Shown here one piece after another: positions 1-60,358 of a DNA stretch of 60,358 nt. This DNA is from a virus, in the IMG/VR virus record IMGVR_UViG_3300023179_000114, positions 1 to 60,358 of that record. One strand, 5' to 3'. The position numbers and the translations under genes were made by a program. Each line of letters begins with the position of its first letter. Positions within the stretch are counted from its first letter, which is position 1. Under the pieces are notes generated by a model. It had not been told where the DNA came from. It saw nothing but the letters and a program-made list of their open reading frames with translations, and searched no databases.

Positions 1-1317
<1,317 letters not shown>

Positions 1318-3402
1318 TTATGGAGTTCCTCCATCAACAAATGATATGGTGATATTAGAGGATCCATCAAAACTAGTTCCGTTAATAGTTCTTGCTGTCT
1401 GTAGTGCTGTTGCTGTACTAGCATTACCACTTAAAGATCCAATAAAATTAGTACTAGTAACACTACTTAATCCGCTTAATGCCGTAGATGTCCCACCAAG
1501 ATTAATATTTGTTGAACCAACTGTTACGCTGCTATTCTCTAGTTGAGAGTTGCTTACTCCGCTAGTCTTGATACTAACAGCCCCACTCGTTACATTAAAA
1601 TCTCCACTATCGAAACTAGCTATGCCTTTAATGCTTGTTGTAGCATCAGGAATTAATCCTGAAGCCACGCTAGTAACTCGTCCATAGCTATCTGTGCTAA
1701 CACCAATAACCACATTACCAGAGCCACTATCATTTCTAGTGACTGATGCAAGATCGATATTGTCGGCGTTGACAACAATTCGGCTACTACTAGCAGTACC
1801 AATATCTAATGTGTTGCCGCTTTTAGTTAAACCAGATCCAGCAGTAATCTGACCAGCACCGGAGAATTGAGCAAAGGACAGATTTGTTGATCCTAGCGTG
1901 ATAGTATCATTGGTTGTTAATACCCATCCACTATCAGCATTAGTAGTACCTTCTGCAACGAATGTGAACATACCAGCAGTAACTTCTGCACTACTATCGG
2001 CATCTGTAGATCTACTCCAACTTCCAGCAGCTACAACATAAATACCATTTTGGGTGGCTGTAGTTTGATCCTTGACTAGAACCCTATCTCCAGCTATGAG
2101 CGATACGCCATCGATTGTTTGTGTTCCTGATAGTGTTATATTAGCTGTGGTAGCAGCCCTTACGCTCTGCTTAACATCTAATCCGCTTCTAGCGGCATCA
2201 ACATAAGCCTTAGTAGCTGCATCTTGGTCATTTGTGGGATCTGCTAGGTTTGTAATCTTTTGACTATTTAAAGACACACTAGCTGTTGGAGCGCTCATCT
2301 GATCCAAACGAGATGTTCTAACTTGACTATCGAAATTATTAATATTAGATGCTACTAAACCGCTACCACTAACAGTAAGATTACCATTGATAGTAACGCC
2401 ACTAAGTGTTGGATTATTAGCAAAAACTAAAGATCCACTACCAGTTTCATCAGTAACTAAAGTACTTAGATTATTACTAGATGGAGTTAACAGGAATGTT
2501 CTAGCATTACTAGACAAATCAGTAACATCAGCTAGTTGAACAGTGGGGTCGCTCAAACTAACTACATAATTACCACTATTATGAGATAATGATATGCCAC
2601 TACCAGCAGTTAAAGAACTACTAATAGTTAATGTATTATTTCCACTATTATATACAATCCCTACGCCACTACCTCCCACAATAGTGGTGCTAACAGCATT
2701 TTCTATAAGACTATTAACGCCGCTAGCAAAATTTGTAATTAATGATGTTGGAATACCGGTAACTGAAACGGATAAACTATTTCCACTATCATTATAACTT
2801 AATCCAATACCACTTCCTTGAGCTAATAAAGAACTTACCCTATCATCTACTCCTTCAGCAAAATCTGTAATATCTGAAGTTTGTATGGTAGGATCACTTA
2901 AACTGATAGTAGTATATCCAGTAGTATCATTATAGTTAACGCTAATTCCGCTAACTCCACTAATATATGTGCCAATAGCATCTTGAACTTCTTCATTTCC
3001 TAGTGTGCTATTAATAGTTAAAGTATTAGCATTATCATTATAGCTTAAACTTATATTAGTTCCAGCCTGTAGTAATGTTGCTACTCTATCATCTACGCCC
3101 TCAGCAAAACCAGTAATTCCAGACACATCCACAGTAGGATTAGATAATGCTATAGTTAATGAACTACTATTAGCACCAGATGTCAATGATATTCCACTAC
3201 CGCCAATAAATCCAGAAGCTGGAATAGCAGAGTATGGTAAACTAGCCCATGCTGTACTACCATCACCAATCTTAAAGCGCCCAGTATCTGTCTCATACCC
3301 TATCTCTCCCTGATATAGTATACCATTACCTAATGAGTTTTCGGCGCTATTCCATTGACTTAATGTTCCTCTTCTTACTTGAATTCTTGTTTGAACAGCC
3401 AT
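1318..3402 (-). CDS. tail fibre with Mtd-like N-terminal domain
   Basis: 694 aa. The N-terminus (RRGTLSQWNS, then GEIGYETDTGRFKIGDG) matches the short beta-rich domain that starts many phage tail fibres and major tropism determinants. The middle holds at least three divergent repeats around the motif GVDDRV, about 60 residues apart, alternating with GxSLSYN strands. The C-terminal half is Ser/Thr/Asn-rich beta-helix-like sequence. It probably binds the host surface. It is followed without a gap by the Thr-rich gene at 1-1317. No chaperone or DGR template repeat is visible. Confidence 0.85.
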   Translation of the reverse strand: MAVQTRIQVRRGTLSQWNSAENSLGNGILYQGEIGYETDTGRFKIGDGSTAWASLPYSAIPASGFIGGSGISLTSGANSSSLTIALSNPTVDVSGITGFAEGVDDRVATLLQAGTNISLSYNDNANTLTINSTLGNEEVQDAIGTYISGVSGISVNYNDTTGYTTISLSDPTIQTSDITDFAEGVDDRVSSLLAQGSGIGLSYNDSGNSLSVSVTGIPTSLITNFASGVNSLIENAVSTTIVGGSGVGIVYNSGNNTLTISSSLTAGSGISLSHNSGNYVVSLSDPTVQLADVTDLSSNARTFLLTPSSNNLSTLVTDETGSGSLVFANNPTLSGVTINGNLTVSGSGLVASNINNFDSQVRTSRLDQMSAPTASVSLNSQKITNLADPTNDQDAATKAYVDAARSGLDVKQSVRAATTANITLSGTQTIDGVSLIAGDRVLVKDQTTATQNGIYVVAAGSWSRSTDADSSAEVTAGMFTFVAEGTTNADSGWVLTTNDTITLGSTNLSFAQFSGAGQITAGSGLTKSGNTLDIGTASSSRIVVNADNIDLASVTRNDSGSGNVVIGVSTDSYGRVTSVASGLIPDATTSIKGIASFDSGDFNVTSGAVSIKTSGVSNSQLENSSVTVGSTNINLGGTSTALSGLSSVTSTNFIGSLSGNASTATALQTARTINGTSFDGSSNITISFVDGGTP

Positions 3403-3431
3403 GATGGACCTTTCTTATTATTTAATATATA

Positions 3432-3704
3432 TTAGGGAGAACCACAATCAAAAGCATAATTATCTAAATAATCATCTAATCCGTCTATACGAGCCACACT
3501 CAAATTACCAACTATTTTACTCATAGGAATATCATCTGGTAAATCACTAGCTAATATTTTTTCCGTATTAACAATTTCTATATTAAATTGATCAAATTTT
3601 TCAATTTCAATATTATTAACAATTGACCCAAAAGAAGTTTCTATTTCTATTATATTTACACTAGGCTCTAATATTTCTAGAGTAAAATTGCTCATGATGG
3701 ACAA
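3432..3704 (-). CDS. hypothetical virion-region protein
   Basis: 90 aa, rich in Ile, Asn and Glu, with repeated strands such as NIIEIETSFG and NNIEIEKFD. It ends CGSP, similar to the ends of its neighbours (SCPS). It overlaps the 3' end of the upstream gene by 13 nt, which supports translational coupling in the fibre operon. No family recognised. Confidence 0.6.
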   Translation of the reverse strand: MSIMSNFTLEILEPSVNIIEIETSFGSIVNNIEIEKFDQFNIEIVNTEKILASDLPDDIPMSKIVGNLSVARIDGLDDYLDNYAFDCGSP

Positions 3705-4096
3705 CTCAGTGTTTGAGAACTTTGACTAAATCGTTTAACAACATTAATTGTGCCAAATAATAGTCTTGTTGTATATTTGCCTCCACCAGAATATAGATCA
3801 TCTGGGCTTTGTAATTCTAAATCATATTTGGCCGTATTAAAATTAAAAGTATTGGTAGTATTAGCCGGTATCATTAGGGTTAATTTACCAGCAACAGGAT
3901 CTATAGTAAATTTATAAACACTAATATCTTGATTAATAGAACTAAAGGTTTGAGTAATATTAGTATTAGTTTTCCATACTAGTCTAGCACACCAGTTTGT
4001 TAAATCTACAGGATTACTGTTTTGATCTTTATAGATCAAAGATATTTTAAAGGAGGTTCCTTGTTCAATACTAAAATCATACTTGCTAGCTGCCAT
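3692..4096 (-). CDS. small structural protein sharing the N-terminal domain of the 8.2-9.3 kb gene
   Basis: 134 aa. It opens MAASKYDFSIEQGTSFKISL and has a PVDLTNW turn, matching the first ~130 residues of the P-domain protein (MAAINFNFDIEKGSDFSINF, PVDLSDK). The pattern resembles a beta-sandwich domain common in baseplate or fibre-adaptor proteins of myoviruses, a resemblance I recall but cannot search. It probably attaches surface proteins to the virion. It ends LSCPS. Confidence 0.65.
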   Translation of the reverse strand: MAASKYDFSIEQGTSFKISLIYKDQNSNPVDLTNWCARLVWKTNTNITQTFSSINQDISVYKFTIDPVAGKLTLMIPANTTNTFNFNTAKYDLELQSPDDLYSGGGKYTTRLLFGTINVVKRFSQSSQTLSCPS

Positions 4097-4108
4097 ATAG
4101 TATTAATT

Positions 4109-4297
4109 TCAAATAGTTTTTACAAAAATACCATTATAGAATCTATTATCATATTTAGCTTCTATATCTGTAATAGTTGGAGTATTTTTTACATATGTAT
4201 TTAGTTTAGAATTTTGACCTGTGAATGTGGTAGTAACAACAGTTGTACCGTTTTTTATACTATTGCCGCTAATAGCTTTATTAATATCATTTGCCAT
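4109..4297 (-). CDS. hypothetical small protein
   Basis: 62 aa, starting MANDINKAISG and Thr/Asn-rich, with 12 nt to the next gene downstream. Position in the fibre operon is the only functional clue. No motif seen. Confidence 0.55.
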   Translation of the reverse strand: MANDINKAISGNSIKNGTTVVTTTFTGQNSKLNTYVKNTPTITDIEAKYDNRFYNGIFVKTI

Positions 4298-4303
4298 AAA
4301 ATA

Positions 4304-4621
4304 TTACCTTTCTATTCTTTCTTCAAGTGCTTCTAGTGTTTTGGTTAGTGTCGCCATCTGAATTTTTAATTCATTCATTACTTCGGTATTTCTTTGTAAT
4401 GCATTAGCAAAAGCCGCCTGGGTTTCTTTATTAATATTTAATCTTTCCATAATAAATTGACGATCATGTAGATATGGACTTTGCGTTTCTATCATATGGG
4501 CCACTTCGCTTTTTGTGGCCATATTTTTGCCTATAGCAACCCAAAAACCCATCATTGTGACTATAATGCCTATGCTTGCTGTGGCTAAGCTTTGCCAAAA
4601 ATGAATAATATTTTCGCTCAT
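4304..4621 (-). CDS. membrane-anchored coiled-coil protein (holin/spanin-like candidate)
   Basis: 105 aa. One transmembrane helix lies at about residues 11-31 (LATASIGIIVTMMGFWVAIG). It is followed by a charged helix with heptad character to the end (ETQAAFANAL, LKIQMATLTKTLEALEERI). One helix plus a coiled coil is typical of small lysis or tail-assembly membrane proteins, but there is no lysin gene beside it, so a lysis role is only a guess. A TGGTGTATAG late-promoter-like motif lies about 55 nt upstream. Confidence 0.6.
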   Translation of the reverse strand: MSENIIHFWQSLATASIGIIVTMMGFWVAIGKNMATKSEVAHMIETQSPYLHDRQFIMERLNINKETQAAFANALQRNTEVMNELKIQMATLTKTLEALEERIER

Positions 4622-4674
4622 ATTAATTAATTATATTATGGTTAATAAAGAATTTTTAATAATCTATCTATTAC

Positions 4675-4684
4675 TATACACCAT
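4675..4684 (-). promoter_or_regulatory. putative late promoter
   Basis: On the minus strand it reads AATGGTGTATAGTA, upstream of the 4304-4621 gene. It matches seven other TGGTGTATA sites in the window. Confidence 0.5.
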
Positions 4685-4691
4685 TATATAA

Positions 4692-5096
4692 TTATGAACA
4701 TATGCTTGGGCTTCTCCATATATATACATTATTACTAATAATGAGATATGGTGAGTTTAGAATTTCCTCTGAAGGAGTCTTAGCGTCTCTACCATTACAA
4801 AATTCGCTAATAGGAGGAGGATTTTGTTCTGCAACACAATTAACTATGGCTGGCGCTACACAGCCTATCCATGTGGGCCCTGCCATAAAATTACAATTAG
4901 GATACCAAGCCCAATCGCAATGAGACACACAATATTCTGGACAAGGGCCATTTAATCCACAATTATTTGAATAGGAATTTCTCATAATGCTTGAAGATCC
5001 CTGACAACAACTATTATTATCACAATCATTAAATGAACCATATGCTGTTTGTCCAGCTGGTGGACTCTCACCATAAACTAATTTTCTACAAGGCAT
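4692..5096 (-). CDS. Cys-rich protein, virion-region copy
   Basis: 134 aa with about 14 cysteines, including NSCCQG and pairs such as CPEYC. It starts MPCRKLVYGE and ends YIWRSPSICS. A clear paralogue lies alone at 42671-43042 with the same start, the NSCC motif, GLNGPCP and the YVWRSPS end. The cysteine spacing suggests a disulfide- or metal-stabilised small domain. There is no signal peptide. Function unknown. Confidence 0.7.
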   Translation of the reverse strand: MPCRKLVYGESPPAGQTAYGSFNDCDNNSCCQGSSSIMRNSYSNNCGLNGPCPEYCVSHCDWAWYPNCNFMAGPTWIGCVAPAIVNCVAEQNPPPISEFCNGRDAKTPSEEILNSPYLIISNNVYIWRSPSICS

Positions 5097-5100
5097 AGAT

Positions 5101-5349
5101 TTACTCTTTTTTTGTTTGAGTATTTATAAAATTATTTTGAAAATTATCTACATTTTGCATACCACCAACTAATATTACCATTTCATTATCTGAAGATGCT
5201 GAGGCTATAACAGCAGGAAATGATGAATGAGACTCATCACATGTCCATAAATTATTGTTCATAGAAACTATGGAGGGGGCCGCTTGTTCTAATGAAACTC
5301 CTTTTTTTACACACATTTTTAAAAATTCTAATCTATCTAAAACTATCAT
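5101..5349 (-). CDS. hypothetical protein
   Basis: 82 aa, starting MIVLDRLEFLKMC, with no recognisable domain. It lies between the Cys-rich gene (4 nt gap) and a late-promoter motif about 32 nt upstream of its ATG. The sequence AAAGGAC precedes the start. Confidence 0.6.
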   Translation of the reverse strand: MIVLDRLEFLKMCVKKGVSLEQAAPSIVSMNNNLWTCDESHSSFPAVIASASSDNEMVILVGGMQNVDNFQNNFINTQTKKE

Positions 5350-5380
5350 AATTATTTGTCCTTTATTCTAAAACAGTAGT

Positions 5381-5391
5381 TTATACACCAT
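5381..5391 (-). promoter_or_regulatory. putative late promoter
   Basis: The minus strand reads ATTATGGTGTATAAA, one of the best matches to the TGGTGTATAA motif. It would start the transcript through the 5101-5349 and 4692-5096 genes. Confidence 0.55.
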
Positions 5392-5401
5392 AATCGTCTT
5401 A

Positions 5402-6310
5402 TTAACTAGGCATACAATAGTATGGTTCGGTACATCCACAATCTCCTTTATTAAAAGTTAAACCCCATAATGGAGGCGCGGTGTCTGTGCCTGGAATCAG
5501 AATTGTCCCCGTTAACGTGATGGAGCCATTTGGACAAGTAGTTGTTGGAGTACCAGGGCTCCATCTACCAGCACCTGAACCAGATGGTAAGGTAAAATCA
5601 CAAAAGATAGTAAAAGTTACACTACCACTAGCAGTTCCGCCAGTTAAAAATTTTGTAGCGCTATATGAACATGAAAGAGGATTAAAAATATATTTAGCTG
5701 CTGGATCATTGTTTGGGCAATTAGTACTAATATCTAAAACCCCTTCTCCGTTCCAGGTTGCACAGACAGAGTTTGCGCATAGCTTTGTGGGAGTAGGACT
5801 TGGTGTTTTTGTGGTAGTGGGAGTAGTAGTAGAAGTTGGCGTTTTTGTGGGAGTAGGAGTAACGCTATTTGTTGGAGTAACTGTTGGAGTAACGCTATTT
5901 GTTGGAGTAACTGTTGGAGTAACTGTTGGAGTAACGCTATTTGTTGGAGTAACTGTTGGAGTAACGCTAATGGTTGGTGTCACAGAAATCGTGGGGGTAA
6001 TGCTAGGAGTTGGAGTGGAGGTGGGGATTTGAGTTTTTGTGGGAGTAGGAGTGGAGTTTTGAGTTTTGGTGGGGGTAGTAGTGGGAGTTAGAGAAGGCAG
6101 AGGAGTTACAAATTCACAATTTATATTGAGATTATTTATTAATTTAACTAATTCTCCATTAGTTTGTAACGGATTGCTAATATAAATAGGAATACTTTCT
6201 CCTTTTTTATATATTTTAACTATACTATAATTATTATTGTTTTTGTAGTTTCTAAAACTTAATGATAAATTACAGAAACAATTGTTTTGACTATTAAAAT
6301 TAGTATTCAT
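5402..6310 (-). CDS. virion protein with Pro/Thr-repeat stalk
   Basis: 302 aa. Residues 1-65 form a small Asn-rich domain with two Cys. Residues ~70-175 are a stalk of PTPTKT, TPTISV and TPTNSV repeats. The C-terminal ~125 residues have eight or more Cys (CANSVCATW through CGCTEPYYC) and should be a compact disulfide-linked head. The layout matches the metalloprotease gene upstream, suggesting related surface appendages with exchangeable heads. The head fold is not recognised. Confidence 0.75.
   Translation of the reverse strand: MNTNFNSQNNCFCNLSLSFRNYKNNNNYSIVKIYKKGESIPIYISNPLQTNGELVKLINNLNINCEFVTPLPSLTPTTTPTKTQNSTPTPTKTQIPTSTPTPSITPTISVTPTISVTPTVTPTNSVTPTVTPTVTPTNSVTPTVTPTNSVTPTPTKTPTSTTTPTTTKTPSPTPTKLCANSVCATWNGEGVLDISTNCPNNDPAAKYIFNPLSCSYSATKFLTGGTASGSVTFTIFCDFTLPSGSGAGRWSPGTPTTTCPNGSITLTGTILIPGTDTAPPLWGLTFNKGDCGCTEPYYCMPS
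5790..6100. repeat. coding repeats of the Pro/Thr stalk
   Basis: Near-identical units such as GTTGGAGTAACTGTTGGAGT recur in tandem and encode TPTVTPTNSV-type repeats on the minus strand. Similar arrays occur at 7204-7345 and 7865-7975. Confidence 0.8.
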
Positions 6311-6323
6311 ATTAAATTAATAA

Positions 6324-8042
6324 TTAAGACGATATAATATTTCGGTATGCATTTCTACAATTGATGTATATAGTACCATCCAAAAAATTGTTTACAGGAT
6401 TAACAGCTCCCGGAAAGGATGAGCCCCAATATATGCCGATTCCCAAAGCATGTCCAAGCTCATGAGTAATAATATTAATCCAGTCGTCACTAGAAAAGAT
6501 ATAAAGATAATGATTATTAATGTTAAGTGAAAAAGTTAAACTATTAAATTTTATACCACTAGCATTAGATTGTAAATTTACATAATAGTATGGACCACAA
6601 CTAGCTATAGTATTAGACCCAGAATCTGTATACAGAGAATAAGTTTCTAAACTTAATCCATTCCAAGATGAATAGTTAACAAGACTTTTGATAGCAGACA
6701 CTACGCTTGGATTATAGCTCATGTATAAGCCCCAGCGATCAGCAGCTTGGTCCAGATATGTTTTGTACGGCTCAGACACTATAGAAGCCCAAGAATTTTT
6801 ATTAAATAAAACTGGAGAAGATAATGTTGAAATAGAATTATTAGTATATTCAGATAAATTAATAGTTGCTGCTTTAGTTATACCTTTGTGATATTCACAA
6901 TTTAAATGAATATAATTTTGTGCTGCTATTAGCGATCTAACTGTACTAGGATTTCCTTCGCTATTACCGGGATTGTTCTCTATATAACCAAAATCGATTA
7001 AAGACCCTATTGATAGTTTAGATAATATTCTTGGTTGTCCTGGAGATATTGTTCCTACCATAAGCTCATTAGATACCCCTGGATACGATAAACCATCTCC
7101 TCCAACATACGAACTATCTCTATAGTTATTCTCCCAGTGAGACAATGCTGTTCCAGCACCACCAGTATCTTCTAATGGAATTTTAGACACATTTGCTACC
7201 ACAGCAGAACTACTTGGTGTTGGAGTAACACTGTTAGTTGGAGTAGCCGTAGGAGTTGTTGTAGGCGTTATGGTAAAACTAGAGGTTGGAGTAGGAGTAA
7301 CTGATAGTGTTGGTGTTTTTGTAGGAGTAGGGGTTGTTATTGAAACACTAGGCTCTACACATACACAATCTATAGCTGCTCCTTGCGCTCCACAAGTTGG
7401 ACATGTACTTTCAAATTTAATAATTGTAGAAGAGCTATCTGCTGTAAATGTATAACTATGATCAACCCATCCCATACTTTCATAAGTTTCATATGTTGTA
7501 GAGGATGGATCAAAAGTATAATCTTGAGTTATTGTGGAAATTCCTATTATAGAAAGCCTAGCTGTTTTAATAATATTCCTATAAGTATAATTATTGGCTG
7601 CTAATTTAAAACTAACTTTATAAGATTGTCCAATTATAGTATTTATGCTTTGTTGAATATATCCAGGAGAAGTACTATTCAAATCTACCCATCTATTCAA
7701 TGGTTGTGATAATACAGGATCGTATGAGAGAGAATGAACATCTATAGAATTTTGTGTCCAATAAGTTGCTGTTCCTCCTCCACCGAATGATCCCGGATTT
7801 CCTTGTTCAAAATCTCCATTCAGTATTAAATTATTATTACAGTCATTACAATTGTAGCTGGTATTAGTTGATGTTTTTGTTGGGGTTGGTGTTTTTGTTG
7901 GGGTTGGTGTTTTTGTTGGAGTGGGTGTTTTTGTTGGAGTGGGTGTCTTTGTAGGAGTACCTGTGGAAGTAGGCGAAGGATCTATAGCTGTACAGCATTT
8001 GATATAAATAGCTCCGGAAACTCTTCTTGGGATAGAACTCAT
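6324..8042 (-). CDS. surface protein with carbohydrate-binding-like domain and zinc metalloprotease domain
   Basis: 572 aa in modules: a short N-terminus with CC; a PTPTKTPTPTKT linker at ~25-60; a domain beginning NLILNGDFEQG at ~72 that resembles galactose-binding/CBM-like or DUF642 folds; a second Pro/Thr linker at ~235-280; and a C-terminal ~290-residue domain. The last carries ITHELGHALGIG near residue 530, the HExxHxxG zinc motif of metzincin-type proteases. A further zinc ligand after the glycine is not obvious, so the subclass is open. It probably cleaves a host surface protein or opens a path to the envelope. Confidence 0.8.
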   Translation of the reverse strand: MSSIPRRVSGAIYIKCCTAIDPSPTSTGTPTKTPTPTKTPTPTKTPTPTKTPTPTKTSTNTSYNCNDCNNNLILNGDFEQGNPGSFGGGGTATYWTQNSIDVHSLSYDPVLSQPLNRWVDLNSTSPGYIQQSINTIIGQSYKVSFKLAANNYTYRNIIKTARLSIIGISTITQDYTFDPSSTTYETYESMGWVDHSYTFTADSSSTIIKFESTCPTCGAQGAAIDCVCVEPSVSITTPTPTKTPTLSVTPTPTSSFTITPTTTPTATPTNSVTPTPSSSAVVANVSKIPLEDTGGAGTALSHWENNYRDSSYVGGDGLSYPGVSNELMVGTISPGQPRILSKLSIGSLIDFGYIENNPGNSEGNPSTVRSLIAAQNYIHLNCEYHKGITKAATINLSEYTNNSISTLSSPVLFNKNSWASIVSEPYKTYLDQAADRWGLYMSYNPSVVSAIKSLVNYSSWNGLSLETYSLYTDSGSNTIASCGPYYYVNLQSNASGIKFNSLTFSLNINNHYLYIFSSDDWINIITHELGHALGIGIYWGSSFPGAVNPVNNFLDGTIYINCRNAYRNIISS

Positions 8043-8120
8043 ATACTATACTCTAGGCTATTTATGTTGTTGAGATGGAATAAAATTATCAAAATTATTT
8101 ACGTATAAAGTTTGTAGATG

Positions 8121-8231
8121 TTATATAGAAGCGCCCTTGTCTTTGCTAGTATCCAATATTTGAAAATTACTTTCAGACCTAACTATAGTTCTGTCCTTAT
8201 TAATATTAGTAATACGTTTTACTATAGTCAT
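8121..8231 (-). CDS. possible short protein in the gap
   Basis: 36 codons from ATG at 8231 to TAA at 8121 (MTIVKRITNINKDR, ending DKGASI). It begins 11 nt after the P-domain gene stop and fills much of the 200-nt gap before the metalloprotease gene. There is no convincing ribosome-binding site, so this may be untranslated spacer. Confidence 0.3.
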   Translation of the reverse strand: MTIVKRITNINKDRTIVRSESNFQILDTSKDKGASI

Positions 8232-8242
8232 GTTATATTGAT

Positions 8243-9253
8243 CTATTCATTAATAGAGTTATCATATGTTATTATAAGCTTCCAAGAATCTATCGATCCA
8301 CTCCCAAGAGGATCAGTATCTTTAACAATAAAATTCCATACTCCCGTTAATGAAGCTTCAAATAAATGATCGAAAGAACTCAATAAATTTTCATTATTAT
8401 ATTTAACTAAAGCTGTTTTGTCATAGATATTACAGACTTCGCCATTATTAATATTATGTAAATATTTATTATTATCTGCTTTGTTACTAAACATAAAACT
8501 AAAATTATTATTAAAATTAGGTATTTTATGGTTTGCAGATAAAAGGATCTTGTCTCCGCTTGGTGGTGCTAATAGTAGTATTAGATCTGTGGGACTGGAA
8601 TGAGCTAGTTTATTTACTGCCAATTCTACATTTTTAATAATACCTGTATCAGAGACAAGTAATCCACCGCTCACGGTTGATAAATTATTTAATACTAATC
8701 CGCTGCCACTATAAACTGTTGAAAATAAATCTAGTGGACCGCAATCATAAGGTAAACAAAAATCTGTTACGGAAGCAGGATTGGTTATAGAAGGATTGGT
8801 GTTCGTGGGGGTTGGATTAGTACTGGTGGGCTGAGGTGGATTAGATAAAGAATCTAAGCTAGATGGACAACCAGAATCATTTAGAGGTATATTTCTAGTA
8901 ATTATATTAATCAGACCTTCTGCTATTCTAATATTATTTAATTTAATCGTTCCGATTTCTTTGATATCTAAATCATAAACAGCATTAGTAAAATTGAATA
9001 AGCTCGTTTCTGCTGCACTGGTATTCCATGATATAGTTCCTAAATTATTAGCAGTTAAACTCCAGCCATTAGTATCATAGTCTGATAAGGCTCTGCTAGA
9101 ATATCTTCTAATAGATCCATCACTACCAGATAAACTTAAAATTACACATTTATCACTGAGATCCACAGGGGTCCCATCACTATTATTATAAATAAAATTA
9201 ATAGAAAAGTCTGATCCTTTTTCTATATCAAAATTAAAATTGATAGCTGCCAT
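8243..9253 (-). CDS. virion protein: adaptor-like N-domain fused to a proprotein-convertase P-domain
   Basis: 336 aa. Residues 1-130 match the 3692-4096 gene in pattern (MAA, FDIEKGSDF, PVDLSDK). A Pro/Thr/Asn linker follows (NPTPTNTNPS). From about residue 170 the protein looks like a P/homoB domain: a DLILLLAPPSGDKILL strand, then GVWNFIVKDTDPLGSGSID and SWKLIITY at the end. P-domains normally accompany subtilisin-like proteases or act as stand-alone binding domains; no protease is present here. Confidence 0.75.
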   Translation of the reverse strand: MAAINFNFDIEKGSDFSINFIYNNSDGTPVDLSDKCVILSLSGSDGSIRRYSSRALSDYDTNGWSLTANNLGTISWNTSAAETSLFNFTNAVYDLDIKEIGTIKLNNIRIAEGLINIITRNIPLNDSGCPSSLDSLSNPPQPTSTNPTPTNTNPSITNPASVTDFCLPYDCGPLDLFSTVYSGSGLVLNNLSTVSGGLLVSDTGIIKNVELAVNKLAHSSPTDLILLLAPPSGDKILLSANHKIPNFNNNFSFMFSNKADNNKYLHNINNGEVCNIYDKTALVKYNNENLLSSFDHLFEASLTGVWNFIVKDTDPLGSGSIDSWKLIITYDNSINE

Positions 9254-9264
9254 AAAATCTCTTT

Positions 9265-9780
9265 TTAGTTATAAAAATTTCTTCTAATATCACCAGGATA
9301 TCTTATATAGCTTGGATCAAAATTATTTCCAACGAAAGGACTTAATACCGCAGCAATAGCTCTGGCGTCTTTTACATCCCAGTGAGAAGTCAATTCTTCA
9401 TATGTGGCACATGGGCCTTTTTCAAGAATAGTTTTCCAACCAGATAAATTACCAGCAACCGATAAACTAGCGGGTCCTAGCGAGGCCCTAATACCCTCTG
9501 TCACGGCCTTACTTCTAAAAGTACTTTGATCTATAATACAAGCAGCTTTTAATGAAACTAAACTAATAAAAATTTCATCTCTATCGTCTGTTGGATCAGG
9601 AGAAATAGATGGGGCCGTTACATCTATTTGATATTGATGATCCAAAACGACATCGAATTGAACATATTTAGCAGATACCGCTACCACTTGCAGAATTCGT
9701 TCATCGCTATAAACAGGTTGATCTCCAAGATCATTTACTAATGTACGCACTATAATTGGTATTTCTGCTTGCCAGCTCAT
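9265..9780 (-). CDS. putative head-tail connector (neck) protein
   Basis: 171 aa, mainly helical, starting MSWQAEIPIIVRTLVNDLGD. Its place just after the capsid gene, its length, and a PVYSDERILQVVAVSAKYV segment fit the head-completion/adaptor proteins that follow the major capsid gene in many tailed phages. The assignment rests mainly on synteny. Confidence 0.5.
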   Translation of the reverse strand: MSWQAEIPIIVRTLVNDLGDQPVYSDERILQVVAVSAKYVQFDVVLDHQYQIDVTAPSISPDPTDDRDEIFISLVSLKAACIIDQSTFRSKAVTEGIRASLGPASLSVAGNLSGWKTILEKGPCATYEELTSHWDVKDARAIAAVLSPFVGNNFDPSYIRYPGDIRRNFYN

Positions 9781-9813
9781 ATCTGTTTCCTTAGAGTAGT
9801 TGTGTTTATTAAG

Positions 9814-9823
9814 AAATACACCG
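9814..9823 (-). promoter_or_regulatory. putative late promoter, weaker match
   Basis: The minus strand reads ACGGTGTATTTC, about 35 nt upstream of the neck-protein ATG and just after the homing endonuclease gene. It would restart transcription past the inserted gene. Confidence 0.4.
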
Positions 9824-9832
9824 TAAAAGACC

Positions 9833-11224
9833 CTATTTTAGATTTAATAAATATTTAGCTTGACCACAATCATAAATCTTAAATAAATCTTTTGCATATC
9901 CACTATTTCCTGGAAATTTCAGTCTATGAAAAGTTTCAAAACCATCCGTCCATCTAAAGCTAGGATAAATATGAATATAATCAAAACCCAAATTTTTCAG
10001 ATAATGGCCTTTACCATATCTTTTATCTATAAAGGTCATAATACTGTCGGGCTTTTTGTCATTAATTGCAAATTTTAATAATCTACTAAAGGCTCCGGTA
10101 ACAGTATAAAATTTACTATTACAAAAACGACTAATTTCATAGTCTTTATTTCTGTTTCTTTTTAATCTTAGGGCAGCAACAATTTCTTCTTTAAACTTTA
10201 AAACATATGTGGTGCCTCTACCCTTGCCCATTAAATGATTGGTCTCATAATAAATATCAGCAGTTTTATCCTCTATTTTATGAATACTGCATTTTCTAGC
10301 AAATAGTTTATTAGATTTGCCAAGCCTATTTAGAACCATACTCTTAACTATTTCAAATTTATCTCTAATTTCGTCCTCTCTAAAAAATAAGCTATCATAA
10401 TTAGCATTTTCATAGGCTGTTTTTTTGTTAAAATGATAATTCATATCAACTTTGGCAACATCACTGTGCCAATATAGACCATCTACTTCTATTAGAAGAT
10501 TATCAACTTTAAAATCTGCAATTTTTTTATCTATACGAAATTGAGTAACATAATTAATATTATAATATTGTAAAAAATCTTCGAAGGTTTTTTCTAGTTT
10601 AGTTTTGAATGGTTCCATTTTTATAGCTTCTTCCATTCCATATTTATTAACTAATTTTCCAAAATGAGATCTAGAAAATCCGATTTCTTTGGCTAGATCT
10701 GGCCTAGATTTACCTTCATAAGTTTCAATAATACCCTTATCAATTTTTGTTTGTTTCATTTTTTGTGCTGCTTTTTTAGCCGTATCAGAATATTTCATAA
10801 TATTATCTACGCCATATCTATTTAATAAAGTTTCTTTTTGTTTCTCAATTATTGATTGAACTAACATAGGATTTTCATTACCATATTTTTTTAAATTTGT
10901 TTTTTTAATTTGTTCTTTAAATTCTTGTGATTGTAATCTGTCTATATTGGTATTTCTAATTTTGGACCTAACTTCTTGTCTCTGGGCTGAATTTTTAACA
11001 CCATGTTTACGCAAACTCATATCTTCACGTTTTTTATATTTACATTGTAATTTACCACAAGCATCTTTAGCTACAATTTTTCTTTGTTTTAAATACGCTT
11101 TATATGTTTTAATAATATGATCAGAACAATAATCACATTTTACATAAACATCTCTAGAAGAGCCAGCAGATAAATCTTCTGGTCTATATCCATATTTTTC
11201 TTTTGTTAATTCTAAATCTATCAT
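9833..11224 (-). CDS. free-standing homing endonuclease, EDxHD / Vsr-like type
   Basis: 463 aa. The N-terminal third has a Cys pair (CDYC) and repeated KYG-N units (RKHGVKNSAQ, KKYGNENPM, NRYGVDNIM) that are typical of large phage homing nucleases. A helix-turn-helix-like block follows (RPDLAKEIGFSRSHFGKL). The catalytic part at ~215-260 reads FEDFLQYYNI, ADFKVDNLLIEVDGLYWHSD, consistent with the EDxHD fold. A C-terminal domain (SIMTFIDKRYGKGHYLKNLGF) resembles acyltransferase-like modules seen in such proteins. It sits between the capsid terminator and the neck gene, so it looks like an insertion. Confidence 0.85.
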   Translation of the reverse strand: MIDLELTKEKYGYRPEDLSAGSSRDVYVKCDYCSDHIIKTYKAYLKQRKIVAKDACGKLQCKYKKREDMSLRKHGVKNSAQRQEVRSKIRNTNIDRLQSQEFKEQIKKTNLKKYGNENPMLVQSIIEKQKETLLNRYGVDNIMKYSDTAKKAAQKMKQTKIDKGIIETYEGKSRPDLAKEIGFSRSHFGKLVNKYGMEEAIKMEPFKTKLEKTFEDFLQYYNINYVTQFRIDKKIADFKVDNLLIEVDGLYWHSDVAKVDMNYHFNKKTAYENANYDSLFFREDEIRDKFEIVKSMVLNRLGKSNKLFARKCSIHKIEDKTADIYYETNHLMGKGRGTTYVLKFKEEIVAALRLKRNRNKDYEISRFCNSKFYTVTGAFSRLLKFAINDKKPDSIMTFIDKRYGKGHYLKNLGFDYIHIYPSFRWTDGFETFHRLKFPGNSGYAKDLFKIYDCGQAKYLLNLK

Positions 11225-11281
11225 TGTCTTTCCTTATTATAAGAGAGATCAGACCAAGCATAGTCCCCACTTATAATAATA

Positions 11282-11312
11282 TAAAAAGAGCTACCATCAA
11301 GATAGCTCTTCT
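11282..11312 (-). terminator. terminator of the capsid transcript
   Basis: The minus strand has AGAGCTA, a 9-nt loop, TAGCTCT, then TTTTTAT: a 7-bp stem with a U-run, about 35 nt after the major capsid gene stop. Confidence 0.8.
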
Positions 11313-11345
11313 TATTAAGAATTTAGGTATTAAATATATAGTATA

Positions 11346-12356
11346 TTATAATGAACCTAATAAAACACGACGATTATCTAGAACCGCAAATCCTAATTCT
11401 GCCCAGCCGTAGAACCCGGCTCGTTTCTGACGGTGAAGAGTTTCGTCTTCAAAAATCTGAACTTCTTGACGAATTGGCATAACGAAACTGTCGTTCTTGC
11501 GAAGATCAAGACCAACGACAATTTCAGTATCACTAGCTGGTAGTGCAGCACCAAGTGTGCTGCTATAAAATAGCTGATACTCTTGACCAACACCTAGTTC
11601 GTCTAGATCATGAAGATTAACACTAAATACTCTGTTAAGAGTACCATCAGCGGCAGTATAGATCTCTCTGCGAGTGATTTCGTCAACCTGATCGATTCCC
11701 CAGTTACGGATATCTTCCATAGCTTCTGGAGAAACATAAAGATCTGTTAACATGCCTCTGTTGTTGCTAGTAGAATTACCGCCACCATTTCGTCTCATTA
11801 CTGTTTTCATAAGACTAACTAGTCTCTTGGTAAACTGACTAGCATTAGCATCACTATCATAGACAACAATGTTACGATCAACACCAGCTGCTAATAGTGT
11901 GTGCCAACCATCATCATTCATTTTCTTAACAAAACTAGCTTCTAGAACCTCCATAGCACGACCGACTACATCCCAACGAGCATCACGAGCATACTTTAGG
12001 AGATAGTCAATGCTGGCGCCAACATCATAGGTTGGAACCATAACATAATCGCCCTCGACATGACGTTCTGGAATATAACCGTGGTTAGGAATTGTGTAGG
12101 CCACAAAATCCTTTTCTGTACCAGGAGCTAGAAAATCAAGGGGAAACTCTGGGGTGGCACTTTGATCGAGCTTAACTGGCTCAAAGATACCATTTAGAAT
12201 ATCTCCGTTTAAAATACCCTGACGAAGAGGTAGTTCAAGAGCTTTGGCAAATTCGGCATTAGCTGCTAAAGCAACCTCTCTTTGGGCGCTACCTGAGCGT
12301 TTTAGTAGATCACTAAGCTCGGGTGTTGGTTGAAATCTTTCAGTTTTAGCTGACAT
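11346..12356 (-). CDS. major capsid protein
   Basis: 336 aa. Order (terminase, portal, protease-scaffold, decoration, this gene), size and a dedicated terminator identify it as the HK97-fold capsid protein. The N-terminal helix LKRSGSAQREVALAANAEFA and the C-terminal strand-rich part (EVQIFEDETL, AELGFAVLDNRRVLLG) fit the family. Its GC content is higher and its codon choice more regular than its neighbours, as expected for a highly expressed gene. The start MSAKTERF follows GGAGAAAAAT. Confidence 0.9.
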   Translation of the reverse strand: MSAKTERFQPTPELSDLLKRSGSAQREVALAANAEFAKALELPLRQGILNGDILNGIFEPVKLDQSATPEFPLDFLAPGTEKDFVAYTIPNHGYIPERHVEGDYVMVPTYDVGASIDYLLKYARDARWDVVGRAMEVLEASFVKKMNDDGWHTLLAAGVDRNIVVYDSDANASQFTKRLVSLMKTVMRRNGGGNSTSNNRGMLTDLYVSPEAMEDIRNWGIDQVDEITRREIYTAADGTLNRVFSVNLHDLDELGVGQEYQLFYSSTLGAALPASDTEIVVGLDLRKNDSFVMPIRQEVQIFEDETLHRQKRAGFYGWAELGFAVLDNRRVLLGSL

Positions 12357-12376
12357 ATTATTTTTCTCCGTTTAAA

Positions 12377-12835
12377 TTAAAGGTTAACTGATACTTTAGC
12401 ATAACCGTCAGTGTCTTTACCGCTCAAGAACTGACCGATTTTAACACTATTGGTACTACTTGTACCAATTAAACCACTAACACCAACATAAGCATCCACA
12501 CCAGCGGATGGAGTAATGCCAGCAACAAGCATGTTTGTGGTGACTTGGCCTTGACGTAGCAAAGTGACCTTACCACCAACTTGAGTCTCATCTTTGTGCC
12601 AGTTAATATGCTGACGAGTAAGATCAAGATTCACAACATCATTTAGAAGAACGCCGAGAGGACGAGCGCCAGATACAGTAGCAGCATAAGATACAACAGC
12701 GTTAGCATCATCCACAGATACGCCAACTCCTGTTGTTGCTGTAACAGCACTAACAACGCCACCACGCTCGGCAACAGTATTCATGAAAAAAGAAATATCT
12801 GTTTTGTGTTCGATACGATCAGATTTTAGAGCCAT
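12377..12835 (-). CDS. head decoration / capsid-stabilising protein
   Basis: 152 aa, Val/Gly/Ala-rich and beta-rich (ERGGVVSAVTATTGVGVSV). It lies immediately before the capsid gene (20 nt gap), where decoration proteins are usual, and has the same elevated GC as the capsid gene. An ACGGAGAAAT site precedes the start. Confidence 0.65.
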   Translation of the reverse strand: MALKSDRIEHKTDISFFMNTVAERGGVVSAVTATTGVGVSVDDANAVVSYAATVSGARPLGVLLNDVVNLDLTRQHINWHKDETQVGGKVTLLRQGQVTTNMLVAGITPSAGVDAYVGVSGLIGTSSTNSVKIGQFLSGKDTDGYAKVSVNL

Positions 12836-12854
12836 TTTATTTCTCCGTTAAAGA

Positions 12855-14480
12855 TTACTTAGTTTTTTTACCTAATTTACTATAAACAAATTGAACAAGA
12901 GCCGCACGAGTGGAGTCCTCTTCGTCAGAAGAGTCCGAGCCAACTGTGATATCAACAACGTTTTCTGTCTCTACAGAATCTAAATCAGAAGAAGTTACCT
13001 TGATTTTGTCTTTTTTTGTTGCTTCTTCTGTTTCATCTGTATTTTTAGCAGCTTCTGTTGTTGTCTCTTCTGATGCTTTCATTTTGGTTTTAACAGAATC
13101 TTCTGTTTTTGTTTTAACAGCAGCAAAAAGAGTGGCCATAGCATCAAAAGCTTCATCTTCAAGAGATGAGAATTTTTCAACAAAAGCAACAGCGGCATCC
13201 TCTTCTACTCCATTGTCAACTAGAGCAGCTTTTCTTTTGTTCATTTTTTCTTTTTTAGCCATTTCTTCTTCTTTAGTCTTGTATGCAGCCACAGTTTCTG
13301 TAGCAGCATCAAGTTCGGCTTTCATTTTCTTCATCTCTTCATCTTTTTGCTTAATCTCTTCTTCTTTGACAGCAATAGCTTCTGAAAGTTCTGAGATACG
13401 AGCTTCTAAAGATGTTTGGAGAGCAACAAGCTCTTCTGATGCGGCGACTTTGTTATCTTCGATTTCTTTATTCATAGCAATTTCTCTTTCTTTAAATTCG
13501 TTCGTTTGAGTTTGTAATTGAGCTTGTAGAGAGCTATTCTCTTCTTTTAATGAATTAACAGACGCATTAGCTTCGGCTACAGCCTCCTGACAGGAGGTTT
13601 CCATAGCCACCAATTTATTCTTGATTTCTGTTACCTCTTGCTGTACACTCATATCATAATTCTCCATGTTATCATTAGATCGAATAGTAATTACACCTAA
13701 ATTTAAAAAATCTTCATTTTTTTCTAGAGTTTTATTGGATGTTTTTTCTTCAAATAAACTTTTTGTAAAAATTATACTATCTTCATTAGCTGGTTTGTCA
13801 ACAAAACCTTTGCCTGTAAAAGTAATATTTCTTAAAACTCTACCAATTTTATATTCGTTATTTTCTCCTCTTCCTCCGTATGCTTTTAAATATTTTGTTA
13901 AATATGCAGTATCGCTATTTCTACTCAATATTTTATATTCATTAGTTCGTTTATTAATAATACCATAATCAAAACCCTTAAATAAGCATTCCATACTTAC
14001 AAATTTAGTACCATTTTGTATTTCTGATATTAATTTATCGGCCCGTTCTTTTAGTTCGGGATCGGTAAAAGCTTTATAGATAACAGAACCAGTTAAGATA
14101 TGAAATTTATCTGGTAAATTTTCTACAGGAGTCTCTGGATCTATTAGAACTCCTTCTTTAGTAATTGGCCAATTCGAAATAATATGGCCAACAATCAAAC
14201 TTTCATTGTGCTCTAGATTGGTTGGCTTATGAGTTGGTGTATTTTTGGCTTCCCAAACTTCATACTTATCAAATATATCATCGTTTTTATTCCAATTAGA
14301 ACTAACTAAAATAGATTGTACATAATATAGATCGTTATCATCATATGACGCCAGACTTTTAAAGTATTTGCTAGAAGTATTAAATTGACAAGGTTCAGCA
14401 ACAGAAGCATAAGATACTGAAGAAGAAGCCAATATTTTTTTAGCTACTCCATCTTCTTGTTCTTGATCATATATAATCAT
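12855..14480 (-). CDS. fused prohead protease and scaffold protein
   Basis: 541 aa. Residues 1-240 look like a phage prohead serine protease: a His in THKPTNLEHNES (~90), a candidate Ser in KFVSMECLFKGF (~165), then GRVLRNITFTGKGFVDKPAN, the usual segment near the end of the protease domain. Residues ~265-420 form a long Glu/Lys coiled coil typical of scaffolds. The rest is acidic (DETEEATKKD, SDSSDEED). One polypeptide may thus scaffold and then mature the head. An alternative start for a scaffold-only product (MENYDMSVQQE at ~271) is possible. Confidence 0.8.
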   Translation of the reverse strand: MIIYDQEQEDGVAKKILASSSVSYASVAEPCQFNTSSKYFKSLASYDDNDLYYVQSILVSSNWNKNDDIFDKYEVWEAKNTPTHKPTNLEHNESLIVGHIISNWPITKEGVLIDPETPVENLPDKFHILTGSVIYKAFTDPELKERADKLISEIQNGTKFVSMECLFKGFDYGIINKRTNEYKILSRNSDTAYLTKYLKAYGGRGENNEYKIGRVLRNITFTGKGFVDKPANEDSIIFTKSLFEEKTSNKTLEKNEDFLNLGVITIRSNDNMENYDMSVQQEVTEIKNKLVAMETSCQEAVAEANASVNSLKEENSSLQAQLQTQTNEFKEREIAMNKEIEDNKVAASEELVALQTSLEARISELSEAIAVKEEEIKQKDEEMKKMKAELDAATETVAAYKTKEEEMAKKEKMNKRKAALVDNGVEEDAAVAFVEKFSSLEDEAFDAMATLFAAVKTKTEDSVKTKMKASEETTTEAAKNTDETEEATKKDKIKVTSSDLDSVETENVVDITVGSDSSDEEDSTRAALVQFVYSKLGKKTK

Positions 14481-14509
14481 ATTTTAGGCCTTTTTAGAAA
14501 TAAAGGTGA

Positions 14510-16708
14510 TTAACTATAGTCATACACCATAGAATAAAAAGAGGCTTTTGCTTGTTTAGTTTCTTCTACCGTTAAATCTCTAGATATTTCATGTTTCAGA
14601 TCAGATAGCCATTTATAGAAACTCTTTGTTATTTCATTAGAAGAAAGATCTATAGATTCTATTATATAGTCCGAATTAATTTTAGAAAAAGGATTAGTAT
14701 TAAATAATATATTAGTTTTAATTTGTTCTAACATATCATGTTCAATATTAGATAAAGAACGTAAATTTTTCTTATTAAAATATTCAAGAATTAATGGATT
14801 TATGATATCGCTTATTTGGTCTTGTGCAGATGAGCACCATAGTTGGAGTTTTGCTCCTGTTTGTGGCGAAAAAGTTTTAGTTTTGCGTTTTTCTTTATCT
14901 TTAGATAATTTGGGGCGTCCTTCTCCTGGTTCTCCTGGCAACGAATCCGCAGACGGATCGTTAGCCATCTTGGTATTTAATTGAGGCTTAGTTTGGTCTT
15001 TTTTCATATCTAAGACTGTTTGTTCTCCTGGTTTTTTCTTTGGAAGATCTAGTCCTACTTGGCTTGGGGTTACTAGTCCTAATTGCAAAGACATCTTTTT
15101 TAATGAATTTTCAAACTGAGGATCATGCCAAGGACCAGCTTTCTTTATCATTCTATCAGATTCCCTTTCTCTTTTTTCTCTATTGAGTCTAGATTTTTCC
15201 ATATCTGGATCAAAACCAAAACGAGTTTGTAATAATTCATCACTAATAAGATTTCTGTCTGCTAATTGTACCAATAGTGCTTTTTCACTATCTTCATTAC
15301 TTAAATCCATTCTATCAAATTCTATTTTAGCTGGATATCTAAAGCCCATAGCCTTTTGTACTGATTCTATCTCTTGTTCCCAAAATTTAATGAGAGTATC
15401 TCTACCATACTGTAATCTTTGAGTAAGTGTTTTTAAGCTAATAAAATTATTTGTAGTACCGGCGGCTCCGAATGTTCCTGTTAAGGTAGGAGGAATACCT
15501 AGTCCTGCATATATACTATTTAAATGTGGAGTATACTTACCTTCTCCAAGAAAGTTATGAACATTTGTATTGCTTTCTAATAGCTCTATGTCTGGACCCC
15601 AAACCAAATCCATTGTGCCTCCTCCAACATTATTACCTAAAATCTGAGCAAGTTTCGCTGTTGCCGCTTTGGTTGGGGCTATTTTATGTTCTAGGCTACC
15701 TAGTTTAAAAATTCTAATATTACTAATGGCGCCGTCAAGGGCTGCCATATCTGCTAATTTTAATTTTTCTATAACTGTTATATCGTCCATAATAGCATAA
15801 ATCATAGGATAGGCCCAGCTTTGCCAATCGTCTTTTTTATAATGAAAAACAATAGTCTTATTCGGGTCTAACGGAAAAGCTTTTCTACTTTTTGCTGCTT
15901 GTACTATTGCCTCTGGAAGTAAATCAACCACTTCTTTTTCTGCGGAGGTTTTGGGACTATTAATAATTTTTCTTAAAGATGCTGGAAGAATTAATTCGTA
16001 TCTTTTATCGCTCACAAATGAAGACAACGAACCAGCCGCACATTCAACGTACACAGGATCTATAAAAGTATATCTCCAAGGAATTTCTTTTTTTTCTACA
16101 ATAATATTATCTATATCTTTAATTTGTAAATCTGGAGAGCCCAAGCTTTTATAAAGATTTTCTGTAACCTTTATGCTAATTTTACCTGTTTGCTTATGAA
16201 TAATAATATTACCTGTTTTGTATAAATTGTTCAAAAATCTTTCACTACGATCTTTGCCATTAATTTTTTTGAACCATGTCCGATAGAATCTTTCTATTCT
16301 TTTATTTTTATGTACTAATTTAATTCCTTGTACTGCAAAATCACCCATGAGATCAATAACATTCTTTACCAAACCTACTCTTTGATAAATCTCATCTGCT
16401 CTGCGTATAATCAGTTTGATTTTCTTAGGAACCGCTTCGTCTGGTCGAAAAGCATAATAATCACTAGTAGTAAAACCGGGTCTGCTACCTGTATTTCCAT
16501 CCAAACGAGAAAAATCCATACTATATCTACGACCACCAACGTACGAAGCTGATGAGTTTTGTATACCAGTATATTCATCTAAAGATTCTGATGATTTTTT
16601 AAGAGCCTCTTGTTTGCTAGAAAGATCGTCTCCCCAAGCAACATAGGCATCTTCAGGAATTGATGATTTATTTGATAATATTTCGTCTTTGGTTGGTTTT
16701 CTGGGCAT
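14510..16708 (-). CDS. portal protein
   Basis: 732 aa, between large terminase and protease-scaffold, the standard portal position. The N-terminal region (VPKKIKLIIRRADEIYQRVGLVKNVID) and a central block (YAGLGIPPTLTGT, LKTLTQRLQYGRDTLI) match portal patterns for the wing and stem. It should form the dodecameric ring that docks terminase and the neck. The C-terminal ~130 residues are a charged, helical extension. Confidence 0.85.
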   Translation of the reverse strand: MPRKPTKDEILSNKSSIPEDAYVAWGDDLSSKQEALKKSSESLDEYTGIQNSSASYVGGRRYSMDFSRLDGNTGSRPGFTTSDYYAFRPDEAVPKKIKLIIRRADEIYQRVGLVKNVIDLMGDFAVQGIKLVHKNKRIERFYRTWFKKINGKDRSERFLNNLYKTGNIIIHKQTGKISIKVTENLYKSLGSPDLQIKDIDNIIVEKKEIPWRYTFIDPVYVECAAGSLSSFVSDKRYELILPASLRKIINSPKTSAEKEVVDLLPEAIVQAAKSRKAFPLDPNKTIVFHYKKDDWQSWAYPMIYAIMDDITVIEKLKLADMAALDGAISNIRIFKLGSLEHKIAPTKAATAKLAQILGNNVGGGTMDLVWGPDIELLESNTNVHNFLGEGKYTPHLNSIYAGLGIPPTLTGTFGAAGTTNNFISLKTLTQRLQYGRDTLIKFWEQEIESVQKAMGFRYPAKIEFDRMDLSNEDSEKALLVQLADRNLISDELLQTRFGFDPDMEKSRLNREKRERESDRMIKKAGPWHDPQFENSLKKMSLQLGLVTPSQVGLDLPKKKPGEQTVLDMKKDQTKPQLNTKMANDPSADSLPGEPGEGRPKLSKDKEKRKTKTFSPQTGAKLQLWCSSAQDQISDIINPLILEYFNKKNLRSLSNIEHDMLEQIKTNILFNTNPFSKINSDYIIESIDLSSNEITKSFYKWLSDLKHEISRDLTVEETKQAKASFYSMVYDYS

Positions 16709-16763
16709 AAGGTATTCTTACTATAATTGAAACGGTAATTGAATTAGATTGTAATATGTAGAA

Positions 16764-16774
16764 TAATACACATT
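16764..16774 (-). promoter_or_regulatory. putative late promoter before portal
   Basis: The minus strand reads AAATGTGTATTATT in the 66-nt gap between terminase and portal. It is a looser match to TGGTGTATAA. Confidence 0.4.
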
Positions 16775-19700
16775 TTATCGATAAATACCTGTATAAATAT
16801 CGTCATCTCCATTAACAACAGACGTGAACCATTCGGGCCCTTTGTATAGTTGAGAATCTGAAGATCCTATTAAGTCTTTAGAGTTGCCTCCTACTACATC
16901 GTAATCCAATGGTTGCAATGTTCTATGTAGTTGTCTAGCTATCATATTAGCTATTAATAAAGAGCTATATCTATCTTTTCTTAATCTGCCCTTTTTACCA
17001 TTAGGTAATTTAACTTCTGGAGTATCCCATCTATCTCTAGCATTTGGTCCTGTGCTAGTTTGAGTCATAACAATAGTTGTTAATTCATTTTTTAGTTCTT
17101 CTATCTCTAAAATACATTCACTTAAGCTATCATAAAGTGGATTCAAATCAGATTCTATTATATTTTTGCCTTCTTGTTCCATAGCTAATCCTAATGTTAA
17201 ATTATCAAAATGTGGAAATAATAGCGTCTTATCTTCAAAATCTTTTCTTAAGCCATGATTAGCTTGGCTGGTCCAATCGGCCTTAGCAAATTGTACTAAT
17301 TCTAAAATATGCAGACCTTGTTGAGAATCAGTGTCTTTGTTTTTGTCATAATTAATAATAGGCCATATTAATTGCTCATTCTCTTTTAGTTTAGCCGGAT
17401 CGTGTAATGATTCTTCTATAGCTACTCCTCCTCCTTGGGCATCCATCCCTATACGAATAGGAGGAAAAGTTTTCATTAAATCTCGTATTTTTCTAGCACA
17501 AAAACTATAAAAATCATGTTCTGTTGCTAATCCAATTTTTTGTCTTTCTTTAAAATTAGTACGATTAGTAGCCCAACAATAAACTATACGAGAATGAGAA
17601 GGATGAACTTCTAAAATTACAATACTAAAATTATCTTGCTCACTAGCGGGATCTACGCCATATACATAGTGACAAGCTGGATCTCCTTTGGTCATAGCAT
17701 TAAACATAACTGGTTTATTATTAATAATAATAGGATGAGTGTCTTGTACAACACAACTCTCTATTAAGCTTCTTCTAAAGAATCCTTGACTATCATTAAC
17801 AAAACAAGCAGCATATTCCATATTATATATACCAGCATGAATAGTAGCTTTGGCTCTACTTACTTGTTTGTCATCCATAAAGCCTTTAGGAATTAACTCA
17901 TAAGGAATACGAATAATGCTATAATCTTTCCAATTAAAATTACTTGGTACTTCTCCACCAAACACATCTTCTAATTTTTTGATATCTCCTTTGCTTTCTA
18001 TAATGCTTTTGTATCTTTTCCAATAATTAGCAAAATGCTTAAACCCATAATCAGCTGTGCCACTAATAACAGCTTGATTATTCATTTTTTTAGAAATTGT
18101 ATCTAAATCATCTTGCCAAACCCCAGCTTCTTTCATAGCTAATCTTTTAGCTTCATTCTTTACATTCTGAATAGGACTAGCGCTAACAGCAGCGAATCCC
18201 GATACAACTGTTTCATAAATATCTGGAGAGATACTACTAAACTCATCTGCTAAAATAATATGAGCACGCAAACCTCTAATTTTATCCCCATTTCCTAATG
18301 GGATAGCAATAGCCCAGCTATCTCCTAATCTTAAAGTACATCTATCAACATCTCGTCGTGGTCCATCTTCTCCTCCACTAAAAATACTACGTAAAATAGG
18401 ACTATTTTTCCATATATTCTCCATATACTCAAAAATAATTTTACTTTGTCTAAAGGCAGCACCAACAATAACCACCTTGGTCCCGGGATAAAAACTGCAT
18501 CTTAATACAGCATATAATGCTAGTAAAAATGAATTATGAGTTACTATATAATCTTTAGTTATATATGTTTTATCAGCATTATCGACACTAATACAATATC
18601 CTTCCCCTTTTCCTATATATTCTATATTAGTAATAAATACTTTATTATACTTGGAAGAACCCTGCTTAGAAATAGGATGTTCTAAATAATTGTTTAGTTT
18701 TCTAGATAGGCTAAAGATTGGAGTTTTTGTATAAATAGTTACAGTATTATAATCTGCATATCTTTTACCATTAAACCAAGATTCTCTAATAGAATGCTTA
18801 CAATGCAGACCCACTGATCTTGCTACGTTCAAAAAGTCTTTACATAATTGTGTAGATACTGTTGAATAAACTATATTCGATCTTTTAGCCGTACCATCAG
18901 TATCCATTAATCCTCTAATAAGTTCGAGTTTTTGATTATATGATGAGTATTGGTATGCTTGTGGTATGAATTTGGTATGAGAATTACTTGGAAACAAACC
19001 AAGTTGTTCTAATAGTTTGTGGAAAGATAGTAGTTTTTTATCTTTTTTATTAATTCTATATTTTAAATTACCATAACTTTTTAAGTAATACCCATCTGGC
19101 AATAAAGACTGTACTTTATCTATTATTTCTTGATCTTTACTAGTAATTATTATTCCTGAGGTTGTCATACCTCCATCTCCTAGCAATACTCCTAAAACGT
19201 AAGGATGGATAATTAGATCTTGTTCTTGTTCTTCTAATAAAGGTTTATTAACTGGTAATGCGTATCTATACTCTTTGCCATTACTTTTAGCTCCTATTCT
19301 ATTCCAAACATAACTATCAATCATTTGTTTAGTAGTTAACTCTGACCAAATTTCTGTATTTTTTTTACGATTATTATTTTTGTCCCAAACTTTCCACATA
19401 TGGTCTTCACAACATTCTATAGATCTACCGTCTCTCAAAGTTATTCTATACATATTGACATTAAACTGTTTTTCTGTTTTAGATATTACATTAGTTAATT
19501 TACCATCAGAACCATATACCTTATCTCCTATTTGTATATCTTCCATAGTTTTCCAACCGTCTTTAACTCTTATTAATTCATTAGATCTTAATAATTTACT
19601 GAATCCTCGACTTCCAATTAACATAGGAAAAGGCCTATTCCATATCTCTTGTAAGACTAACATCTGCATAGGATGTAGTTCTATATTAAATAATAGCTTA

Positions 19701-19870
19701 CATGTTGATCCCAAGTATTTAGGATCTCTTAATAATCTTATGAGATGCAAATCAGGATTCTCTATGTCTGCTTTATTTCTATGAATCATAGGATTATTAG
19801 AAAGATCTAACTTTGATAGATCTCCTAATCCTAGCCAAGCGTCATCAAATTGGTGTGAACTATTAATCAT
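16775..19870 (-). CDS. terminase large subunit interrupted by an intein
   Basis: 1031 aa precursor; about 677 aa after splicing. The Walker A loop is split: GSRGFSK (residues 86-92) precedes the intein (93-446) and S447 follows, rebuilding GSRGFSKS. Walker B is HIILADEF. The RNase H-like nuclease half contains YVYGVDPASE and IGMDAQGGG. The product should power DNA packaging and cut concatemers. Splicing restores the ATP-binding loop, so activity should depend on it. The start overlaps the upstream stop by 1 nt. Confidence 0.95.
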   Translation of the reverse strand: MINSSHQFDDAWLGLGDLSKLDLSNNPMIHRNKADIENPDLHLIRLLRDPKYLGSTCKLLFNIELHPMQMLVLQEIWNRPFPMLIGSRGFSKLLRSNELIRVKDGWKTMEDIQIGDKVYGSDGKLTNVISKTEKQFNVNMYRITLRDGRSIECCEDHMWKVWDKNNNRKKNTEIWSELTTKQMIDSYVWNRIGAKSNGKEYRYALPVNKPLLEEQEQDLIIHPYVLGVLLGDGGMTTSGIIITSKDQEIIDKVQSLLPDGYYLKSYGNLKYRINKKDKKLLSFHKLLEQLGLFPSNSHTKFIPQAYQYSSYNQKLELIRGLMDTDGTAKRSNIVYSTVSTQLCKDFLNVARSVGLHCKHSIRESWFNGKRYADYNTVTIYTKTPIFSLSRKLNNYLEHPISKQGSSKYNKVFITNIEYIGKGEGYCISVDNADKTYITKDYIVTHNSFLLALYAVLRCSFYPGTKVVIVGAAFRQSKIIFEYMENIWKNSPILRSIFSGGEDGPRRDVDRCTLRLGDSWAIAIPLGNGDKIRGLRAHIILADEFSSISPDIYETVVSGFAAVSASPIQNVKNEAKRLAMKEAGVWQDDLDTISKKMNNQAVISGTADYGFKHFANYWKRYKSIIESKGDIKKLEDVFGGEVPSNFNWKDYSIIRIPYELIPKGFMDDKQVSRAKATIHAGIYNMEYAACFVNDSQGFFRRSLIESCVVQDTHPIIINNKPVMFNAMTKGDPACHYVYGVDPASEQDNFSIVILEVHPSHSRIVYCWATNRTNFKERQKIGLATEHDFYSFCARKIRDLMKTFPPIRIGMDAQGGGVAIEESLHDPAKLKENEQLIWPIINYDKNKDTDSQQGLHILELVQFAKADWTSQANHGLRKDFEDKTLLFPHFDNLTLGLAMEQEGKNIIESDLNPLYDSLSECILEIEELKNELTTIVMTQTSTGPNARDRWDTPEVKLPNGKKGRLRKDRYSSLLIANMIARQLHRTLQPLDYDVVGGNSKDLIGSSDSQLYKGPEWFTSVVNGDDDIYTGIYR
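18533..19594 (-). mobile_element. intein with LAGLIDADG endonuclease, class 3-like
   Basis: 354 residues. It ends VTHN before Ser, a canonical C-terminal splice motif. It contains two LAGLIDADG motifs (YVLGVLLGDGG near 224, LIRGLMDTDGT near 318). The first residue is Leu, not Cys/Ser/Ala. Block B is ECCEDHMW, block F is GYCISVDNADKT and block G is VTHN, giving Trp, Cys and Thr where class 3 (WCT) inteins have them, as I recall the block numbering. Splicing would then start from the block F Cys. Confidence 0.85.
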
Positions 19871-20442
19871 TAGCTATTTTCTTTAATCTTTAATCGACGA
19901 GAAGTTTTAATAGCCCGAGATACTATTAAAGAAGCTACAGATTCTATATAAGGAAGATGTCTTTTTGCACTTTCTTCTTTTAGCCAACCTAGAATAGTAG
20001 GCATATTATTTTCGCACCAATCAGCACCTTTTTCGTTCATCTCTATAGCATGTCTCCTACAAGAACAGTTTGGGGTACTTTTAATACCCATAGTACTAAT
20101 CATATTAGTTAATATAGTTCCTGGGCCATTAGGATCTTCTTCTAAGGTTTTGGGAAATTTTTCTCTTAGTTTTTGAGCAGTATTTTCTTTAATTAGATCA
20201 TAAAATAAAGCTTGTATTACCGATCTAGTAAAGTCTCCTAATTTTTCATAATCTATACCAGAAGCTACAACGAAAGAACCAGGAATGTTTCTAACTGTAG
20301 CGGAAACTATTTTAGATGCTGGATTATCGTGATAAGTAACATCTAAAAAATCCATAGCTATTGCTGGAGGATTTACTATCTTATTAGTATTAGGATCAGT
20401 ATAGGCTGGTGGATAGATATAAATAGTTTGTTCGAGTTTCAT
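19870..20442 (-). CDS. hypothetical protein with Cys/Arg/His motif
   Basis: 190 aa. The C-terminal third has NCSCRRHAIEMNEKGADWC, a Cys cluster that recurs in phage proteins annotated only as hypothetical; metal binding is possible. It overlaps terminase by 1 nt and follows the ERCC4 nuclease by 2 nt, so it belongs to the packaging/recombination operon. No function assigned. Confidence 0.7.
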   Translation of the reverse strand: MKLEQTIYIYPPAYTDPNTNKIVNPPAIAMDFLDVTYHDNPASKIVSATVRNIPGSFVVASGIDYEKLGDFTRSVIQALFYDLIKENTAQKLREKFPKTLEEDPNGPGTILTNMISTMGIKSTPNCSCRRHAIEMNEKGADWCENNMPTILGWLKEESAKRHLPYIESVASLIVSRAIKTSRRLKIKENS

Positions 20443-20443
20443 T

Positions 20444-20920
20444 TTATGGTTCCTTTGTTTGAGAAGTTAATAAATGGATCTTTTTAATAATATATTCCGC
20501 TATCTTTTCTGCATTAGAGCTATTATTACAAAATAATACTTTAATATTGTGTTTAAGTTGCCAATCTAAAATATTCTTCATAAGAAATGCTGGGGTAATT
20601 TTTATTTTATCCCACAGTCTTTTAGGAAGATTGGATCCCACAGGATAGTTTAATACTTCTGTCATTCCAAACTCTAATAACAAAAATGAATATTTGCATT
20701 GGGCCAAGCGTGCTATAGCATCTTTAAATCGTGGTTCCACAATATTATTTGCCACCTCGTTAATACTCTTTTTTCTTTCTATCGCAAAAATATTTTGTAG
20801 TCCTTCGATACTATAGTCTCCAGCATCAAGTTTTTTATGAGCCGTAGTATATTCTTGAAAATTCCAGGGCTGTTGTTCTCTTGTATCTATTATTATAGTA
20901 AAATCTTCATCTGTTGTCAT
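20444..20920 (-). CDS. ERCC4-type structure-specific nuclease
   Basis: 158 aa. The motif set is clear: IIIDTREQQPW (6-20), KKLDAGDYSIEG (~30-40), FAIERKKSINEV (~44-55). This is the GDxnERKx3D active site of the XPF/Mus81/ERCC4 fold with Asn in place of the last Asp. It probably trims branched DNA during recombination or before packaging. No helix-hairpin-helix tail is present, so it is a minimal nuclease. Confidence 0.85.
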   Translation of the reverse strand: MTTDEDFTIIIDTREQQPWNFQEYTTAHKKLDAGDYSIEGLQNIFAIERKKSINEVANNIVEPRFKDAIARLAQCKYSFLLLEFGMTEVLNYPVGSNLPKRLWDKIKITPAFLMKNILDWQLKHNIKVLFCNNSSNAEKIAEYIIKKIHLLTSQTKEP

Positions 20921-21188
20921 CTGTATTTTTCTTATCTTTTATTATTTTAAAAAAAACCGCTTCATAGTAGCTTTCATTACCGTGTATTAAAGAATGATGA
21001 GTTTTGCATAATAATAAGCCATTATCAATATGGTATCTTAATCCTGCGCTATCACTCCATCTTTTAATATGATGAACTTGTAATTTTTTTGATGCTTTAC
21101 ACCCTGGCCACTGACAAACTCCCTTATCTCTTTTTCTAACTTCTTTTCTCCATTGTTTATATTGTGGGTCATTATAATCTCTAAACAT
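20907..21188 (-). CDS. HNH endonuclease, small
   Basis: About 93 aa from ATG at 21188 (MFRDYNDPQYKQW); an upstream ATG at 21227 would lie deep in the gmd end. The HNH core is CQWPGC, LQVHHIKRWSD, NGLLLCKTHHSLIHG. The compact domain resembles HNH nucleases beside terminase genes in many phages, where they assist packaging, but it could equally be a homing gene. It overlaps gmd at its start and ERCC4 at its end. Confidence 0.8.
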   Translation of the reverse strand: MFRDYNDPQYKQWRKEVRKRDKGVCQWPGCKASKKLQVHHIKRWSDSAGLRYHIDNGLLLCKTHHSLIHGNESYYEAVFFKIIKDKKNTDDNR

Positions 21189-22176
21189 AAATACTATAGT
21201 TTTTAATATCGTATCGCACCATTTCATTTACCAATTCGTGAAAAGTGGTTTCCGGAGTCCACCCTAAAACTTTTTGTGCTTTAGAATTTCGCCCACATAA
21301 ATAATCAACTTCTGCTGGTCTATATAAAGTTGAATCTATTTCTACATACTTTGTATAATCCAAGTCTACAATTTCAAATGCTTTTTTTACAAAATCTAGT
21401 ACTTTGTGCGTTTCTCCAGTACATACAACATAATCATCAGGATGATCCTGTTGTAACATAAGATACATAGCTTTTACATAGTCTTTGGAGTGTCCCCAAT
21501 CTCTATATGCTTGTAAATTCCCTAGTTTTAAAGTTTCATTTGTTTTATTATTAATTAATTGCCCAATATATTTTGTTACTTTACGAGTTAAAAAGTTTTC
21601 TCCCCTACGAGGACCTTCATGATTAAATAATATGCCTGAACAAGCAAAAACATTATAAGCTTCACGATATATTCTTACCAAATTATGAGCTGCTACTTTG
21701 CTTACAGCATACGGACTTTGAGGGGCCAAACTTGTATTTTCGTCCTGGTATTTATTATTAAATTGATCAATATCATAATTTTTACCAAACATTTCACTAG
21801 TACTAGCCTGATAAAATTTTGTTGCAGAAGATGTGGTTTTTATGCTGTCTAAAATATATAAAACACCATTAGTATTAACATTAAATGTGCTAACTGGCTG
21901 ATCAAAACTAGTGGCCACATGACTCATAGCGGCCAAATTGTAAAATTCGTCAGGCTGATATTTTTTAATAATGCTATATATACTATGGGGGTCTGTGAGA
22001 TCAAATTCTAAAAGAGTTAAATTTTTATTATTAATTAAATGGTATATTCTTTCAAAGTGTAGTGAGCTGCTACGACGATATAAGCCTAAAACTTTATAGT
22101 CTTTACTTAATAGTAATTCGCTTAGATAGCTTCCGTCCTGACCTGTTATTCCTGTTATTATAGCAGTTTTACTCAT
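21181..22176 (-). CDS. gmd: GDP-mannose 4,6-dehydratase
   Basis: 331 aa short-chain dehydrogenase. The NAD(P)-binding GITGQDGSYLSELLL (8-22) is diagnostic of Gmd; RRSS contacts the nucleotide. The catalytic parts are STSEMFGK and SPYAVSK (YxxxK). NHEGPRRGENFLTRK and RPAEVDYLCG follow. It turns GDP-mannose into GDP-4-keto-6-deoxymannose, precursor of fucose or rhamnose-type sugars. In this phage it may alter host surface glycans or decorate virion glycoproteins. Its place between the terminase genes is unusual. Confidence 0.95.
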   Translation of the reverse strand: MSKTAIITGITGQDGSYLSELLLSKDYKVLGLYRRSSSLHFERIYHLINNKNLTLLEFDLTDPHSIYSIIKKYQPDEFYNLAAMSHVATSFDQPVSTFNVNTNGVLYILDSIKTTSSATKFYQASTSEMFGKNYDIDQFNNKYQDENTSLAPQSPYAVSKVAAHNLVRIYREAYNVFACSGILFNHEGPRRGENFLTRKVTKYIGQLINNKTNETLKLGNLQAYRDWGHSKDYVKAMYLMLQQDHPDDYVVCTGETHKVLDFVKKAFEIVDLDYTKYVEIDSTLYRPAEVDYLCGRNSKAQKVLGWTPETTFHELVNEMVRYDIKNYSIYV

Positions 22177-22999
22177 GTCTAGTTTCCATAAATTCCGGAG
22201 TTAATAAAGGAAGATCTACGGTATTATCCGCATAATTATGATAAACTTGTAGTTTCTCTTTGGCTTTTTGTGAGGCCATATTTAAAATTTCCATTTCTCT
22301 ACCAGTTTGTTCTCTTATATTTTCATCTTCTAGCATACGAATTAGTCCAACCCAACTACTTTTACCGTCTTCTATTCTTTTGATTCTTTGTTCTCTGGTT
22401 GCTTTTAAATCTTTACTAATTTTTTGTTGTTCGTTTAATAATTTAGTATATTCGTTAGTATAATTGGCTATGCTGTTGCGTGCGAAACTTAATTGAGTTT
22501 CTAGATTAGCCAGTTTAGGAATATCTCTTTGATCTTCTGGTTTAGAATATTCGTTATCAACAGCTTTTTGTAATTTTTCGGTTTCACTAATATGTCTTTT
22601 TCTTTCTTTCATGCTGCGATTAATCAGAATATCTATTGTGATAAATTGTTTAATTTGAAGTTCTTCAGCAGGCAATACATCTTCTCTAAATTGTTTAATC
22701 AATCCTATCCATGTATTTTCAAAATATTCTAATTCTCCACTTTCAGCATCAAACTGTCGTGTGATTTCATTCCAAAAATTTTTACTATGAAGCTTGTCTC
22801 TAAGAGTATTAAGAGCTAATTTTTCTTCAGGATCTTCTAATAGATTATTTTCACGTACATATCTTTTGATGGGAGCTTCGTGTCTATTAAGATTTTGGGC
22901 GATTATATCAACTGATAGACTCTTAATATTTTCTCTAATATAAGCTTCTTCTGTTAAGCTTAATTGTCCTCGTTTTTTGGGAACTCCACCTGTTTCCAT
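22169..22999 (-). CDS. putative terminase small subunit
   Basis: 276 aa. An N-terminal helix-turn-helix-like segment (LTEEAYIRENIKSLSVDIIAQNL, KRYVREN) is followed by long charged helices that look coiled-coil (~130-215). Position upstream of the packaging genes and the DNA-binding-plus-oligomerisation layout fit TerS. It overlaps the sigma gene by 40 nt and gmd by 8 nt. A scaffold-like or regulatory protein is the alternative. Confidence 0.55.
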   Translation of the reverse strand: METGGVPKKRGQLSLTEEAYIRENIKSLSVDIIAQNLNRHEAPIKRYVRENNLLEDPEEKLALNTLRDKLHSKNFWNEITRQFDAESGELEYFENTWIGLIKQFREDVLPAEELQIKQFITIDILINRSMKERKRHISETEKLQKAVDNEYSKPEDQRDIPKLANLETQLSFARNSIANYTNEYTKLLNEQQKISKDLKATREQRIKRIEDGKSSWVGLIRMLEDENIREQTGREMEILNMASQKAKEKLQVYHNYADNTVDLPLLTPEFMETRHE

Positions 23000-23601
23000 C
23001 CTTTTTCCTCCATAATCTTTTGTATATGTTTTTGTAGCTTAATAGTATCTGCTTTATTGATTTTTTGATTATGTTTAAGTTTTAAATAAAGGTCTCTATA
23101 TTCAGTTTTAACATTTTCGTCTAAAAATTTAATAATTTCATTATTATCATTATTATTATCGTTTTGAGGCAATGAGGATAGATCATCTACACAAGAAGGT
23201 TTAGCTATGTTCTTTTTAGCATCATTTCTTTTGCTCCAGCTTTCATAAAGATCGCAGTCATTTTTATTAACAAATTTAGAGCATTGATTATCAGACACTT
23301 TGTATTTTGGATCATATAGGGGACATGTTAAACAAGGTTTATCTGGCCTTTGATAGTTATTTCTTTTATAGTTAAAAAGCCTGTTTCTTACATGTGTCCA
23401 CAAAAAGTTTTCCAGGGGTCTTTTATGGTCGTAGTTTTTTAATCCTTCTAGAGCGAAGATAGCAGCTTGCTGCTTCATATCTTCAGCACTATGATAGCCG
23501 AATCTGAATTTGTGAGCTAATCTTTTGGTTATTTTATCTAAAATTTTTACAAACTCTTCGTCAGAAACTGTATTTTGAGAATCTTTTTTAATTTTTTTCA
23601 T
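22960..23601 (-). CDS. phage sigma-like factor (sigma-70 region 2)
   Basis: 213 aa. FRFGYHSAEDMKQQAAIFAL, then YDHKRPLENFLWTHVRNRLFNYKR, matches sigma-70 region 2 (core binding and -10 recognition), as in T4 gp55-type late factors. A four-Cys cluster follows (CLTCPLY, CSKF, CDLY), possibly zinc-binding. The C-terminal part may be a reduced region 4. Encoded at the head of the structural operon, it is the obvious candidate to read the TGGTGTATAA late motif. Confidence 0.8.
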   Translation of the reverse strand: MKKIKKDSQNTVSDEEFVKILDKITKRLAHKFRFGYHSAEDMKQQAAIFALEGLKNYDHKRPLENFLWTHVRNRLFNYKRNNYQRPDKPCLTCPLYDPKYKVSDNQCSKFVNKNDCDLYESWSKRNDAKKNIAKPSCVDDLSSLPQNDNNNDNNEIIKFLDENVKTEYRDLYLKLKHNQKINKADTIKLQKHIQKIMEEKGWKQVEFPKNEDN

Positions 23602-23734
23602 CTAATAATTCTGCTATAGTTTTTCCTTCTGGTAATTCTAGATCCTTCTCAGCATCAAGATCTATTGATCCTGAAGCTTTAATAGTTAATAGGGATGATA
23701 CAATATCTTGATCATTAAAAATAAAATTAGTCAT
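23588..23734 (-). CDS. small acidic protein at head of leftward operon
   Basis: 48 aa, MTNFIFNDQDIVSSLL to AELLDEKN, acidic. It overlaps the sigma gene start by 14 nt, arguing for coupled translation. Function unknown; small acidic partners of phage sigma factors are known, but nothing here proves that role. Confidence 0.6.
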   Translation of the reverse strand: MTNFIFNDQDIVSSLLTIKASGSIDLDAEKDLELPEGKTIAELLDEKN

Positions 23735-23769
23735 TTTTGCCTCTTGCTAAAAATTGCTATCTCTTTAAT

Positions 23770-23797
23770 ATAGTAGAGCGTTCGGGTATATTGTCAA
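23770..23797 (-). promoter_or_regulatory. leftward promoter for the sigma/packaging operon
   Basis: The minus strand has TTGACA (23797-23792), 16 nt, then TACTAT (23775-23770). TATATTA overlaps as an alternative -10. It is the only strong leftward sigma-70-like promoter at the divergence point. Confidence 0.6.
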
Positions 23798-23822
23798 TAT
23801 TAGTTATACAAAAGGAGAGTTT

Positions 23823-24035
23823 ATGAGTTATAAAAAGTGGGGCGACGGAGAAAGAGACTTTATCCAAAATAATTATACACTTTTAAGTGATGATGAGCTA
23901 GCTTTAAGATTAAGTGCTATGAGTAATTTTCCTGTAAGCGTTGCTATGGTTCGAAGACAAAGACGCAAACTACAGTTAAATAAGCCTCGTGGTAGACCAG
24001 CTAAAAATAAAAGTAATAATAGTATTCTAAATTAA
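23823..24035 (+). CDS. small DNA-binding protein with AT-hook-like tail
   Basis: 70 aa. The central part (YTLLSDDELALRLS, VAMVRRQRRKLQL) looks like a Myb/SANT or helix-turn-helix fold. The tail KPRGRPAKNK contains the GRP core of an AT-hook. AAAGGAGAGTTT precedes the ATG. It stands alone at the divergence point between the two arms, with its own terminator, which suits a regulator of either arm. Confidence 0.7.
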   Translation: MSYKKWGDGERDFIQNNYTLLSDDELALRLSAMSNFPVSVAMVRRQRRKLQLNKPRGRPAKNKSNNSILN

Positions 24036-24065
24036 TATAGTTAATATTGTATATAGTTTAATAGT

Positions 24066-24094
24066 AAGGGCCTCTTTATGGGGCCTTTATTTTT
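24066..24094 (+). terminator. terminator after the AT-hook gene
   Basis: AAGGGCC, a 9-nt loop, GGCCTTT, then ATTTTTT: a 7-bp stem including one G-U pair, about 30 nt after the stop. Confidence 0.75.
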
Positions 24095-24338
24095 TATAGT
24101 TTCTTGATTTTATATATGATAAGAGACTAGGATCAATCTTAAATATAAAAGAATAAATAGGGCGATCCTTGTGGTTTAGGTAATACATTATTTTTTTGAT
24201 GCTCTTACTATTTTTATACCACCCAGCGTTTTTTGACAAACTGCCGATCTGGCAGTTAAAAACAAAAAAACCCCCCCACTAGAGGGGAGCCCCTATAACC
24301 CCTAAAAACAGGCCATTTTTCACCAAAATTTTTTTTTC
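24095..24338. other. gene-free divergence region
   Basis: No gene seen. Contents: TTGACA at 24233 without a clear -10, directly followed by a perfect hairpin CTGCCGATCTGGCAG (24241-24255) whose loop region holds the CCGAT spacer motif; a C7 run; and the hairpin AGGGGAGCCCCT near 24283-24294. A regulatory or origin role is possible but unproven. Confidence 0.5.
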
Positions 24339-24366
24339 TTGACAACTAAAGTTCGTTTGGTAAAAT
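24339..24366 (+). promoter_or_regulatory. early promoter
   Basis: TTGACA, 16 nt, TAAAAT. Downstream GTCGATATAAG and a GA-rich leader are shared with the promoters at 26524 and 26965. Confidence 0.75.
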
Positions 24367-24406
24367 GTCGATATAAGAAGTAAGAAAGAAAGAAAGAGAG
24401 AGAAAG

Positions 24407-24610
24407 ATGGAAAAGGTTACTCATATCAATGACTTCATTCGCAGTCTTCCGAAGATTCGCCGTAGGCGAATTTGGAATGTGTTGATAGATGGTCAGGTTG
24501 TCCAAGGTGTATCTGCTAGCGACAATAGGAAGTCTACAGCAGAAGCGTACATTCGGTCAAAGTATCCGAATACGCAGTTTACGCTAGTTTTCGCCTGTTG
24601 GAAAATCTAG
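24407..24610 (+). CDS. early hypothetical protein
   Basis: 67 aa and basic (RSLPKIRRRRIWNVLIDG). The pattern VLIDGQVVQGVSASDNRKSTAEAYI resembles short SH3- or KOW-like early phage proteins. It is preceded by an unusual leader of AAGAAAGAAAGAGAGAGA instead of a plain GGAGG. A small hairpin (CTCCCCCGATAAGGGGG) follows the stop. Confidence 0.6.
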   Translation: MEKVTHINDFIRSLPKIRRRRIWNVLIDGQVVQGVSASDNRKSTAEAYIRSKYPNTQFTLVFACWKI

Positions 24611-24631
24611 TAGTCTCCCCCGATAAGGGGG

Positions 24632-24660
24632 TTGACGGCGGCGGAAAAGTTTGATATAAC
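24632..24660 (+). promoter_or_regulatory. early promoter
   Basis: TTGACG, 17 nt, TATAAC. The TTG of the -35 box is in frame with the next gene, but the first codons would lie upstream of the transcription start. Confidence 0.65.
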
Positions 24661-24685
24661 ACTCGAAAGAGAAAGAAAGAAAAAA

Positions 24686-25066
24686 ATGAAGTTTCCGATT
24701 ATCGAAAATGCAAAGCGTCAAGCACGTATGGTTTTCAAGGGAATCGCAATCCCTATGGTGGTTCCTGTTCCCGACTCTCGGGTTGTGGAAGGTGTAGACT
24801 ATGTATCCGGTGTGCAGGATCATGGTCGCTATGTTGTGAGCGAAAAGGTTTTGAAGTTCAATCGCAAGGCTCTGAAGAATATGGGCAAGGTTCAGGTTCG
24901 CAAGGAAAACACTGACCCTCGATTTGTGGGTGGTGAGGATACTATGATTGTAAAGGTTGGCAAGCCGGGTTCTCGTGAGCGTGTCGAGGCTTTTGCTCGC
25001 CAGTATGGTGCAATTTTGGCTTGTGGTGAGGAAGTTAGCCCGTTTGCTTGGAAAGGTGAAGAATGA
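24686..25066 (+). CDS. early hypothetical protein
   Basis: 126 aa from ATG 24686 (MKFPIIENAKRQ), chosen because the longer frame starts in the promoter. Val-rich and basic, with DSRVVEGVDYVSG and VKVGKPGSRERVEAFARQYG; the latter recalls a small alpha/beta domain. Leader CGAAAGAGAAAGAAAG. Its stop overlaps the next start (ATGA). Confidence 0.65.
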   Translation: MKFPIIENAKRQARMVFKGIAIPMVVPVPDSRVVEGVDYVSGVQDHGRYVVSEKVLKFNRKALKNMGKVQVRKENTDPRFVGGEDTMIVKVGKPGSRERVEAFARQYGAILACGEEVSPFAWKGEE

Positions 25067-25224
25067 AAACGAGAGTACTTCAAGACGTTCTGCGAATTGA
25101 ACAGATACGCTTGTCCACTACTGAACATCCGTTACAGCAGGCTGCTATCATGAATCGTATCAAGCATCTTGCAAAGCAGTTGAAAAAACGATGGAAAAAA
25201 GAGATGCAAACCCTTGATGCGTAA
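25063..25224 (+). CDS. small basic helical protein
   Basis: 53 aa, MKTRVLQDVLRIEQIRL to MQTLDA, with a Lys-rich amphipathic end (KHLAKQLKKRWKKEM). It overlaps the previous gene by 4 nt. Its TAA lies in the GTAAGCACTTAGG of the first regulatory module. Confidence 0.55.
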   Translation: MKTRVLQDVLRIEQIRLSTTEHPLQQAAIMNRIKHLAKQLKKRWKKEMQTLDA

Positions 25225-25345
25225 GCACTTAGGGAAAATTTGCGCCGCAAAATTTAACGTAACTCCTTATATACCAACGACTTAAGAACAAAATAAAAAT
25301 CTTCTAAAGATAGTGTTTGACTTTTGCCGATCTATACTGTAGAAT
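25222..25345 (+). promoter_or_regulatory. three-site module 1 plus promoter
   Basis: GCACTTAGG, GC-rich core, ACGTAACTCCTTAT, CAACGACTTAAG, then TTGACT (25317) and TAGAAT (25340) 17 nt apart. The spacer has GCCGAT. Confidence 0.75.
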
Positions 25346-25361
25346 CGAACGCAGGAGAAAG

Positions 25362-25511
25362 ATGATGAAAACTAAGAAGAAGTCAGTTAGCGTGTATCAG
25401 AAAACCCAAGCACGCATGAAACAGGAAACTGGTCGTGCTTTGGCTCAGGTTCGATTTCTGGAAAATCTGTATCGTGAGATGGTCGAATCCAAGAAAAAGG
25501 AAAGCAAGTGA
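25362..25511 (+). CDS. small basic protein
   Basis: 49 aa from ATG 25362 (MMKTKKKSVSVYQ) after AGGAGAAAG. Helical and charged (QETGRALAQVRFLENLYREM). The upstream in-frame TTG is the -35 box. Translationally coupled to the next gene. Confidence 0.6.
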   Translation: MMKTKKKSVSVYQKTQARMKQETGRALAQVRFLENLYREMVESKKKESK

Positions 25512-25819
25512 TGACACACTCTGAAGCATATATGATGGTTCGTGGTAAGCGTGGTGTGATGCGTCGTAAGGTTGGTAACAATACCTATGCAGAAATTCTG
25601 CCTGATGGTAGTATTGGAATTATGCTACATAGTACTTATGTGGTAAAAATTCATCAGGATAATACATATACACTGAATAGTGGTGGTTGGCAAACTCTGA
25701 CTACTAAAGATCGAATTAACCAGTATAGCCCTGTACGGGTGTATCAGCGAAAGTTTCAGTGGTATGTACAGTTGAACAGTAAGGAGTATGAGTATATGGA
25801 TGGGATGGTGGTATCATGA
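25508..25819 (+). CDS. early hypothetical protein
   Basis: 103 aa from GTG 25508, or 102 from ATG 25511. The pattern of alternating strands (LHSTYVVKIHQDNTYTLNSG, WQTLTTKDRINQY, FQWYVQLN) looks like a small beta-barrel; similar short proteins are common in phages. Coupled to both neighbours. Confidence 0.65.
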   Translation: MMTHSEAYMMVRGKRGVMRRKVGNNTYAEILPDGSIGIMLHSTYVVKIHQDNTYTLNSGGWQTLTTKDRINQYSPVRVYQRKFQWYVQLNSKEYEYMDGMVVS

Positions 25820-25938
25820 AGTATTTTTACGAGTACCTGAATCATACAGGATTTGTAGAGTATGACACTTATCATCTTCGAACAATCCTAGAAATGGCAC
25901 AGCAGATTCTAGGAAACTTTCTTGAATGGCTTCCTTGA
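25816..25938 (+). CDS. small protein
   Basis: 40 aa, MKYFYEYLNHTGFVEYDTY to NFLEWLP. It overlaps the previous stop by 4 nt (ATGA) and ends just before module 2. Aromatic-rich; no motif. Confidence 0.5.
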   Translation: MKYFYEYLNHTGFVEYDTYHLRTILEMAQQILGNFLEWLP

Positions 25939-25958
25939 CCTAAAGCCTTGGGCCTAAA

Positions 25959-26085
25959 GCACTTAGGACAAGGCCGCGCCGCCCGGATCGACGTAAGTGC
26001 TTATCTAGCATAGACTTACATCAAAAAAATTTTTTAGAGATTTTCTATAGAGGGGGCTTGACATGGCCGATAATTAGTGTAGGAT
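25959..26085 (+). promoter_or_regulatory. three-site module 2 plus promoter
   Basis: GCACTTAGGACAAGG, GACGTAAGTGCTTATCTA, GACTTACATC, A/T tract, TTGACA (26058), GCCGATAA, TAGGAT (26080). Confidence 0.8.
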
Positions 26086-26091
26086 TGAATC

Positions 26092-26214
26092 ATGAATATG
26101 ATCTCTAAGATGTATCTCTGGATAGTTCATCAGATTGTCTCTGCTAATCCTGCGGATTTGGCTAGTGTGGCTATAGTCAGCGAAAATTATGGCTTATTGA
26201 CAAGTTGGTTTTGA
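26092..26214 (+). CDS. small protein overlapping a hairpin element
   Basis: 40 aa, MNMISKMYLWIVHQI to LLTSWF, right behind module 2. Its second half is copy 1 of the two-hairpin element read through in frame (SANPADLASVAIVSE), the only copy with a complete start-to-stop frame across it. The -35 box of the next gene lies inside its 3' end. Confidence 0.45.
   Translation: MNMISKMYLWIVHQIVSANPADLASVAIVSENYGLLTSWF
26147..26188 (+). repeat. two-hairpin element copy 1
   Basis: CTAATCCTGCGGATTTGG then GGCTATAGTCAGC. Stem AATCC/GGATT; the second arm GCT/AGC is weaker. Confidence 0.65.
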
Positions 26215-26225
26215 TATGGTAGAAT
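26197..26225 (+). promoter_or_regulatory. early promoter
   Basis: TTGACA, 17 nt, TAGAAT, inside the 3' end of the 26092 gene and just after hairpin element 1. Confidence 0.7.
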
Positions 26226-26251
26226 CCATCACTCACAAGGGAGAACAGATT

Positions 26252-26413
26252 ATGCTGAACGATTTTGAGGATATCAACCGGATTCTGGACGAAATGACGG
26301 ACGAGGGAATTATTGAGCCGATTGACGATCCTAGTATCCAGACCGATTTCTACGATTGGGCGGATGTTGTGGGTGTTCTGGATGAAGTTGAACCAAATAT
26401 TGAGTGGGTTTGA
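26252..26413 (+). CDS. small acidic protein
   Basis: 53 aa from ATG 26252 after AAGGGAGAACAG; the longer frame starts within the promoter. Strongly acidic (NDFEDINRILDEMTDEG, ADVVGVLDEVEPN). Function unknown; acidic early proteins often bind or mimic nucleic-acid partners. Confidence 0.6.
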   Translation: MLNDFEDINRILDEMTDEGIIEPIDDPSIQTDFYDWADVVGVLDEVEPNIEWV

Positions 26414-26433
26414 TATAAAGCCTTGAGCCTAAA

Positions 26434-26551
26434 GAACTTACGACAAAGTATCGCCGCGAAATTTGCTGTAAGTACTTATCTGACAATACTTTACGCGAAA
26501 ACATTTTTTGAGATTTTTTTTACTTGACAACTAAAGATTGCTTGGTAGAAT
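26434..26551 (+). promoter_or_regulatory. three-site module 3 plus promoter
   Basis: GAACTTACGACAAAG, CTGTAAGTACTTATCTGAC, ACTTTACG, A/T tract, TTGACA (26524), TAGAAT (26546). This promoter has CTAAAG instead of the CCGATA spacer block. Confidence 0.75.
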
Positions 26552-26586
26552 ACCGATATAAGAGATAGAGAAAGAGAGAGTAAGCG

Positions 26587-26751
26587 ATGAGTAAGGAAAT
26601 GAGCATTGAGGAACTGCGTGAGATTGAAGAATACAATAGGTTTATGGACGAATGGGAAAAACGTCCTAAGAATCGTGATTTATATGGCAACAACTGCTAT
26701 CGTCCAGATGAAGTAGCGTTGACCGATGAAGAATATGAGTTATTTGGTTAG
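26587..26751 (+). CDS. small acidic protein
   Basis: 54 aa, MSKEMSIEELREIEEYNRF to EYELFG, with GA-rich leader AGAGAAAGAGAGAGTAAG. Charged, helical, no motif. The next gene starts 10 nt after the stop with GGAGAAAAAG. Confidence 0.55.
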   Translation: MSKEMSIEELREIEEYNRFMDEWEKRPKNRDLYGNNCYRPDEVALTDEEYELFG

Positions 26752-26761
26752 GAGAAAAAGA

Positions 26762-26968
26762 ATGAAAAAGATAAGTAAGAATGAATTGGACGATCTGTAT
26801 TTTGATGCAGAGTTGATGAATTTCCGGGTGGTTTATATTCAAAAGCCTCTGGATCAGAATCATTTTGTGTTGTATCACAATAAGCCCCAACTTGAGCATG
26901 TGGGACATTATCGATACTTGAACGATGTGAAACTTGCAATGCAGAAACATTATAGGTCAGGTACTTGA
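26762..26968 (+). CDS. early hypothetical protein
   Basis: 68 aa from ATG 26762 (MKKISKNELDDLYF). Aromatic strands (FRVVYIQKPL, HFVLYHNKPQ). Its TGA stop is part of the TTGACA box of the next promoter. Confidence 0.6.
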   Translation: MKKISKNELDDLYFDAELMNFRVVYIQKPLDQNHFVLYHNKPQLEHVGHYRYLNDVKLAMQKHYRSGT

Positions 26969-26992
26969 CAAATAAAGTTTTTCTGGTAGACT
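26965..26992 (+). promoter_or_regulatory. early promoter built on a stop codon
   Basis: TTGACA, 16 nt, TAGACT; the TGA stop of the upstream gene lies within the -35 box. Confidence 0.7.
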
Positions 26993-27017
26993 ACCAATAT
27001 AAGAAAGAGAGAAAGAA

Positions 27018-27266
27018 ATGAGTCACCCTGATCCCCTGTTCGATCCCGAAAACGCTTATGAGGATGATGATATGATGATCGAAGATGAAAACTATGACGA
27101 TTATTCCGATTTCCACCACGGTGAGATTGAGGCTGAGGATTTGGAGGATAGTTGGGATGATTCGTATGATGATAGTATGGATGGCGATACTGAGAGTGCG
27201 TTCGGTTCTTGCGGATGGGGTGTTGATGAATACTATGAACACTATGAGTCGGGTGACGATTACTGA
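27018..27266 (+). CDS. extremely acidic protein, DNA-mimic candidate
   Basis: 82 aa with about 35 Asp/Glu, only one Arg/Lys-type residue visible, and many Tyr (ENAYEDDDMMIEDENYDD, DLEDSWDDSYDDSMDGD). Composition and size match DNA-mimic inhibitors such as Ocr or Ugi-type proteins, but there is no sequence motif to say which host protein it would bind. Own promoter and GA-rich leader; coupled to the next gene. Confidence 0.65.
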   Translation: MSHPDPLFDPENAYEDDDMMIEDENYDDYSDFHHGEIEAEDLEDSWDDSYDDSMDGDTESAFGSCGWGVDEYYEHYESGDDY

Positions 27267-27559
27267 TGCAAACTGAAGATATTAAAAATTGGATCGACTC
27301 TTACTTTACCACAAGGACTAATAAGATGATGAAGGTTACCGTTACTCAGACCGATACGTTTAATGGTGAGGCTAACTATTCTTGGGCCAACCGTTATGAG
27401 TTTGCTATCAATAGCGAGGCATCTCAGCGTAATATTGTGAGAAAGGCTAAGTTTCTCGCGGGCATGACCGGAGTAAAGAGTGACACCTACGATTACGGCG
27501 AGAGTCTTACTATCAAGCCGCGAGGATATCATCAGGTTATTTTCGTAGACTTTGAATAA
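27266..27559 (+). CDS. early hypothetical protein
   Basis: 97 aa, ATG right at the end of the acidic gene (1 nt overlap). Reads MQTEDIKNWIDSYF, then KVTVTQTDTFNGEANYSW and RKAKFLAGMTGVKSDTYDY, an alpha/beta pattern. The coupling may mean it works with the acidic protein. Confidence 0.6.
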   Translation: MQTEDIKNWIDSYFTTRTNKMMKVTVTQTDTFNGEANYSWANRYEFAINSEASQRNIVRKAKFLAGMTGVKSDTYDYGESLTIKPRGYHQVIFVDFE

Positions 27560-27582
27560 AACTCTCCGCAAACCCTTACTGC

Positions 27583-27705
27583 GTAAGCACTTAGGGCGAG
27601 CGGGCGCCCGCAAATTTGACGTAACTCCTTATGTATCAACTCTTTACGTCTAAAGAATTTTTTTAAGATTTTTTGCTTGACAAGTCGATAATAGTAGTGT
27701 AGGAT
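27583..27705 (+). promoter_or_regulatory. three-site module 4 plus promoter
   Basis: GTAAGCACTTAGGGCGAG, perfect palindrome GCGGGCGCCCGC, GACGTAACTCCTTAT, CTCTTTACG, TTGACA (27677), GTCGATAA, TAGGAT (27700). Confidence 0.8.
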
Positions 27706-27729
27706 AGCACATAAGAAAGAGAGGATTTT

Positions 27730-27939
27730 ATGAAGCAGCGTTTTTTTGATATCGTGGTTGAGAACTCGGATAACCAAGAAATCTCGCTGAATCAGGAGTT
27801 TGTTCTGGATATTCCAGAGCATGATACTAGCAGTCCTGTGGAACGTATGGAGTATAATGGTATTTTGTTGGATACTCTAGTCTCTGCTAGTGGTCTGAAT
27901 GTTTGTTCTTTCAGAAATGAGCCAGTAGTTCTGGAATAG
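27730..27939 (+). CDS. early hypothetical protein
   Basis: 69 aa, MKQRFFDIVVENSDNQ to NEPVVLE, acidic and beta-rich. Single-gene unit between modules 4 and 5. No family recognised. Confidence 0.6.
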   Translation: MKQRFFDIVVENSDNQEISLNQEFVLDIPEHDTSSPVERMEYNGILLDTLVSASGLNVCSFRNEPVVLE

Positions 27940-27960
27940 AACATAAACCCTTGATTCTAA

Positions 27961-28081
27961 AAGACTTAGAACAAGGGGGCGCCCGCAAATTCTACGCAAG
28001 TACTTGTGGGATATAGACTTATGATAAAAAAATAATTTTGTCACTAAATCTATTGACAACAGCCGATAAGAGTTGTAGACT
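27961..28081 (+). promoter_or_regulatory. three-site module 5 plus promoter
   Basis: AAGACTTAGAACAAGG, GGGCGCCC, CTACGCAAGTACTTG, AGACTTATG, TTGACA (28053), GCCGATAA, TAGACT (28076). Confidence 0.75.
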
Positions 28082-28109
28082 AAGCGTATTCCAATAAGGA
28101 GGAAAAGCG

Positions 28110-28652
28110 ATGTTTACGATGAAAGACTTCAATCGAATCAAAAAGAATATCAAGGGGATCGACACGGAAAGTCTATTCTCTCCTCAGCAAGATGAACTGG
28201 CACATAAAATTTCCTGCTTAGGTAGTTCTGGTCGTGGTCAAAGCGGCGAAGAATTGATGTCTCTATATTTGCGTCGTAGAAAATATAAAATCAAGCGATT
28301 TGGCACAATTCATCCGTTTGATATCCTGTTGGACAATAAAATCAAGTGTGAAGTGAAATCTGCTACTATGTATCTGGATAAGAAAACCTATAGGTATTCT
28401 TTCCAAGGTGTCAAGCCGGAACTTTTTGATATTTTATTTCTAGTATTCGTGACTCCAAAAGGAATTGTTACGAAATGGACTGAACAAAAGTATGTTATGC
28501 AATATACTGCAAATAAAAAACGTCAAAAAGATGGATACTATATTTATTTTGATGGAACATGCGATAATATCAATATGGCTTATAATGATGATATTACAGA
28601 TTTTGTAAAATTCTATCCGCCAGTCTCAAAGTCTTGCAAACAAAAGACTTAG
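28110..28652 (+). CDS. putative PD-(D/E)XK-like nuclease
   Basis: 180 aa. The segment GRGQSGEELMSLYLRRR followed by HPFDILLDNKIKCEVKSATM gives a D...ExK pattern of the restriction-endonuclease fold; a charged helix with a Glu lies before it, as usual. The C-terminal half is aromatic and strand-rich. It could act in host DNA breakdown or recombination. The catalytic Asp is the one in FDILL; no DNA-binding domain is obvious. Confidence 0.55.
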   Translation: MFTMKDFNRIKKNIKGIDTESLFSPQQDELAHKISCLGSSGRGQSGEELMSLYLRRRKYKIKRFGTIHPFDILLDNKIKCEVKSATMYLDKKTYRYSFQGVKPELFDILFLVFVTPKGIVTKWTEQKYVMQYTANKKRQKDGYYIYFDGTCDNINMAYNDDITDFVKFYPPVSKSCKQKT

Positions 28653-28761
28653 GATAAGAGAGGCGGGCCGGATTTGCCATAACTCCTTACTCCCCAACAC
28701 TTTACGTCAAAAAAATTTTTCTAAAGATTTTTCTTGACTCTTGTCGATAATATGGTATACT
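28645..28761 (+). promoter_or_regulatory. three-site module 6 plus promoter
   Basis: AGACTTAGGATAAG, GGCGGGCCGG, CCATAACTCCTTAC, CACTTTACG, TTGACT (28734), GTCGATAA, TATACT (28756). Site 1 overlaps the stop of the nuclease gene. Confidence 0.75.
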
Positions 28762-28785
28762 TAGAGTATCACGAAAGGGAAAATC

Positions 28786-29073
28786 ATGAGTTACAACGGT
28801 TACGCTAACTACGAAACATGGAATGTTTGCCTTTGGATCGCTAATGATGAAGGTCTGAATGGACTTGCGGCCTCTTGTGATGATTATGGCTCATTCACTG
28901 AAACTTTGAAGGAAGTGAATACTGTGGAAGAGTTTCATGCTGGTAGGATATCCAATGCCTACCGATCTATCGCATTCCAAACTCCGGACGGGGTAGCATG
29001 GAATGATAGTGCCGTGAACCTCACGGAATTGCAAGGTTTTTGGGAAGAAAATTTTTCTAAAGTCCGGTCTTGA
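28786..29073 (+). CDS. conserved phage protein, YETWNV type
   Basis: 95 aa. The opening MSYNGYANYETWNVCLWIAN with NDEGL is a conserved signature I recall from short proteins in phages and bacteria (DUF7249-like). AAAGGGAAAATC precedes ATG. Its TGA stop lies within the TTGACT of the next promoter. Function unknown. Confidence 0.7.
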   Translation: MSYNGYANYETWNVCLWIANDEGLNGLAASCDDYGSFTETLKEVNTVEEFHAGRISNAYRSIAFQTPDGVAWNDSAVNLTELQGFWEENFSKVRS

Positions 29074-29097
29074 CTTTGGCCGATAATACTGTAGAAT
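29070..29097 (+). promoter_or_regulatory. early promoter built on a stop codon
   Basis: TTGACT, 16 nt with GCCGATAA, TAGAAT. The upstream gene's TGA is inside the -35 box. Confidence 0.75.
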
Positions 29098-29139
29098 GGT
29101 TAGAGTTGTGGTTTTGGTTTTCATAACGAAAGGGTAGAT

Positions 29140-29547
29140 ATGAGCGATTTGACTGTGTTTTTTGGTGTTTTTGCTGTTGTTGCTGCTGGTTTTGCTGCTT
29201 TTCTGACGTATGCTATCTATGGTGGATCTAGGGGTTCTTTGAGTAGGGCTAAGATTGGCGAAGTGTATAACTTCGTCTATGAACAGCCCGCAAAGGGTGA
29301 GCCTGAGCGGTATTTGGCCAAGGTGCTTGAAGTCCATACTCTGGACAATAATAGTATCCGTAGGCTGAATGCTCATAGTGCGTATCGTAGGAATGATCCG
29401 CAGTTTGTGCGTACCAACCATCTGGTAACGTGTGCTATGCCTAATGGCACTGTGCGTAATTTCTATGCAGAACGCACCAAGAACTGCCGCAGGCCATTGC
29501 TTGCTGGTACGCTCTTCAAGAGCGGCTTGGCTGCAATGATGTTCTGA
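29140..29547 (+). CDS. membrane-anchored early protein
   Basis: 135 aa. Residues 6-27 are a transmembrane helix (FFGVFAVVAAGFAAFLTYAI). The soluble part starts GEVYNFVYEQPAKGEPERYL and looks like a small beta-barrel with an Arg-rich tail (RTNHLVTCAMPNGTVRNFY). GC and codon use are higher than in the right arm. Probably acts at the inner membrane; role unknown. Confidence 0.65.
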   Translation: MSDLTVFFGVFAVVAAGFAAFLTYAIYGGSRGSLSRAKIGEVYNFVYEQPAKGEPERYLAKVLEVHTLDNNSIRRLNAHSAYRRNDPQFVRTNHLVTCAMPNGTVRNFYAERTKNCRRPLLAGTLFKSGLAAMMF

Positions 29548-29581
29548 ACCAAAAACCGAGCCCTAAAGTGTTGTCGCAGCA

Positions 29582-29691
29582 GCACTTAGGGCAAGGTCGC
29601 GGGCGCATATTTGTCATAACTCCTTGTGTATCAACAACTTATAAACAATCTAAAGTTTGTGCTTGACAAGTGCCGATATCTAATGTAGAAT
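29582..29691 (+). promoter_or_regulatory. three-site module 7 plus promoter
   Basis: GCACTTAGGGCAAGG, GTCATAACTCCTTGTGTATC, AACAACTTATA, TTGACA (29663), GCCGATAT, TAGAAT (29686). Confidence 0.75.
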
Positions 29692-29697
29692 AAGAGC

Positions 29698-29862
29698 ATG
29701 AATACAGCAAATAAATACTCTGCATATGAATGGAGAGTTTATAGGAATAATCGTTTTATTGGCTATGTTATAGCAGCAAGCGAAATTGACGCCTATAGAA
29801 AAGCCAAAGAAAAATATGGGGATTATGTTCTGGTAGAAAGAGTATATAGTAGTCTCACCTAA
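29698..29862 (+). CDS. small protein ending in the hairpin element
   Basis: 54 aa, MNTANKYSAYEWRVY to RVYSSLT. The TAA stop lies within CACCTAATCC of hairpin element 2. The middle (AASEIDAYRKAKEKYGDYVLV) resembles small phage proteins with a repeated-strand domain. A degraded relative lies at 33069-33155. The ATG is only a few nt after the promoter, so the message may be nearly leaderless. Confidence 0.55.
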   Translation: MNTANKYSAYEWRVYRNNRFIGYVIAASEIDAYRKAKEKYGDYVLVERVYSSLT

Positions 29863-29902
29863 TCCTACGGATTTGCTGTGGTGGGCTATAGTCAGTCAAA
29901 AT
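29852..29902 (+). repeat. two-hairpin element copy 2
   Basis: GTCTCACCTAATCCTACGG, stem AATCC/GGATT with a UACG tetraloop, then GGGCTATAGTCAGTC. A promoter follows 10 nt later. Confidence 0.7.
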
Positions 29903-29911
29903 AATAGGATC

Positions 29912-29940
29912 TTGACAAGTAGTTTGCATTATGATATGAT
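29912..29940 (+). promoter_or_regulatory. early promoter
   Basis: TTGACA, 17 nt, TATGAT, immediately after hairpin element 2. Confidence 0.65.
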
Positions 29941-29962
29941 TAGTGCAGAAAGAGAGGCTTGT

Positions 29963-30124
29963 ATGGTCTATCGTGTGATTAGAACTGAAAATGAATCAAG
30001 TACGACCTTTGATTTTGACGATATAGAAGATGCTAGAGAGTGGGTTCGTCAAGAGAAAGATTTTGATGAGAATTGTATGAGTCCTAAGATTGGGATTTAT
30101 GAGATTTTTGAGGTGGAAAAATGA
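29963..30124 (+). CDS. small acidic protein
   Basis: 53 aa from ATG 29963 (MVYRVIRTENESSTTF) after AGAGAGG; longer frames begin in the promoter. FDFDDIEDAREWVRQEKDF is an acidic helix. It overlaps the next gene by 4 nt. Confidence 0.6.
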   Translation: MVYRVIRTENESSTTFDFDDIEDAREWVRQEKDFDENCMSPKIGIYEIFEVEK

Positions 30125-30336
30125 AGTTGGCTAAGACTGATAGTGATAAGGTTTATGAGGATATTTATAATCTGGTAGCAAATACTATTGCTATTACTGA
30201 GGCTCCTGAACTGTATAATATCCCTGTCACAACCAAAGCAAAGGCTATAAAGGAGTTGACAGACGCTACTTTTTTGCGTATAATGCGTAAGATTCGTTCC
30301 CAACGTGATCGGGCTGTTGCTCTGAGTTCTAACTAA
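30121..30336 (+). CDS. small helical protein
   Basis: 71 aa, MKLAKTDSDKVYEDIY to AVALSSN, basic C-terminus (IMRKIRSQRDRAV). Stop TAA is directly followed by the TTG start of the next gene, so translation is coupled. Confidence 0.6.
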   Translation: MKLAKTDSDKVYEDIYNLVANTIAITEAPELYNIPVTTKAKAIKELTDATFLRIMRKIRSQRDRAVALSSN

Positions 30337-30843
30337 TTGAGGTGCTTTATTCCAAACTGGTGCATGAACAAGTTGACAGTTTCTCATCCTAATCCTGACA
30401 TGGTTGACCGATTTGAAAAAGCCTATAATGTTGGTAAGGCTTGTAGTGAGTTTTTGCCTGTTCCAGAAGGTTATTATGAAAATGATAAATGGTATGACTG
30501 GTGCGTAAATAACTGGTCAACAAAATGGGATATTGGGGCCGATGTGGGTACGGATAGGGAAGAATGGCACGGCTTGAAGGCTACTAGAGTAGGCAATCAA
30601 GTAAATTGTTCGTTTGATAGTGCGTGGAGTCCTCCTGTTGGTTTGTATGATAAACTGGTTGAGTTGGGATATGATGTAAAGGCTAGTTATTGGGAACCGG
30701 GTATGGCCTTTTGTGGTATTTGGGATAATGGTGCTGATAATTATGTAGACTATCCTAGTAAGGATATGATTCCTGTTGCATTGTGGAATGAGTTTGGTAT
30801 GGAAGAATTCTTCAAGGACGATCCAGAAGAAGCGACTACCTAA
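30337..30843 (+). CDS. YubB / DUF1281-like protein
   Basis: 168 aa from TTG 30337, directly at the upstream stop. The signature FIPNWCMNKLTVSHP matches the PNWCxNxLxV opening of the YubB ferredoxin-like family found on plasmids and phages; starting at the internal ATG would lose it. Later, WGTDREEW-type and DSAWSPPVGLYDKLV patterns also fit. The family is linked to mobile DNA, with no proven biochemical role. Confidence 0.75.
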   Translation: MRCFIPNWCMNKLTVSHPNPDMVDRFEKAYNVGKACSEFLPVPEGYYENDKWYDWCVNNWSTKWDIGADVGTDREEWHGLKATRVGNQVNCSFDSAWSPPVGLYDKLVELGYDVKASYWEPGMAFCGIWDNGADNYVDYPSKDMIPVALWNEFGMEEFFKDDPEEATT

Positions 30844-30874
30844 ACGCGGTTCGCTCTAAGTTCTTAGCCCAAGA

Positions 30875-30993
30875 GGACTTAGGGCAAGCCTGCGCCGCCG
30901 GGTTCGTCGTAAATCCTTATGCTGCTTATACTTGCGAAGCAAAAATATTTTTTCAAGAAAGCCCCTTGACAAGCCGATAATAGATAGTAGAAT
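30875..30993 (+). promoter_or_regulatory. three-site module 8 plus promoter
   Basis: GGACTTAGGGCAAGC, GCGCCGCC, GTCGTAAATCCTTATGC, ATACTTGCG, TTGACA (30966), GCCGATAA, TAGAAT (30988). No gene follows for 430 nt. Confidence 0.75.
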
Positions 30994-31087
30994 GATTGAG
31001 TAAGACAAAACAAACTTTCGTGGGTCCATGCGGCGGGACTAGATTAGGATAAGCCATTACGAAAAAACAATAAGGCTATGCCGATTG

Positions 31088-31115
31088 TTGACAGCGGGCT
31101 TATACGCTGTATAGT
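31088..31115 (+). promoter_or_regulatory. promoter of the putative ncRNA
   Basis: TTGACA, 16 nt, TATAGT. The spacer lacks the CCGATA block found in most neighbours. Confidence 0.65.
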
Positions 31116-31121
31116 AGTGCT

Positions 31122-31380
31122 AATCTATGGGGGATGGCATCCTCACTCACGACCAATACGAGAACCATCTGTGTACATACAGGAAAAAATGTGAATAGGG
31201 TTTGTTTAAGAATGTGAATACGTTCCGCCCTATTGTGGTTCTCGACAATACAACTAGTAACCGTTACCTCTGATAAACTGCCTGATAATAGGTACCCGAA
31301 AGCAGTGAAGCAGCGTGGGCGGTTTCCATCCGATCCTGACAAGGGGCAATCGTATGGGTTATAGGAATCGGGGCGTAAAA
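31122..31380 (+). ncRNA. candidate structured non-coding RNA
   Basis: No supported gene in 30844-31425. Behind its own promoter the sequence folds into several perfect helices: GGATG/CATCC at 31132-31142; CGAGAACCA (31159) with TGGTTCTCG (31236), 9 bp; nested AATAGGG (31194) with CCCTATT (31228), 7 bp; CTGT/ACAG hairpin at 31169-31182; ACTG (31277) with CAGT (31303) around CCT/AGG; and CCGATCCT (31330) with AGGAATCGG (31363) with one bulge. It is not tmRNA, RNase P or 6S by any signature I know. No U-run terminator is visible. Confidence 0.55.
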
Positions 31381-31391
31381 GATTTCGCTGG

Positions 31392-31419
31392 TTGACAATC
31401 TAAAAATAGATGGTAAAAT
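31392..31419 (+). promoter_or_regulatory. early promoter
   Basis: TTGACA, 16 nt, TAAAAT, 7 nt before the next ATG. Confidence 0.7.
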
Positions 31420-31425
31420 ACAGAC

Positions 31426-31632
31426 ATGAATATCATACCTATAAACGACAACAATAGCCGGTTTGATCTTGTAGAGATCAAGTCTACCCACCCTATGGTG
31501 GCACCTACTCCACATTGTCGGATTCATGGGGCTATGAACTGTGTGGCTATTCACTCTAATGGGAAACTGTGGCGTTGTATTCAAAGTAATCAAATGAAAG
31601 ACTGTAGAGCAGGGTGCGAGGAGAAAATATGA
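31426..31632 (+). CDS. small Cys/His protein
   Basis: 68 aa, MNIIPINDNNSRFDL to AGCEEKI. The Cys/His set (HCRIHGAMNC, LWRCIQ, DCRAGC) suggests a metal-binding fold. Nearly leaderless start; overlaps the next gene (ATGA). Confidence 0.6.
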   Translation: MNIIPINDNNSRFDLVEIKSTHPMVAPTPHCRIHGAMNCVAIHSNGKLWRCIQSNQMKDCRAGCEEKI

Positions 31633-31886
31633 ACGGCTATGAACTGATCGCAGAGTTTGAGAAACTGATTAAGGATATGATTGTGGTTCCTAATCACTGG
31701 CTTCCGGAAGATTTTAGAGATAATCGTACCGATAGCGTTTCGCTGGCTGATCTGGAACGAAAGTGCGATGCTAGAGAGATTGGCGAGACTGATCACCAGA
31801 TTGAGAAGCGAGAGAAGGATAGGCGAATTGCGGCATACGCCGTGATGATCGAACATGGGCAAGAAATAGAATACATAATGAAGTGA
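31629..31886 (+). CDS. helical early protein
   Basis: 85 aa from ATG 31629 after GAGGAGAAAAT. MNGYELIAEFEKLIKD and LADLERKCDAREIGETDHQI are charged helices. Coupled to the previous gene. Function unknown. Confidence 0.6.
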   Translation: MNGYELIAEFEKLIKDMIVVPNHWLPEDFRDNRTDSVSLADLERKCDAREIGETDHQIEKREKDRRIAAYAVMIEHGQEIEYIMK

Positions 31887-31907
31887 TCATAAAGCCTTAC
31901 TCCTAAA

Positions 31908-32027
31908 GCACTTAGGACTAGGCGGGCCGCCCCGGTTTGATGTAAGTGCTGTCCTATCAACCACTTATGCTTAGAAAATTTTTCTTCAAGAAACCCTCTT
32001 GACAATGCCGATAACTAATGGTATAAT
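31908..32027 (+). promoter_or_regulatory. three-site module 9 plus promoter
   Basis: AAGCACTTAGGACTAGG, GGCGGGCCGCC, GATGTAAGTGCTGTCC, AACCACTTATG, TTGACA (31999), GCCGATAA, TATAAT (32022). Confidence 0.8.
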
Positions 32028-32035
32028 GGTGACAT

Positions 32036-32152
32036 ATGAGAATCTTTCGTAAAATAGTTCTATTCTTCCCATCTTTGACCATGTTCTTTCTGGCATATTT
32101 TACGTTCATTTGTGATAATGAGGCTACTAAGTTTAGTTTTAGGTGGAAATAA
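32036..32152 (+). CDS. tiny membrane protein
   Basis: 38 aa with one transmembrane helix (IVLFFPSLTMFFLAYFTFI), 9 nt after the promoter -10, so nearly leaderless. It shares its last base with the next start codon. Confidence 0.5.
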   Translation: MRIFRKIVLFFPSLTMFFLAYFTFICDNEATKFSFRWK

Positions 32153-32355
32153 TGAACTGGCATTATGGTAATCCTATTGTGAATGGAGAATATCTTTGCT
32201 GTATAAAGGGTTATCCTTCTCCTATTTCTTTTGATTGGTATGATGGTAAGTGGGGAAGTTGGGATTGGATTGACGACAAATTGAATCCTATTGATCAATC
32301 TCTAGTGGTATGCTATATTGGTTTTGATGAGATTCCTATGCCGGAGAATTGGTAA
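32152..32355 (+). CDS. small Trp-rich protein, DUF551-like
   Basis: 67 aa from ATG 32152. MNWHYGNPIVNGEYLCC and WYDGKWGSWDW resemble the short DUF551-type proteins encoded by phages (one-layer beta fold). It overlaps the next gene by 1 nt. Confidence 0.6.
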   Translation: MNWHYGNPIVNGEYLCCIKGYPSPISFDWYDGKWGSWDWIDDKLNPIDQSLVVCYIGFDEIPMPENW

Positions 32356-32519
32356 TGAAAACCGAAAGTATTGAACTAAAAGAACTAAAAAGACTTGTGA
32401 GTGAATTTTTGGATGCTACATATTATGTTCCTTTTAGGGCTGTAGACTGTAATCAACAATTGGTAGAAGACTTGTGGGAAAAGTTAGCCGATGCTGTTGA
32501 TTCTGAAAGAAAGAGATAA
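32355..32519 (+). CDS. small helical protein
   Basis: 54 aa, MKTESIELKELKRLVSEF to DSERKR, charged and helical. Followed after 1 nt by the next ATG. No motif. Confidence 0.55.
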   Translation: MKTESIELKELKRLVSEFLDATYYVPFRAVDCNQQLVEDLWEKLADAVDSERKR

Positions 32520-32520
32520 A

Positions 32521-32802
32521 ATGGAATGGAATAACTCTCATAAAAATCCGCCAGAGGCTGGCCAGAAGATATATTACTTCGGTCCCAATATTGGGATTGG
32601 GATTGGCACGTATAGGTATGAGGAACACTCTATTAAACATTTGGGTAAGGTGATTGAACTTTGTCCACATGTGTTCTATAATGTATGTTTTGGTGTGGTT
32701 GATGCTTGTGACGCCCCTTTCTGGCTTCCTTATGATGAGGAGCGAGCAAAGAGTTGGTGTCCTATTATTCCAGAAGAATATACAAAAGGATTATACGATT
32801 GA
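32521..32802 (+). CDS. DUF551-like small protein
   Basis: 93 aa from ATG 32521. MEWNNSHKNPPEAGQKIYYF fits the W..xxxxPxxGxxV pattern of DUF551-like phage proteins; ends with CPIIPEEYTKGLYD. The previous gene is a second, shorter relative. Function unknown. Confidence 0.65.
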   Translation: MEWNNSHKNPPEAGQKIYYFGPNIGIGIGTYRYEEHSIKHLGKVIELCPHVFYNVCFGVVDACDAPFWLPYDEERAKSWCPIIPEEYTKGLYD

Positions 32803-32924
32803 AAACTCTTAGTGATATTTGTCCATGCGGGCAGTGCAAAGAACTAGTGTGGAAGTATGACCACAATGGTATCATCTGGATTTTTTGTGAAAACTGCCAT
32901 TGGTGGTATATCGGTAACTACTGA
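32799..32924 (+). CDS. small zinc-ribbon-like protein
   Basis: 41 aa from TTG 32799, overlapping the previous stop (TTGA). CPCGQCKEL and CENCHWWY give two Cys pairs, like a minimal zinc ribbon. Ends in front of module 10. Confidence 0.5.
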   Translation: MKTLSDICPCGQCKELVWKYDHNGIIWIFCENCHWWYIGNY

Positions 32925-32932
32925 CCAGATAA

Positions 32933-33050
32933 GGACTTAGAGCAAATCCGGCGGCGAAATTTTGTCGTAACTCCTTATCTATCAACGCTTTACGTCTAAA
33001 AATATTTTTTCAAGTTTCCCCTTGACAGTTTCCGATAATAGATGTATACT
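32933..33050 (+). promoter_or_regulatory. three-site module 10 plus promoter
   Basis: GGACTTAGAGCAAATCC, GTCGTAACTCCTTATCTATC, AACGCTTTACG, TTGACA (33022), CCGATAAT, TATACT (33045). Confidence 0.8.
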
Positions 33051-33068
33051 TAACCCAAGACGATAGAT

Positions 33069-33155
33069 GCGGGCCGCTGGCAAAATGACGTCAAAGAAGC
33101 CACGGTTAAATGCAAGGCCGAGTATGGCATAACCCAATCTATTTGTCTTGCCTAA
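33069..33155 (+). pseudogene. 5'-truncated remnant of the 29698-type gene
   Basis: In the 328-nt gap 32925-33252, this open frame ends CKAEYGITQSICLA-stop, aligned with AKEKYGDYVLVERVYSSLT-stop at 29698, and the stop again lies within the hairpin element. No start codon is left in frame. It could also be a short leaderless reading frame. Confidence 0.35.
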
Positions 33156-33196
33156 TCCTACGGATTTGGGATGGATGGGTATAGTCAGCCAGAAAT
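33145..33196 (+). repeat. two-hairpin element copy 3
   Basis: GCCTAATCCTACGGATTTGGG, stem AATCC/GGATT with UACG loop, then GGGTATAGTCAGCC. A promoter follows 9 nt later. Confidence 0.7.
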
Positions 33197-33204
33197 AGTG
33201 ACTC

Positions 33205-33233
33205 TTGACAACGATTGGTCGATAAGGTATAGT
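33205..33233 (+). promoter_or_regulatory. early promoter
   Basis: TTGACA, 17 nt with GTCGATAA, TATAGT, right after hairpin element 3. Confidence 0.7.
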
Positions 33234-33252
33234 AGTAGCACAGAGGTGATTT

Positions 33253-33465
33253 ATGTTTAAAGTAGTCGTTTGTGGTGGGCCGTATGACGGGGAGGTTATT
33301 GGTGATGATGGATGGATTTCCTTCTCTGCCACCCCGACATATCGTTTCGATAGTTATGCCGATGCTCAAGAGTTTATTGATAGTCGAAGTGCTAGAACAG
33401 CAGATGGTGATTATGGTATTGGCGCAACACTAAATATTGATGAAATAGATGGGGATATCTATTAA
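33253..33465 (+). CDS. early hypothetical protein
   Basis: 70 aa, MFKVVVCGGPYDGEVIGDDGW, an opening like the small phage proteins with a beta-meander; the middle (SYADAQEFIDSRSARTADG) resembles a short SH3-like repeat. GAGGTGATTT before ATG. Overlaps the next gene by 1 nt. Confidence 0.6.
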   Translation: MFKVVVCGGPYDGEVIGDDGWISFSATPTYRFDSYADAQEFIDSRSARTADGDYGIGATLNIDEIDGDIY

Positions 33466-33878
33466 TGAAACCTAAACCACTACACGCCGAAGTTCGATTT
33501 CATCTGCTAAATGGTAAAAATTACCGTAAGTGGCAGGTAAATATTATGCGGGGAAGAAAAAGGGTTGACCAATATTATGTCGATCCTGCCGAGTACCAGT
33601 TGGAGATGAGGGGTTGTAAACTTGTCAATAAATTAGCTAGGGCCAAGTGGGTTCATAAGAAACAGAAAAAGAATGTTAGCGGGTGGGTACAGTGTGAAGA
33701 AGTGATTCTAAATCGTGAGATTGGTATTGACAACTTAGAAAAGCTATACTATAATCCTATTCGTGATCCAAGGTGGAGACGCGAAAGTGATTGTGGCGAA
33801 TTTGCTTGGGATGGTAGTGAGTATGCTACTTTAATTACGCAAGATCGACAAGTTTATATTTTGGAGGAAAGAGTATGA
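33465..33878 (+). CDS. early hypothetical protein
   Basis: 137 aa, basic N-half (KNYRKWQVNIMRGRKRVDQY, RAKWVHKKQKK) and acidic C-half. No family recognised. Overlaps the L12-like gene by 4 nt, so the two may be made together. Confidence 0.6.
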   Translation: MKPKPLHAEVRFHLLNGKNYRKWQVNIMRGRKRVDQYYVDPAEYQLEMRGCKLVNKLARAKWVHKKQKKNVSGWVQCEEVILNREIGIDNLEKLYYNPIRDPRWRRESDCGEFAWDGSEYATLITQDRQVYILEERV

Positions 33879-34249
33879 TCAAGGTTGAAATGAGCGTTCG
33901 TGAAGCTCTGAACATGGTGTCGAATGGTTGTAATCTCGATATGTACGAGAAGATCGTATGTGCGTTGGAGGTGGCGTTGGGTGTGAACCAGCGTCGAGTG
34001 GTGACCATCACTGGAGGATTGACTCTGGATAATCGTATCCATTCCATCAAGGCTATCCGACAGCACACCGGATGGGGTTTGAAGGAAGCCAAGGATTGGA
34101 GTGACTATCTGGTTGGTGGTTGGCATAACGACAGGTTCATTCCTGCTAAGTCCGGAGCCAAGCAGAGCATCACTCTGAAAACGCCGGAAGCGGCAGAGGG
34201 TTTGCTGCGTGATCTGGTTGGACTGGGTTGTGAGGGTTATCTCTCATAA
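33875..34249 (+). CDS. protein with ribosomal L7/L12 C-terminal-like domain
   Basis: 124 aa. Residues ~53-124 read RIHSIKAIRQHTGWGLKEAKDW, then TPEAAEGLLRDLVGLGCEGYL, which follows the L7/L12 C-terminal pattern (KIxVIKxVRxxTGLGLKEAKxxV, AExxKxxLExAGAxVE). In bL12 this domain contacts EF-G and EF-Tu. The N-terminal half is not the bL12 dimerisation domain. It may redirect translation factors, or simply reuse the fold. GC-rich codon use relative to the right arm. Confidence 0.7.
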   Translation: MIKVEMSVREALNMVSNGCNLDMYEKIVCALEVALGVNQRRVVTITGGLTLDNRIHSIKAIRQHTGWGLKEAKDWSDYLVGGWHNDRFIPAKSGAKQSITLKTPEAAEGLLRDLVGLGCEGYLS

Positions 34250-34270
34250 CCTAAACCCCTATGCTGTAAA

Positions 34271-34399
34271 GACTTACGGCAAACGGGCCGGGCCGACCTT
34301 GACGTAAGTGCTTACCACCAAACAACTTACGACAAAAGAAAAAATTTTTGGGGGAGACTCAAGTTCGCTCTTGACAATACCGATACTATACTGTAGAAT
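34271..34399 (+). promoter_or_regulatory. three-site module 11 plus promoter
   Basis: AGACTTACGGCAAACGG, GACGTAAGTGCTTACC, ACAACTTACGACAAAAG, TTGACA (34371), CCGATACT, TAGAAT (34394). It drives only a short leader before a second promoter. Confidence 0.8.
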
Positions 34400-34458
34400 G
34401 ATAGAGTACGACGCAAGACGCTGCCACGAAGCCAACAATAGAAACCCTCATGGCACTC

Positions 34459-34487
34459 TTGACAAGTAGGTATCTGTAGCGTATACT
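34459..34487 (+). promoter_or_regulatory. early promoter
   Basis: TTGACA, 17 nt, TATACT, 60 nt downstream of the module 11 promoter; the two run in tandem. Confidence 0.65.
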
Positions 34488-34531
34488 GATACTATGACGA
34501 TTGGAACTATAACACTTTTGGAGAATGTACC

Positions 34532-34780
34532 ATGAAGAAGTTTTCTTTTATTGTTGATGTTGTGGCTGACGAACTGGATCGTGATGAAGTTGCTGGTACT
34601 ATCAGAGATTGCCTGACCAGTAATCTTCCGGGTGATGTTTACTCTAATGTCAAGACAGGAGAGGTCAAGGCGTTCAGTGAACAGGGTTGGAAGGTTTTTC
34701 GTGCTAGGGTTATGGGTATCACGGCAAAGCAGGCTGGTGATGCTCATAATGGTAAGGTAGAGGTTGTCTCTGTTGCCTAA
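34532..34780 (+). CDS. early hypothetical protein
   Basis: 82 aa, MKKFSFIVDVVADELDRDEV to VEVVSVA, alpha/beta. TTGGAGAATGTACC before ATG. Last gene before tRNA-Arg; a 22-nt-spaced CAGTGGTAAATCCGCTGG hairpin-like segment follows the stop. Confidence 0.6.
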   Translation: MKKFSFIVDVVADELDRDEVAGTIRDCLTSNLPGDVYSNVKTGEVKAFSEQGWKVFRARVMGITAKQAGDAHNGKVEVVSVA

Positions 34781-34841
34781 ATAAAATAACAGGTTATAAT
34801 ATCTGGTAGCCAGTGGTAAATCCGCTGGCTGCCAGTATTAT

Positions 34842-34914
34842 GCCCCTGTAGCTCAGTAGATAGAGCGGCGAGCTTCTACCTCGCGGGTCGGGAGTGCAAC
34901 TCTCTCCAGGGGTA
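34842..34914 (+). tRNA. tRNA-Arg (anticodon UCU)
   Basis: Acceptor GCCCCTG/CAGGGGT, D-stem GCTC/GAGC, anticodon stem GCGAG/CTCGC with loop CTTCTAC, T-stem GGGAG/CTCTC. T-loop is TGCAACT (G at 55) and the D-loop lacks GG. Reads AGA. Confidence 0.85.
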
Positions 34915-35499
34915 CTATTTTTCTTGATAATGTATTTCTCTGTGACAATTACTACATAAGATAATACATTTATCTATTTCAGTTTTAATATCTTCTAGAG
35001 AAGCTTTTTTATTTCTGAGCATAGCACCTATTCCATCTGCCTTATTATCTTCTATATGATGGAAATCTAAACATTCTGGTGATGATAATCCGCATTTGCA
35101 ACATGAAGATTTTTGTTTTAACTCTAATACATATCTAGCTTTTTTAGTAAGGTATTTGTATGTATTGGTATGTTCTTTCCTATGACAGTTTGAGCATATA
35201 ATGTCGCATTTATTTATTTCTGCTAATACTATTTCTGTGGAATATCCATGACGAATAAGATTACATACTGTATCTTTTTTTGTCTCTGGATTTCTATGAT
35301 GAAAATCTAGACAATAGAATCTAGTCTCTCCACAGATTTTACATGGGGTAGTCTCTTTAAGATTTTGAACTAGAGTTCTGTTATGATCTTTAGTTTTGTT
35401 CTTATATCTCTGTTTATATACCTTAACTCTGTCAATATTTTTATTAGCCCATTTGGTATTATTGGCTATTTTAGCTTTGCTTGTTTTATTCTTTTTCAT
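34915..35499 (-). CDS. HNH-type endonuclease abutting tRNA-Arg
   Basis: 194 aa. Two tandem Cys/His units: CKICGETRFYCLDFHHRNP with IICSNCHRKEH, and CCKCGLSSPECLDFHHIED with ILCSNCHREIH. Each has the HH and C..C..H ligands of HNH nucleases. The stop codon starts 1 nt beyond the tRNA-Arg 3' end on the opposite strand. A late-type promoter and AGGAGTTACCC lie upstream. Probably a homing gene using the tRNA as target. Confidence 0.8.
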   Translation of the reverse strand: MKKNKTSKAKIANNTKWANKNIDRVKVYKQRYKNKTKDHNRTLVQNLKETTPCKICGETRFYCLDFHHRNPETKKDTVCNLIRHGYSTEIVLAEINKCDIICSNCHRKEHTNTYKYLTKKARYVLELKQKSSCCKCGLSSPECLDFHHIEDNKADGIGAMLRNKKASLEDIKTEIDKCIILCSNCHREIHYQEK

Positions 35500-35517
35500 G
35501 GGTAACTCCTGTATAGA

Positions 35518-35530
35518 TTAATACACCAAA
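35518..35530 (-). promoter_or_regulatory. putative late promoter for HNH gene
   Basis: The minus strand reads TTTGGTGTATTAATC, about 20 nt before the start, then AGGAG. Confidence 0.5.
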
Positions 35531-35573
35531 TCTTAGCAGTACGAGGAGATTTGCCATAAACCTATGGCAGTAA

Positions 35574-35693
35574 AGGACTTAGGAAAAATGAGGCGGGCCG
35601 GATTTGGCGTAAGTTGTTTGCCTATAAGGACTTAGAACAAAATATTTTTCTTGAAGAATCCCTCTTGACTTGTCGATATTAGTAGAGTAGAAT
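35574..35693 (+). promoter_or_regulatory. three-site module 12 plus promoter
   Basis: GGACTTAGGAAAAATG, GGCGGGCCGG, GGCGTAAGTTGTTTGCC, AGGACTTAGAACAAAAT, TTGACT (35665), GTCGATAT, TAGAAT (35688). Confidence 0.8.
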
Positions 35694-35716
35694 CGAAGCA
35701 ACAAAGGGAGAAAACT

Positions 35717-36421
35717 ATGAAAGTTGCAGAGGGTAATGATAAGTTAGGTAAGGGGTGCGTTGTTGTGTCTCGTCCTGTGGGTGATACCTGTCCTAGCGAT
35801 TGCGACTATTTGGGGAATGGTTGTTATGCGGAGCAGACCGAAAAGATTTATCCGGGTGTTCGTCCCGCCGGTATGCAGAATCTTGTGACCGAGAAAAATA
35901 AAATTCGTGCTATGATTTTGGATGCAAATCGTAGGAATAAAAGTATTAGAGTTCACGAAAGAGGAGACTTTTTCCTGAATGGAGAACTTGACCTAGAATA
36001 TGTATCAAACTGGACATGGGCATGTGAGAGTATTTTGGCAGATGGTGAGTCGCTTCCCGATATGTGGTTTTATACTCATATCTATGATAGTCGGCTTGTT
36101 AGTCTGGAAAAGTATATGGCCGTGTATGCTAGTGTGCATGATGATAATGATATGAATGAGGCTAAGAGTCAGGGTTTCAAACTGTTCGCATGGTGTGACA
36201 GCGATATGAAGGTGGCACCGAAACGTCCGAAGCATAAGGCTAAGGCTGACGTTTGGCGAGCATCTTTGCCAAAGTTGGTTGTGCTGAACGGTGAAAAGTT
36301 TATAACGTGTCCTGAGATTCGTCGTGGTCGTGCGATTATTACTTGCACTGGTACAAAAGATAGCATATCGTGCGATATGTGTGTGAAGGGATTAGCAAAC
36401 GTATTGTTTCCTGCTCATTAG
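35717..36421 (+). CDS. conserved phage protein with Cys signature
   Basis: 234 aa. The opening SRPVGDTCPSDCDYLGNGCYAE is a signature I recall from phage and metagenomic proteins of unknown function (DUF7227-like): Cys-rich N-terminus, RVHERGDFF, then a C-terminal CPEIRRG and CDMC pair. The Cys set may hold a metal or Fe-S centre. GGAGAAAACT before ATG; next gene begins 9 nt after the stop. Confidence 0.7.
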   Translation: MKVAEGNDKLGKGCVVVSRPVGDTCPSDCDYLGNGCYAEQTEKIYPGVRPAGMQNLVTEKNKIRAMILDANRRNKSIRVHERGDFFLNGELDLEYVSNWTWACESILADGESLPDMWFYTHIYDSRLVSLEKYMAVYASVHDDNDMNEAKSQGFKLFAWCDSDMKVAPKRPKHKAKADVWRASLPKLVVLNGEKFITCPEIRRGRAIITCTGTKDSISCDMCVKGLANVLFPAH

Positions 36422-36430
36422 GAGAATAGT

Positions 36431-37030
36431 ATGACTACTATGTATGTCGGTAAATATACAGCCAGTGGCAGCAAAAACTCTTTCTATAAAATGAAAGGTA
36501 GACGATACGGCTTCAAAAGTTTTCCTAACAAAAGTTTGGCCGAGTTTGCTCATACTGTTCAGAGCGACTTGTCGGTACCGTTTACTTTTGCTCCGCGTGT
36601 TTATAGTCCGGTGTGCAGGATACGAGTTCCTAACTATTTTGCAGTATCGGACGGTAAGGGTGGGTATAAGGCCGAGGAAAAACTTGTGTTGAGTGATTGG
36701 GGATATTTGACCGAAATTGCCTATCCTTGTAGTTGTAGAAGGTGTGATGGATACTGTTATGAAAATGATCTGTGCGATAAGTATGATGCTATAAATGATC
36801 TGGTGGGTGAAATCTATGATAGTTTTGGTATCAACTATACAGATGCTCATAATGCTAATCTTGGATATGTCAAGCGTGGTAAAAATAAAGTATTAGTGAT
36901 TGTTGACGTTGGGCGTGAGAGCATGGGTGAGATTGGAGAGTATGAGGAACCTTGTTGGGCTGAAGGTAGCGGCGGCGATGAATATGAGTATTGCTCATGC
37001 TACAAATGTGGTGGAGGATATAGTGGCTAA
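36431..37030 (+). CDS. Cys-rich protein with kinase-like loop
   Basis: 199 aa. Residues ~132-168 read GEIYDSFGINYTDAHNANLGYVKRG and KVLVIVDVG, which recalls the HxxNxG and VxxDxG catalytic motifs of kinase-fold proteins, with no clear N-lobe. Cys clusters (CSCRRCDGYC, CSCYKCGG) frame the domain. The kinase reading is tentative. GGAGAATAGT before ATG. Confidence 0.5.
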   Translation: MTTMYVGKYTASGSKNSFYKMKGRRYGFKSFPNKSLAEFAHTVQSDLSVPFTFAPRVYSPVCRIRVPNYFAVSDGKGGYKAEEKLVLSDWGYLTEIAYPCSCRRCDGYCYENDLCDKYDAINDLVGEIYDSFGINYTDAHNANLGYVKRGKNKVLVIVDVGRESMGEIGEYEEPCWAEGSGGDEYEYCSCYKCGGGYSG

Positions 37031-37259
37031 GTATTACATACAGTCTGGCACACTACAACTCATTTACTCTACTAATCAAAAACCTCTGGACGCTGCGGTA
37101 GCAGCATTATGGGAGACTAACAAATTTGATACGCTCGACGAACATTTTTATGTGGATGAAAGAGGATTCAAAGACTATGCTACAGCGTTACCGGATACTA
37201 AAGTATATAAAACTACTAAGGTGGTGAGGAAAGCAGGCTGGAGCCTCGAAGAAGAATAA
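37023..37259 (+). CDS. small protein, GTG start
   Basis: 78 aa from GTG 37023 after GGTGGAGGA, overlapping the previous stop by 8 nt. MAKYYIQSGTLQLIYSTNQK with LDEHFYVDERGF matches short beta-rich phage proteins common in large genomes. A longer upstream extension would lie inside the previous gene. Confidence 0.65.
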   Translation: MAKYYIQSGTLQLIYSTNQKPLDAAVAALWETNKFDTLDEHFYVDERGFKDYATALPDTKVYKTTKVVRKAGWSLEEE

Positions 37260-37282
37260 CTCTCTCCCCAAGTCCTTTGTGA

Positions 37283-37394
37283 GTAAGCACTTAGGACGAA
37301 CGGGGCGGCGACAATTTGACGTAAGTGCTTATGCTTCAACCACTTAGGAAAAACTAAAGTAAGGATTGACAACTACCGATAAACATGGTATGCT
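37283..37394 (+). promoter_or_regulatory. three-site module 13 plus promoter
   Basis: GTAAGCACTTAGGACG, GACGTAAGTGCTTATGC, AACCACTTAGG, TTGACA (37366), CCGATAAA, TATGCT (37389). Confidence 0.8.
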
Positions 37395-37416
37395 CAGTAG
37401 ACGTAAAGGAGAACGA

Positions 37417-37671
37417 ATGATTCAATGGATCGGGGTGCTAGTGGCACTGTTGGGTTTGGCTTATACTGGTGTAAAAGACTATCAGAAGGGAGATATCAAA
37501 CTTCCTAAACTTCCACAAAAACAGTTGACAAAACCTACATTTCCGGTACAATATTGTTTGATGGCGTATGATCCTAATTTAGACAAGGTTTTCTATTTAC
37601 ATGACAATGGCATCTGGTATGACTATGCACCACCTCAACGACGATACTCGACCCCAACGCAACCACAATAA
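37417..37671 (+). CDS. small membrane protein
   Basis: 84 aa from ATG 37417 after AAAGGAGAACG. One N-terminal transmembrane helix (IQWIGVLVALLGLAYTGV), then a Pro/Lys-rich soluble tail (LPKLPQKQLTKPTFPV). The longer frame starts in the promoter. Confidence 0.65.
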   Translation: MIQWIGVLVALLGLAYTGVKDYQKGDIKLPKLPQKQLTKPTFPVQYCLMAYDPNLDKVFYLHDNGIWYDYAPPQRRYSTPTQPQ

Positions 37672-37813
37672 GATCAAAATCAAGGTCAAGCAACCTTGGG
37701 AGTTGAGTACTGGACATCGAGAAGAACGTAATACGTTGTTTGATAACCGCCCCAAGCGTCAGCGAACACGACGAGATATTGACAAGGGGTGGAGAGAAGA
37801 GTATGATATGTAG
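37628..37813 (+). CDS. small basic protein
   Basis: 61 aa from ATG 37628 (MHHLNDDTRPQRNHN), Arg/Lys-rich (RPKRQRTRRDIDKGW). It overlaps the previous gene by 44 nt in another frame, which is unusual here, and ends 5 nt before tRNA-Thr. Start uncertain; no clear SD. Confidence 0.45.
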   Translation, partial: HHLNDDTRPQRNHNKIKIKVKQPWELSTGHREERNTLFDNRPKRQRTRRDIDKGWREEYDM

Positions 37814-37818
37814 GCTTA

Positions 37819-37891
37819 GCCGGTATAACTCAGTTAGCAGAGTGTCAAATTTGTAATTTGAATGTCGTGGGTGCAAATCCTACTACCGGCT
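37819..37891 (+). tRNA. tRNA-Thr (anticodon UGU)
   Basis: Acceptor GCCGGTA/TACCGGC, D-stem ACTC/GAGT, anticodon stem TCAAA/TTTGA with loop TTTGTAA, T-stem GTGGG/CCTAC. T-loop TGCAAAT (G55); D-loop AGTTAGCA has A-G in place of G18-G19. Confidence 0.85.
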
Positions 37892-37892
37892 C

Positions 37893-38159
37893 TCGGGAAT
37901 GGTGTAACGGTAGCACAAGTGACTTTAACCAACTGGAGTGCATTTAGAGAAATCTTAATGTAGAATCTCTCAAATTCGGGGAACGCTTTAAAATGCTAAT
38001 CCCGAGCCAAGCCGGAAACGGAAGGTGTAACGACTTGACGGGAGACGCCTAAAACACAAGTCAAGGCGAAGGTAAAGTCTAGACCACAAACCGATAGGGT
38101 AACGAAAGTTATAGTGGTAAGTGGATCACTTTGTCTAGGTTCAAATCCTAGTTCCCGAA
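37893..38159 (+). tRNA. tRNA-Gln (anticodon UUG) interrupted by a group I intron
   Basis: Exon 1 (37893-37925): acceptor TCGGGAA, D-arm GTGT-AACGGTA-GCAC, AGTGA, CTT. Exon 2 (38122-38159): TGGA, TCACT, TTGT, CTAGG-TTCAAAT-CCTAG, TTCCCGA, A. Joined loop CTTTGGA gives anticodon UUG. U1-A72 fits glutamine tRNAs. The intron lies between positions 34 and 35. Confidence 0.85.
37926..38121 (+). ncRNA. group I self-splicing intron
   Basis: 196 nt ending in G. P1 forms between exon ACUU and GAGU with a U-G pair at the splice site. Core elements in order: AAATTCGGGGAACGC (P), GCTAATCCCGAGCCAAGCC (Q), GGTGTAACGACTTGACGGG (R), AAGGTAAAGTCTAG (S). No gene is inside; the neighbouring HNH gene is outside on the opposite strand. 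Confidence 0.85.
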
Positions 38160-38854
38160 TTTAATTTTTGCCAGTAGCCTCTCCGATTTGGAATTTGTAT
38201 ATCATAAGACTTAGCCCATTTTCGAATAGCGTTATCTGATACTCCGTATCTTTTTGCTATGGTTGTCATGGGGTAAGAATTAACAAGATTTTCCAGTTCT
38301 TCCTTCGACGGTCTGTCTGTTTTTCTCAACCAAGGTTTTGGTCCTCCTCTACCTTTTTTGATTTTAGGAGATTTTTTAAAACGTTTACCAGCATAGGTAT
38401 CTGTTTGACTATGACAATTAGGACATAAGAAACATAAATTATCTAATCTATTATCATTTGGAATTCCATTTTTATGTTCCAGTTGTAGGGATATTTTTTT
38501 ATTATTCCATGTGTCTTTTAGGCCACACTCTGCACATTGGTATGTGATAAGATTATTGCGAATAATTCTGCTTTTGATAGAGCTGCGATTGGATGTGCTG
38601 TTTACACAAAAATATTCTTTATTAGTTTTTTTTGGAGTGAATCGTTTACCTTTATTAGCACTTTTACCCAAAGTAATATGTGATAAATCTATATTTTCAT
38701 CTTTAGCTCTACGCTTAACCGTATGATGGTTTCCTCCTTTATTGTTCATTCCAAAATATCGTAATATATCAGCGATAGTATTAGATCTAGAAACTAATGC
38801 TTTGAACTCCTGTGAGGGAATTGACCATATTATACTTCGTTTTTTTCTATTCAT
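38141..38854 (-). CDS. HNH endonuclease overlapping tRNA-Gln
   Basis: 237 aa. N-terminal helix-turn-helix (IADILRYFGMNNKGGNHHTV). HNH core: CAECGLKDTW, LQLEHKNGIPNDNRLDNL, FLCPNCHSQTDT. C-terminal second helix-turn-helix (IAKRYGVSDNAIRKWAKSY). Its last seven codons read antisense through the T-arm and acceptor of tRNA-Gln exon 2. Close relative at 45755. Late-type promoter and AAGGAGTAAACA upstream. Confidence 0.9.
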   Translation of the reverse strand: MNRKKRSIIWSIPSQEFKALVSRSNTIADILRYFGMNNKGGNHHTVKRRAKDENIDLSHITLGKSANKGKRFTPKKTNKEYFCVNSTSNRSSIKSRIIRNNLITYQCAECGLKDTWNNKKISLQLEHKNGIPNDNRLDNLCFLCPNCHSQTDTYAGKRFKKSPKIKKGRGGPKPWLRKTDRPSKEELENLVNSYPMTTIAKRYGVSDNAIRKWAKSYDIQIPNRRGYWQKLNSGTRI

Positions 38855-38876
38855 TGTTTACTCCTTATTGGTACCA

Positions 38877-38892
38877 TATATAATACACCAAT
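38877..38892 (-). promoter_or_regulatory. putative late promoter for HNH gene
   Basis: The minus strand reads ATTGGTGTATTATAT, about 25 nt before the HNH start. Confidence 0.5.
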
Positions 38893-38942
38893 TTGTTGTC
38901 TTGACAAGTTGGATTATTATGCTATAATAGCCTAGAAAATGA

Positions 38943-39014
38943 TGCCCTGTAGCACAATGGTTGTGCGTTCCGCTGTTAACGGAGTGGTTGTAGGTTCGAG
39001 TCCTACCGGGGCAG
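38943..39014 (+). tRNA. tRNA-Asn (anticodon GUU)
   Basis: Acceptor TGCCCTG/CGGGGCA, D-stem GCAC/GTGC with loop AATGGTT, anticodon stem TTCCG/CGGAG with loop CTGTTAA, T-arm GTAGG-TTCGAGT-CCTAC. Canonical elbow. Confidence 0.9.
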
Positions 39015-39017
39015 TTT

Positions 39018-39104
39018 GGGAACTTGGCAGAGCGGACGAATGCGTCTGATTACTAATCAGAAGAGGGTTAAAATCCTCCGGGGGTTCGAATCCCTCAGTT
39101 CCCG
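39018..39104 (+). tRNA. tRNA-Ser, class II, anticodon ACU
   Basis: Acceptor GGGAACT/AGTTCCC, anticodon stem TCTGA/TCAGA with loop TTACTAA, long variable arm (GAGG/CCTC), T-arm GGGGG-TTCGAAT-CCCTC. Position 34 is A, where tRNA-Ser for AGY normally has G. Confidence 0.8.
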
Positions 39105-39124
39105 TTGTAAGCTATTGAAAATAA

Positions 39125-39234
39125 AAGACTTAGAACAAATCGGGCGGCGAATTTTTGACGTAAGTACTTGAGCCATAACGACTTAGGATTTTCTCAAGAT
39201 TGTGGTTGACAACTGACGATAAGTGTATTAGAAT
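39125..39234 (+). promoter_or_regulatory. three-site module 14 plus promoter for tRNA genes
   Basis: AGACTTAGAACAAATCG, GACGTAAGTACTTGAG, AACGACTTAGG, TTGACA (39206), GACGATAA, TAGAAT (39229). It starts 10 nt before tRNA-Ile. Confidence 0.8.
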
Positions 39235-39243
39235 ACACATCAT

Positions 39244-39323
39244 GCTCCCGTGCCAGTGGTTCCTGGCAATCACTCTTATAAGGTGGTCCGAAAGGGGACT
39301 TGGTTCGATTCCAAGCGGGAGTA
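39244..39323 (+). tRNA. tRNA with anticodon UAU (Ile-type), extended variable arm
   Basis: Acceptor GCTCCCG/CGGGAGT, D-arm CCAG-TGGTTC-CTGG, anticodon stem TCACT/GGTGG around CTTATAA, T-arm CTTGG-TTCGATT-CCAAG. A 12-nt variable segment TCCGAAAGGGGA can form a small stem, which is odd for tRNA-Ile. Confidence 0.65.
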
Positions 39324-39360
39324 TTTATAAGGAACGGAGGCTGGCGTTGAGTTGCGGTAT

Positions 39361-39432
39361 GGCCCGTTAGTATAGAAGTTAGTATATTGGGCTTTCATCC
39401 CGAAGACACCGGAGCGTTACCGGTACGGGCTA
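39361..39432 (+). tRNA. tRNA-Glu (anticodon UUC), aberrant T-loop
   Basis: Acceptor GGCCCGT/ACGGGCT, anticodon stem TTGGG/CCCGA with loop CTTTCAT, T-stem ACCGG/CCGGT. The T-loop AGCGTTA lacks the usual TTC, and the D-loop AGAAGTTA lacks GG. Confidence 0.7.
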
Positions 39433-39439
39433 TTATAAA

Positions 39440-39511
39440 GGGAGATAAAGTTAGATAGCGAACTAGGGGTCTTTTAAACCCCAGAGCAGAGTGCAAGTCT
39501 CTGATCTCCCA
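39440..39511 (+). tRNA. tRNA-Lys (anticodon UUU)
   Basis: Acceptor GGGAGAT/ATCTCCC, D-stem AGTT/AACT, anticodon stem GGGGT/ACCCC with loop CTTTTAA, T-stem CAGAG/CTCTG. T-loop TGCAAGT (G55). A TTGACA box begins 2 nt downstream. Confidence 0.85.
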
Positions 39512-39512
39512 C

Positions 39513-39540
39513 TTGACAAACTGGCTGATTGGTGTATAGT
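39513..39540 (+). promoter_or_regulatory. early promoter
   Basis: TTGACA, 16 nt, TATAGT, directly after tRNA-Lys. Confidence 0.7.
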
Positions 39541-39559
39541 AGGATTCAAAGGAGAGGTT

Positions 39560-39766
39560 ATGATTTACGACGAAGAAAACGATGATTACCAGTATGACTA
39601 CCACGATATTGTGGATGATGTAGATTTTATTGACGATGAAACCTATTATGATGATGGCACCGATGAGCCTTGGATGGGCACAGACGAAGATGAAAATGAA
39701 GTAATGGACAATACCGGTTGGGATAACTATTATCACAATATTACAGATGAACTAATTGACGATTGA
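39560..39766 (+). CDS. extremely acidic protein, second DNA-mimic candidate
   Basis: 68 aa from ATG 39560 after AAGGAGAGGTT. About 30 Asp/Glu, no Lys or Arg, many Tyr (MIYDEENDDYQYDYHDIVDD). An upstream in-frame start lies in tRNA-Lys and is rejected. Similar in composition, not sequence, to the 27018 gene. Possibly mimics nucleic acid to block a host enzyme; target unknown. Confidence 0.7.
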   Translation: MIYDEENDDYQYDYHDIVDDVDFIDDETYYDDGTDEPWMGTDEDENEVMDNTGWDNYYHNITDELIDD

Positions 39767-39777
39767 ATCTCTTCTTA

Positions 39778-39855
39778 ACGGACGCAACTTGGTGGGACAA
39801 GTATTCTATTCTTTCTTTCCTTTCTTTCTAGTACGTTCGAATCGTACCGTCCGTT
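39778..39855 (+). pseudogene. tRNA-like remnant without anticodon arm
   Basis: Acceptor ACGGACG/CGTCCGT, D-arm ACTT-GGTGGGAC-AAGT and T-arm GTACG-TTCGAAT-CGTAC are perfect. Between them lie about 28 nt of nearly pure pyrimidine (TTCTTTCTTTCCTTTCTTTC) that cannot form an anticodon stem. It ends 3 nt before the next ATG. Confidence 0.7.
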
Positions 39856-39858
39856 TTT

Positions 39859-40365
39859 ATGAATGTGATGAATACTATGGTTGATGAATTTCGCCGCACC
39901 GAAGATGGTAAAATTATCCAAGGTGCTAGCCACACTTGTCGAGTGTTAAATCATAAGGTTCGTAACAAAGTTATTATCAAGGCTGTTTGCGATCTGCGTA
40001 AGATTGCAGATGAGTTTGATAGTATCGCTTGCTGCGGAGTAAGCGGCTTGACTGTTGTTCCACAAATAGCAGAAATTCTCAATAAGCATATAGTAGTTAT
40101 TCGTAAGCCAGATGAGAAACGCTATAGTGATTTTTATATTGAAGGTGTTTCTCCATTTCGATATGTTATTGTTGATGATCTAATCTGCTCTGGAGATACT
40201 CTAAAGTGGATCAAGCAAGCAATCTATGAGGATAATCCGAAGGCTCGGTGTGTTGGGTTGTATTGCTATATTCCAGAAGAGTGTGCGTATACTCAGGCAA
40301 CAACCAAAGAATTTGAAGCACGATACCGAATCCCTCTCCTAAATCCTGCTCCAGTAAAGAGTTAG
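39859..40365 (+). CDS. phosphoribosyltransferase
   Basis: 168 aa. YVIVDDLICSGDTLKWI is the PRPP-binding loop of type I phosphoribosyltransferases; CCGVSGLTVVPQIAEIL fits the upstream loop. It could serve nucleotide salvage or link orotate-type bases to PRPP; substrate not predictable. The ATG follows the tRNA-like element with no SD; ATGs at codons 4 and 7 are alternatives. Confidence 0.8.
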   Translation: MNVMNTMVDEFRRTEDGKIIQGASHTCRVLNHKVRNKVIIKAVCDLRKIADEFDSIACCGVSGLTVVPQIAEILNKHIVVIRKPDEKRYSDFYIEGVSPFRYVIVDDLICSGDTLKWIKQAIYEDNPKARCVGLYCYIPEECAYTQATTKEFEARYRIPLLNPAPVKS

Positions 40366-40476
40366 AGCAAATCTGTGCCGCCCGCCGCGTCGTAAGTGCT
40401 TACGCTGCAACACCTTACGGACCGAAATTTTTTCACAAGTTTTCCGCTTGACAAGCCGATAAGTATAGTGTAGAAT
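40359..40476 (+). promoter_or_regulatory. three-site module 15 plus promoter
   Basis: AGAGTTAGAGCAAATC (divergent site 1 overlapping the previous stop), GTCGTAAGTGCTTACG, ACACCTTACGG, TTGACA (40448), GCCGATAA, TAGAAT (40471). Confidence 0.75.
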
Positions 40477-40519
40477 CAGTCTAGTTGAACGAAGAACAAG
40501 TAACACGAAAGGGTTGATT

Positions 40520-41467
40520 ATGCCTGCTATGGTTGAAAAGATGATGTTTGTTGGTGCTACCCCTTGGCATGGTGAGGGTACTCAGTTGGATGAAAATCCC
40601 TCGATCAGTGAAGCAATTACCGCTGCTGGTCTGGATTGGGAAGTCGGTACTAAGCCGCTGTTCACGGCGGAAGGTACTGAAGTCAATGCGAAGGCTACCT
40701 ATCGCAAGACCGACAATCGGGTGCTTGGGGTTGTCGGCCCTCGATATACTCCGCTCCAGAATCAGGATGCTTTTGATTGGTTCCAGCCGTTTCTGGACGC
40801 TGGTGAGTGCCAACTGCATACCGCCGGTTCGCTCAGTGAGGGCGAAAAGGTTTGGGTGTTGGCTCAACTCAACCGTGCGAACAGCGAGATTGTTCCTGGT
40901 GATGAAGTGAGTAAGTTCATCCTGCTGTCGAATAGCCATGACGGAACTACGTCGATTCGTGTCGGATACACTCCGATTCGCGTCGTATGTGTGAATACTC
41001 TCGCGGCTGCTCACAATAGTAAGGATAGCCAGTTGATTCGTATTCGTCACACTCGCTCCAGCAAGACCAATCTGGAAAACGTGCGTGACATTATGGACAA
41101 TATCAATGCTCAGTTTGAGGCTACTGCGGAACAGTATCGGTTCCTCGCCAGTAAGGACTTCAATCAAGCAGATATCAAGCGTTATGTGAAGGTCGTGCTG
41201 GGTATTGATAAGACTCCCGACGAGGATATCAAGACTCGCACGAAGAATATCATGGATGAGATTCTCGCCCTTGTCGAAGGCCCGAAGCAAACGGCTGCCA
41301 ATGTGCGTGGTACATGGTGGGCTGCTTATAACGGGTACAATGAGTATCTGAATTACAACAAGGGTCGCAACGTGAGCAATCGCCTCGATTCGCTCTGGTT
41401 CGGCCAGAATGGGGTGGATAACCTCAAGGCACTCAATACCGCAGTGGAGTTTGCGAACGCCGTCTGA
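40520..41467 (+). CDS. DUF932 phage/plasmid-like protein
   Basis: 315 aa from ATG 40520 (MPAMVEKMMFVGATPWHGEG). The segment TPWHGEGTQLD, VGPRYTPLQNQDAFDWF and later NSHDGTTSIRVGYTPIRVVC follow the DUF932 / phage-plasmid TIGR03299 family. GC-rich, regular codon use and a strong promoter and terminator suggest high expression. Family function is unknown; it is often single-copy in large phages. Confidence 0.85.
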   Translation: MPAMVEKMMFVGATPWHGEGTQLDENPSISEAITAAGLDWEVGTKPLFTAEGTEVNAKATYRKTDNRVLGVVGPRYTPLQNQDAFDWFQPFLDAGECQLHTAGSLSEGEKVWVLAQLNRANSEIVPGDEVSKFILLSNSHDGTTSIRVGYTPIRVVCVNTLAAAHNSKDSQLIRIRHTRSSKTNLENVRDIMDNINAQFEATAEQYRFLASKDFNQADIKRYVKVVLGIDKTPDEDIKTRTKNIMDEILALVEGPKQTAANVRGTWWAAYNGYNEYLNYNKGRNVSNRLDSLWFGQNGVDNLKALNTAVEFANAV

Positions 41468-41486
41468 TCTTTTCGTGTCACGATGA

Positions 41487-41534
41487 AAAGGGGGAGAGCC
41501 GTGGCTGGGAAACCGGCTGCGGCTTTCTCTTTTG
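41487..41534 (+). terminator. strong terminator after DUF932 gene
   Basis: GGGAGAGCCG and CGGCTTTCTC form the outer stem, with GGCTGG-GAAA-CCGGCT inside, followed by TTTT. Confidence 0.85.
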
Positions 41535-41760
41535 AATCGGTAGCATTTGACGTAAGTGCTTGGTATTAAAGAACTTAGGGCGAACCGGGCCCCGAAATTT
41601 CGTCCTAAGTTTAGTAGTGATAAGGGGTTACGAAGTTTTTGTAATGGACAAGAGGAGAGAGTGCCGATATAATGGAAGGGTTCCGGTTGTAAGTGTTTAT
41701 GGGACAAAGAGTTAGGTTAAAATCTTAACTATAAATGTAAAGAGTAGAATCTTTTAATTT

Positions 41761-41812
41761 GTCTCGCCTAATCCAGCGGATTTGCTGGTCATGCTGATAG
41801 TCAGCCAAAATA
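41761..41812 (+). repeat. two-h­airpin element copy 4
   Basis: GTCTCGCCTAATCCAGCGG; stem AATCC/GGATT; second stem GCTGA/TCAGC. Not inside a reading frame. Confidence 0.7.
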
Positions 41813-41967
41813 CTGGTATAGTAACAAGAGAGACTGATTCTAAATTCTTATGTGCCAACCACTTGCGATCAGTCTTAGGGTGTGGTATACTATACAATGT
41901 AACAACCTTGTAAAAGGTATAGTAAATAATTAGTTGAGATTAGTTCTCAATATAAGATATTTTTATA

Positions 41968-42019
41968 GTCTCACCTAATCTTTCAGATTTGGCGGTCTTA
42001 GTGATAGTCAGCGAGTTTT
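41968..42019 (+). repeat. two-hairpin element copy 5
   Basis: GTCTCACCTAATCTTTCAGATT; the stem has changed to AATCT/AGATT, a compensatory C-to-T and G-to-A pair. Confidence 0.7.
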
Positions 42020-42057
42020 AGGGGTATAAATAATATATGTTCTAAGGAGCATGTATT

Positions 42058-42144
42058 ATGAAAATATTAGAACCCCCTCCTAATTTTCTGTACTATCTGA
42101 TAGTTTATTTATGGGTGCAATTTCTAATGTGGTACGGGCCTTGA
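42058..42144 (+). CDS. tiny membrane protein
   Basis: 28 aa, MKILEPPPNFLYYLIVYLW to MWYGP, hydrophobic, with TAAGGAGCATGTATT before ATG. First gene of the right-hand series. Confidence 0.45.
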   Translation: MKILEPPPNFLYYLIVYLWVQFLMWYGP

Positions 42145-42162
42145 TTATGCAGAAAGAGAAAG

Positions 42163-42333
42163 ATGAAAATTGTCGTAATATTTGATTTTCCTGAGATTAA
42201 AGATGTTGAGAGTGAAGAGGCTACCTTTGCTATTGATAGTCTTAGTAATGATCTAGAAATTATGTCTAATACTACTTTATACCAGTGGTATATTGACGAG
42301 GCTTTTGGAGATATTCCTGATGAAAATAATTAA
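42163..42333 (+). CDS. small acidic protein
   Basis: 56 aa, MKIVVIFDFPEIKDVESEE to DIPDENN, after AGAAAGAGAAAG. The next gene starts inside its end. The opening MKIVVIFDFPEI looks like a ferredoxin-like strand-helix unit. Confidence 0.55.
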   Translation: MKIVVIFDFPEIKDVESEEATFAIDSLSNDLEIMSNTTLYQWYIDEAFGDIPDENN

Positions 42334-42481
42334 GATCAATATGGAACTCGTTGTAGACGACGATCTTGACTATGATAAGGATAGGATTGCTAATTATCTG
42401 AATAATAAATTGTATACTGATCCTGAGTTTTTTGGGGATTTTGGTCCTGAAAATATTGTGGAGATTAAAGAATGGGAATGA
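42320..42481 (+). CDS. small acidic protein
   Basis: 53 aa from ATG 42320 (MKIIKINMELVVDDDLDYD). Overlaps both neighbours (14 and 10 nt). LYTDPEFFGDFGPENIVEI is shared in style with phage proteins about 55 aa long; no function known. Confidence 0.55.
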   Translation: MKIIKINMELVVDDDLDYDKDRIANYLNNKLYTDPEFFGDFGPENIVEIKEWE

Positions 42482-42669
42482 TTACTGTTAATGATAAAAA
42501 TCGTGATGATATTATCCGAGTCTATGCTTCTAGTATCTTAGATGGTATGGATTTTGATACTCTTTATAGTTTTGCTTATGAAAAGTTGGTGGAAAGTAAA
42601 GATCTTATGGATAATGAACCACTGGAAAATGAGATACTAGAATTTTATCCTGAAATATTAGATCAATAA
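42472..42669 (+). CDS. paralogous small protein family, member 1
   Basis: 65 aa. ITVNDKNRDDIIRVYASSIL, MDFDTLYSF, then LENEILEFYPEILDQ. The same layout (Nxx...Y, MD or LD, EExxxxxxDY, E-rich, ExxxxYPELL) occurs at 43120, 43986, 44228 and 46611. Small all-helical proteins; function unknown. Confidence 0.65.
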   Translation: MGMITVNDKNRDDIIRVYASSILDGMDFDTLYSFAYEKLVESKDLMDNEPLENEILEFYPEILDQ

Positions 42670-42670
42670 A

Positions 42671-43042
42671 TTAGCATGGTATTGATGGGCTTCTCCAAAC
42701 ATAAGTATTTCCAACTCGCGGCGGTATAATATATGGATTAGATAGATCAGGACTACTACAAAACAGACTAGGATCTGGGGGCCCCTGTTCTGCAGGACAG
42801 GGAGAAGAATTAGCCCAGTATATCCATCTGCCGCCGGCGCACTCCATGCTCCATGCATGATCACACGGGGATATACAATAATCTGGACATGGTCCATTTA
42901 AACCAGCGTTTGCGAGAGTCCTATCTCTTATTATGTTTGAGGAACCATCACAACAACTATTACTATTGCAATCATTAAGAGATGAATAACCTCTTTGTCC
43001 ACTTGGCAGGGTTTCCCCATATACTAATTTTCTACATGGCAT
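42671..43042 (-). CDS. Cys-rich protein, displaced paralogue of the 4.7-5.1 kb gene
   Basis: 123 aa on the strand opposite to all neighbours. It shares MPCRKLVYGE, NSNSCCDGSS, GLNGPCPDYC and the YVWRSPS end with the 4692-5096 protein, with deletions in between. It carries its own late-type promoter and AAGGAGAAAACT. It is probably a mobile or morphogenesis-linked duplicate; role unknown. Confidence 0.75.
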   Translation of the reverse strand: MPCRKLVYGETLPSGQRGYSSLNDCNSNSCCDGSSNIIRDRTLANAGLNGPCPDYCISPCDHAWSMECAGGRWIYWANSSPCPAEQGPPDPSLFCSSPDLSNPYIIPPRVGNTYVWRSPSIPC

Positions 43043-43060
43043 AGTTTTCTCCTTAATATA

Positions 43061-43072
43061 TTATACACCATA
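43061..43072 (-). promoter_or_regulatory. putative late promoter
   Basis: The minus strand reads TTATGGTGTATAATAT before the displaced Cys-rich gene; the best match to the motif. Confidence 0.6.
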
Positions 43073-43119
43073 ATAGGATAAAAATACTGACTCATAAAAT
43101 ATAAAAGGGAGATTTTAAA

Positions 43120-43314
43120 ATGAAAAATATAATAGATTCTGAAACAAGAAGAGATCTATTGGAAAATTATGTTGAAAGATTTGTTCTTGATTTATCCTCT
43201 GAGGAGATTAGAAACTTATTGATTGATTATATTTATGATGAAAAGAGTAGAATGACTAATGTTGCTCTTATTGCTGAAATTAATGATACTTATCCAGATT
43301 TGTTGGTTGATTGA
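43120..43314 (+). CDS. paralogous small protein family, member 2
   Basis: 64 aa, MKNIIDSETRRDLLENYVER, LSSEEIRNLLIDYIYDEKSR, IAEINDTYPDLLVD. AGGGAGATTTT precedes ATG. Same pattern as members 1, 3, 4 and 5. Confidence 0.65.
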   Translation: MKNIIDSETRRDLLENYVERFVLDLSSEEIRNLLIDYIYDEKSRMTNVALIAEINDTYPDLLVD

Positions 43315-43414
43315 AATACTACGCTAATTAACCGTTTTGATCCAACTTCTTTAATCTCAAGGGGTTGTGGAGAGTCGTGCGTGTGGTATACTAGATCTGA
43401 GGAAAGGAGGAATT

Positions 43415-43543
43415 GTGGTAATTTTTACAATAATCTTAACTATTCTAGCCTATTTATGTTTTATTAGCAGCATCTGTTTGGTTTATAAGATATCCTGTCA
43501 ACCAGGTAGAAATATTGATGGTAACAAAATTAATAAATTCTAA
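43415..43543 (+). CDS. tiny membrane protein, GTG start
   Basis: 42 aa from GTG 43415 after AGGAAAGGAGGAATT, a strong SD that decides the start. One transmembrane helix (FTIILTILAYLCFISSICL). A GTATACTAG -10-like site lies ~25 nt upstream. Confidence 0.55.
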   Translation: MVIFTIILTILAYLCFISSICLVYKISCQPGRNIDGNKINKF

Positions 43544-43985
43544 AATCAATAATGATGCAAGAGTAAGTTGCTCAACCTGATAATAACTTCTTCCCCAATC
43601 TTGTCAACACCAGGAGGTTTTGTGATATTGTTGATTCTTCTTTGTTTCTTTGCTCTAGAATCTTAAGTATCTAGATTCTATTCTTATGTACTACTAACTC
43701 TAATCCTATGTAAACTCAAATAGAATTAAATGCCCAACTGCATAACATATAATGCCAAAATTGACCATAATCAAGGTGTAAATTTCTAATACTCTATCAT
43801 CTAATAAAACTATATTATTAAGCACTAAAGCACAAGAAAAGCTTTTAAAAATTTTATTGGCCAACAAGATCTTTTATGGTATAATACGTTGGTCAACGAG
43901 GTTGATGATTAGTTGCTGAGTAAGAGCGAAGAATCATCGGACTCATGGACAATTGTATCTTTTACTTTTGTTTATGAGGTGATTT
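43544..43985. other. gene-free spacer with one promoter
   Basis: 442 nt with no supported gene on either strand. TTGGCC (43857), 17 nt, TATAAT (43880) forms a promoter, about 100 nt before family member 3. The long 5' leader (AGTTGCTGAGTAAGAGCG) could be regulatory; nothing else recognised. Confidence 0.5.
43857..43885 (+). promoter_or_regulatory. promoter
   Basis: TTGGCC, 17 nt, TATAAT; strong -10, imperfect -35. Confidence 0.55.
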
Positions 43986-44231
43986 ATGGCTAGTGCTTTT
44001 AGTGTCACAGATTCTAATCGTGACGAGATTCAGGTTAAATATGTAGATTCTATAATTGCTCATTTAGACTTTATAGAAATACGAAGTTTGCTTAGAGATT
44101 ATCTTCATAGTGAAAAAGATAAGTATTCTAATGCTGATTTAGCTGACGAAATTAAGAGCCGCGACCCAACAGTTTGTAAAGAAGTTTTTGGGCGTTTTTA
44201 CAGACCTTTAAGAGAAGGAGTAGAAGTATGA
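43986..44231 (+). CDS. paralogous small protein family, member 3
   Basis: 81 aa, FSVTDSNRDEIQVKYVDSII, LDFIEIRSLLRDYLHSEKDK, then a basic tail (GRFYRPLREGVEV) absent from other members. GAGGTGATTT before ATG. Overlaps member 4 by 4 nt. Confidence 0.65.
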   Translation: MASAFSVTDSNRDEIQVKYVDSIIAHLDFIEIRSLLRDYLHSEKDKYSNADLADEIKSRDPTVCKEVFGRFYRPLREGVEV

Positions 44232-44467
44232 CTACTCCAATAGATATTCGACATATTAATGTTGATAATAAACAATATTATGCTCGAAAATTTGCTGAAA
44301 AGTTAGTTAGTAGTATGGATTATAAAGAGTTAGTTGATACAGCACAAGAATACTTTTATAGAGACAAAATGAAGGAGCCGATTAGCATCCTTGAAGAAGA
44401 AATCTATAAGAGTTTCCCTGAACTGTTACAATCATACTCTTTAGAAAGGGAGGCCCATCATGCCTAA
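44228..44467 (+). CDS. paralogous small protein family, member 4
   Basis: 79 aa, INVDNKQYYARKFAEKLV, MDYKELVDTAQEYFYRDKMK, EEEIYKSFPELLQ. Overlaps the next gene by 8 nt. Confidence 0.65.
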   Translation: MTTPIDIRHINVDNKQYYARKFAEKLVSSMDYKELVDTAQEYFYRDKMKEPISILEEEIYKSFPELLQSYSLEREAHHA

Positions 44468-44702
44468 AGTCTTCCATAGGACTATATCATTCGATGTGGA
44501 GGGGGAGATTTATGACACTGATACCTCACCAGAGGATATTTTAAAAAACTATGACTTTCACTTTAAAGACTATGATGATTGTGGAGAAAAATCATTCTTA
44601 TCTTTAGAACACAAAGATCATAGAGGTAAGATTACTAGTGTAAGTAATCGACCTAAAATTAGTAAAAGTAAAAAAAGAGATACTGAATACTTTATAATAT
44701 GA
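44460..44702 (+). CDS. small hypothetical protein
   Basis: 80 aa, MPKVFHRTISFDVEGEIYD, acidic middle and Lys-rich end (ISKSKKRDTEYFII). AGAAAGGGAGG precedes ATG. Beta-rich opening; no family. Confidence 0.6.
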   Translation: MPKVFHRTISFDVEGEIYDTDTSPEDILKNYDFHFKDYDDCGEKSFLSLEHKDHRGKITSVSNRPKISKSKKRDTEYFII

Positions 44703-44710
44703 GGTGACTT

Positions 44711-44836
44711 ATGATAGATTTTCCTATAGTAACTTGGTATTGGATTGGTGGTGTAACATTTACACTTTTAACACTAATAGGTTTGAGCGTTTGGTTTAAC
44801 TATTTTTACCAACCTCATACTCATAGTAAAAGCTAG
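44711..44836 (+). CDS. tiny membrane protein
   Basis: 41 aa with one transmembrane helix (YWIGGVTFTLLTLIGLSVWF) and a His-containing tail, 8 nt after the previous gene with GAGGTGACTT. Confidence 0.55.
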   Translation: MIDFPIVTWYWIGGVTFTLLTLIGLSVWFNYFYQPHTHSKS

Positions 44837-44869
44837 TAATTAATCTAATATAATCAGGTCCGGCGATTA

Positions 44870-44920
44870 GTCCCAGCTAATCTGCCGGATTTGGTTTTTT
44901 TGGTTGTAGTCAGCCAAATT
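44870..44920 (+). repeat. two-hairpin element copy 6
   Basis: GTCCCAGCTAATCTGCCGG. The second hairpin is perfect: TTGGTTG-TAGT-CAGCCAA. Confidence 0.7.
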
Positions 44921-45025
44921 GTAAAACCATAAGAAATGACCATCTTGTGCTTTAGACCACAAACAACTATTATATCACAAATAACGTCGCAGGGATGCGA
45001 CACATCTTTTAACTGGAGAAAAATA

Positions 45026-45244
45026 ATGAAGAATGTACTATTACTAATCGCTCTTATGTTTGTTGGATCAGTTAGTTATGCTGGTGAATGTGTTAGTGGA
45101 AACTGCAAGGTTCTTCGTAGTCGTGCTGTTACTGTTACTCAAGAAATTGTTCAGGTTCCTGTAGCGGTAACTCGTCGTACTGTTGAAGCATCTCGTAATG
45201 TTGGTTCACGAACAGTTAACAGAGTTCGTAGTCTAGTACGTTAA
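45026..45244 (+). CDS. small exported protein
   Basis: 72 aa from ATG 45026 after GGAGAAAAATA. A signal peptide is clear: MKNVLLLIALMFVGSVSYA, cleavage after AYA-type SYA. The mature part has two Cys (ECVSGNCKV) and Val/Arg-rich sequence. Resembles host envelope proteins more than phage proteins, so acquisition from a host is possible. Confidence 0.7.
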   Translation: MKNVLLLIALMFVGSVSYAGECVSGNCKVLRSRAVTVTQEIVQVPVAVTRRTVEASRNVGSRTVNRVRSLVR

Positions 45245-45267
45245 TCTTATTTTATCATACAAACAAA

Positions 45268-45312
45268 CCCCGGATGCCTCTTAACAATGCACACTTTCCG
45301 GGGTCTTGTTTA
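45268..45312 (+). terminator. terminator
   Basis: CCCCGGA and TCCGGGG enclose a 22-nt loop, followed by TCTTGTTT; 7-bp stem, moderate U-run. Confidence 0.6.
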
Positions 45313-45330
45313 TCTATTCAAGGAGGAATT

Positions 45331-45678
45331 ATGAAAATTTTTATGGTCTCTTTACTATTATTTTTTGTCACTACTTTAACCGTTCAGGCTGCAAAACCAA
45401 AGTATTATACTTATAGTCAGCCAAATATGAAGGTTCAAAGTTATACATCATCAATTGGAAATAGTGATCAAGAAAGATGTCAAGCAGAAGCTAATTATAT
45501 GGCAGCTAATAATATCTCTGGTCATGTATGGGGAACTATAGGAAATTTTGAAGGAGTAGGATATGGTTCTAGTCCCAATTGTAACACTTGTGTTCCTAGT
45601 GGTCGAATGAATCTAACAGGAGATGCAAGCGCTCAAGGTCGTAATGGAATGTGGTATAGAGTAAGAAGTTGGAGATAA
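45331..45678 (+). CDS. small exported protein, aquatic-bacterium type
   Basis: 115 aa from ATG 45331 after AAGGAGGAATT. Signal peptide MKIFMVSLLLFFVTTLTVQA. The mature part reads CQAEANYMAANNISGHVWG, then GNFEGVGYGSSPNCNTC and GRNGMWYRVRSWR. I recall very similar exported proteins from Planctomycetes, so this may be a host-derived gene. Function unknown. Confidence 0.7.
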   Translation: MKIFMVSLLLFFVTTLTVQAAKPKYYTYSQPNMKVQSYTSSIGNSDQERCQAEANYMAANNISGHVWGTIGNFEGVGYGSSPNCNTCVPSGRMNLTGDASAQGRNGMWYRVRSWR

Positions 45679-45719
45679 TTAACTGTCAGACCTAACATAT
45701 TTTAAACAGACTATCTGGC

Positions 45720-45733
45720 ATTATGGTGTATAA
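45720..45733 (+). promoter_or_regulatory. putative late promoter for HNH gene
   Basis: ATTATGGTGTATAAC, then TTAAGGAGTTATT before the HNH start. Confidence 0.55.
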
Positions 45734-45754
45734 CTCTATATTTAAGGAGTTATT

Positions 45755-46462
45755 ATGTCCAGAAAAACTAGTCAAATTTGGAAAATAGATAATAGTAGTC
45801 TACAACATATACTTGATACATCCTCAAGTATTGTAGACGTTTTGAGACAACTTAATCTCAATCCTCATAGTGGAAATCATAGAACTTTATATAAAAGACT
45901 TGAGGAAGAAAAGTTTTCTTTAGATAGGTTAAAAGTTAATAGAGCAGAGAGACTTAAATTTATTAAAAAAAGCATAAAAGTTTTTTCTGATATTTTTATT
46001 GAAAATTCAACCTGCAATAGGACAAATATTAGATCAAAAATTATTAAACATAATCTTATACCTTATGAGTGCAGTAAATGTAAAAATAAAGGTAATTGGC
46101 TCAACGAAAAACTATCACTACAGTTGGAACATATCAATGGTATCGGTAATGATCATCGTTTGTCTAACTTAACTTTTCTTTGTCCGAATTGTCATAGTCA
46201 AACAAAAACATTTGCTGGAAAGAAAAATAGAAAAGAGCCAAAAAAATGTATAGATTGCCATGCTCAAACGATATTAAGGTCAAGTACAAGATGTAATAAA
46301 TGTAGTTCCATATTAAAAGGTAAAAAACAGCGCAAATTTAATATTGATAAAACAGAACTAGAAAAATTATTGAAAACAAACAATATAAATCAAATTAGTA
46401 AAAAATATAATGTCTCATTTACAACAGTTAAAAAATACTGCATAAAATATGGTCTCATCTAA
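45755..46462 (+). CDS. HNH endonuclease, relative of the 38141 gene
   Basis: 235 aa. Same order: SIVDVLRQLNLNPHSGNHRT helix-turn-helix; HNH core CSKCKNKGNW, LQLEHINGIGNDHRLSNL, FLCPNCHSQTKT; an extra Cys knuckle (CIDCHAQT, CNKCSS); C-terminal helix-turn-helix (QISKKYNVSFTTVKKYCI). It is followed after 7 nt by a tRNA 3' fragment, matching the tRNA-linked habit of its relative. Confidence 0.9.
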   Translation: MSRKTSQIWKIDNSSLQHILDTSSSIVDVLRQLNLNPHSGNHRTLYKRLEEEKFSLDRLKVNRAERLKFIKKSIKVFSDIFIENSTCNRTNIRSKIIKHNLIPYECSKCKNKGNWLNEKLSLQLEHINGIGNDHRLSNLTFLCPNCHSQTKTFAGKKNRKEPKKCIDCHAQTILRSSTRCNKCSSILKGKKQRKFNIDKTELEKLLKTNNINQISKKYNVSFTTVKKYCIKYGLI

Positions 46463-46469
46463 TAATGTC

Positions 46470-46494
46470 GAGGGTTCGATTCCCTTCTCTTGCT
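46470..46494 (+). pseudogene. tRNA 3'-end fragment
   Basis: GAGGG-TTCGATT-CCCTT forms a T-arm, followed by CTCTTGC as an acceptor 3' strand. No matching 5' half is present; it seems to be left from a tRNA disrupted by the HNH gene. Confidence 0.65.
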
Positions 46495-46496
46495 TT

Positions 46497-46549
46497 GTCT
46501 CAGCTAATATAATGGATTTGGTTTTAATGGTTTCAGCTAGCCAAAAATA
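46497..46549 (+). repeat. two-hairpin element copy 7
   Basis: GTCTCAGCTAATATAATGG; first stem weakened; second arm TGGTT/AGCCA intact. Confidence 0.55.
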
Positions 46550-46559
46550 AGAATTTGAT

Positions 46560-46587
46560 TTGACATTATGTTATAGTCTGGTACAAT
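46560..46587 (+). promoter_or_regulatory. promoter
   Basis: TTGACA, 16 nt, TACAAT, 11 nt after hairpin element 7. Confidence 0.65.
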
Positions 46588-46610
46588 AGGTGTTATAATG
46601 GGAGGTTATT

Positions 46611-46877
46611 ATGAAAACTTTAAGAGTAACACCAGATAATAAATCTTATGTGATACAGAAATATTGTGATTATGTTATCTCAAGAATGGACTCTGAAGAA
46701 ATATATAATTCATTTAAAGATTATTTTTATAGAGAAAAATCAGGTTATCCTATAGAAACTTTAACACAAGAGATAAAAAGATACTGTCCAGAAGTATTAG
46801 AAGATCATTTAGCAGAGAGTGTGGTTGGTAAAGATAAAGAGTATGTTTTTGAAAATCCTGTGGATCTTACCGATTAG
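46611..46877 (+). CDS. paralogous small protein family, member 5
   Basis: 88 aa, RVTPDNKSYVIQKYCDYVIS, MDSEEIYNSFKDYFYREKSG, TQEIKRYCPEVLEDH. GGGAGGTTATT before ATG. Longest member, with an acidic C-terminal extension. Confidence 0.65.
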   Translation: MKTLRVTPDNKSYVIQKYCDYVISRMDSEEIYNSFKDYFYREKSGYPIETLTQEIKRYCPEVLEDHLAESVVGKDKEYVFENPVDLTD

Positions 46878-46927
46878 TTTCACCTAATATATCAGGATTG
46901 ATTTTTATGATAGAGTCAGCTAAATAT
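46877..46927 (+). repeat. two-hairpin element copy 8
   Basis: GTTTCACCTAATATATCAGG to AGTCAGCTAAATATG; degenerate, ends on the next start codon. Confidence 0.5.
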
Positions 46928-47117
46928 GAGAATTAGTATTAGTCTGGAGAATAATTTATCTTGTGAGCTTATTTGTAATAGAGTTCAGAAAGCTATAAAT
47001 GATTATATGAAAGAGTTTAATGATGCAAAAGATGCGCTGATAGTGATAGATATAGTTAAAACTACAGAAGATACTAGTTTTATTCCTAAGATAGAACATA
47101 AACAAATAGTACCTTGA
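46926..47117 (+). CDS. small hypothetical protein
   Basis: 63 aa, MRISISLENNLSCELICNRV, alternating strand and helix. The ATG is inside the 3' end of hairpin element 8, so the hairpins may control its translation; no SD is visible. Confidence 0.55.
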   Translation: MRISISLENNLSCELICNRVQKAINDYMKEFNDAKDALIVIDIVKTTEDTSFIPKIEHKQIVP

Positions 47118-47166
47118 TACTATAGTCCGACCCATCTACTATATTTATAGAATATGGATATCTCCT

Positions 47167-47218
47167 GTTCTACCTAAACTATCAAGTTTGGTTATTATGG
47201 TAACAGTCAGTGAGTTTT
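47167..47218 (+). repeat. two-hairpin element copy 9
   Basis: TTCTACCTAAACTATCAAGTTT; the stem is now AAACT/AGTTT, again compensatory. It ends at the next start codon. Confidence 0.6.
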
Positions 47219-47464
47219 ATGTTAAAACACACAATAATCAATATAGATAATAAATGCTTGGATCTATTATTAACAGAAGATGAAATAGCCACAGCATTTA
47301 AGCGGGCGTTAGACTATAAAAATAGTTCGTATATTAATCAAGATATTTGTTGCAAGTGTTGGGATATATATACTGCCATTGAGTGCTGCCCGTTCTGGAA
47401 AAAGATTTTAGGACTATGTGAACATTGTGAAGAAATTAACCGTGGAGAAAATTGTGATGGCTAA
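47219..47464 (+). CDS. Cys-rich small protein
   Basis: 81 aa from ATG 47219 (GTG at 47210 possible). Cys set CCKCWDIYTAIECC, LCEHCEEIN suggests metal binding. Start immediately follows hairpin element 9. Overlaps the next gene by 8 nt. Confidence 0.6.
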   Translation: MLKHTIINIDNKCLDLLLTEDEIATAFKRALDYKNSSYINQDICCKCWDIYTAIECCPFWKKILGLCEHCEEINRGENCDG

Positions 47465-47693
47465 AAAAAACAAAAAAGTTTCAGAACCAAAAAAGACCGA
47501 GAAAAAAACTAAGTCCCCAAAAAATATTAAAAACCAAAAAGTTAAAGATATTAATGTGGTAGTTCCAATCCCGGCCCCTATTCCTATTAATGTTCCAGTA
47601 ACTATCCCCACAAACATTGGTATTTTTGACAGAATTAAAAAGATTAAAGATAAGGTATTTTCTACATTTGGCCTAAATTCATCAAATGATTAA
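47457..47693 (+). CDS. Lys/Pro-rich protein
   Basis: 78 aa from ATG 47457. N-half is highly basic (MAKKNKKVSEPKKTEKKTK), then VVVPIPAPIPINVPVTIP, then an amphipathic helix (IFDRIKKIKDKVFSTF). Possibly nucleic-acid- or membrane-associated. Overlaps the next gene by 8 nt. Confidence 0.6.
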   Translation: MAKKNKKVSEPKKTEKKTKSPKNIKNQKVKDINVVVPIPAPIPINVPVTIPTNIGIFDRIKKIKDKVFSTFGLNSSND

Positions 47694-47841
47694 TTTGCTA
47701 GCCCAAACAGTTACTATAGTTAAAAAGCCACTTTGTCCCACATTGGTTCATGATCCAGTAAATAGGATTATAATTTGTATTATAGGACTTTTAATAACAT
47801 CACTAGTACTATACCACATAGGAAAATATTATGGACGATGA
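47686..47841 (+). CDS. tiny membrane protein
   Basis: 51 aa, one C-terminal transmembrane helix (RIIICIIGLLITSLVLYHIG). First of four overlapping membrane micro-genes. Confidence 0.5.
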   Translation: MINLLAQTVTIVKKPLCPTLVHDPVNRIIICIIGLLITSLVLYHIGKYYGR

Positions 47842-47950
47842 TTTGGGACTATTGAAAGATTATGGACACTGGATTATGAGTGGAATATTAATATGTTATG
47901 CAATATTGTACTCTTATCTCTGCAACACTTATGGGTCTACAGATGAGTAA
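47831..47950 (+). CDS. tiny membrane protein
   Basis: 39 aa, MDDDLGLLKDYGHWI, one transmembrane helix (MSGILICYAILYSYL). Overlaps neighbours by 11 and 8 nt. Confidence 0.5.
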   Translation: MDDDLGLLKDYGHWIMSGILICYAILYSYLCNTYGSTDE

Positions 47951-48038
47951 TCAAGAATTATCGGCATGGATAACTTTGGGAATTTTATTCATAAGTTTAA
48001 TTTTTCCCACAATATATATCATACGGAGAGAAAAATGA
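47943..48038 (+). CDS. tiny membrane protein
   Basis: 31 aa, MSNQELSAWITLGILFISLI with an RREK tail. GAGTAATC context, coupled by overlap on both sides. Confidence 0.45.
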   Translation: MSNQELSAWITLGILFISLIFPTIYIIRREK

Positions 48039-48211
48039 AAAATGAAGAATTTCATATACCTTTTGTGAAAAATCTAGTATTTATATGTCTGGTAACTATA
48101 GTTTCTATGGTTTCTGCTCGACTTTTTATTAAAAACTATTTTTATACCCTATCAAATTCCCCACAATATACATCTCAGCAATCCTACAATGAAGCCAAAG
48201 CAGCACAATAA
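48035..48211 (+). CDS. small membrane protein
   Basis: 58 aa from ATG 48035 after CGGAGAGAAAA. One transmembrane helix (NLVFICLVTIVSMVSARLFI) and a Gln/Ser/Tyr-rich tail. Last of the four. Confidence 0.55.
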   Translation: MKNEEFHIPFVKNLVFICLVTIVSMVSARLFIKNYFYTLSNSPQYTSQQSYNEAKAAQ

Positions 48212-48320
48212 AAGCTAATAACTTCTAATTGATAATAAAATTGATCACTTTTTACTTATTGTGAATGGCCGTGCTGAAAATTGATTAAAGAGAGCAATAG
48301 GAAATGGCCGATAAACCCTC

Positions 48321-48349
48321 TTGACAACCATGTATCTCTATGGTATACT
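48321..48349 (+). promoter_or_regulatory. promoter
   Basis: TTGACA, 17 nt, TATACT, with GGCCGATAAACC just upstream instead of within the spacer. Confidence 0.65.
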
Positions 48350-48395
48350 AGTTACTACTGGTAATAGTGAAAATGTTAATTTTATAGGGGATTAT

Positions 48396-48593
48396 ATGTA
48401 TAAAAGTATTATGTTGACCGATAAGGAACTAGAACTTTTAGCCTCTATGATTCGATATTATTTGGGTGAAAAAGACCAAAAAGACAATTTTCAAGTTAAT
48501 AATGCTCATGTTCTTTTACGTCATATTAGTGGTATAAATGCCCGTTTTGGATCTAATCAATTAGTAATTAGTGGGAAATCAACCCAGCAATAA
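48396..48593 (+). CDS. small helical protein
   Basis: 65 aa from ATG 48396 after TAGGGGATT. MLTDKELELLASMIRYYL is like EKHDMEIILDALENLVL at 51050 and DKHEINLILDSLESY at 48610, so the three may be diverged relatives (helical, about 60 aa). Confidence 0.55.
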   Translation: MYKSIMLTDKELELLASMIRYYLGEKDQKDNFQVNNAHVLLRHISGINARFGSNQLVISGKSTQQ

Positions 48594-48609
48594 AAAGAAA
48601 TCAAAACTA

Positions 48610-48786
48610 ATGAATATTAATCTTGATAAGCATGAAATTAATCTGATTCTTGACTCATTAGAAAGTTATCAACTGCATATTGAGAATGGGCCATTTCTTG
48701 GATATAAGTATACTTGGAGTCTTGATAATGTGGAAAATTTGGCTAAATATCTGAATGGTATATTGGAGAATAATAATAATGACTAA
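48610..48786 (+). CDS. small helical protein
   Basis: 58 aa from ATG 48610 (MNINLDKHEINLILDSLES); a GTG at 48571 inside the previous gene is the alternative. See the relatives at 48396 and 51050. Overlaps the next gene by 8 nt. Confidence 0.55.
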   Translation: MNINLDKHEINLILDSLESYQLHIENGPFLGYKYTWSLDNVENLAKYLNGILENNNND

Positions 48787-48925
48787 CGAACTCAAAGATA
48801 GAATCCGTAATTTTATTGTTAGTTGGGATAATACTATAGAGGATGCTAATTGGGCAACTTGTGATTTGTTTTTGGAAACGACTATTGATCTCCTAGAAGA
48901 AACTATTGCTGAAAAAAATGACTAA
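48779..48925 (+). CDS. small acidic helical protein
   Basis: 48 aa, MTNELKDRIRNFIVSWDNT to IAEKND. Overlaps both neighbours by 8 nt; no motif. Confidence 0.5.
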   Translation: MTNELKDRIRNFIVSWDNTIEDANWATCDLFLETTIDLLEETIAEKND

Positions 48926-49103
48926 ACCAACATTGGCCGAAGATATTGCTTATGCTATTAGTTGTGTTCAAGACTATAAGGATACTATAGATACTGATAC
49001 AGAAAATGGTCAAAAAATCTATGATGATGCCAATGTTCGTATAGAAAGATTAATAACTTTTTATTATCAACTAACAGGATTTGATCCTTACGAGGAAAAG
49101 TAA
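48918..49103 (+). CDS. small acidic helical protein
   Basis: 61 aa from ATG 48918 (MTKPTLAEDIAYAISCVQD). Acidic helix, no motif. Shares one base with the next start. Confidence 0.5.
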   Translation: MTKPTLAEDIAYAISCVQDYKDTIDTDTENGQKIYDDANVRIERLITFYYQLTGFDPYEEK

Positions 49104-49195
49104 TGATAACTATTCCACGTTGGGAATATTATCTGCTATATTTTATTGCTTTTATGCAGTGCTGGACATTTATAGATAGAATATTGGGAAAATAG
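49103..49195 (+). CDS. tiny membrane protein
   Basis: 30 aa, MITIPRWEYYLLYFIAFMQ, one hydrophobic helix. Short; support is its tight coupling to neighbours. Confidence 0.4.
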   Translation: MITIPRWEYYLLYFIAFMQCWTFIDRILGK

Positions 49196-49196
49196 A

Positions 49197-49472
49197 ATGT
49201 GGTCTTATTATTTAGTTCAAGAACTTATAATGAACTCTAAGTGGATAGAGGAAAATGGAGATAATTGGGCGGCTGGAAGGGTAGAATGTCATAGTCAAGA
49301 TTCTATGGGTTATTCTGAAAGAGAATATTGGCTAATGATTGATAGAAAAGACTGGAATAAGTTTGATGATTATCTTAGAAGTTTAAACTCAACCTCTTTA
49401 CAAAGCTTAGACGAACTGATACAATCTAGTAAGTTGCCAATAATTCAATTTAAGGCCAAGGAAAAAGTATGA
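49197..49472 (+). CDS. small hypothetical protein
   Basis: 91 aa (or 80 from ATG 49230, MNSKWIEENGDNW). Contains YSEREYWLMIDRKDW and a C-terminal helix. Starts 1 nt after the previous stop. Confidence 0.55.
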   Translation: MWSYYLVQELIMNSKWIEENGDNWAAGRVECHSQDSMGYSEREYWLMIDRKDWNKFDDYLRSLNSTSLQSLDELIQSSKLPIIQFKAKEKV

Positions 49473-49519
49473 CAGTTTATATTGTGATTGGAGAAAAAGA
49501 AAAAGATTAAAAAATATTG

Positions 49520-49549
49520 TTGACTCCATCAATAATGGTATGGTATAAT
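49520..49549 (+). promoter_or_regulatory. promoter
   Basis: TTGACT, 18 nt, TATAAT; good -10. Confidence 0.6.
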
Positions 49550-49598
49550 ACAATTTGTGAGAGAAATTTTACCATCCTTTACAGTATTGGAGTTTATT

Positions 49599-49772
49599 AT
49601 GTCTCCTTTTAAAATTAGTATTCTTGTTGCGGCATTTCTAAGTTTCGCTTTGAGTACAGGATTATGGTTTAGTGGAGTAAATAACGCAAAGGATTACGGA
49701 CTATTCGTAGGATTATGGGTTCCTAGTTTCTTATCTCTTGGTAATCTGTTATTGAATAGTAAAGGAGATTAA
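49599..49772 (+). CDS. two-helix membrane protein, pair A first gene
   Basis: 57 aa from ATG 49599. Two hydrophobic helices; GLFVGLWVPSFLSLGNLL is nearly repeated in the 56870 gene (IFVGLWVPSILSLGNL). Followed 1 nt later by a single-helix membrane protein, as in the 56870/57025 pair. Confidence 0.6.
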   Translation: MSPFKISILVAAFLSFALSTGLWFSGVNNAKDYGLFVGLWVPSFLSLGNLLLNSKGD

Positions 49773-49773
49773 C

Positions 49774-49989
49774 ATGGAAATGCTCATATTTTTTGCTGGA
49801 GTAATTATGATGTTAGTGGTTAGTTCTGGTCTGGCTCTTAGTATTCTATTTATGGGGGACTTAAATCCAGACTCAAGACATAATCAAAGAGTAAATTATA
49901 CCTTATCAGAACTTAAAGACAATGACACTTTGAAGAAACTAGTAAATGAAGTTAAACAGTATAAGGTTAAAATTGATGAACAATCATGA
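49774..49989 (+). CDS. membrane protein with cytoplasmic helix, pair A second gene
   Basis: 71 aa. One transmembrane helix (FFAGVIMMLVVSSGLALSIL), then a charged helix (TLKKLVNEVKQYKVKIDEQ). Corresponds in place to the 57025 gene. Terminator follows. Confidence 0.6.
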   Translation: MEMLIFFAGVIMMLVVSSGLALSILFMGDLNPDSRHNQRVNYTLSELKDNDTLKKLVNEVKQYKVKIDEQS

Positions 49990-49997
49990 TTAATTAA

Positions 49998-50032
49998 GAA
50001 GCGAAGGCATAAAAGCCATCGTTTCTTTTTTT
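49998..50032 (+). terminator. terminator
   Basis: GAAGCGA/TCGTTTC stem topped by GGC/GCC with loop ATAAAA, then T7. Confidence 0.8.
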
Positions 50033-50042
50033 AAAGTCTGTC

Positions 50043-50071
50043 TTGACAACCGCCGATAGGTTTTGTATATT
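50043..50071 (+). promoter_or_regulatory. early-type promoter
   Basis: TTGACA, GCCGATAG in the spacer, 17 nt, TATATT. Confidence 0.7.
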
Positions 50072-50094
50072 TAGTGCAACCTTGGAGAAAAACG

Positions 50095-50325
50095 ATGACT
50101 CTCATTAAATGTTTTAGCACTGTTATTGGACATAAAGAGGCTCAAGAACTTGTAACTGATCTTAATCAGATGAAGTCGGCCCAATCTGAGGATTTTTATA
50201 TTGAATATGATAGGTCTAAGGATTATTATAAGGATGATACATATATAGTAGTAGGTAATGTTACTGAAGAAGATTGGGAAGAACTTAATCTTGATATGGA
50301 TTTTATGGAAGTAGGCGACATATAA
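50095..50325 (+). CDS. small acidic protein
   Basis: 76 aa from ATG 50095 after TTGGAGAAAAACG. MTLIKCFSTVIGHKEAQELV then acidic. Overlaps the next ATG by 1 nt. Confidence 0.6.
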   Translation: MTLIKCFSTVIGHKEAQELVTDLNQMKSAQSEDFYIEYDRSKDYYKDDTYIVVGNVTEEDWEELNLDMDFMEVGDI

Positions 50326-50414
50326 TGACTGGCCTAGTTTTATTTAGTGTTTTAGGATATATAAGTTATATTCGTATTTATGATTGGTGGTATGGATATG
50401 GTGAATTGTTCTAA
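50325..50414 (+). CDS. tiny membrane protein
   Basis: 29 aa, MTGLVLFSVLGYISYIRIY, hydrophobic with Trp/Tyr-rich end (DWWYGYGELF). Confidence 0.4.
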   Translation: MTGLVLFSVLGYISYIRIYDWWYGYGELF

Positions 50415-50441
50415 AAATTTCGATTATATTTTATGGAGCAT

Positions 50442-50663
50442 ATGATGATCTCTTTAAAGGACTATTTAAATAAAATTGCTGACTATATTGATAGCGAATA
50501 TGGTAATATTGATGGTGGTCATCTTACAGATGATGAAAAACACACCATTAAAAATATAGTTATGGCTCATTATGAAATGAATGATAATGTATCTAATGTT
50601 GCCAATGCTATTGCTCTATATATAAGAGAGAGTAGATCTTGGACAAAAGATAATACCAAATAA
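50442..50663 (+). CDS. small helical protein
   Basis: 73 aa from ATG 50442 (MMISLKDYLNKIADYIDSEY), SD-like TGGAGC upstream; ATG 50433 is alternative. HLTDDEKHTIKNIVMAHYE continues the helices. Confidence 0.55.
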   Translation: MMISLKDYLNKIADYIDSEYGNIDGGHLTDDEKHTIKNIVMAHYEMNDNVSNVANAIALYIRESRSWTKDNTK

Positions 50664-50710
50664 TTATTACTATTCTTGTGGCGGCAAGAAATCACGAGGG
50701 TTTTTTGCTT

Positions 50711-50980
50711 ATGGACTATGAATATAGAAATATAGATACGGATGTTGAATTGTTAAAAGCGGCTAGAATGTATTGGGAAGATCATATTTCTAAAACAGAA
50801 ATATATGATATACTAGCCAATAAATGTTATAGTAAATGGGAAGCAGACAGGGCTTTTACAGATTATTACTATATTTATGTATATTCTCCTAATTTAATAG
50901 AAAAAATCTTGTATTTTTGGTCGTTTGTAAGTATTATTATGATGTGTTGTTATATTCTAAATATTTATGTTTTTCGCTAA
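50711..50980 (+). CDS. small C-tail membrane protein
   Basis: 89 aa from ATG 50711 (MDYEYRNIDTDVELLKAAR), GTG 50678 possible. Helical domain with CYSKWEADRAFTDYYYI, then one C-terminal transmembrane helix (FWSFVSIIMMCCYILNI). Confidence 0.55.
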   Translation: MDYEYRNIDTDVELLKAARMYWEDHISKTEIYDILANKCYSKWEADRAFTDYYYIYVYSPNLIEKILYFWSFVSIIMMCCYILNIYVFR

Positions 50981-50996
50981 AATCTTAAAGAGGGTC

Positions 50997-51025
50997 TTGA
51001 CAAACGCCGATTACAGTGGTATGCT
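50997..51025 (+). promoter_or_regulatory. early-type promoter
   Basis: TTGACA, GCCGATTA, 17 nt, TATGCT. Confidence 0.7.
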
Positions 51026-51049
51026 TAGACGTATACCTTGGAGGCCGAT

Positions 51050-51229
51050 ATGAACTACTATATTGAAAAACACGATATGGAAATAATTTTGGATGCTTTG
51101 GAAAATCTGGTACTTTCCATGAAAAATACTAAAGCATTTGGATTGCCTAATCGCTATCCCTATTCTATAGAAGATGTTGATGGTCTGTTTCAAAGTTTTG
51201 ACAATAGTTTTGCGGAGCAATCAGAATGA
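51050..51229 (+). CDS. small helical protein
   Basis: 59 aa from ATG 51050 after TTGGAGGCCGAT. Related in pattern to 48396 and 48610 (EKHDMEIILDALENL). Overlaps next ATG by 4 nt. Confidence 0.6.
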   Translation: MNYYIEKHDMEIILDALENLVLSMKNTKAFGLPNRYPYSIEDVDGLFQSFDNSFAEQSE

Positions 51230-51396
51230 CATACCACTATGTTACTGTGCAAATTGTTATGAGAAATTGTGAGTCTGAGACAGACGCTAGAAGGAATTGT
51301 GTTAAACTTTTACCTTGTGATCCAGACGAAACCACTAAACATATGGAATCTTGGGAAATCACCAATATAAGGAGTTCCGATAATGGGAATGGGTAG
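51226..51396 (+). CDS. small Cys-containing protein
   Basis: 56 aa, MTYHYVTVQIVMRNCESET, with RNCVKLLPCDPDE. Overlaps the next gene by 14 nt. Confidence 0.5.
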   Translation: MTYHYVTVQIVMRNCESETDARRNCVKLLPCDPDETTKHMESWEITNIRSSDNGNG

Positions 51397-51865
51397 TTTT
51401 GCAGTTGGAAGTTTTGTTATCGAATATAAAGACTTGAAGAAGATTTGTCCTGATGAAATCAAGACCATTGAACAGGCTAAATATTTTAAAGATATTGGCT
51501 GGGGGAGTATTGCTCAATGGTTGAGTTGGGATGATCCAGACAATCTTAAAGATGAACTATATTCTTGTGTTGAAGAAGATCCTTCCAAACCTACTATAAG
51601 ACTAGAACTATCTGAGGATCAGATTGTAGAAGATATTTTTAATGATTATGATAAACTTATTACTAATCTAAAAAACTCATTCAATAAAAAAACAGGTTTG
51701 AATTTGTATTTTGACAACTATGATAGTGAATATGGCGACCGTTATGATAATCCCGGCGATAAAGATGGTTGTATTTTTTGTGTGGACGGTATGGTACAAC
51801 TAACTCCTGCCGGAGAAAAGTTTAAAGATATTATCACAGAACGCAAATGGACTCAATTCGGTTAA
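51383..51865 (+). CDS. hypothetical protein
   Basis: 160 aa after AAGGAGTTCCGAT. Mixed alpha/beta, acidic; contains DIGWGSIAQWLSWDDPDNL and DKDGCIFCVDGMVQLTPAG. No family recognised. Confidence 0.65.
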   Translation: MGMGSFAVGSFVIEYKDLKKICPDEIKTIEQAKYFKDIGWGSIAQWLSWDDPDNLKDELYSCVEEDPSKPTIRLELSEDQIVEDIFNDYDKLITNLKNSFNKKTGLNLYFDNYDSEYGDRYDNPGDKDGCIFCVDGMVQLTPAGEKFKDIITERKWTQFG

Positions 51866-51894
51866 TTTTATCTCTTAATTAAAGAAAGTTACAA

Positions 51895-52077
51895 ATGAGT
51901 GTTAAACTTGGTGTGATTAGTAGAGGCAATAAGTTTGTGGTTACTAAGAATGGAGAGCCTATTATTCTTCCTAAGAGTGATGGACAAACTATAGTGACAG
52001 AATTTGATTCTAAGGAAGATGCTGAAAAGTATATCAGTATTCTTAATCGTTTGAATCAACAGAAGAAATATGCGTAG
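51895..52077 (+). CDS. small hypothetical protein
   Basis: 60 aa, MSVKLGVISRGNKFVVTKNG, strand-rich then helix (SKEDAEKYISILNRLNQ). Resembles KTxxG-type single-domain phage proteins. Overlaps next by 8 nt. Confidence 0.6.
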   Translation: MSVKLGVISRGNKFVVTKNGEPIILPKSDGQTIVTEFDSKEDAEKYISILNRLNQQKKYA

Positions 52078-52270
52078 TAAGAAAAAACTTTTACTAATTT
52101 TAGCCAGAGCAATAGATCATAGGGTTGGTCAAACTGATGAAGATGCTCCAGATGTTCCTATTTTAACCCAAGTAGAAGCATGGACAGCATTTTGGATAAA
52201 ATTATGTATAATCTTGATAAATTTTATAACGTGTGGCTTTATCATAGCCAATACTATACATCACTGGTAA
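52070..52270 (+). CDS. small membrane protein
   Basis: 66 aa, basic start (MRSKKKLLLILARAI), C-terminal transmembrane helix (FWIKLCIILINFITCGFII). Confidence 0.55.
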   Translation: MRSKKKLLLILARAIDHRVGQTDEDAPDVPILTQVEAWTAFWIKLCIILINFITCGFIIANTIHHW

Positions 52271-52271
52271 C

Positions 52272-52652
52272 ATGACTGGTTTAAATGTAACATCTCCCTG
52301 GTCTATGCTTTTAATCAATGGCGACAAAAGCGTTGAGACACGATCCTATCCCCTGCCTAAAAGACTGGAAGGTGTTGAGTTAGCACTAATAGAAACTCCG
52401 GGGAAATACGGCCGATTCAAAAGCAGGATCATTGGGACTATTACTTTTAGTCATAGTTTTCAGTATCCAGACGAACAATCTTGGAAAGATGACTATAACA
52501 GACATAAAGTGGAAGAAAATGATAAATTTTATAGTTGGAATGAGAATAAAAAGAAATATGGATGGGTAGTTAGTAATATTACTAAATTTGAAAATCCTAT
52601 TGAGCCTCCTAAAAAACGAGGCATCATTTATGTGAAGGATTGCCAAGTATGA
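52272..52652 (+). CDS. ASCH/PUA-like domain protein
   Basis: 126 aa. SPWSMLLINGDKSVETRSYP matches the ASCH-domain opening (PWxxLIxxGxKxxExR). Later WVVSNITKFENPIEPPKKRG fits the PUA-like barrel. Such proteins bind RNA or modified nucleosides; in phages the target is unknown. Confidence 0.8.
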   Translation: MTGLNVTSPWSMLLINGDKSVETRSYPLPKRLEGVELALIETPGKYGRFKSRIIGTITFSHSFQYPDEQSWKDDYNRHKVEENDKFYSWNENKKKYGWVVSNITKFENPIEPPKKRGIIYVKDCQV

Positions 52653-52828
52653 AATACTTAGATACTTTTGATACATGGGATAGAATAATTAAGTTGACCA
52701 GAGGCGATCATTATTTTACTCTGTGGATACATGACAAGAATAAAGACCATACGGAAACTCTTCAACTAAGTGAAAAAGAATTAAAAGGATTCGTTGGTTT
52801 TATTAACAGATTTCTAGAAAGTAAATAA
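52649..52828 (+). CDS. small hypothetical protein
   Basis: 59 aa from ATG 52649 (MKYLDTFDTWDRIIKLTRGD), strands then helix (LSEKELKGFVGFINRFLE). Overlaps neighbours by 4 and 1 nt. Confidence 0.55.
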   Translation: MKYLDTFDTWDRIIKLTRGDHYFTLWIHDKNKDHTETLQLSEKELKGFVGFINRFLESK

Positions 52829-53502
52829 TGTATGATTGTATAATTATTAGTGATTTACATTTAGGCAGCAATATTTGTAGATATAAACAGATACAAAAAT
52901 TTTTATCATCACTACCACCTACTAAGGAATTAATTATTAATGGAGATTTATTTGATAGTTTAGACTTCAAAAGACTCAAACAAAATCATTGGGACATACT
53001 AGCAACTTTTCGCAAAATTTCTAAACACACAAACATAGTATGGATTAAAGGCAATCATGATGGCTCAGAAGATATTTCCCACCTAATAGGAGCATCATTT
53101 GTTAATGAATATACAGTAACAAGTGCTCATAAATCATTTTTAATATTACACGGAGATATTTTTGATAAATTTATTACTAATCATCCCATATTAACTAAAT
53201 GTGCTGACTATTTTTATAGAATGATCCAGTATGTAGACGCATATTTTTCTACAGATTTTTATTATTCAAGTTTAGCCAAAAATAATAGTAAAACTTTTTT
53301 AAGATGCTCAGAAGTAATTTGTGAAAAAGCCAAAATATATGGGGCTTTACATCATGTAAATGGTGTTATTTGCGGACACACTCACCTACCTTTAGTTAAT
53401 ACTAATGGTCAAATAGAATATTATAATACTGGGTCATGGACAGATAAAAATTGTTCATATATTACCATTAAAAATGGTCAAGTTGATCTAATACTATCTT
53501 GA
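52828..53502 (+). CDS. calcineurin-like metallophosphoesterase
   Basis: 224 aa. All motifs are present: ISDLHLGS (DxH), INGDLFD (GD), IKGNHDG (GNHD), LHGDIFD and CGHTHLP (GHxH). Layout is closest to LpxH/YbbF-type UDP-diacylglucosamine hydrolases, though other phosphoesters are possible. Its stop lies in the next promoter's -35. Confidence 0.85.
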   Translation: MYDCIIISDLHLGSNICRYKQIQKFLSSLPPTKELIINGDLFDSLDFKRLKQNHWDILATFRKISKHTNIVWIKGNHDGSEDISHLIGASFVNEYTVTSAHKSFLILHGDIFDKFITNHPILTKCADYFYRMIQYVDAYFSTDFYYSSLAKNNSKTFLRCSEVICEKAKIYGALHHVNGVICGHTHLPLVNTNGQIEYYNTGSWTDKNCSYITIKNGQVDLILS

Positions 53503-53526
53503 CAAATGATTTTAAGCACATATTAT
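53499..53526 (+). promoter_or_regulatory. promoter built on a stop codon, for Hsp20
   Basis: TTGACA (TGA of the upstream gene inside), 16 nt, TATTAT. About 90 nt of leader with GATTC-GTGT-GAATC and AAACTA/TAGTTT hairpins precede the SD; a thermometer is conceivable. Confidence 0.6.
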
Positions 53527-53617
53527 CTCTTCAGATTCGTGTGAATCCGTTAGTGCCATAATAATGGGCTAATTTTACAATGTTAAACTAGGTTTTAGTT
53601 TGTAACGGAGGTTTATT

Positions 53618-54118
53618 ATGAATATGCTATATCGTCCTGCTAATTCTAACGGCTATCTTGCTCCTCGTCGCGTTGATCTTTTTTCTGAGATTAGTAAAGA
53701 ACTAGATCATGCTATGAATAATATCTTTGGGCATGATTTTTTTGCAGGATTAAGCAAGAAAGGACGGGGTTATCCTTTGATGGATGCTATAAGAACAGAG
53801 AAAGATTTAACTCTAAGATATACTGTACCTGGAGTTAAGAGCGAAGATTTAACTGTTGAAATTACAGAAGATGATTTGGGGCGATTGTTGACCGTTGGAG
53901 GATTGTTGCATGAAGATTATATCGGAAAAAATGAAGATTATCAAATTAGAGAATTAAGTGGTCAGGAATTTAGACGAGTTGTTAGACTGCCTTCTGACTT
54001 AAATGAGAAAGATCCAACTACTACCTTGAAAGATGGTATTTTAACACTAACATTTGGTTTGGCTAAAACTGAACAACCACAAACTAAAGTAAAGCGTTTG
54101 AAAGTTAATGAAGGATAA
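53618..54118 (+). CDS. Hsp20 / alpha-crystallin small heat-shock protein
   Basis: 166 aa. The alpha-crystallin domain spans ~55-160 with DLTLRYTVPGVKSEDLTVEI and the closing LKDGILTLTFGLAK (GxLxL). It should hold aggregation-prone proteins. Hsp20 genes are known in cyanophages and other large phages. GTAACGGAGGTTT before ATG. Confidence 0.9.
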   Translation: MNMLYRPANSNGYLAPRRVDLFSEISKELDHAMNNIFGHDFFAGLSKKGRGYPLMDAIRTEKDLTLRYTVPGVKSEDLTVEITEDDLGRLLTVGGLLHEDYIGKNEDYQIRELSGQEFRRVVRLPSDLNEKDPTTTLKDGILTLTFGLAKTEQPQTKVKRLKVNEG

Positions 54119-54130
54119 TAAAAAGAATAA

Positions 54131-54165
54131 GAGTGGTGGGGGATAACCTGTCCCCCACTATTTTT
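54131..54165 (+). terminator. terminator after Hsp20
   Basis: AGT-GGTGGGGGA, loop TAACCTG, TCCCCCACT, then ATTTTT: a long GC-rich stem and U-run. Confidence 0.9.
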
Positions 54166-54175
54166 AAACTTGCTC

Positions 54176-54204
54176 TTGACAGTTGCCGATAACTATGGTA
54201 TACT
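54176..54204 (+). promoter_or_regulatory. early-type promoter
   Basis: TTGACA, GCCGATAA, 17 nt, TATACT, just after the Hsp20 terminator; probably drives the long cassette to 59 kb. Confidence 0.75.
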
Positions 54205-54230
54205 GGTTCTAAACCTTTGGAGAACAGATT

Positions 54231-54434
54231 ATGAACTTTAGAACTGCTGCTGAGGAGTGTGCCAGATATATTTTTGATAGTGATAGTGAGCAAATTAGTT
54301 ATCAAGAATATATTGAGGAAGGTAATGATCCCAGAGATCATATTTTGTATCATGCTGCTGTGGTTTTGGGCATTGATAAAGAAGAGTTTGATAATGATAT
54401 AAAACAATATATTAAAGAAAATACATATGCTTAG
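54231..54434 (+). CDS. small acidic protein
   Basis: 67 aa, MNFRTAAEECARYIFDSDSE, after TTGGAGAACAGATT. Helical, acidic. Overlaps next by 8 nt. Confidence 0.6.
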   Translation: MNFRTAAEECARYIFDSDSEQISYQEYIEEGNDPRDHILYHAAVVLGIDKEEFDNDIKQYIKENTYA

Positions 54435-55188
54435 AACTAGAATACATTATTGGAACTGTGGGAAATTCGCTGATTATATTCGCGGATCAAAAAAGCCTTA
54501 TGCTCTTGGATGGACAGAATGGGATGAGTGGCATATTAACGCCGCCAAAAAACATCCTATAAGATATTGGATTGTTGAAACCGGCTTCAAAAAACTTCAA
54601 GATATTGTTTATTATCCTAGCGATCTTTATTATTCTATTAAGACCTATATTAAAAATCGTTGGATAGATAAATGTCATCTTGTTAATACAGGACTAAAGC
54701 CGGGACAGTATTATGATTTTGATACCAAGGTTTTACATGGTTTATTTTATGAACTGGTTGATTATGTAGAAGTAGAACTTGCCGCCTCTGCTAAATGGAG
54801 TAGCAAAAACAAGAATAAATATAAATTTGTTAAAGGTCGTTGTGCAAAAGCAGGATTGGATCATTTAAATTGGGCGTCAAGATTAACCTACGGAAAAGAT
54901 TGGTGCAAAGATAAAACTGATCCAGATTATAATCTGCCAACTCAGCAAGCAATAGATGCTAAAAAAATCAAGGAACTTTATATTTGGTGGACAGTTACTA
55001 GACCAAAAAGAAAAGATCCTCAAGATTTGAGTGGATATACTAAAATAGATGCTGATCCTAAGAGTCTTAATGACAAAAAATTAAGAAATGCTCTGAGTAG
55101 GCTTGAAAAAATCGAACAAAAATATGATAATGAGGATACTGAAAAACTGATAGAACTTATCAAACTTAGACATAGTATTTGGACATAA
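54427..55188 (+). CDS. conserved phage protein (YWNxxKFAD type)
   Basis: 253 aa. The opening RIHYWNCGKFADYIRGSKKP with a WHINAAKKHPIRYWI block is a signature I recall from many large phages (uncharacterised). A long C-terminal charged helix follows. Basic overall; nucleic-acid contact possible. Confidence 0.75.
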   Translation: MLRTRIHYWNCGKFADYIRGSKKPYALGWTEWDEWHINAAKKHPIRYWIVETGFKKLQDIVYYPSDLYYSIKTYIKNRWIDKCHLVNTGLKPGQYYDFDTKVLHGLFYELVDYVEVELAASAKWSSKNKNKYKFVKGRCAKAGLDHLNWASRLTYGKDWCKDKTDPDYNLPTQQAIDAKKIKELYIWWTVTRPKRKDPQDLSGYTKIDADPKSLNDKKLRNALSRLEKIEQKYDNEDTEKLIELIKLRHSIWT

Positions 55189-55196
55189 ACATTATT

Positions 55197-55418
55197 ATGC
55201 AAGCCACCTTAACTTTTAATCTCCCCGACGATCAACATGAATATGAGATTGCTACTCAAGCACCTAAAGTACAATCTTTTCTTTGGGATTTTAGTCAACA
55301 ATTAAGAAGTTGGTATAAGTATCATCATGATTTTAAAGATGCTGATGATGCTTTGAATAAGATACGAGATGAGTTTTATAGATTACTAAATGAACATAAT
55401 ATAGATATTGATCTATGA
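55197..55418 (+). CDS. conserved phage protein (ATLTFNLPDDQ type)
   Basis: 73 aa from ATG 55197. MQATLTFNLPDDQHEYEIAT, then DDALNKIRDEFYRLLNEHNI. This short signature is common in phages; no function known. Overlaps next by 4 nt. Confidence 0.75.
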   Translation: MQATLTFNLPDDQHEYEIATQAPKVQSFLWDFSQQLRSWYKYHHDFKDADDALNKIRDEFYRLLNEHNIDIDL

Positions 55419-55774
55419 ACAAACCAGACTTAGAACAAGATTTGTTATCTAGCGATTATATAAAACAAAAATGCAAGAATAGCGAAGTGTATAGTCAAAA
55501 TTTATATTCCGCTATATGCAATAATTTGTTCTATAAAAATAACCAAGAATGGAGTTGCAGTTGGCGTTGTGCTGGTGGTATAGTTGCTGATATAAGAAAT
55601 ATAGGTGAAGACTATCTGAGTTTCTATTGTTCTGGTATTGGAAGTGGTCATGTCGATGGTTATGTTTCTGAAAGTGTTGTTACTGATGAAATCAGAAATG
55701 ATTTACTTCAATTAGGATGGACAGTTAAGCCTTACGATAAAAACTATTTACAAAATTTTGATAAAATTATATGA
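55415..55774 (+). CDS. conserved phage protein (NLYSAICNN type)
   Basis: 119 aa. YSQNLYSAICNNLFYKN, WSCSWRCAGGIVADIRN, LSFYCSGIGSGH, a recurring uncharacterised phage family. Part of the same cassette as its neighbours. Confidence 0.75.
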   Translation: MNKPDLEQDLLSSDYIKQKCKNSEVYSQNLYSAICNNLFYKNNQEWSCSWRCAGGIVADIRNIGEDYLSFYCSGIGSGHVDGYVSESVVTDEIRNDLLQLGWTVKPYDKNYLQNFDKII

Positions 55775-56016
55775 AAGAAAAATCTGCCAAAGGAGTAAAA
55801 GGTTTTTTGCTTTATAGTCCTTTTGATAAATGTTATTTTTTCAGAGTGTATAACAAGAAAAATCCTAAAAAATTTAAAGATTATAGGATCACAGCAGAAG
55901 ATATAGAAATTAAACTGTTATCAGACTTTAATTCTTTGATAGAATTTAAAAATGGAGAAAAAGTTTTAGATTATAGCCAAAAAGTTCTTGGTAGAAAATA
56001 TAATGAACGACTTTAA
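55771..56016 (+). CDS. conserved phage protein (KGFLLYSPF type)
   Basis: 81 aa. KGVKGFLLYSPFDKCYFFRV, KDYRITAEDIEIKLL. Small beta-rich family seen in phages. Overlaps both neighbours. Confidence 0.7.
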   Translation: MKEKSAKGVKGFLLYSPFDKCYFFRVYNKKNPKKFKDYRITAEDIEIKLLSDFNSLIEFKNGEKVLDYSQKVLGRKYNERL

Positions 56017-56248
56017 GAAACAAACAATTGTATATGATGATCTTTTAATAGATATACAATATAATTCCATTGTAAAGAATAAACCATACTTGGTTAGATT
56101 TTATTCTTATGATTGTTGTTCAGAACATAGATTGGATCAACAAGATTTATTAAAACTAAACGGTGTTTTAGCCAACTTTGCTGTTGACAACCATGGCAGT
56201 ATAGAGTATAATCCTGAACATACATCTAATGGAGAACACAATGATTAA
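56003..56248 (+). CDS. small hypothetical protein
   Basis: 81 aa from ATG 56003 (MNDFKKQTIVYDDLLIDIQ), alpha/beta; overlaps next by 8 nt. Confidence 0.6.
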   Translation: MNDFKKQTIVYDDLLIDIQYNSIVKNKPYLVRFYSYDCCSEHRLDQQDLLKLNGVLANFAVDNHGSIEYNPEHTSNGEHND

Positions 56249-56663
56249 ACATTTTCCAATTACTAATACAGAATTTGTGGCAAACCATTATTCTGAGAAA
56301 GATGGTGTTCCTATTAAGTACGTTTGTACTACAGATTTTAGTGCTAGTGATCGTCCTGTGGATATTTTTTATAGAGAAACGTCACACCCCCAATTTGGCA
56401 ATAAATATTTCGGTATTGCACCAGATTATGAGTCTGATAACTTTGTTATTTTTAATGCCGATAAGGTAGAAGATTTTACTTTTGGTATGGTAGAAGATGA
56501 CGATGGAAATATGCAGTATAGTAGATCTCACCATGATTATAAGAGTTTTAAGAATGGTAATATGATTGATGGTGGTAGACAATATATTCGTTCTAGTCTG
56601 AATAGTAAAGTATATGTTGTTCGTGATGGAAATATGATTCCTGGGGCAGACCCAAATGAATAG
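56241..56663 (+). CDS. hypothetical protein
   Basis: 140 aa from ATG 56241 after ATGGAGAACACA (which itself contains an ATG in frame at 56229). Aromatic, beta-rich (KYFGIAPDYESDNFVIFN). No family. Confidence 0.65.
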   Translation: MIKHFPITNTEFVANHYSEKDGVPIKYVCTTDFSASDRPVDIFYRETSHPQFGNKYFGIAPDYESDNFVIFNADKVEDFTFGMVEDDDGNMQYSRSHHDYKSFKNGNMIDGGRQYIRSSLNSKVYVVRDGNMIPGADPNE

Positions 56664-56841
56664 CATAGAAGAAGAAAAGATATTAGAAATCATGCGTCTA
56701 TGTAATCAAAAGATAGAAGAACAAAAAACTCATGAATCTAATATTGGTTATGGTATTGATGATTATTCAGAAGGCAGGATTGTTGGTGGTGCCTCGTTGG
56801 CACGAAGAATACTAGCAATATTACAAAGTATTCAAATTTAG
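56656..56841 (+). CDS. small helical protein
   Basis: 61 aa, MNSIEEEKILEIMRLCNQK, ending SLARRILAILQSIQI. Overlaps previous by 8 nt. Confidence 0.55.
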   Translation: MNSIEEEKILEIMRLCNQKIEEQKTHESNIGYGIDDYSEGRIVGGASLARRILAILQSIQI

Positions 56842-56869
56842 TTTTATATTTATTTTATGAAAGGTTATT

Positions 56870-57028
56870 ATGAACAGTAGTACTTATTTTTATGTGGCCG
56901 CATTTGCAAGTTTTGTTTTTAGTGTATCTTTGTGGTTTCTAGGTGATGCAGACGTTAATAGGGATCAGGCTATTTTTGTGGGCCTTTGGGTTCCGAGTAT
57001 TCTTAGTCTTGGAAATCTTACTAAATGA
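56870..57028 (+). CDS. two-helix membrane protein, pair B first gene
   Basis: 52 aa, MNSSTYFYVAAFASFVFSVS, then IFVGLWVPSILSLGNLTK, a clear paralogue of the 49599 gene. AAAGGTTATT before ATG; overlaps pair B second gene by 4 nt. Confidence 0.6.
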   Translation: MNSSTYFYVAAFASFVFSVSLWFLGDADVNRDQAIFVGLWVPSILSLGNLTK

Positions 57029-57156
57029 GCAACTTTACTATATTTGTAGTTGGAGTAGCAATAACCCTCATAACAGGTATGGGGGTTCTTACTAGTCAGG
57101 TATTTATTGGTTATAAGCATAATATTATTAAGTCTAAGCCAGTATCAAATATGTGA
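57025..57156 (+). CDS. membrane protein, pair B second gene
   Basis: 43 aa, one transmembrane helix (FTIFVVGVAITLITGMGVL), short tail. Same place as the 49774 gene in pair A but shorter. Confidence 0.5.
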   Translation: MSNFTIFVVGVAITLITGMGVLTSQVFIGYKHNIIKSKPVSNM

Positions 57157-57164
57157 ATACTATA

Positions 57165-57374
57165 ATGGATTGTCCTAATTGTATTACTCCGTGGAAATGT
57201 AATGGGCCTCATTTACTGCCTATGAGTGATAGTATTTATGAGAGTACTTATGGATATTTTATACTTAAAAATAATAGATGGATGTTTACTCCACTAGAAA
57301 AAGAATTTGACTCTGACGATCTAATGATTATAGCAGATACTCTTAGGAATTTAAACGAACATGACATACAATGA
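57165..57374 (+). CDS. small Cys-pair protein
   Basis: 69 aa from ATG 57165; MDCPNCITPWKCNGPHLLPM has Cys/His ligands. Strand-rich middle. Overlaps next by 14 nt. Confidence 0.6.
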   Translation: MDCPNCITPWKCNGPHLLPMSDSIYESTYGYFILKNNRWMFTPLEKEFDSDDLMIIADTLRNLNEHDIQ

Positions 57375-57570
57375 GTTTATTAAAACAGTAGATCAAGTTA
57401 GTGCCAATTTTAGTTGGAGATATGGTCAGGCACTTATGAATGTGCTTCATGGTGTTTGGCCCGAAAAATATGAAGAAATTACTAATCTAGAACTAGATTG
57501 CTATTACAGAGAAGATTTAGTTCCTGCAACTCTGACATTTCTTAAAGGAGATTGGAATCCTACCAAATGA
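57361..57570 (+). CDS. conserved phage protein (FSWRYGQALMN type)
   Basis: 69 aa. QVSANFSWRYGQALMNVLHG and PEKYEEITNLELDCYY recall short proteins in many large phages. Function unknown. Overlaps next by 4 nt. Confidence 0.7.
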   Translation: MTYNEFIKTVDQVSANFSWRYGQALMNVLHGVWPEKYEEITNLELDCYYREDLVPATLTFLKGDWNPTK

Positions 57571-57704
57571 CTAATCAAGAATCTGAATCAGATAATCTAC
57601 CAGATAGTAAAATTCCTTGGTGGGATAATCACTATGAAGATACTTATAGCGAAGAAGTAGAAGATGGTTATCCTTATGATATGGGAACAAAAGTACAAGA
57701 ATAA
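57567..57704 (+). CDS. small acidic protein
   Basis: 45 aa, MTNQESESDNLPDSKIPWW to GTKVQE. Acidic, Trp/Tyr-rich, disordered-looking. Confidence 0.5.
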   Translation: MTNQESESDNLPDSKIPWWDNHYEDTYSEEVEDGYPYDMGTKVQE

Positions 57705-57736
57705 ATTTGTCTAACCTAAACAAGCAAGATTGAACT

Positions 57737-58117
57737 ATGCCAAAAACCAAAACAAAGAAATTTGATTGTGATGTTAATGGTGGTATTATGGTCATAGCAG
57801 CATTAAGATATGCTTTAGGTAGGCATACTTATGTGCCGGGAGCAGTTCAAGATTGGATTAGTCTAAACTGGGATAGTCTTGATAGTAATACTAAAATTGT
57901 TGTTTTGAGAGATGTTTTTGAACACCTATATGATGATAGCAGACCTTCAGCATATAGAACCAGTATGACTGATTATGATTTATCAACATGGAAAAAGTTT
58001 GGTATTGAACATTATTGGAAATTAGATTATAATGAACGAAAAAGCGTTGATATGAATTTTAGTGGGGATAAGTCTGTTTGGCTAGTTGAAAAATTATATG
58101 GAACACAACCAGTATGA
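57737..58117 (+). CDS. conserved phage protein (ALRYALGRHTYVPG type)
   Basis: 126 aa. VIAALRYALGRHTYVPGAVQDW is a signature of uncharacterised phage proteins; helical. Overlaps next by 4 nt. Confidence 0.75.
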   Translation: MPKTKTKKFDCDVNGGIMVIAALRYALGRHTYVPGAVQDWISLNWDSLDSNTKIVVLRDVFEHLYDDSRPSAYRTSMTDYDLSTWKKFGIEHYWKLDYNERKSVDMNFSGDKSVWLVEKLYGTQPV

Positions 58118-58401
58118 CAACGCAAAATATTCCAAATTGGAAAAAGGGCGACATAATCTGCTTAATGGGTCATAGGGGTGGAGTTATACATATTTTTGAA
58201 GCAGAACGTGATCCTTGGTATGGAAAAACTTTTTTTAGTTCAACAGAAGATTGGTATTATGGTTTAAGACATTGTAAAGAAATTAGATTAGCGACTATAG
58301 AAGATATAGACTATAAAATACAATATCAAAAAGAAAATGTAGAAAGAGAAAAAGCAGCCTTAGATCAGTTACTTAATTTTCGGGAGCGTTTGTCAAAATG
58401 A
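58114..58401 (+). CDS. hypothetical protein
   Basis: 95 aa. N-half strands (WKKGDIICLMGHRGGVIHIF), C-half charged helix. Overlaps next by 4 nt. Confidence 0.6.
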   Translation: MTTQNIPNWKKGDIICLMGHRGGVIHIFEAERDPWYGKTFFSSTEDWYYGLRHCKEIRLATIEDIDYKIQYQKENVEREKAALDQLLNFRERLSK

Positions 58402-58601
58402 AAATACAAAATAAAACAGAGATTGATTTATCAGAAGATGATGTCAAAAATATTCTTTATGAGTATCTTCGTAAAGGGTACGGGGATGGGGAATACTTTT
58501 TTAGATTTAGGGTAATAAATAAGCCAATCAAAAGTGGAATGTTTGATAGTATGGATAACCATGTCTTTGATAGCATACAGGTAACAATTACCGATGTCTG
58601 A
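58398..58601 (+). CDS. small hypothetical protein
   Basis: 67 aa, MKIQNKTEIDLSEDDVKNIL, ending DSIQVTITDV. Resembles short dsRBD- or beta-type phage proteins. Overlaps next by 8 nt. Confidence 0.6.
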   Translation: MKIQNKTEIDLSEDDVKNILYEYLRKGYGDGEYFFRFRVINKPIKSGMFDSMDNHVFDSIQVTITDV

Positions 58602-58932
58602 ACAAATTTTTGAAAATTATGACGAAGCCCACAGATATAGTTTAACTATACCATGGAAACTTGAACTGTGTAATGTTGGAGAAAGTTGTTGGTGTAGAGT
58701 TATCGCCCCCTCTGAACCAATAAGATTTAAAGAAAAAATAAGCAACTGGATCAAAGAAGATATTACTAGAGATTTTGACTATATTATTCCAGATGGTAGT
58801 ATAGATAAAGAAACGGCGGAATATGTTGTTGATTTACATAATAGATCAGTAAATCTTTATAAGAGTCAGAAGAAAAGATTAGAAGCATTACAAAAATTGA
58901 ACGATTTAGATCAAGAACTAGGGTTCTCTTGA
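58594..58932 (+). CDS. hypothetical protein
   Basis: 112 aa, LCNVGESCWCRVIAPSEPI and a C-terminal charged helix. Its TGA lies within TTGACA of the next promoter (58929). Confidence 0.6.
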   Translation: MSEQIFENYDEAHRYSLTIPWKLELCNVGESCWCRVIAPSEPIRFKEKISNWIKEDITRDFDYIIPDGSIDKETAEYVVDLHNRSVNLYKSQKKRLEALQKLNDLDQELGFS

Positions 58933-58956
58933 CAAACCAAAAATTTTTGTTAAACT
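58929..58956 (+). promoter_or_regulatory. promoter built on a stop codon
   Basis: TTGACA, 16 nt, TAAACT. Confidence 0.55.
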
Positions 58957-58985
58957 ACACCTACCATGAGTACCGATAAACAAAT

Positions 58986-59201
58986 ATGAAACCAACAACT
59001 AAACAACTTAAAGTTATAGAATTTCTTGAACAACAACTCAAGTTCTGGAAGAACACTAATGATATTAGTTCACCTACTCATGTTGGTGATATTAGTGAGT
59101 TTTCTAGAGCAAATCTATATGATAGTTTTTCAGAAGATGAGATTAAAGATATTGATATACTAACTACAGAGTTATACTTGAGTATTACGGAAATAGAATA
59201 A
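58986..59201 (+). CDS. small helical protein
   Basis: 71 aa, MKPTTKQLKVIEFLEQQLKF, acidic C-half. Shares 1 nt with the next ATG. Confidence 0.6.
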   Translation: MKPTTKQLKVIEFLEQQLKFWKNTNDISSPTHVGDISEFSRANLYDSFSEDEIKDIDILTTELYLSITEIE

Positions 59202-59446
59202 TGAGTTGGTCATACAGGGTCGTGAAGCAAGTTACCAAAATTCCTCTTGGGGATACTGATATATCTTATGGTATTCATGAAGTATATTATGATGATAACG
59301 GTGATATTGTTAATATATCCGAAAGTTTGGCCCATCCATTGTCAGATGATTTAGACGGATTACAGTGGAACCTAGAAAAAATGTTGGAGGCTTGTAAAAA
59401 GCCGGTTATCGACTATAATACTGGAGAAGAACAAGATCGGAATTAA
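59201..59446 (+). CDS. conserved protein (SWSYRVVKQV type)
   Basis: 81 aa. MSWSYRVVKQVTKIPLGDTD, IHEVYYDDNGDIV, LEKMLEACKKPVIDY: a small family common in phages and bacteria, function unknown. Confidence 0.75.
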   Translation: MSWSYRVVKQVTKIPLGDTDISYGIHEVYYDDNGDIVNISESLAHPLSDDLDGLQWNLEKMLEACKKPVIDYNTGEEQDRN

Positions 59447-59674
59447 CCGACGCCGCTGGGTTGATCGCCAGAAGGCAACGTCCTTGACCTCTGTTTCCCG
59501 TATTTAGGGTTTCAACGTCAGATAATTGGGGTGTTTTCAATACAACAAACATGGTAAGACAAGGAAAAGGAGAATGGGATTTGACTAATATGAGAAAATA
59601 AAGCCTAGATCTGGAATATTGGTCTTTGATATCGGTGTTATTTTCAGAGTATTGGTAATGATACCTCACCTGCC

Positions 59675-59824
59675 ATGTTAAAATACTTTTTATTCTATTG
59701 TTTCTTCGGTTTTTTAATATTACAAACAGTATTTTTATCTGTTGTTTTAGTTTATGAAATATATGAATTATTTTACTATTTTATCAATCCAAACTTTAAA
59801 ACTAATGATGTAGGACCAAAATGA
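59675..59824 (+). CDS. small membrane protein
   Basis: 49 aa from ATG 59675, two hydrophobic stretches (FLFYCFFGFLILQTVFLSVV). The preceding 228 nt (59447-59674) holds nothing I can name. Confidence 0.5.
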   Translation: MLKYFLFYCFFGFLILQTVFLSVVLVYEIYELFYYFINPNFKTNDVGPK

Positions 59825-59845
59825 AATTTGAAGGAATAAAAAACT

Positions 59846-60136
59846 ATGGACAATTTTGATTGGGACTCATTTCTAGAAGAATCTAGAACTTACGAACCAT
59901 CTGCGACTTTATGGATTGATAAAGATTCGGATAGGGTAGAGTTAATTTTGGATACCGCTGCTTGTGTTTATAATGAATGGATAAAAGGCGAAGGAGCAGA
60001 TATTAGTTTGGTTAGATGCAGCAAAACTAACAAGGTTATTGGTATTAATTTACCACTATATCAAACTAAGTTTAGCATATTCTATACTGATGGAATAAGA
60101 GTCAAAATAAATGAAGGTTTCTTAAAAGATAAATAA
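59846..60136 (+). CDS. conserved phage protein (YNEWIKGEGADI type)
   Basis: 96 aa. LILDTAACVYNEWIKGEGAD, then VIGINLPL and INEGF are a recurring uncharacterised phage signature. Next gene begins 2 nt after the stop. Confidence 0.7.
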   Translation: MDNFDWDSFLEESRTYEPSATLWIDKDSDRVELILDTAACVYNEWIKGEGADISLVRCSKTNKVIGINLPLYQTKFSIFYTDGIRVKINEGFLKDK

Positions 60137-60138
60137 TT

Positions 60139-60354
60139 ATGATAGTTAATATACCAAAAGAATTAGCAAACTTAGACAGAAATGATTTTACAAAAGTTTG
60201 TGAATTAGTAGACAAAATAGTTGCTGATATTGAAGAAATTCTTACTGAGATTGGAAGCGAAGAAGCATTGGCTTTAACTAAAGACTATATGATAGATTTG
60301 ATTAATCCAGATTTACTAGACTTTGACAAGTGGGATAACAATGACAGCAAATGA
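60139..60354 (+). CDS. small acidic helical protein
   Basis: 71 aa, IPKELANLDRNDFTKVCELV, acidic helices. Superficially like the five-member family but without its MD...EK pattern. Its stop lies at the window edge, overlapping a further ATG. Confidence 0.55.
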   Translation: MIVNIPKELANLDRNDFTKVCELVDKIVADIEEILTEIGSEEALALTKDYMIDLINPDLLDFDKWDNNDSK

Positions 60355-60358
60355 AGCG

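Follow-up and report, generated by a model that had tools for sequence, protein, structure and literature searches.

The Synechocystis tRNA-fMet gene offers a bacterial example of a tRNA intron with a homing endonuclease: the enzyme, I-SspI, is encoded inside the intron and is aimed at the anticodon region. In phages, collaborative homing is known from the psbA gene of cyanophage S-PM2 and the endonuclease F-CphI (PMC6083498). Hausner's 2014 review (PMC3984707) placed every phage intron observed to date in protein genes, despite the many tRNA genes that phages carry. Devoto 2019 (PMC6784885) reported introns in tRNA genes of the Lak megaphages as new and 'enigmatic', with no class named in the main text, and a 2026 survey noted introns in jumbo phage tRNAs again (PMC13037316). 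Introns go unmentioned in the main texts of the huge-phage paper (PMC7162821) and of the Atu_ph07 paper (PMC6102473). In the main texts of the open-access papers searched, we found no description of group I introns in tRNA genes of phages.

We analyzed a tRNA-Gln(UUG) gene in an uncultivated virus record. The window, that is, the whole stretch of 60,358 nt, codes for a terminase together with head and tail genes, and probably represents part of a jumbo phage genome, since its syntenic relatives lie on contigs of up to ~238 kb. Among named phages, its GP88-like protein has distant matches only, and the protein adjoining the terminase (14510-16708) has no match. Positions 25207-41633 contain at least 15 copies of an intergenic repeat of 60-94 nt with the core ACTTAGG...GACGTAAGTGCTTA, which is also present in one relative (L028), and a second repeat, TAATCC..GGATTTG..ATAGTCAGC, occurs in 7 copies. 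A repeated promoter-like motif (TTGACA..GCCGAT..TGTA) was found at 28041, 29651, 37354, 50031, 50985 and 54164.

Intron anatomy and the group I fold

The features of the locus are collected in Table 1. The tRNA-Gln gene, which does not encode CCA, is skipped by ARAGORN with default settings. The splice sites can be slid by one T on the sequence; we chose the site between positions 34 and 35 because the omega-G rule settles this ambiguity. Joining the exons at this site gives the anticodon loop CTTTGGA, and both group I hallmarks, a U·G pair at the 5' splice site (U34·G) and a terminal omega-G (G38121), are present. Our script for splice-site assignment demanded the U and the G; a spliced cloverleaf and a guide sequence were not imposed. 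A P10 pairing of exon 2 UGG with intron CCA was dropped, since the CCA is absent in two of the related introns (L028 and L092).

Table 1. Positions of the tRNA genes, intron elements, HNH gene and promoter-like sites in the window
Feature	Position	Strand	Remarks and basis
tRNA-Thr(UGU)	37819..37892	+	Abuts tRNA-Gln; conserved left neighbour
tRNA-Gln(UUG) 5' exon	37893..37925	+	Ends A31 C32 U33 U34; spliced cloverleaf, ARAGORN on spliced candidates, intronless homologues
Group I intron, 196 nt	37926..38121	+	Starts with U, ends with omega-G, no ORF; RF00028, model R1, covariation
Internal guide sequence GAG	37936..37938	+	P1 with C32 U33 U34, including U34·G; invariant in 38 introns
P2 hairpin, GAAA loop	37942..37959	+	Weakest helix, 60% of alignment cells paired
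P3 5' strand UCUCUC	37966..37971	+	3' strand 38040-38045; 6/6 pairs covary, 100% paired
P4 and P5	37976..38005	+	P4 37976-37981/38000-38005; P5 37984-37986/37995-37997; alignment of 38 introns
P6 and P6a	38006..38026	+	P6 swap C-G to G-C; P6a changes on both sides
P7 5' strand GACUU (guanosine-binding helix)	38032..38036	+	Partner AAGUC 38075-38079; 100% paired
P8	38046..38068	+	38046-38049 with 38065-38068; 3/4 pairs covary
P9 and P9b	38083..38118	+	Alignment of 38 introns
tRNA-Gln 3' exon	38122..38159	+	U35 G36 ... discriminator A73; ARAGORN on spliced candidates, intronless homologues
Free-standing HNH endonuclease, 237 aa	38141..38854	-	Antisense; phrog_10822 HNH endonuclease (8.8e-45) and alignment
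Promoter-like site facing HNH gene	38880..38907	-	10/12 consensus match alone
Promoter-like site facing tRNA-Asn and downstream tRNAs	38901..38928	+	12/12 consensus match alone
tRNA-Asn(GUU)	38943..39014	+	Conserved right neighbour of tRNA-Gln

We compared the intron with two covariance models. The Rfam model RF00028 gave 53.7 bits (E 7e-11), barely above its gathering score. Model R1, built from 29 related introns (tRNA-Leu introns from phages and bacteria, with three further phage introns) of which none lies in tRNA-Gln, gave 187 bits (E 2e-52). The sole other R1 match in the 60 kb (41710-41926, 16.8 bits), which coincides in part with a dispersed repeat, was regarded as a chance hit.

In an alignment of 38 diverse introns, 93.3% of the structure cells were paired, compared with 79.1% in shuffled alignments and 28-41% when the partners were slid, and 34 of the 55 pairs of the group I structure showed changes on both sides. 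Covariation supports every helix except P1; its pairing, which our guide-sequence check found in most family members, never varies in the 38-intron set and is for that reason neutral as evidence. The last pair of P7 is A-U in 27 sequences and U-A in 11. Furthermore, the predicted exon joint, for example ...ACTT/TGGATC..., is seen in 70 intronless tRNA-Gln genes of related phages; 38 of these genes are distinct, some lie on near-identical contigs, and almost all share this tRNA context. An earlier note on this DNA had proposed a 196-nt group I intron in tRNA-Gln(UUG) at 34|35, leaving the loop CTTTGGA, and had made the proposal depend on a valid P3/P7 core. Two models, covariation and empty sites bear out the intron, and the core is confirmed by the RF00028 score and by complete, covarying P3 and P7 pairing in the alignment. 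The note was right about intron, tRNA and site, and overlooked the antisense HNH gene, which is present in every intron-bearing related phage. By its anticodon-loop site, its small size and its homology to bacterial tRNA introns, this ORF-less group I element belongs with the tRNA introns of bacteria and is probably IC3-like, a label drawn from homology.

The HNH gene and the movement of the cassette

The 3' end of the HNH gene overlaps the tRNA-Gln 3' exon by 19 nt, and the promoter-like sites of the cassette are divergent. A Pfam search with the protein gave no hit, and a PDB search with the HNH alignment returned nothing useful. We collected 80 related loci via the neighbouring GP88 gene and found the HNH gene in 5/5 intron-containing phages (the window and four others) and in 0/70 intronless relatives (~6e-8, assuming independence). 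Scanning viral contigs with the HNH alignment returned the same four intron-containing contigs and no others. Two distant homologues were found elsewhere: one (39%) occupies the gap between tRNA-Glu and a tRNA-Gln without an intron, directly before the latter, in a 595-kb phage, and the other (41%) is located beside tRNA-Asn in Enterococcus phage 113. Because an HNH-like ORF lies within 1.1 kb of ~15% of intronless phage tRNAs, we rejected HNH proximity in general as proof and argue only from the specific 5/5 versus 0/70 association. For a further tRNA-Gln intron (L017), no HNH gene was found nearby on a contig that ends ~0.4 kb downstream.

Other HNH genes were also observed. A second phrog_10822 gene is found in the window at 45755-46462, and at 34842-35499 the 3' end of tRNA-Arg(UCU) touches that of an HNH gene lying in antisense, with the same geometry as the tRNA-Gln/HNH pair. 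HNH-like ORFs also accompany intronless tRNA-Gln genes, in the Gln-Asn gap (L247, L273, L283, L290, L321) or in the Thr-Gln gap (L263, L284, L289, L309), and tRNA-Gln is a hot spot for HNH-like gene insertion.

In the GP88 gene tree, the five intron-containing phages require five separate changes in all bootstraps, a count forced by well supported branches. In both flanks, the intron-containing L303 is 95-96% identical to L302, its sister without the intron, and ~1.3 kb around the cassette (L303 7833-9162) replaces 383 bp of L302. The tRNA-Gln exons are identical in the window, L298 and L303, while the GP88 proteins of L298 and L303 are only ~80% identical to that of the window; the exon sequence therefore travels along. 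Intron and HNH gene are shown to occur together and to be replaced locally; at the DNA level they form a mobile cassette of two genes. As in collaborative homing, a free-standing endonuclease gene adjoins the intron, and the pair is co-inherited and horizontally mobile.

We consider it likely that this is an IC3-type tRNA intron spread by the free-standing HNH endonuclease through collaborative homing, with splicing and cleavage inferred. An exogenous guanosine held in P7 would attack after U34 of P1 (C32 U33 U34 with GAG), and the U34 end would then attack after omega-G, restoring the anticodon UUG. The HNH protein, as the likely homing enzyme, would cleave those tRNA-Gln alleles of co-infecting phages that lack the intron; repair would then insert the intron together with the HNH gene and adjoining tRNA sequence. 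The donor's own HNH site would be shielded by the intron.

The same distribution might arise if an ordinary self-splicing tRNA intron were moved passively by recombination within tRNA clusters, the HNH gene being a separate selfish element that landed nearby. The tRNA clusters of these phages are very variable, and intronless relatives have several unrelated HNH genes and other ORFs between tRNA-Thr and tRNA-Gln or between tRNA-Gln and tRNA-Asn. Moreover, the segment exchanged between L302 and L303 takes in neighbouring tRNAs, and recombination of a whole segment without homing could carry the cassette. However, one and the same HNH family follows the intron through separate lineages and appears in no other viral contig of our scan, and we regard passive movement as unlikely. 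It is still less probable that the intron is degenerate, the gene being a tRNA pseudogene or the splicing depending on host proteins. The intron is small and A+U-rich, P2 is weakly conserved and an encoded maturase is absent, which would fit this reading, whereas the compensatory changes across the core and the full cloverleaf kept by the exons in five phages argue against it. An intron of the archaeal or eukaryotic type, removed by a splicing endonuclease, would share the anticodon-loop position alone and can practically be dismissed, because two models recover a group I core and the insertion lies at 34|35, not after 37.

Related introns in phages and bacteria

We searched IMG/VR with a 21-nt pattern from the P7 region and obtained at least 120 stretches. 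The 124 regions examined were 120 pattern stretches, the window (counted twice), a 735-kb huge phage (L002) and Agrobacterium phage Atu_ph07 (L005). Among the matches listed, the intron was placed in a tRNA anticodon loop in 103 of the 124 regions, giving at least ~100 viral tRNA-borne members. The hosts among these matches were Leu(UAA) at 34|35 (~80), Met(CAU) at 33|34 (6), Gln(UUG), Asn(GUU) and Thr(UGU), with single cases of Ile, Lys and Arg; a few assignments are doubtful. The splice calls of ARAGORN itself (for example 'tRNA-Ser', 'Stop', 'Tyr(ATA)') ignore omega-G and were rejected, the sites being reassigned by our script, and four genes initially scored as 'Tyr(ATA)' proved to be Leu(UAA). 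The earlier note had placed the intron at the site of the cyanobacterial and plastid tRNA-Leu(UAA) intron, and the phage Leu members agree with this place. It had also called such introns rare, which holds for the literature (PMC3984707, PMC6784885) but not for the sequence data, given the number of viral members.

Besides L002 and Atu_ph07, where the intron region is annotated with a hypothetical protein only, members from named phages occur in huge phages of 595 kb and 484 kb. RF00028 at E 0.01 did not report the introns of L002 and Atu_ph07. Microcoleus phage My-WqHQDG carries a member as well, and its record lists a tRNA-Arg of 286 nt. Phage tRNA genes thus commonly carry group I introns that standard annotation overlooks, so that phage tRNA sets are undercounted.

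The family also occurs in bacterial genomes, where its hosts are tRNA-Leu(UAA), Met(CAU) and Arg(CCU). Among the matches listed, the tRNA-Leu relatives are mostly rhizobial and acidobacterial, and none of the 92 assigned bacterial introns lies in tRNA-Gln. Outside tRNA-Gln, the introns closest to the Gln introns are those of phage tRNA-Leu(UAA) (~73-81% identity), followed by bacterial introns. The five syntenic Gln introns group as a single clade in the intron tree (100/99), and the rows closest to this clade are introns of phage tRNA-Leu, with unsettled bootstrap; L017 falls separately, near phage Leu introns, again with unsettled bootstrap. The contig of L028 holds both a Leu(UAA) and a Gln intron, which are 81% identical. 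The Gln intron has its affinity with phage tRNA-Leu(UAA) introns and probably originated from them; their guide sequence pairs with the C32-U33-U34 that U34 tRNAs have in common. Reverse splicing through this shared guide sequence may have provided the route from Leu to Gln.

Several contigs carry more than one intron. The tRNA-Leu(UAA) genes of Lak-C1 (L345 1330-2070; MK250029.1 ~332.0-332.7 kb) and likewise of Lak-B2 (L346) apparently contain two group I introns, in Lak-C1 in the D-loop and at 34|35. R1 matches them with 29-38 bits, and they are possibly among the 'enigmatic' Lak tRNA introns. In the 484-kb huge phage LR756508 (L333 460-1110), neighbouring Lys(UUU) and Arg(UCU) tRNA genes, close to but not stated to abut each other, have a group I intron each, and contig IMGVR_UViG_3300047548_001418 (L051, L098) has introns in both tRNA-Thr(UGU) and tRNA-Met(CAU). 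A 363-kb contig (L012/L359/L364/L367) shows several intron matches within 4 kb (~11.6-15.3 kb), where ARAGORN, when set to permit introns, calls tRNAs for Ser, Gln(UUG) and Arg.

A search by motif, not by family model, found HNH-like ORFs adjoining other members or lying within introns of ~660-700 nt; the latter were observed in phage tRNA-Leu introns (L014, L026, L027, L031, L034, L038, L061, L112). It is possible that these HNH-containing introns represent a later stage of the union of intron and endonuclease. More tentatively, and with somewhat more doubt than confidence, we suggest that widespread and largely unannotated mobile phage tRNA introns use the C32-U33-U34 address to hop between isoacceptors (from Leu to Gln, Thr, Lys, Ile and others); endonuclease genes would join the intron from outside and, in some phages, lie within it. 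One lineage moves as an intron-endonuclease cassette, and since alleles with and without its intron are available, it is practical to test how introns move from one tRNA to another and come by endonucleases.

Comparison with known systems

The intron resembles the group IC3 introns of bacterial, cyanobacterial and plastid tRNA-Leu(UAA) genes in its 34|35 site, its small ORF-less core and the logic of P1, and the two rhizobial-type bacterial tRNA-Leu members compared directly are 66-72% identical to the Gln introns. It differs from them in its host, tRNA-Gln, in its location in a phage and in its HNH gene partner. With the group I introns of phage protein genes (td, nrdB, DNA polymerase) it shares the phage location, the self-splicing type and a spread that would here also depend on a homing endonuclease, whereas its host gene is a tRNA and the endonuclease gene lies outside the intron in antisense. 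The Lak megaphages likewise have introns within tRNA genes. The Synechocystis tRNA-fMet intron with I-SspI also combines a tRNA intron with a homing endonuclease, although there the tRNA is a different one, the setting is bacterial and the enzyme is intronic. As in S-PM2 psbA with F-CphI, the intron adjoins the gene of a free-standing, here putative, homing endonuclease; unlike that system, which has an enzyme of the Endo VII type, the present one combines an HNH protein of phrog_10822 with a putative tRNA target.
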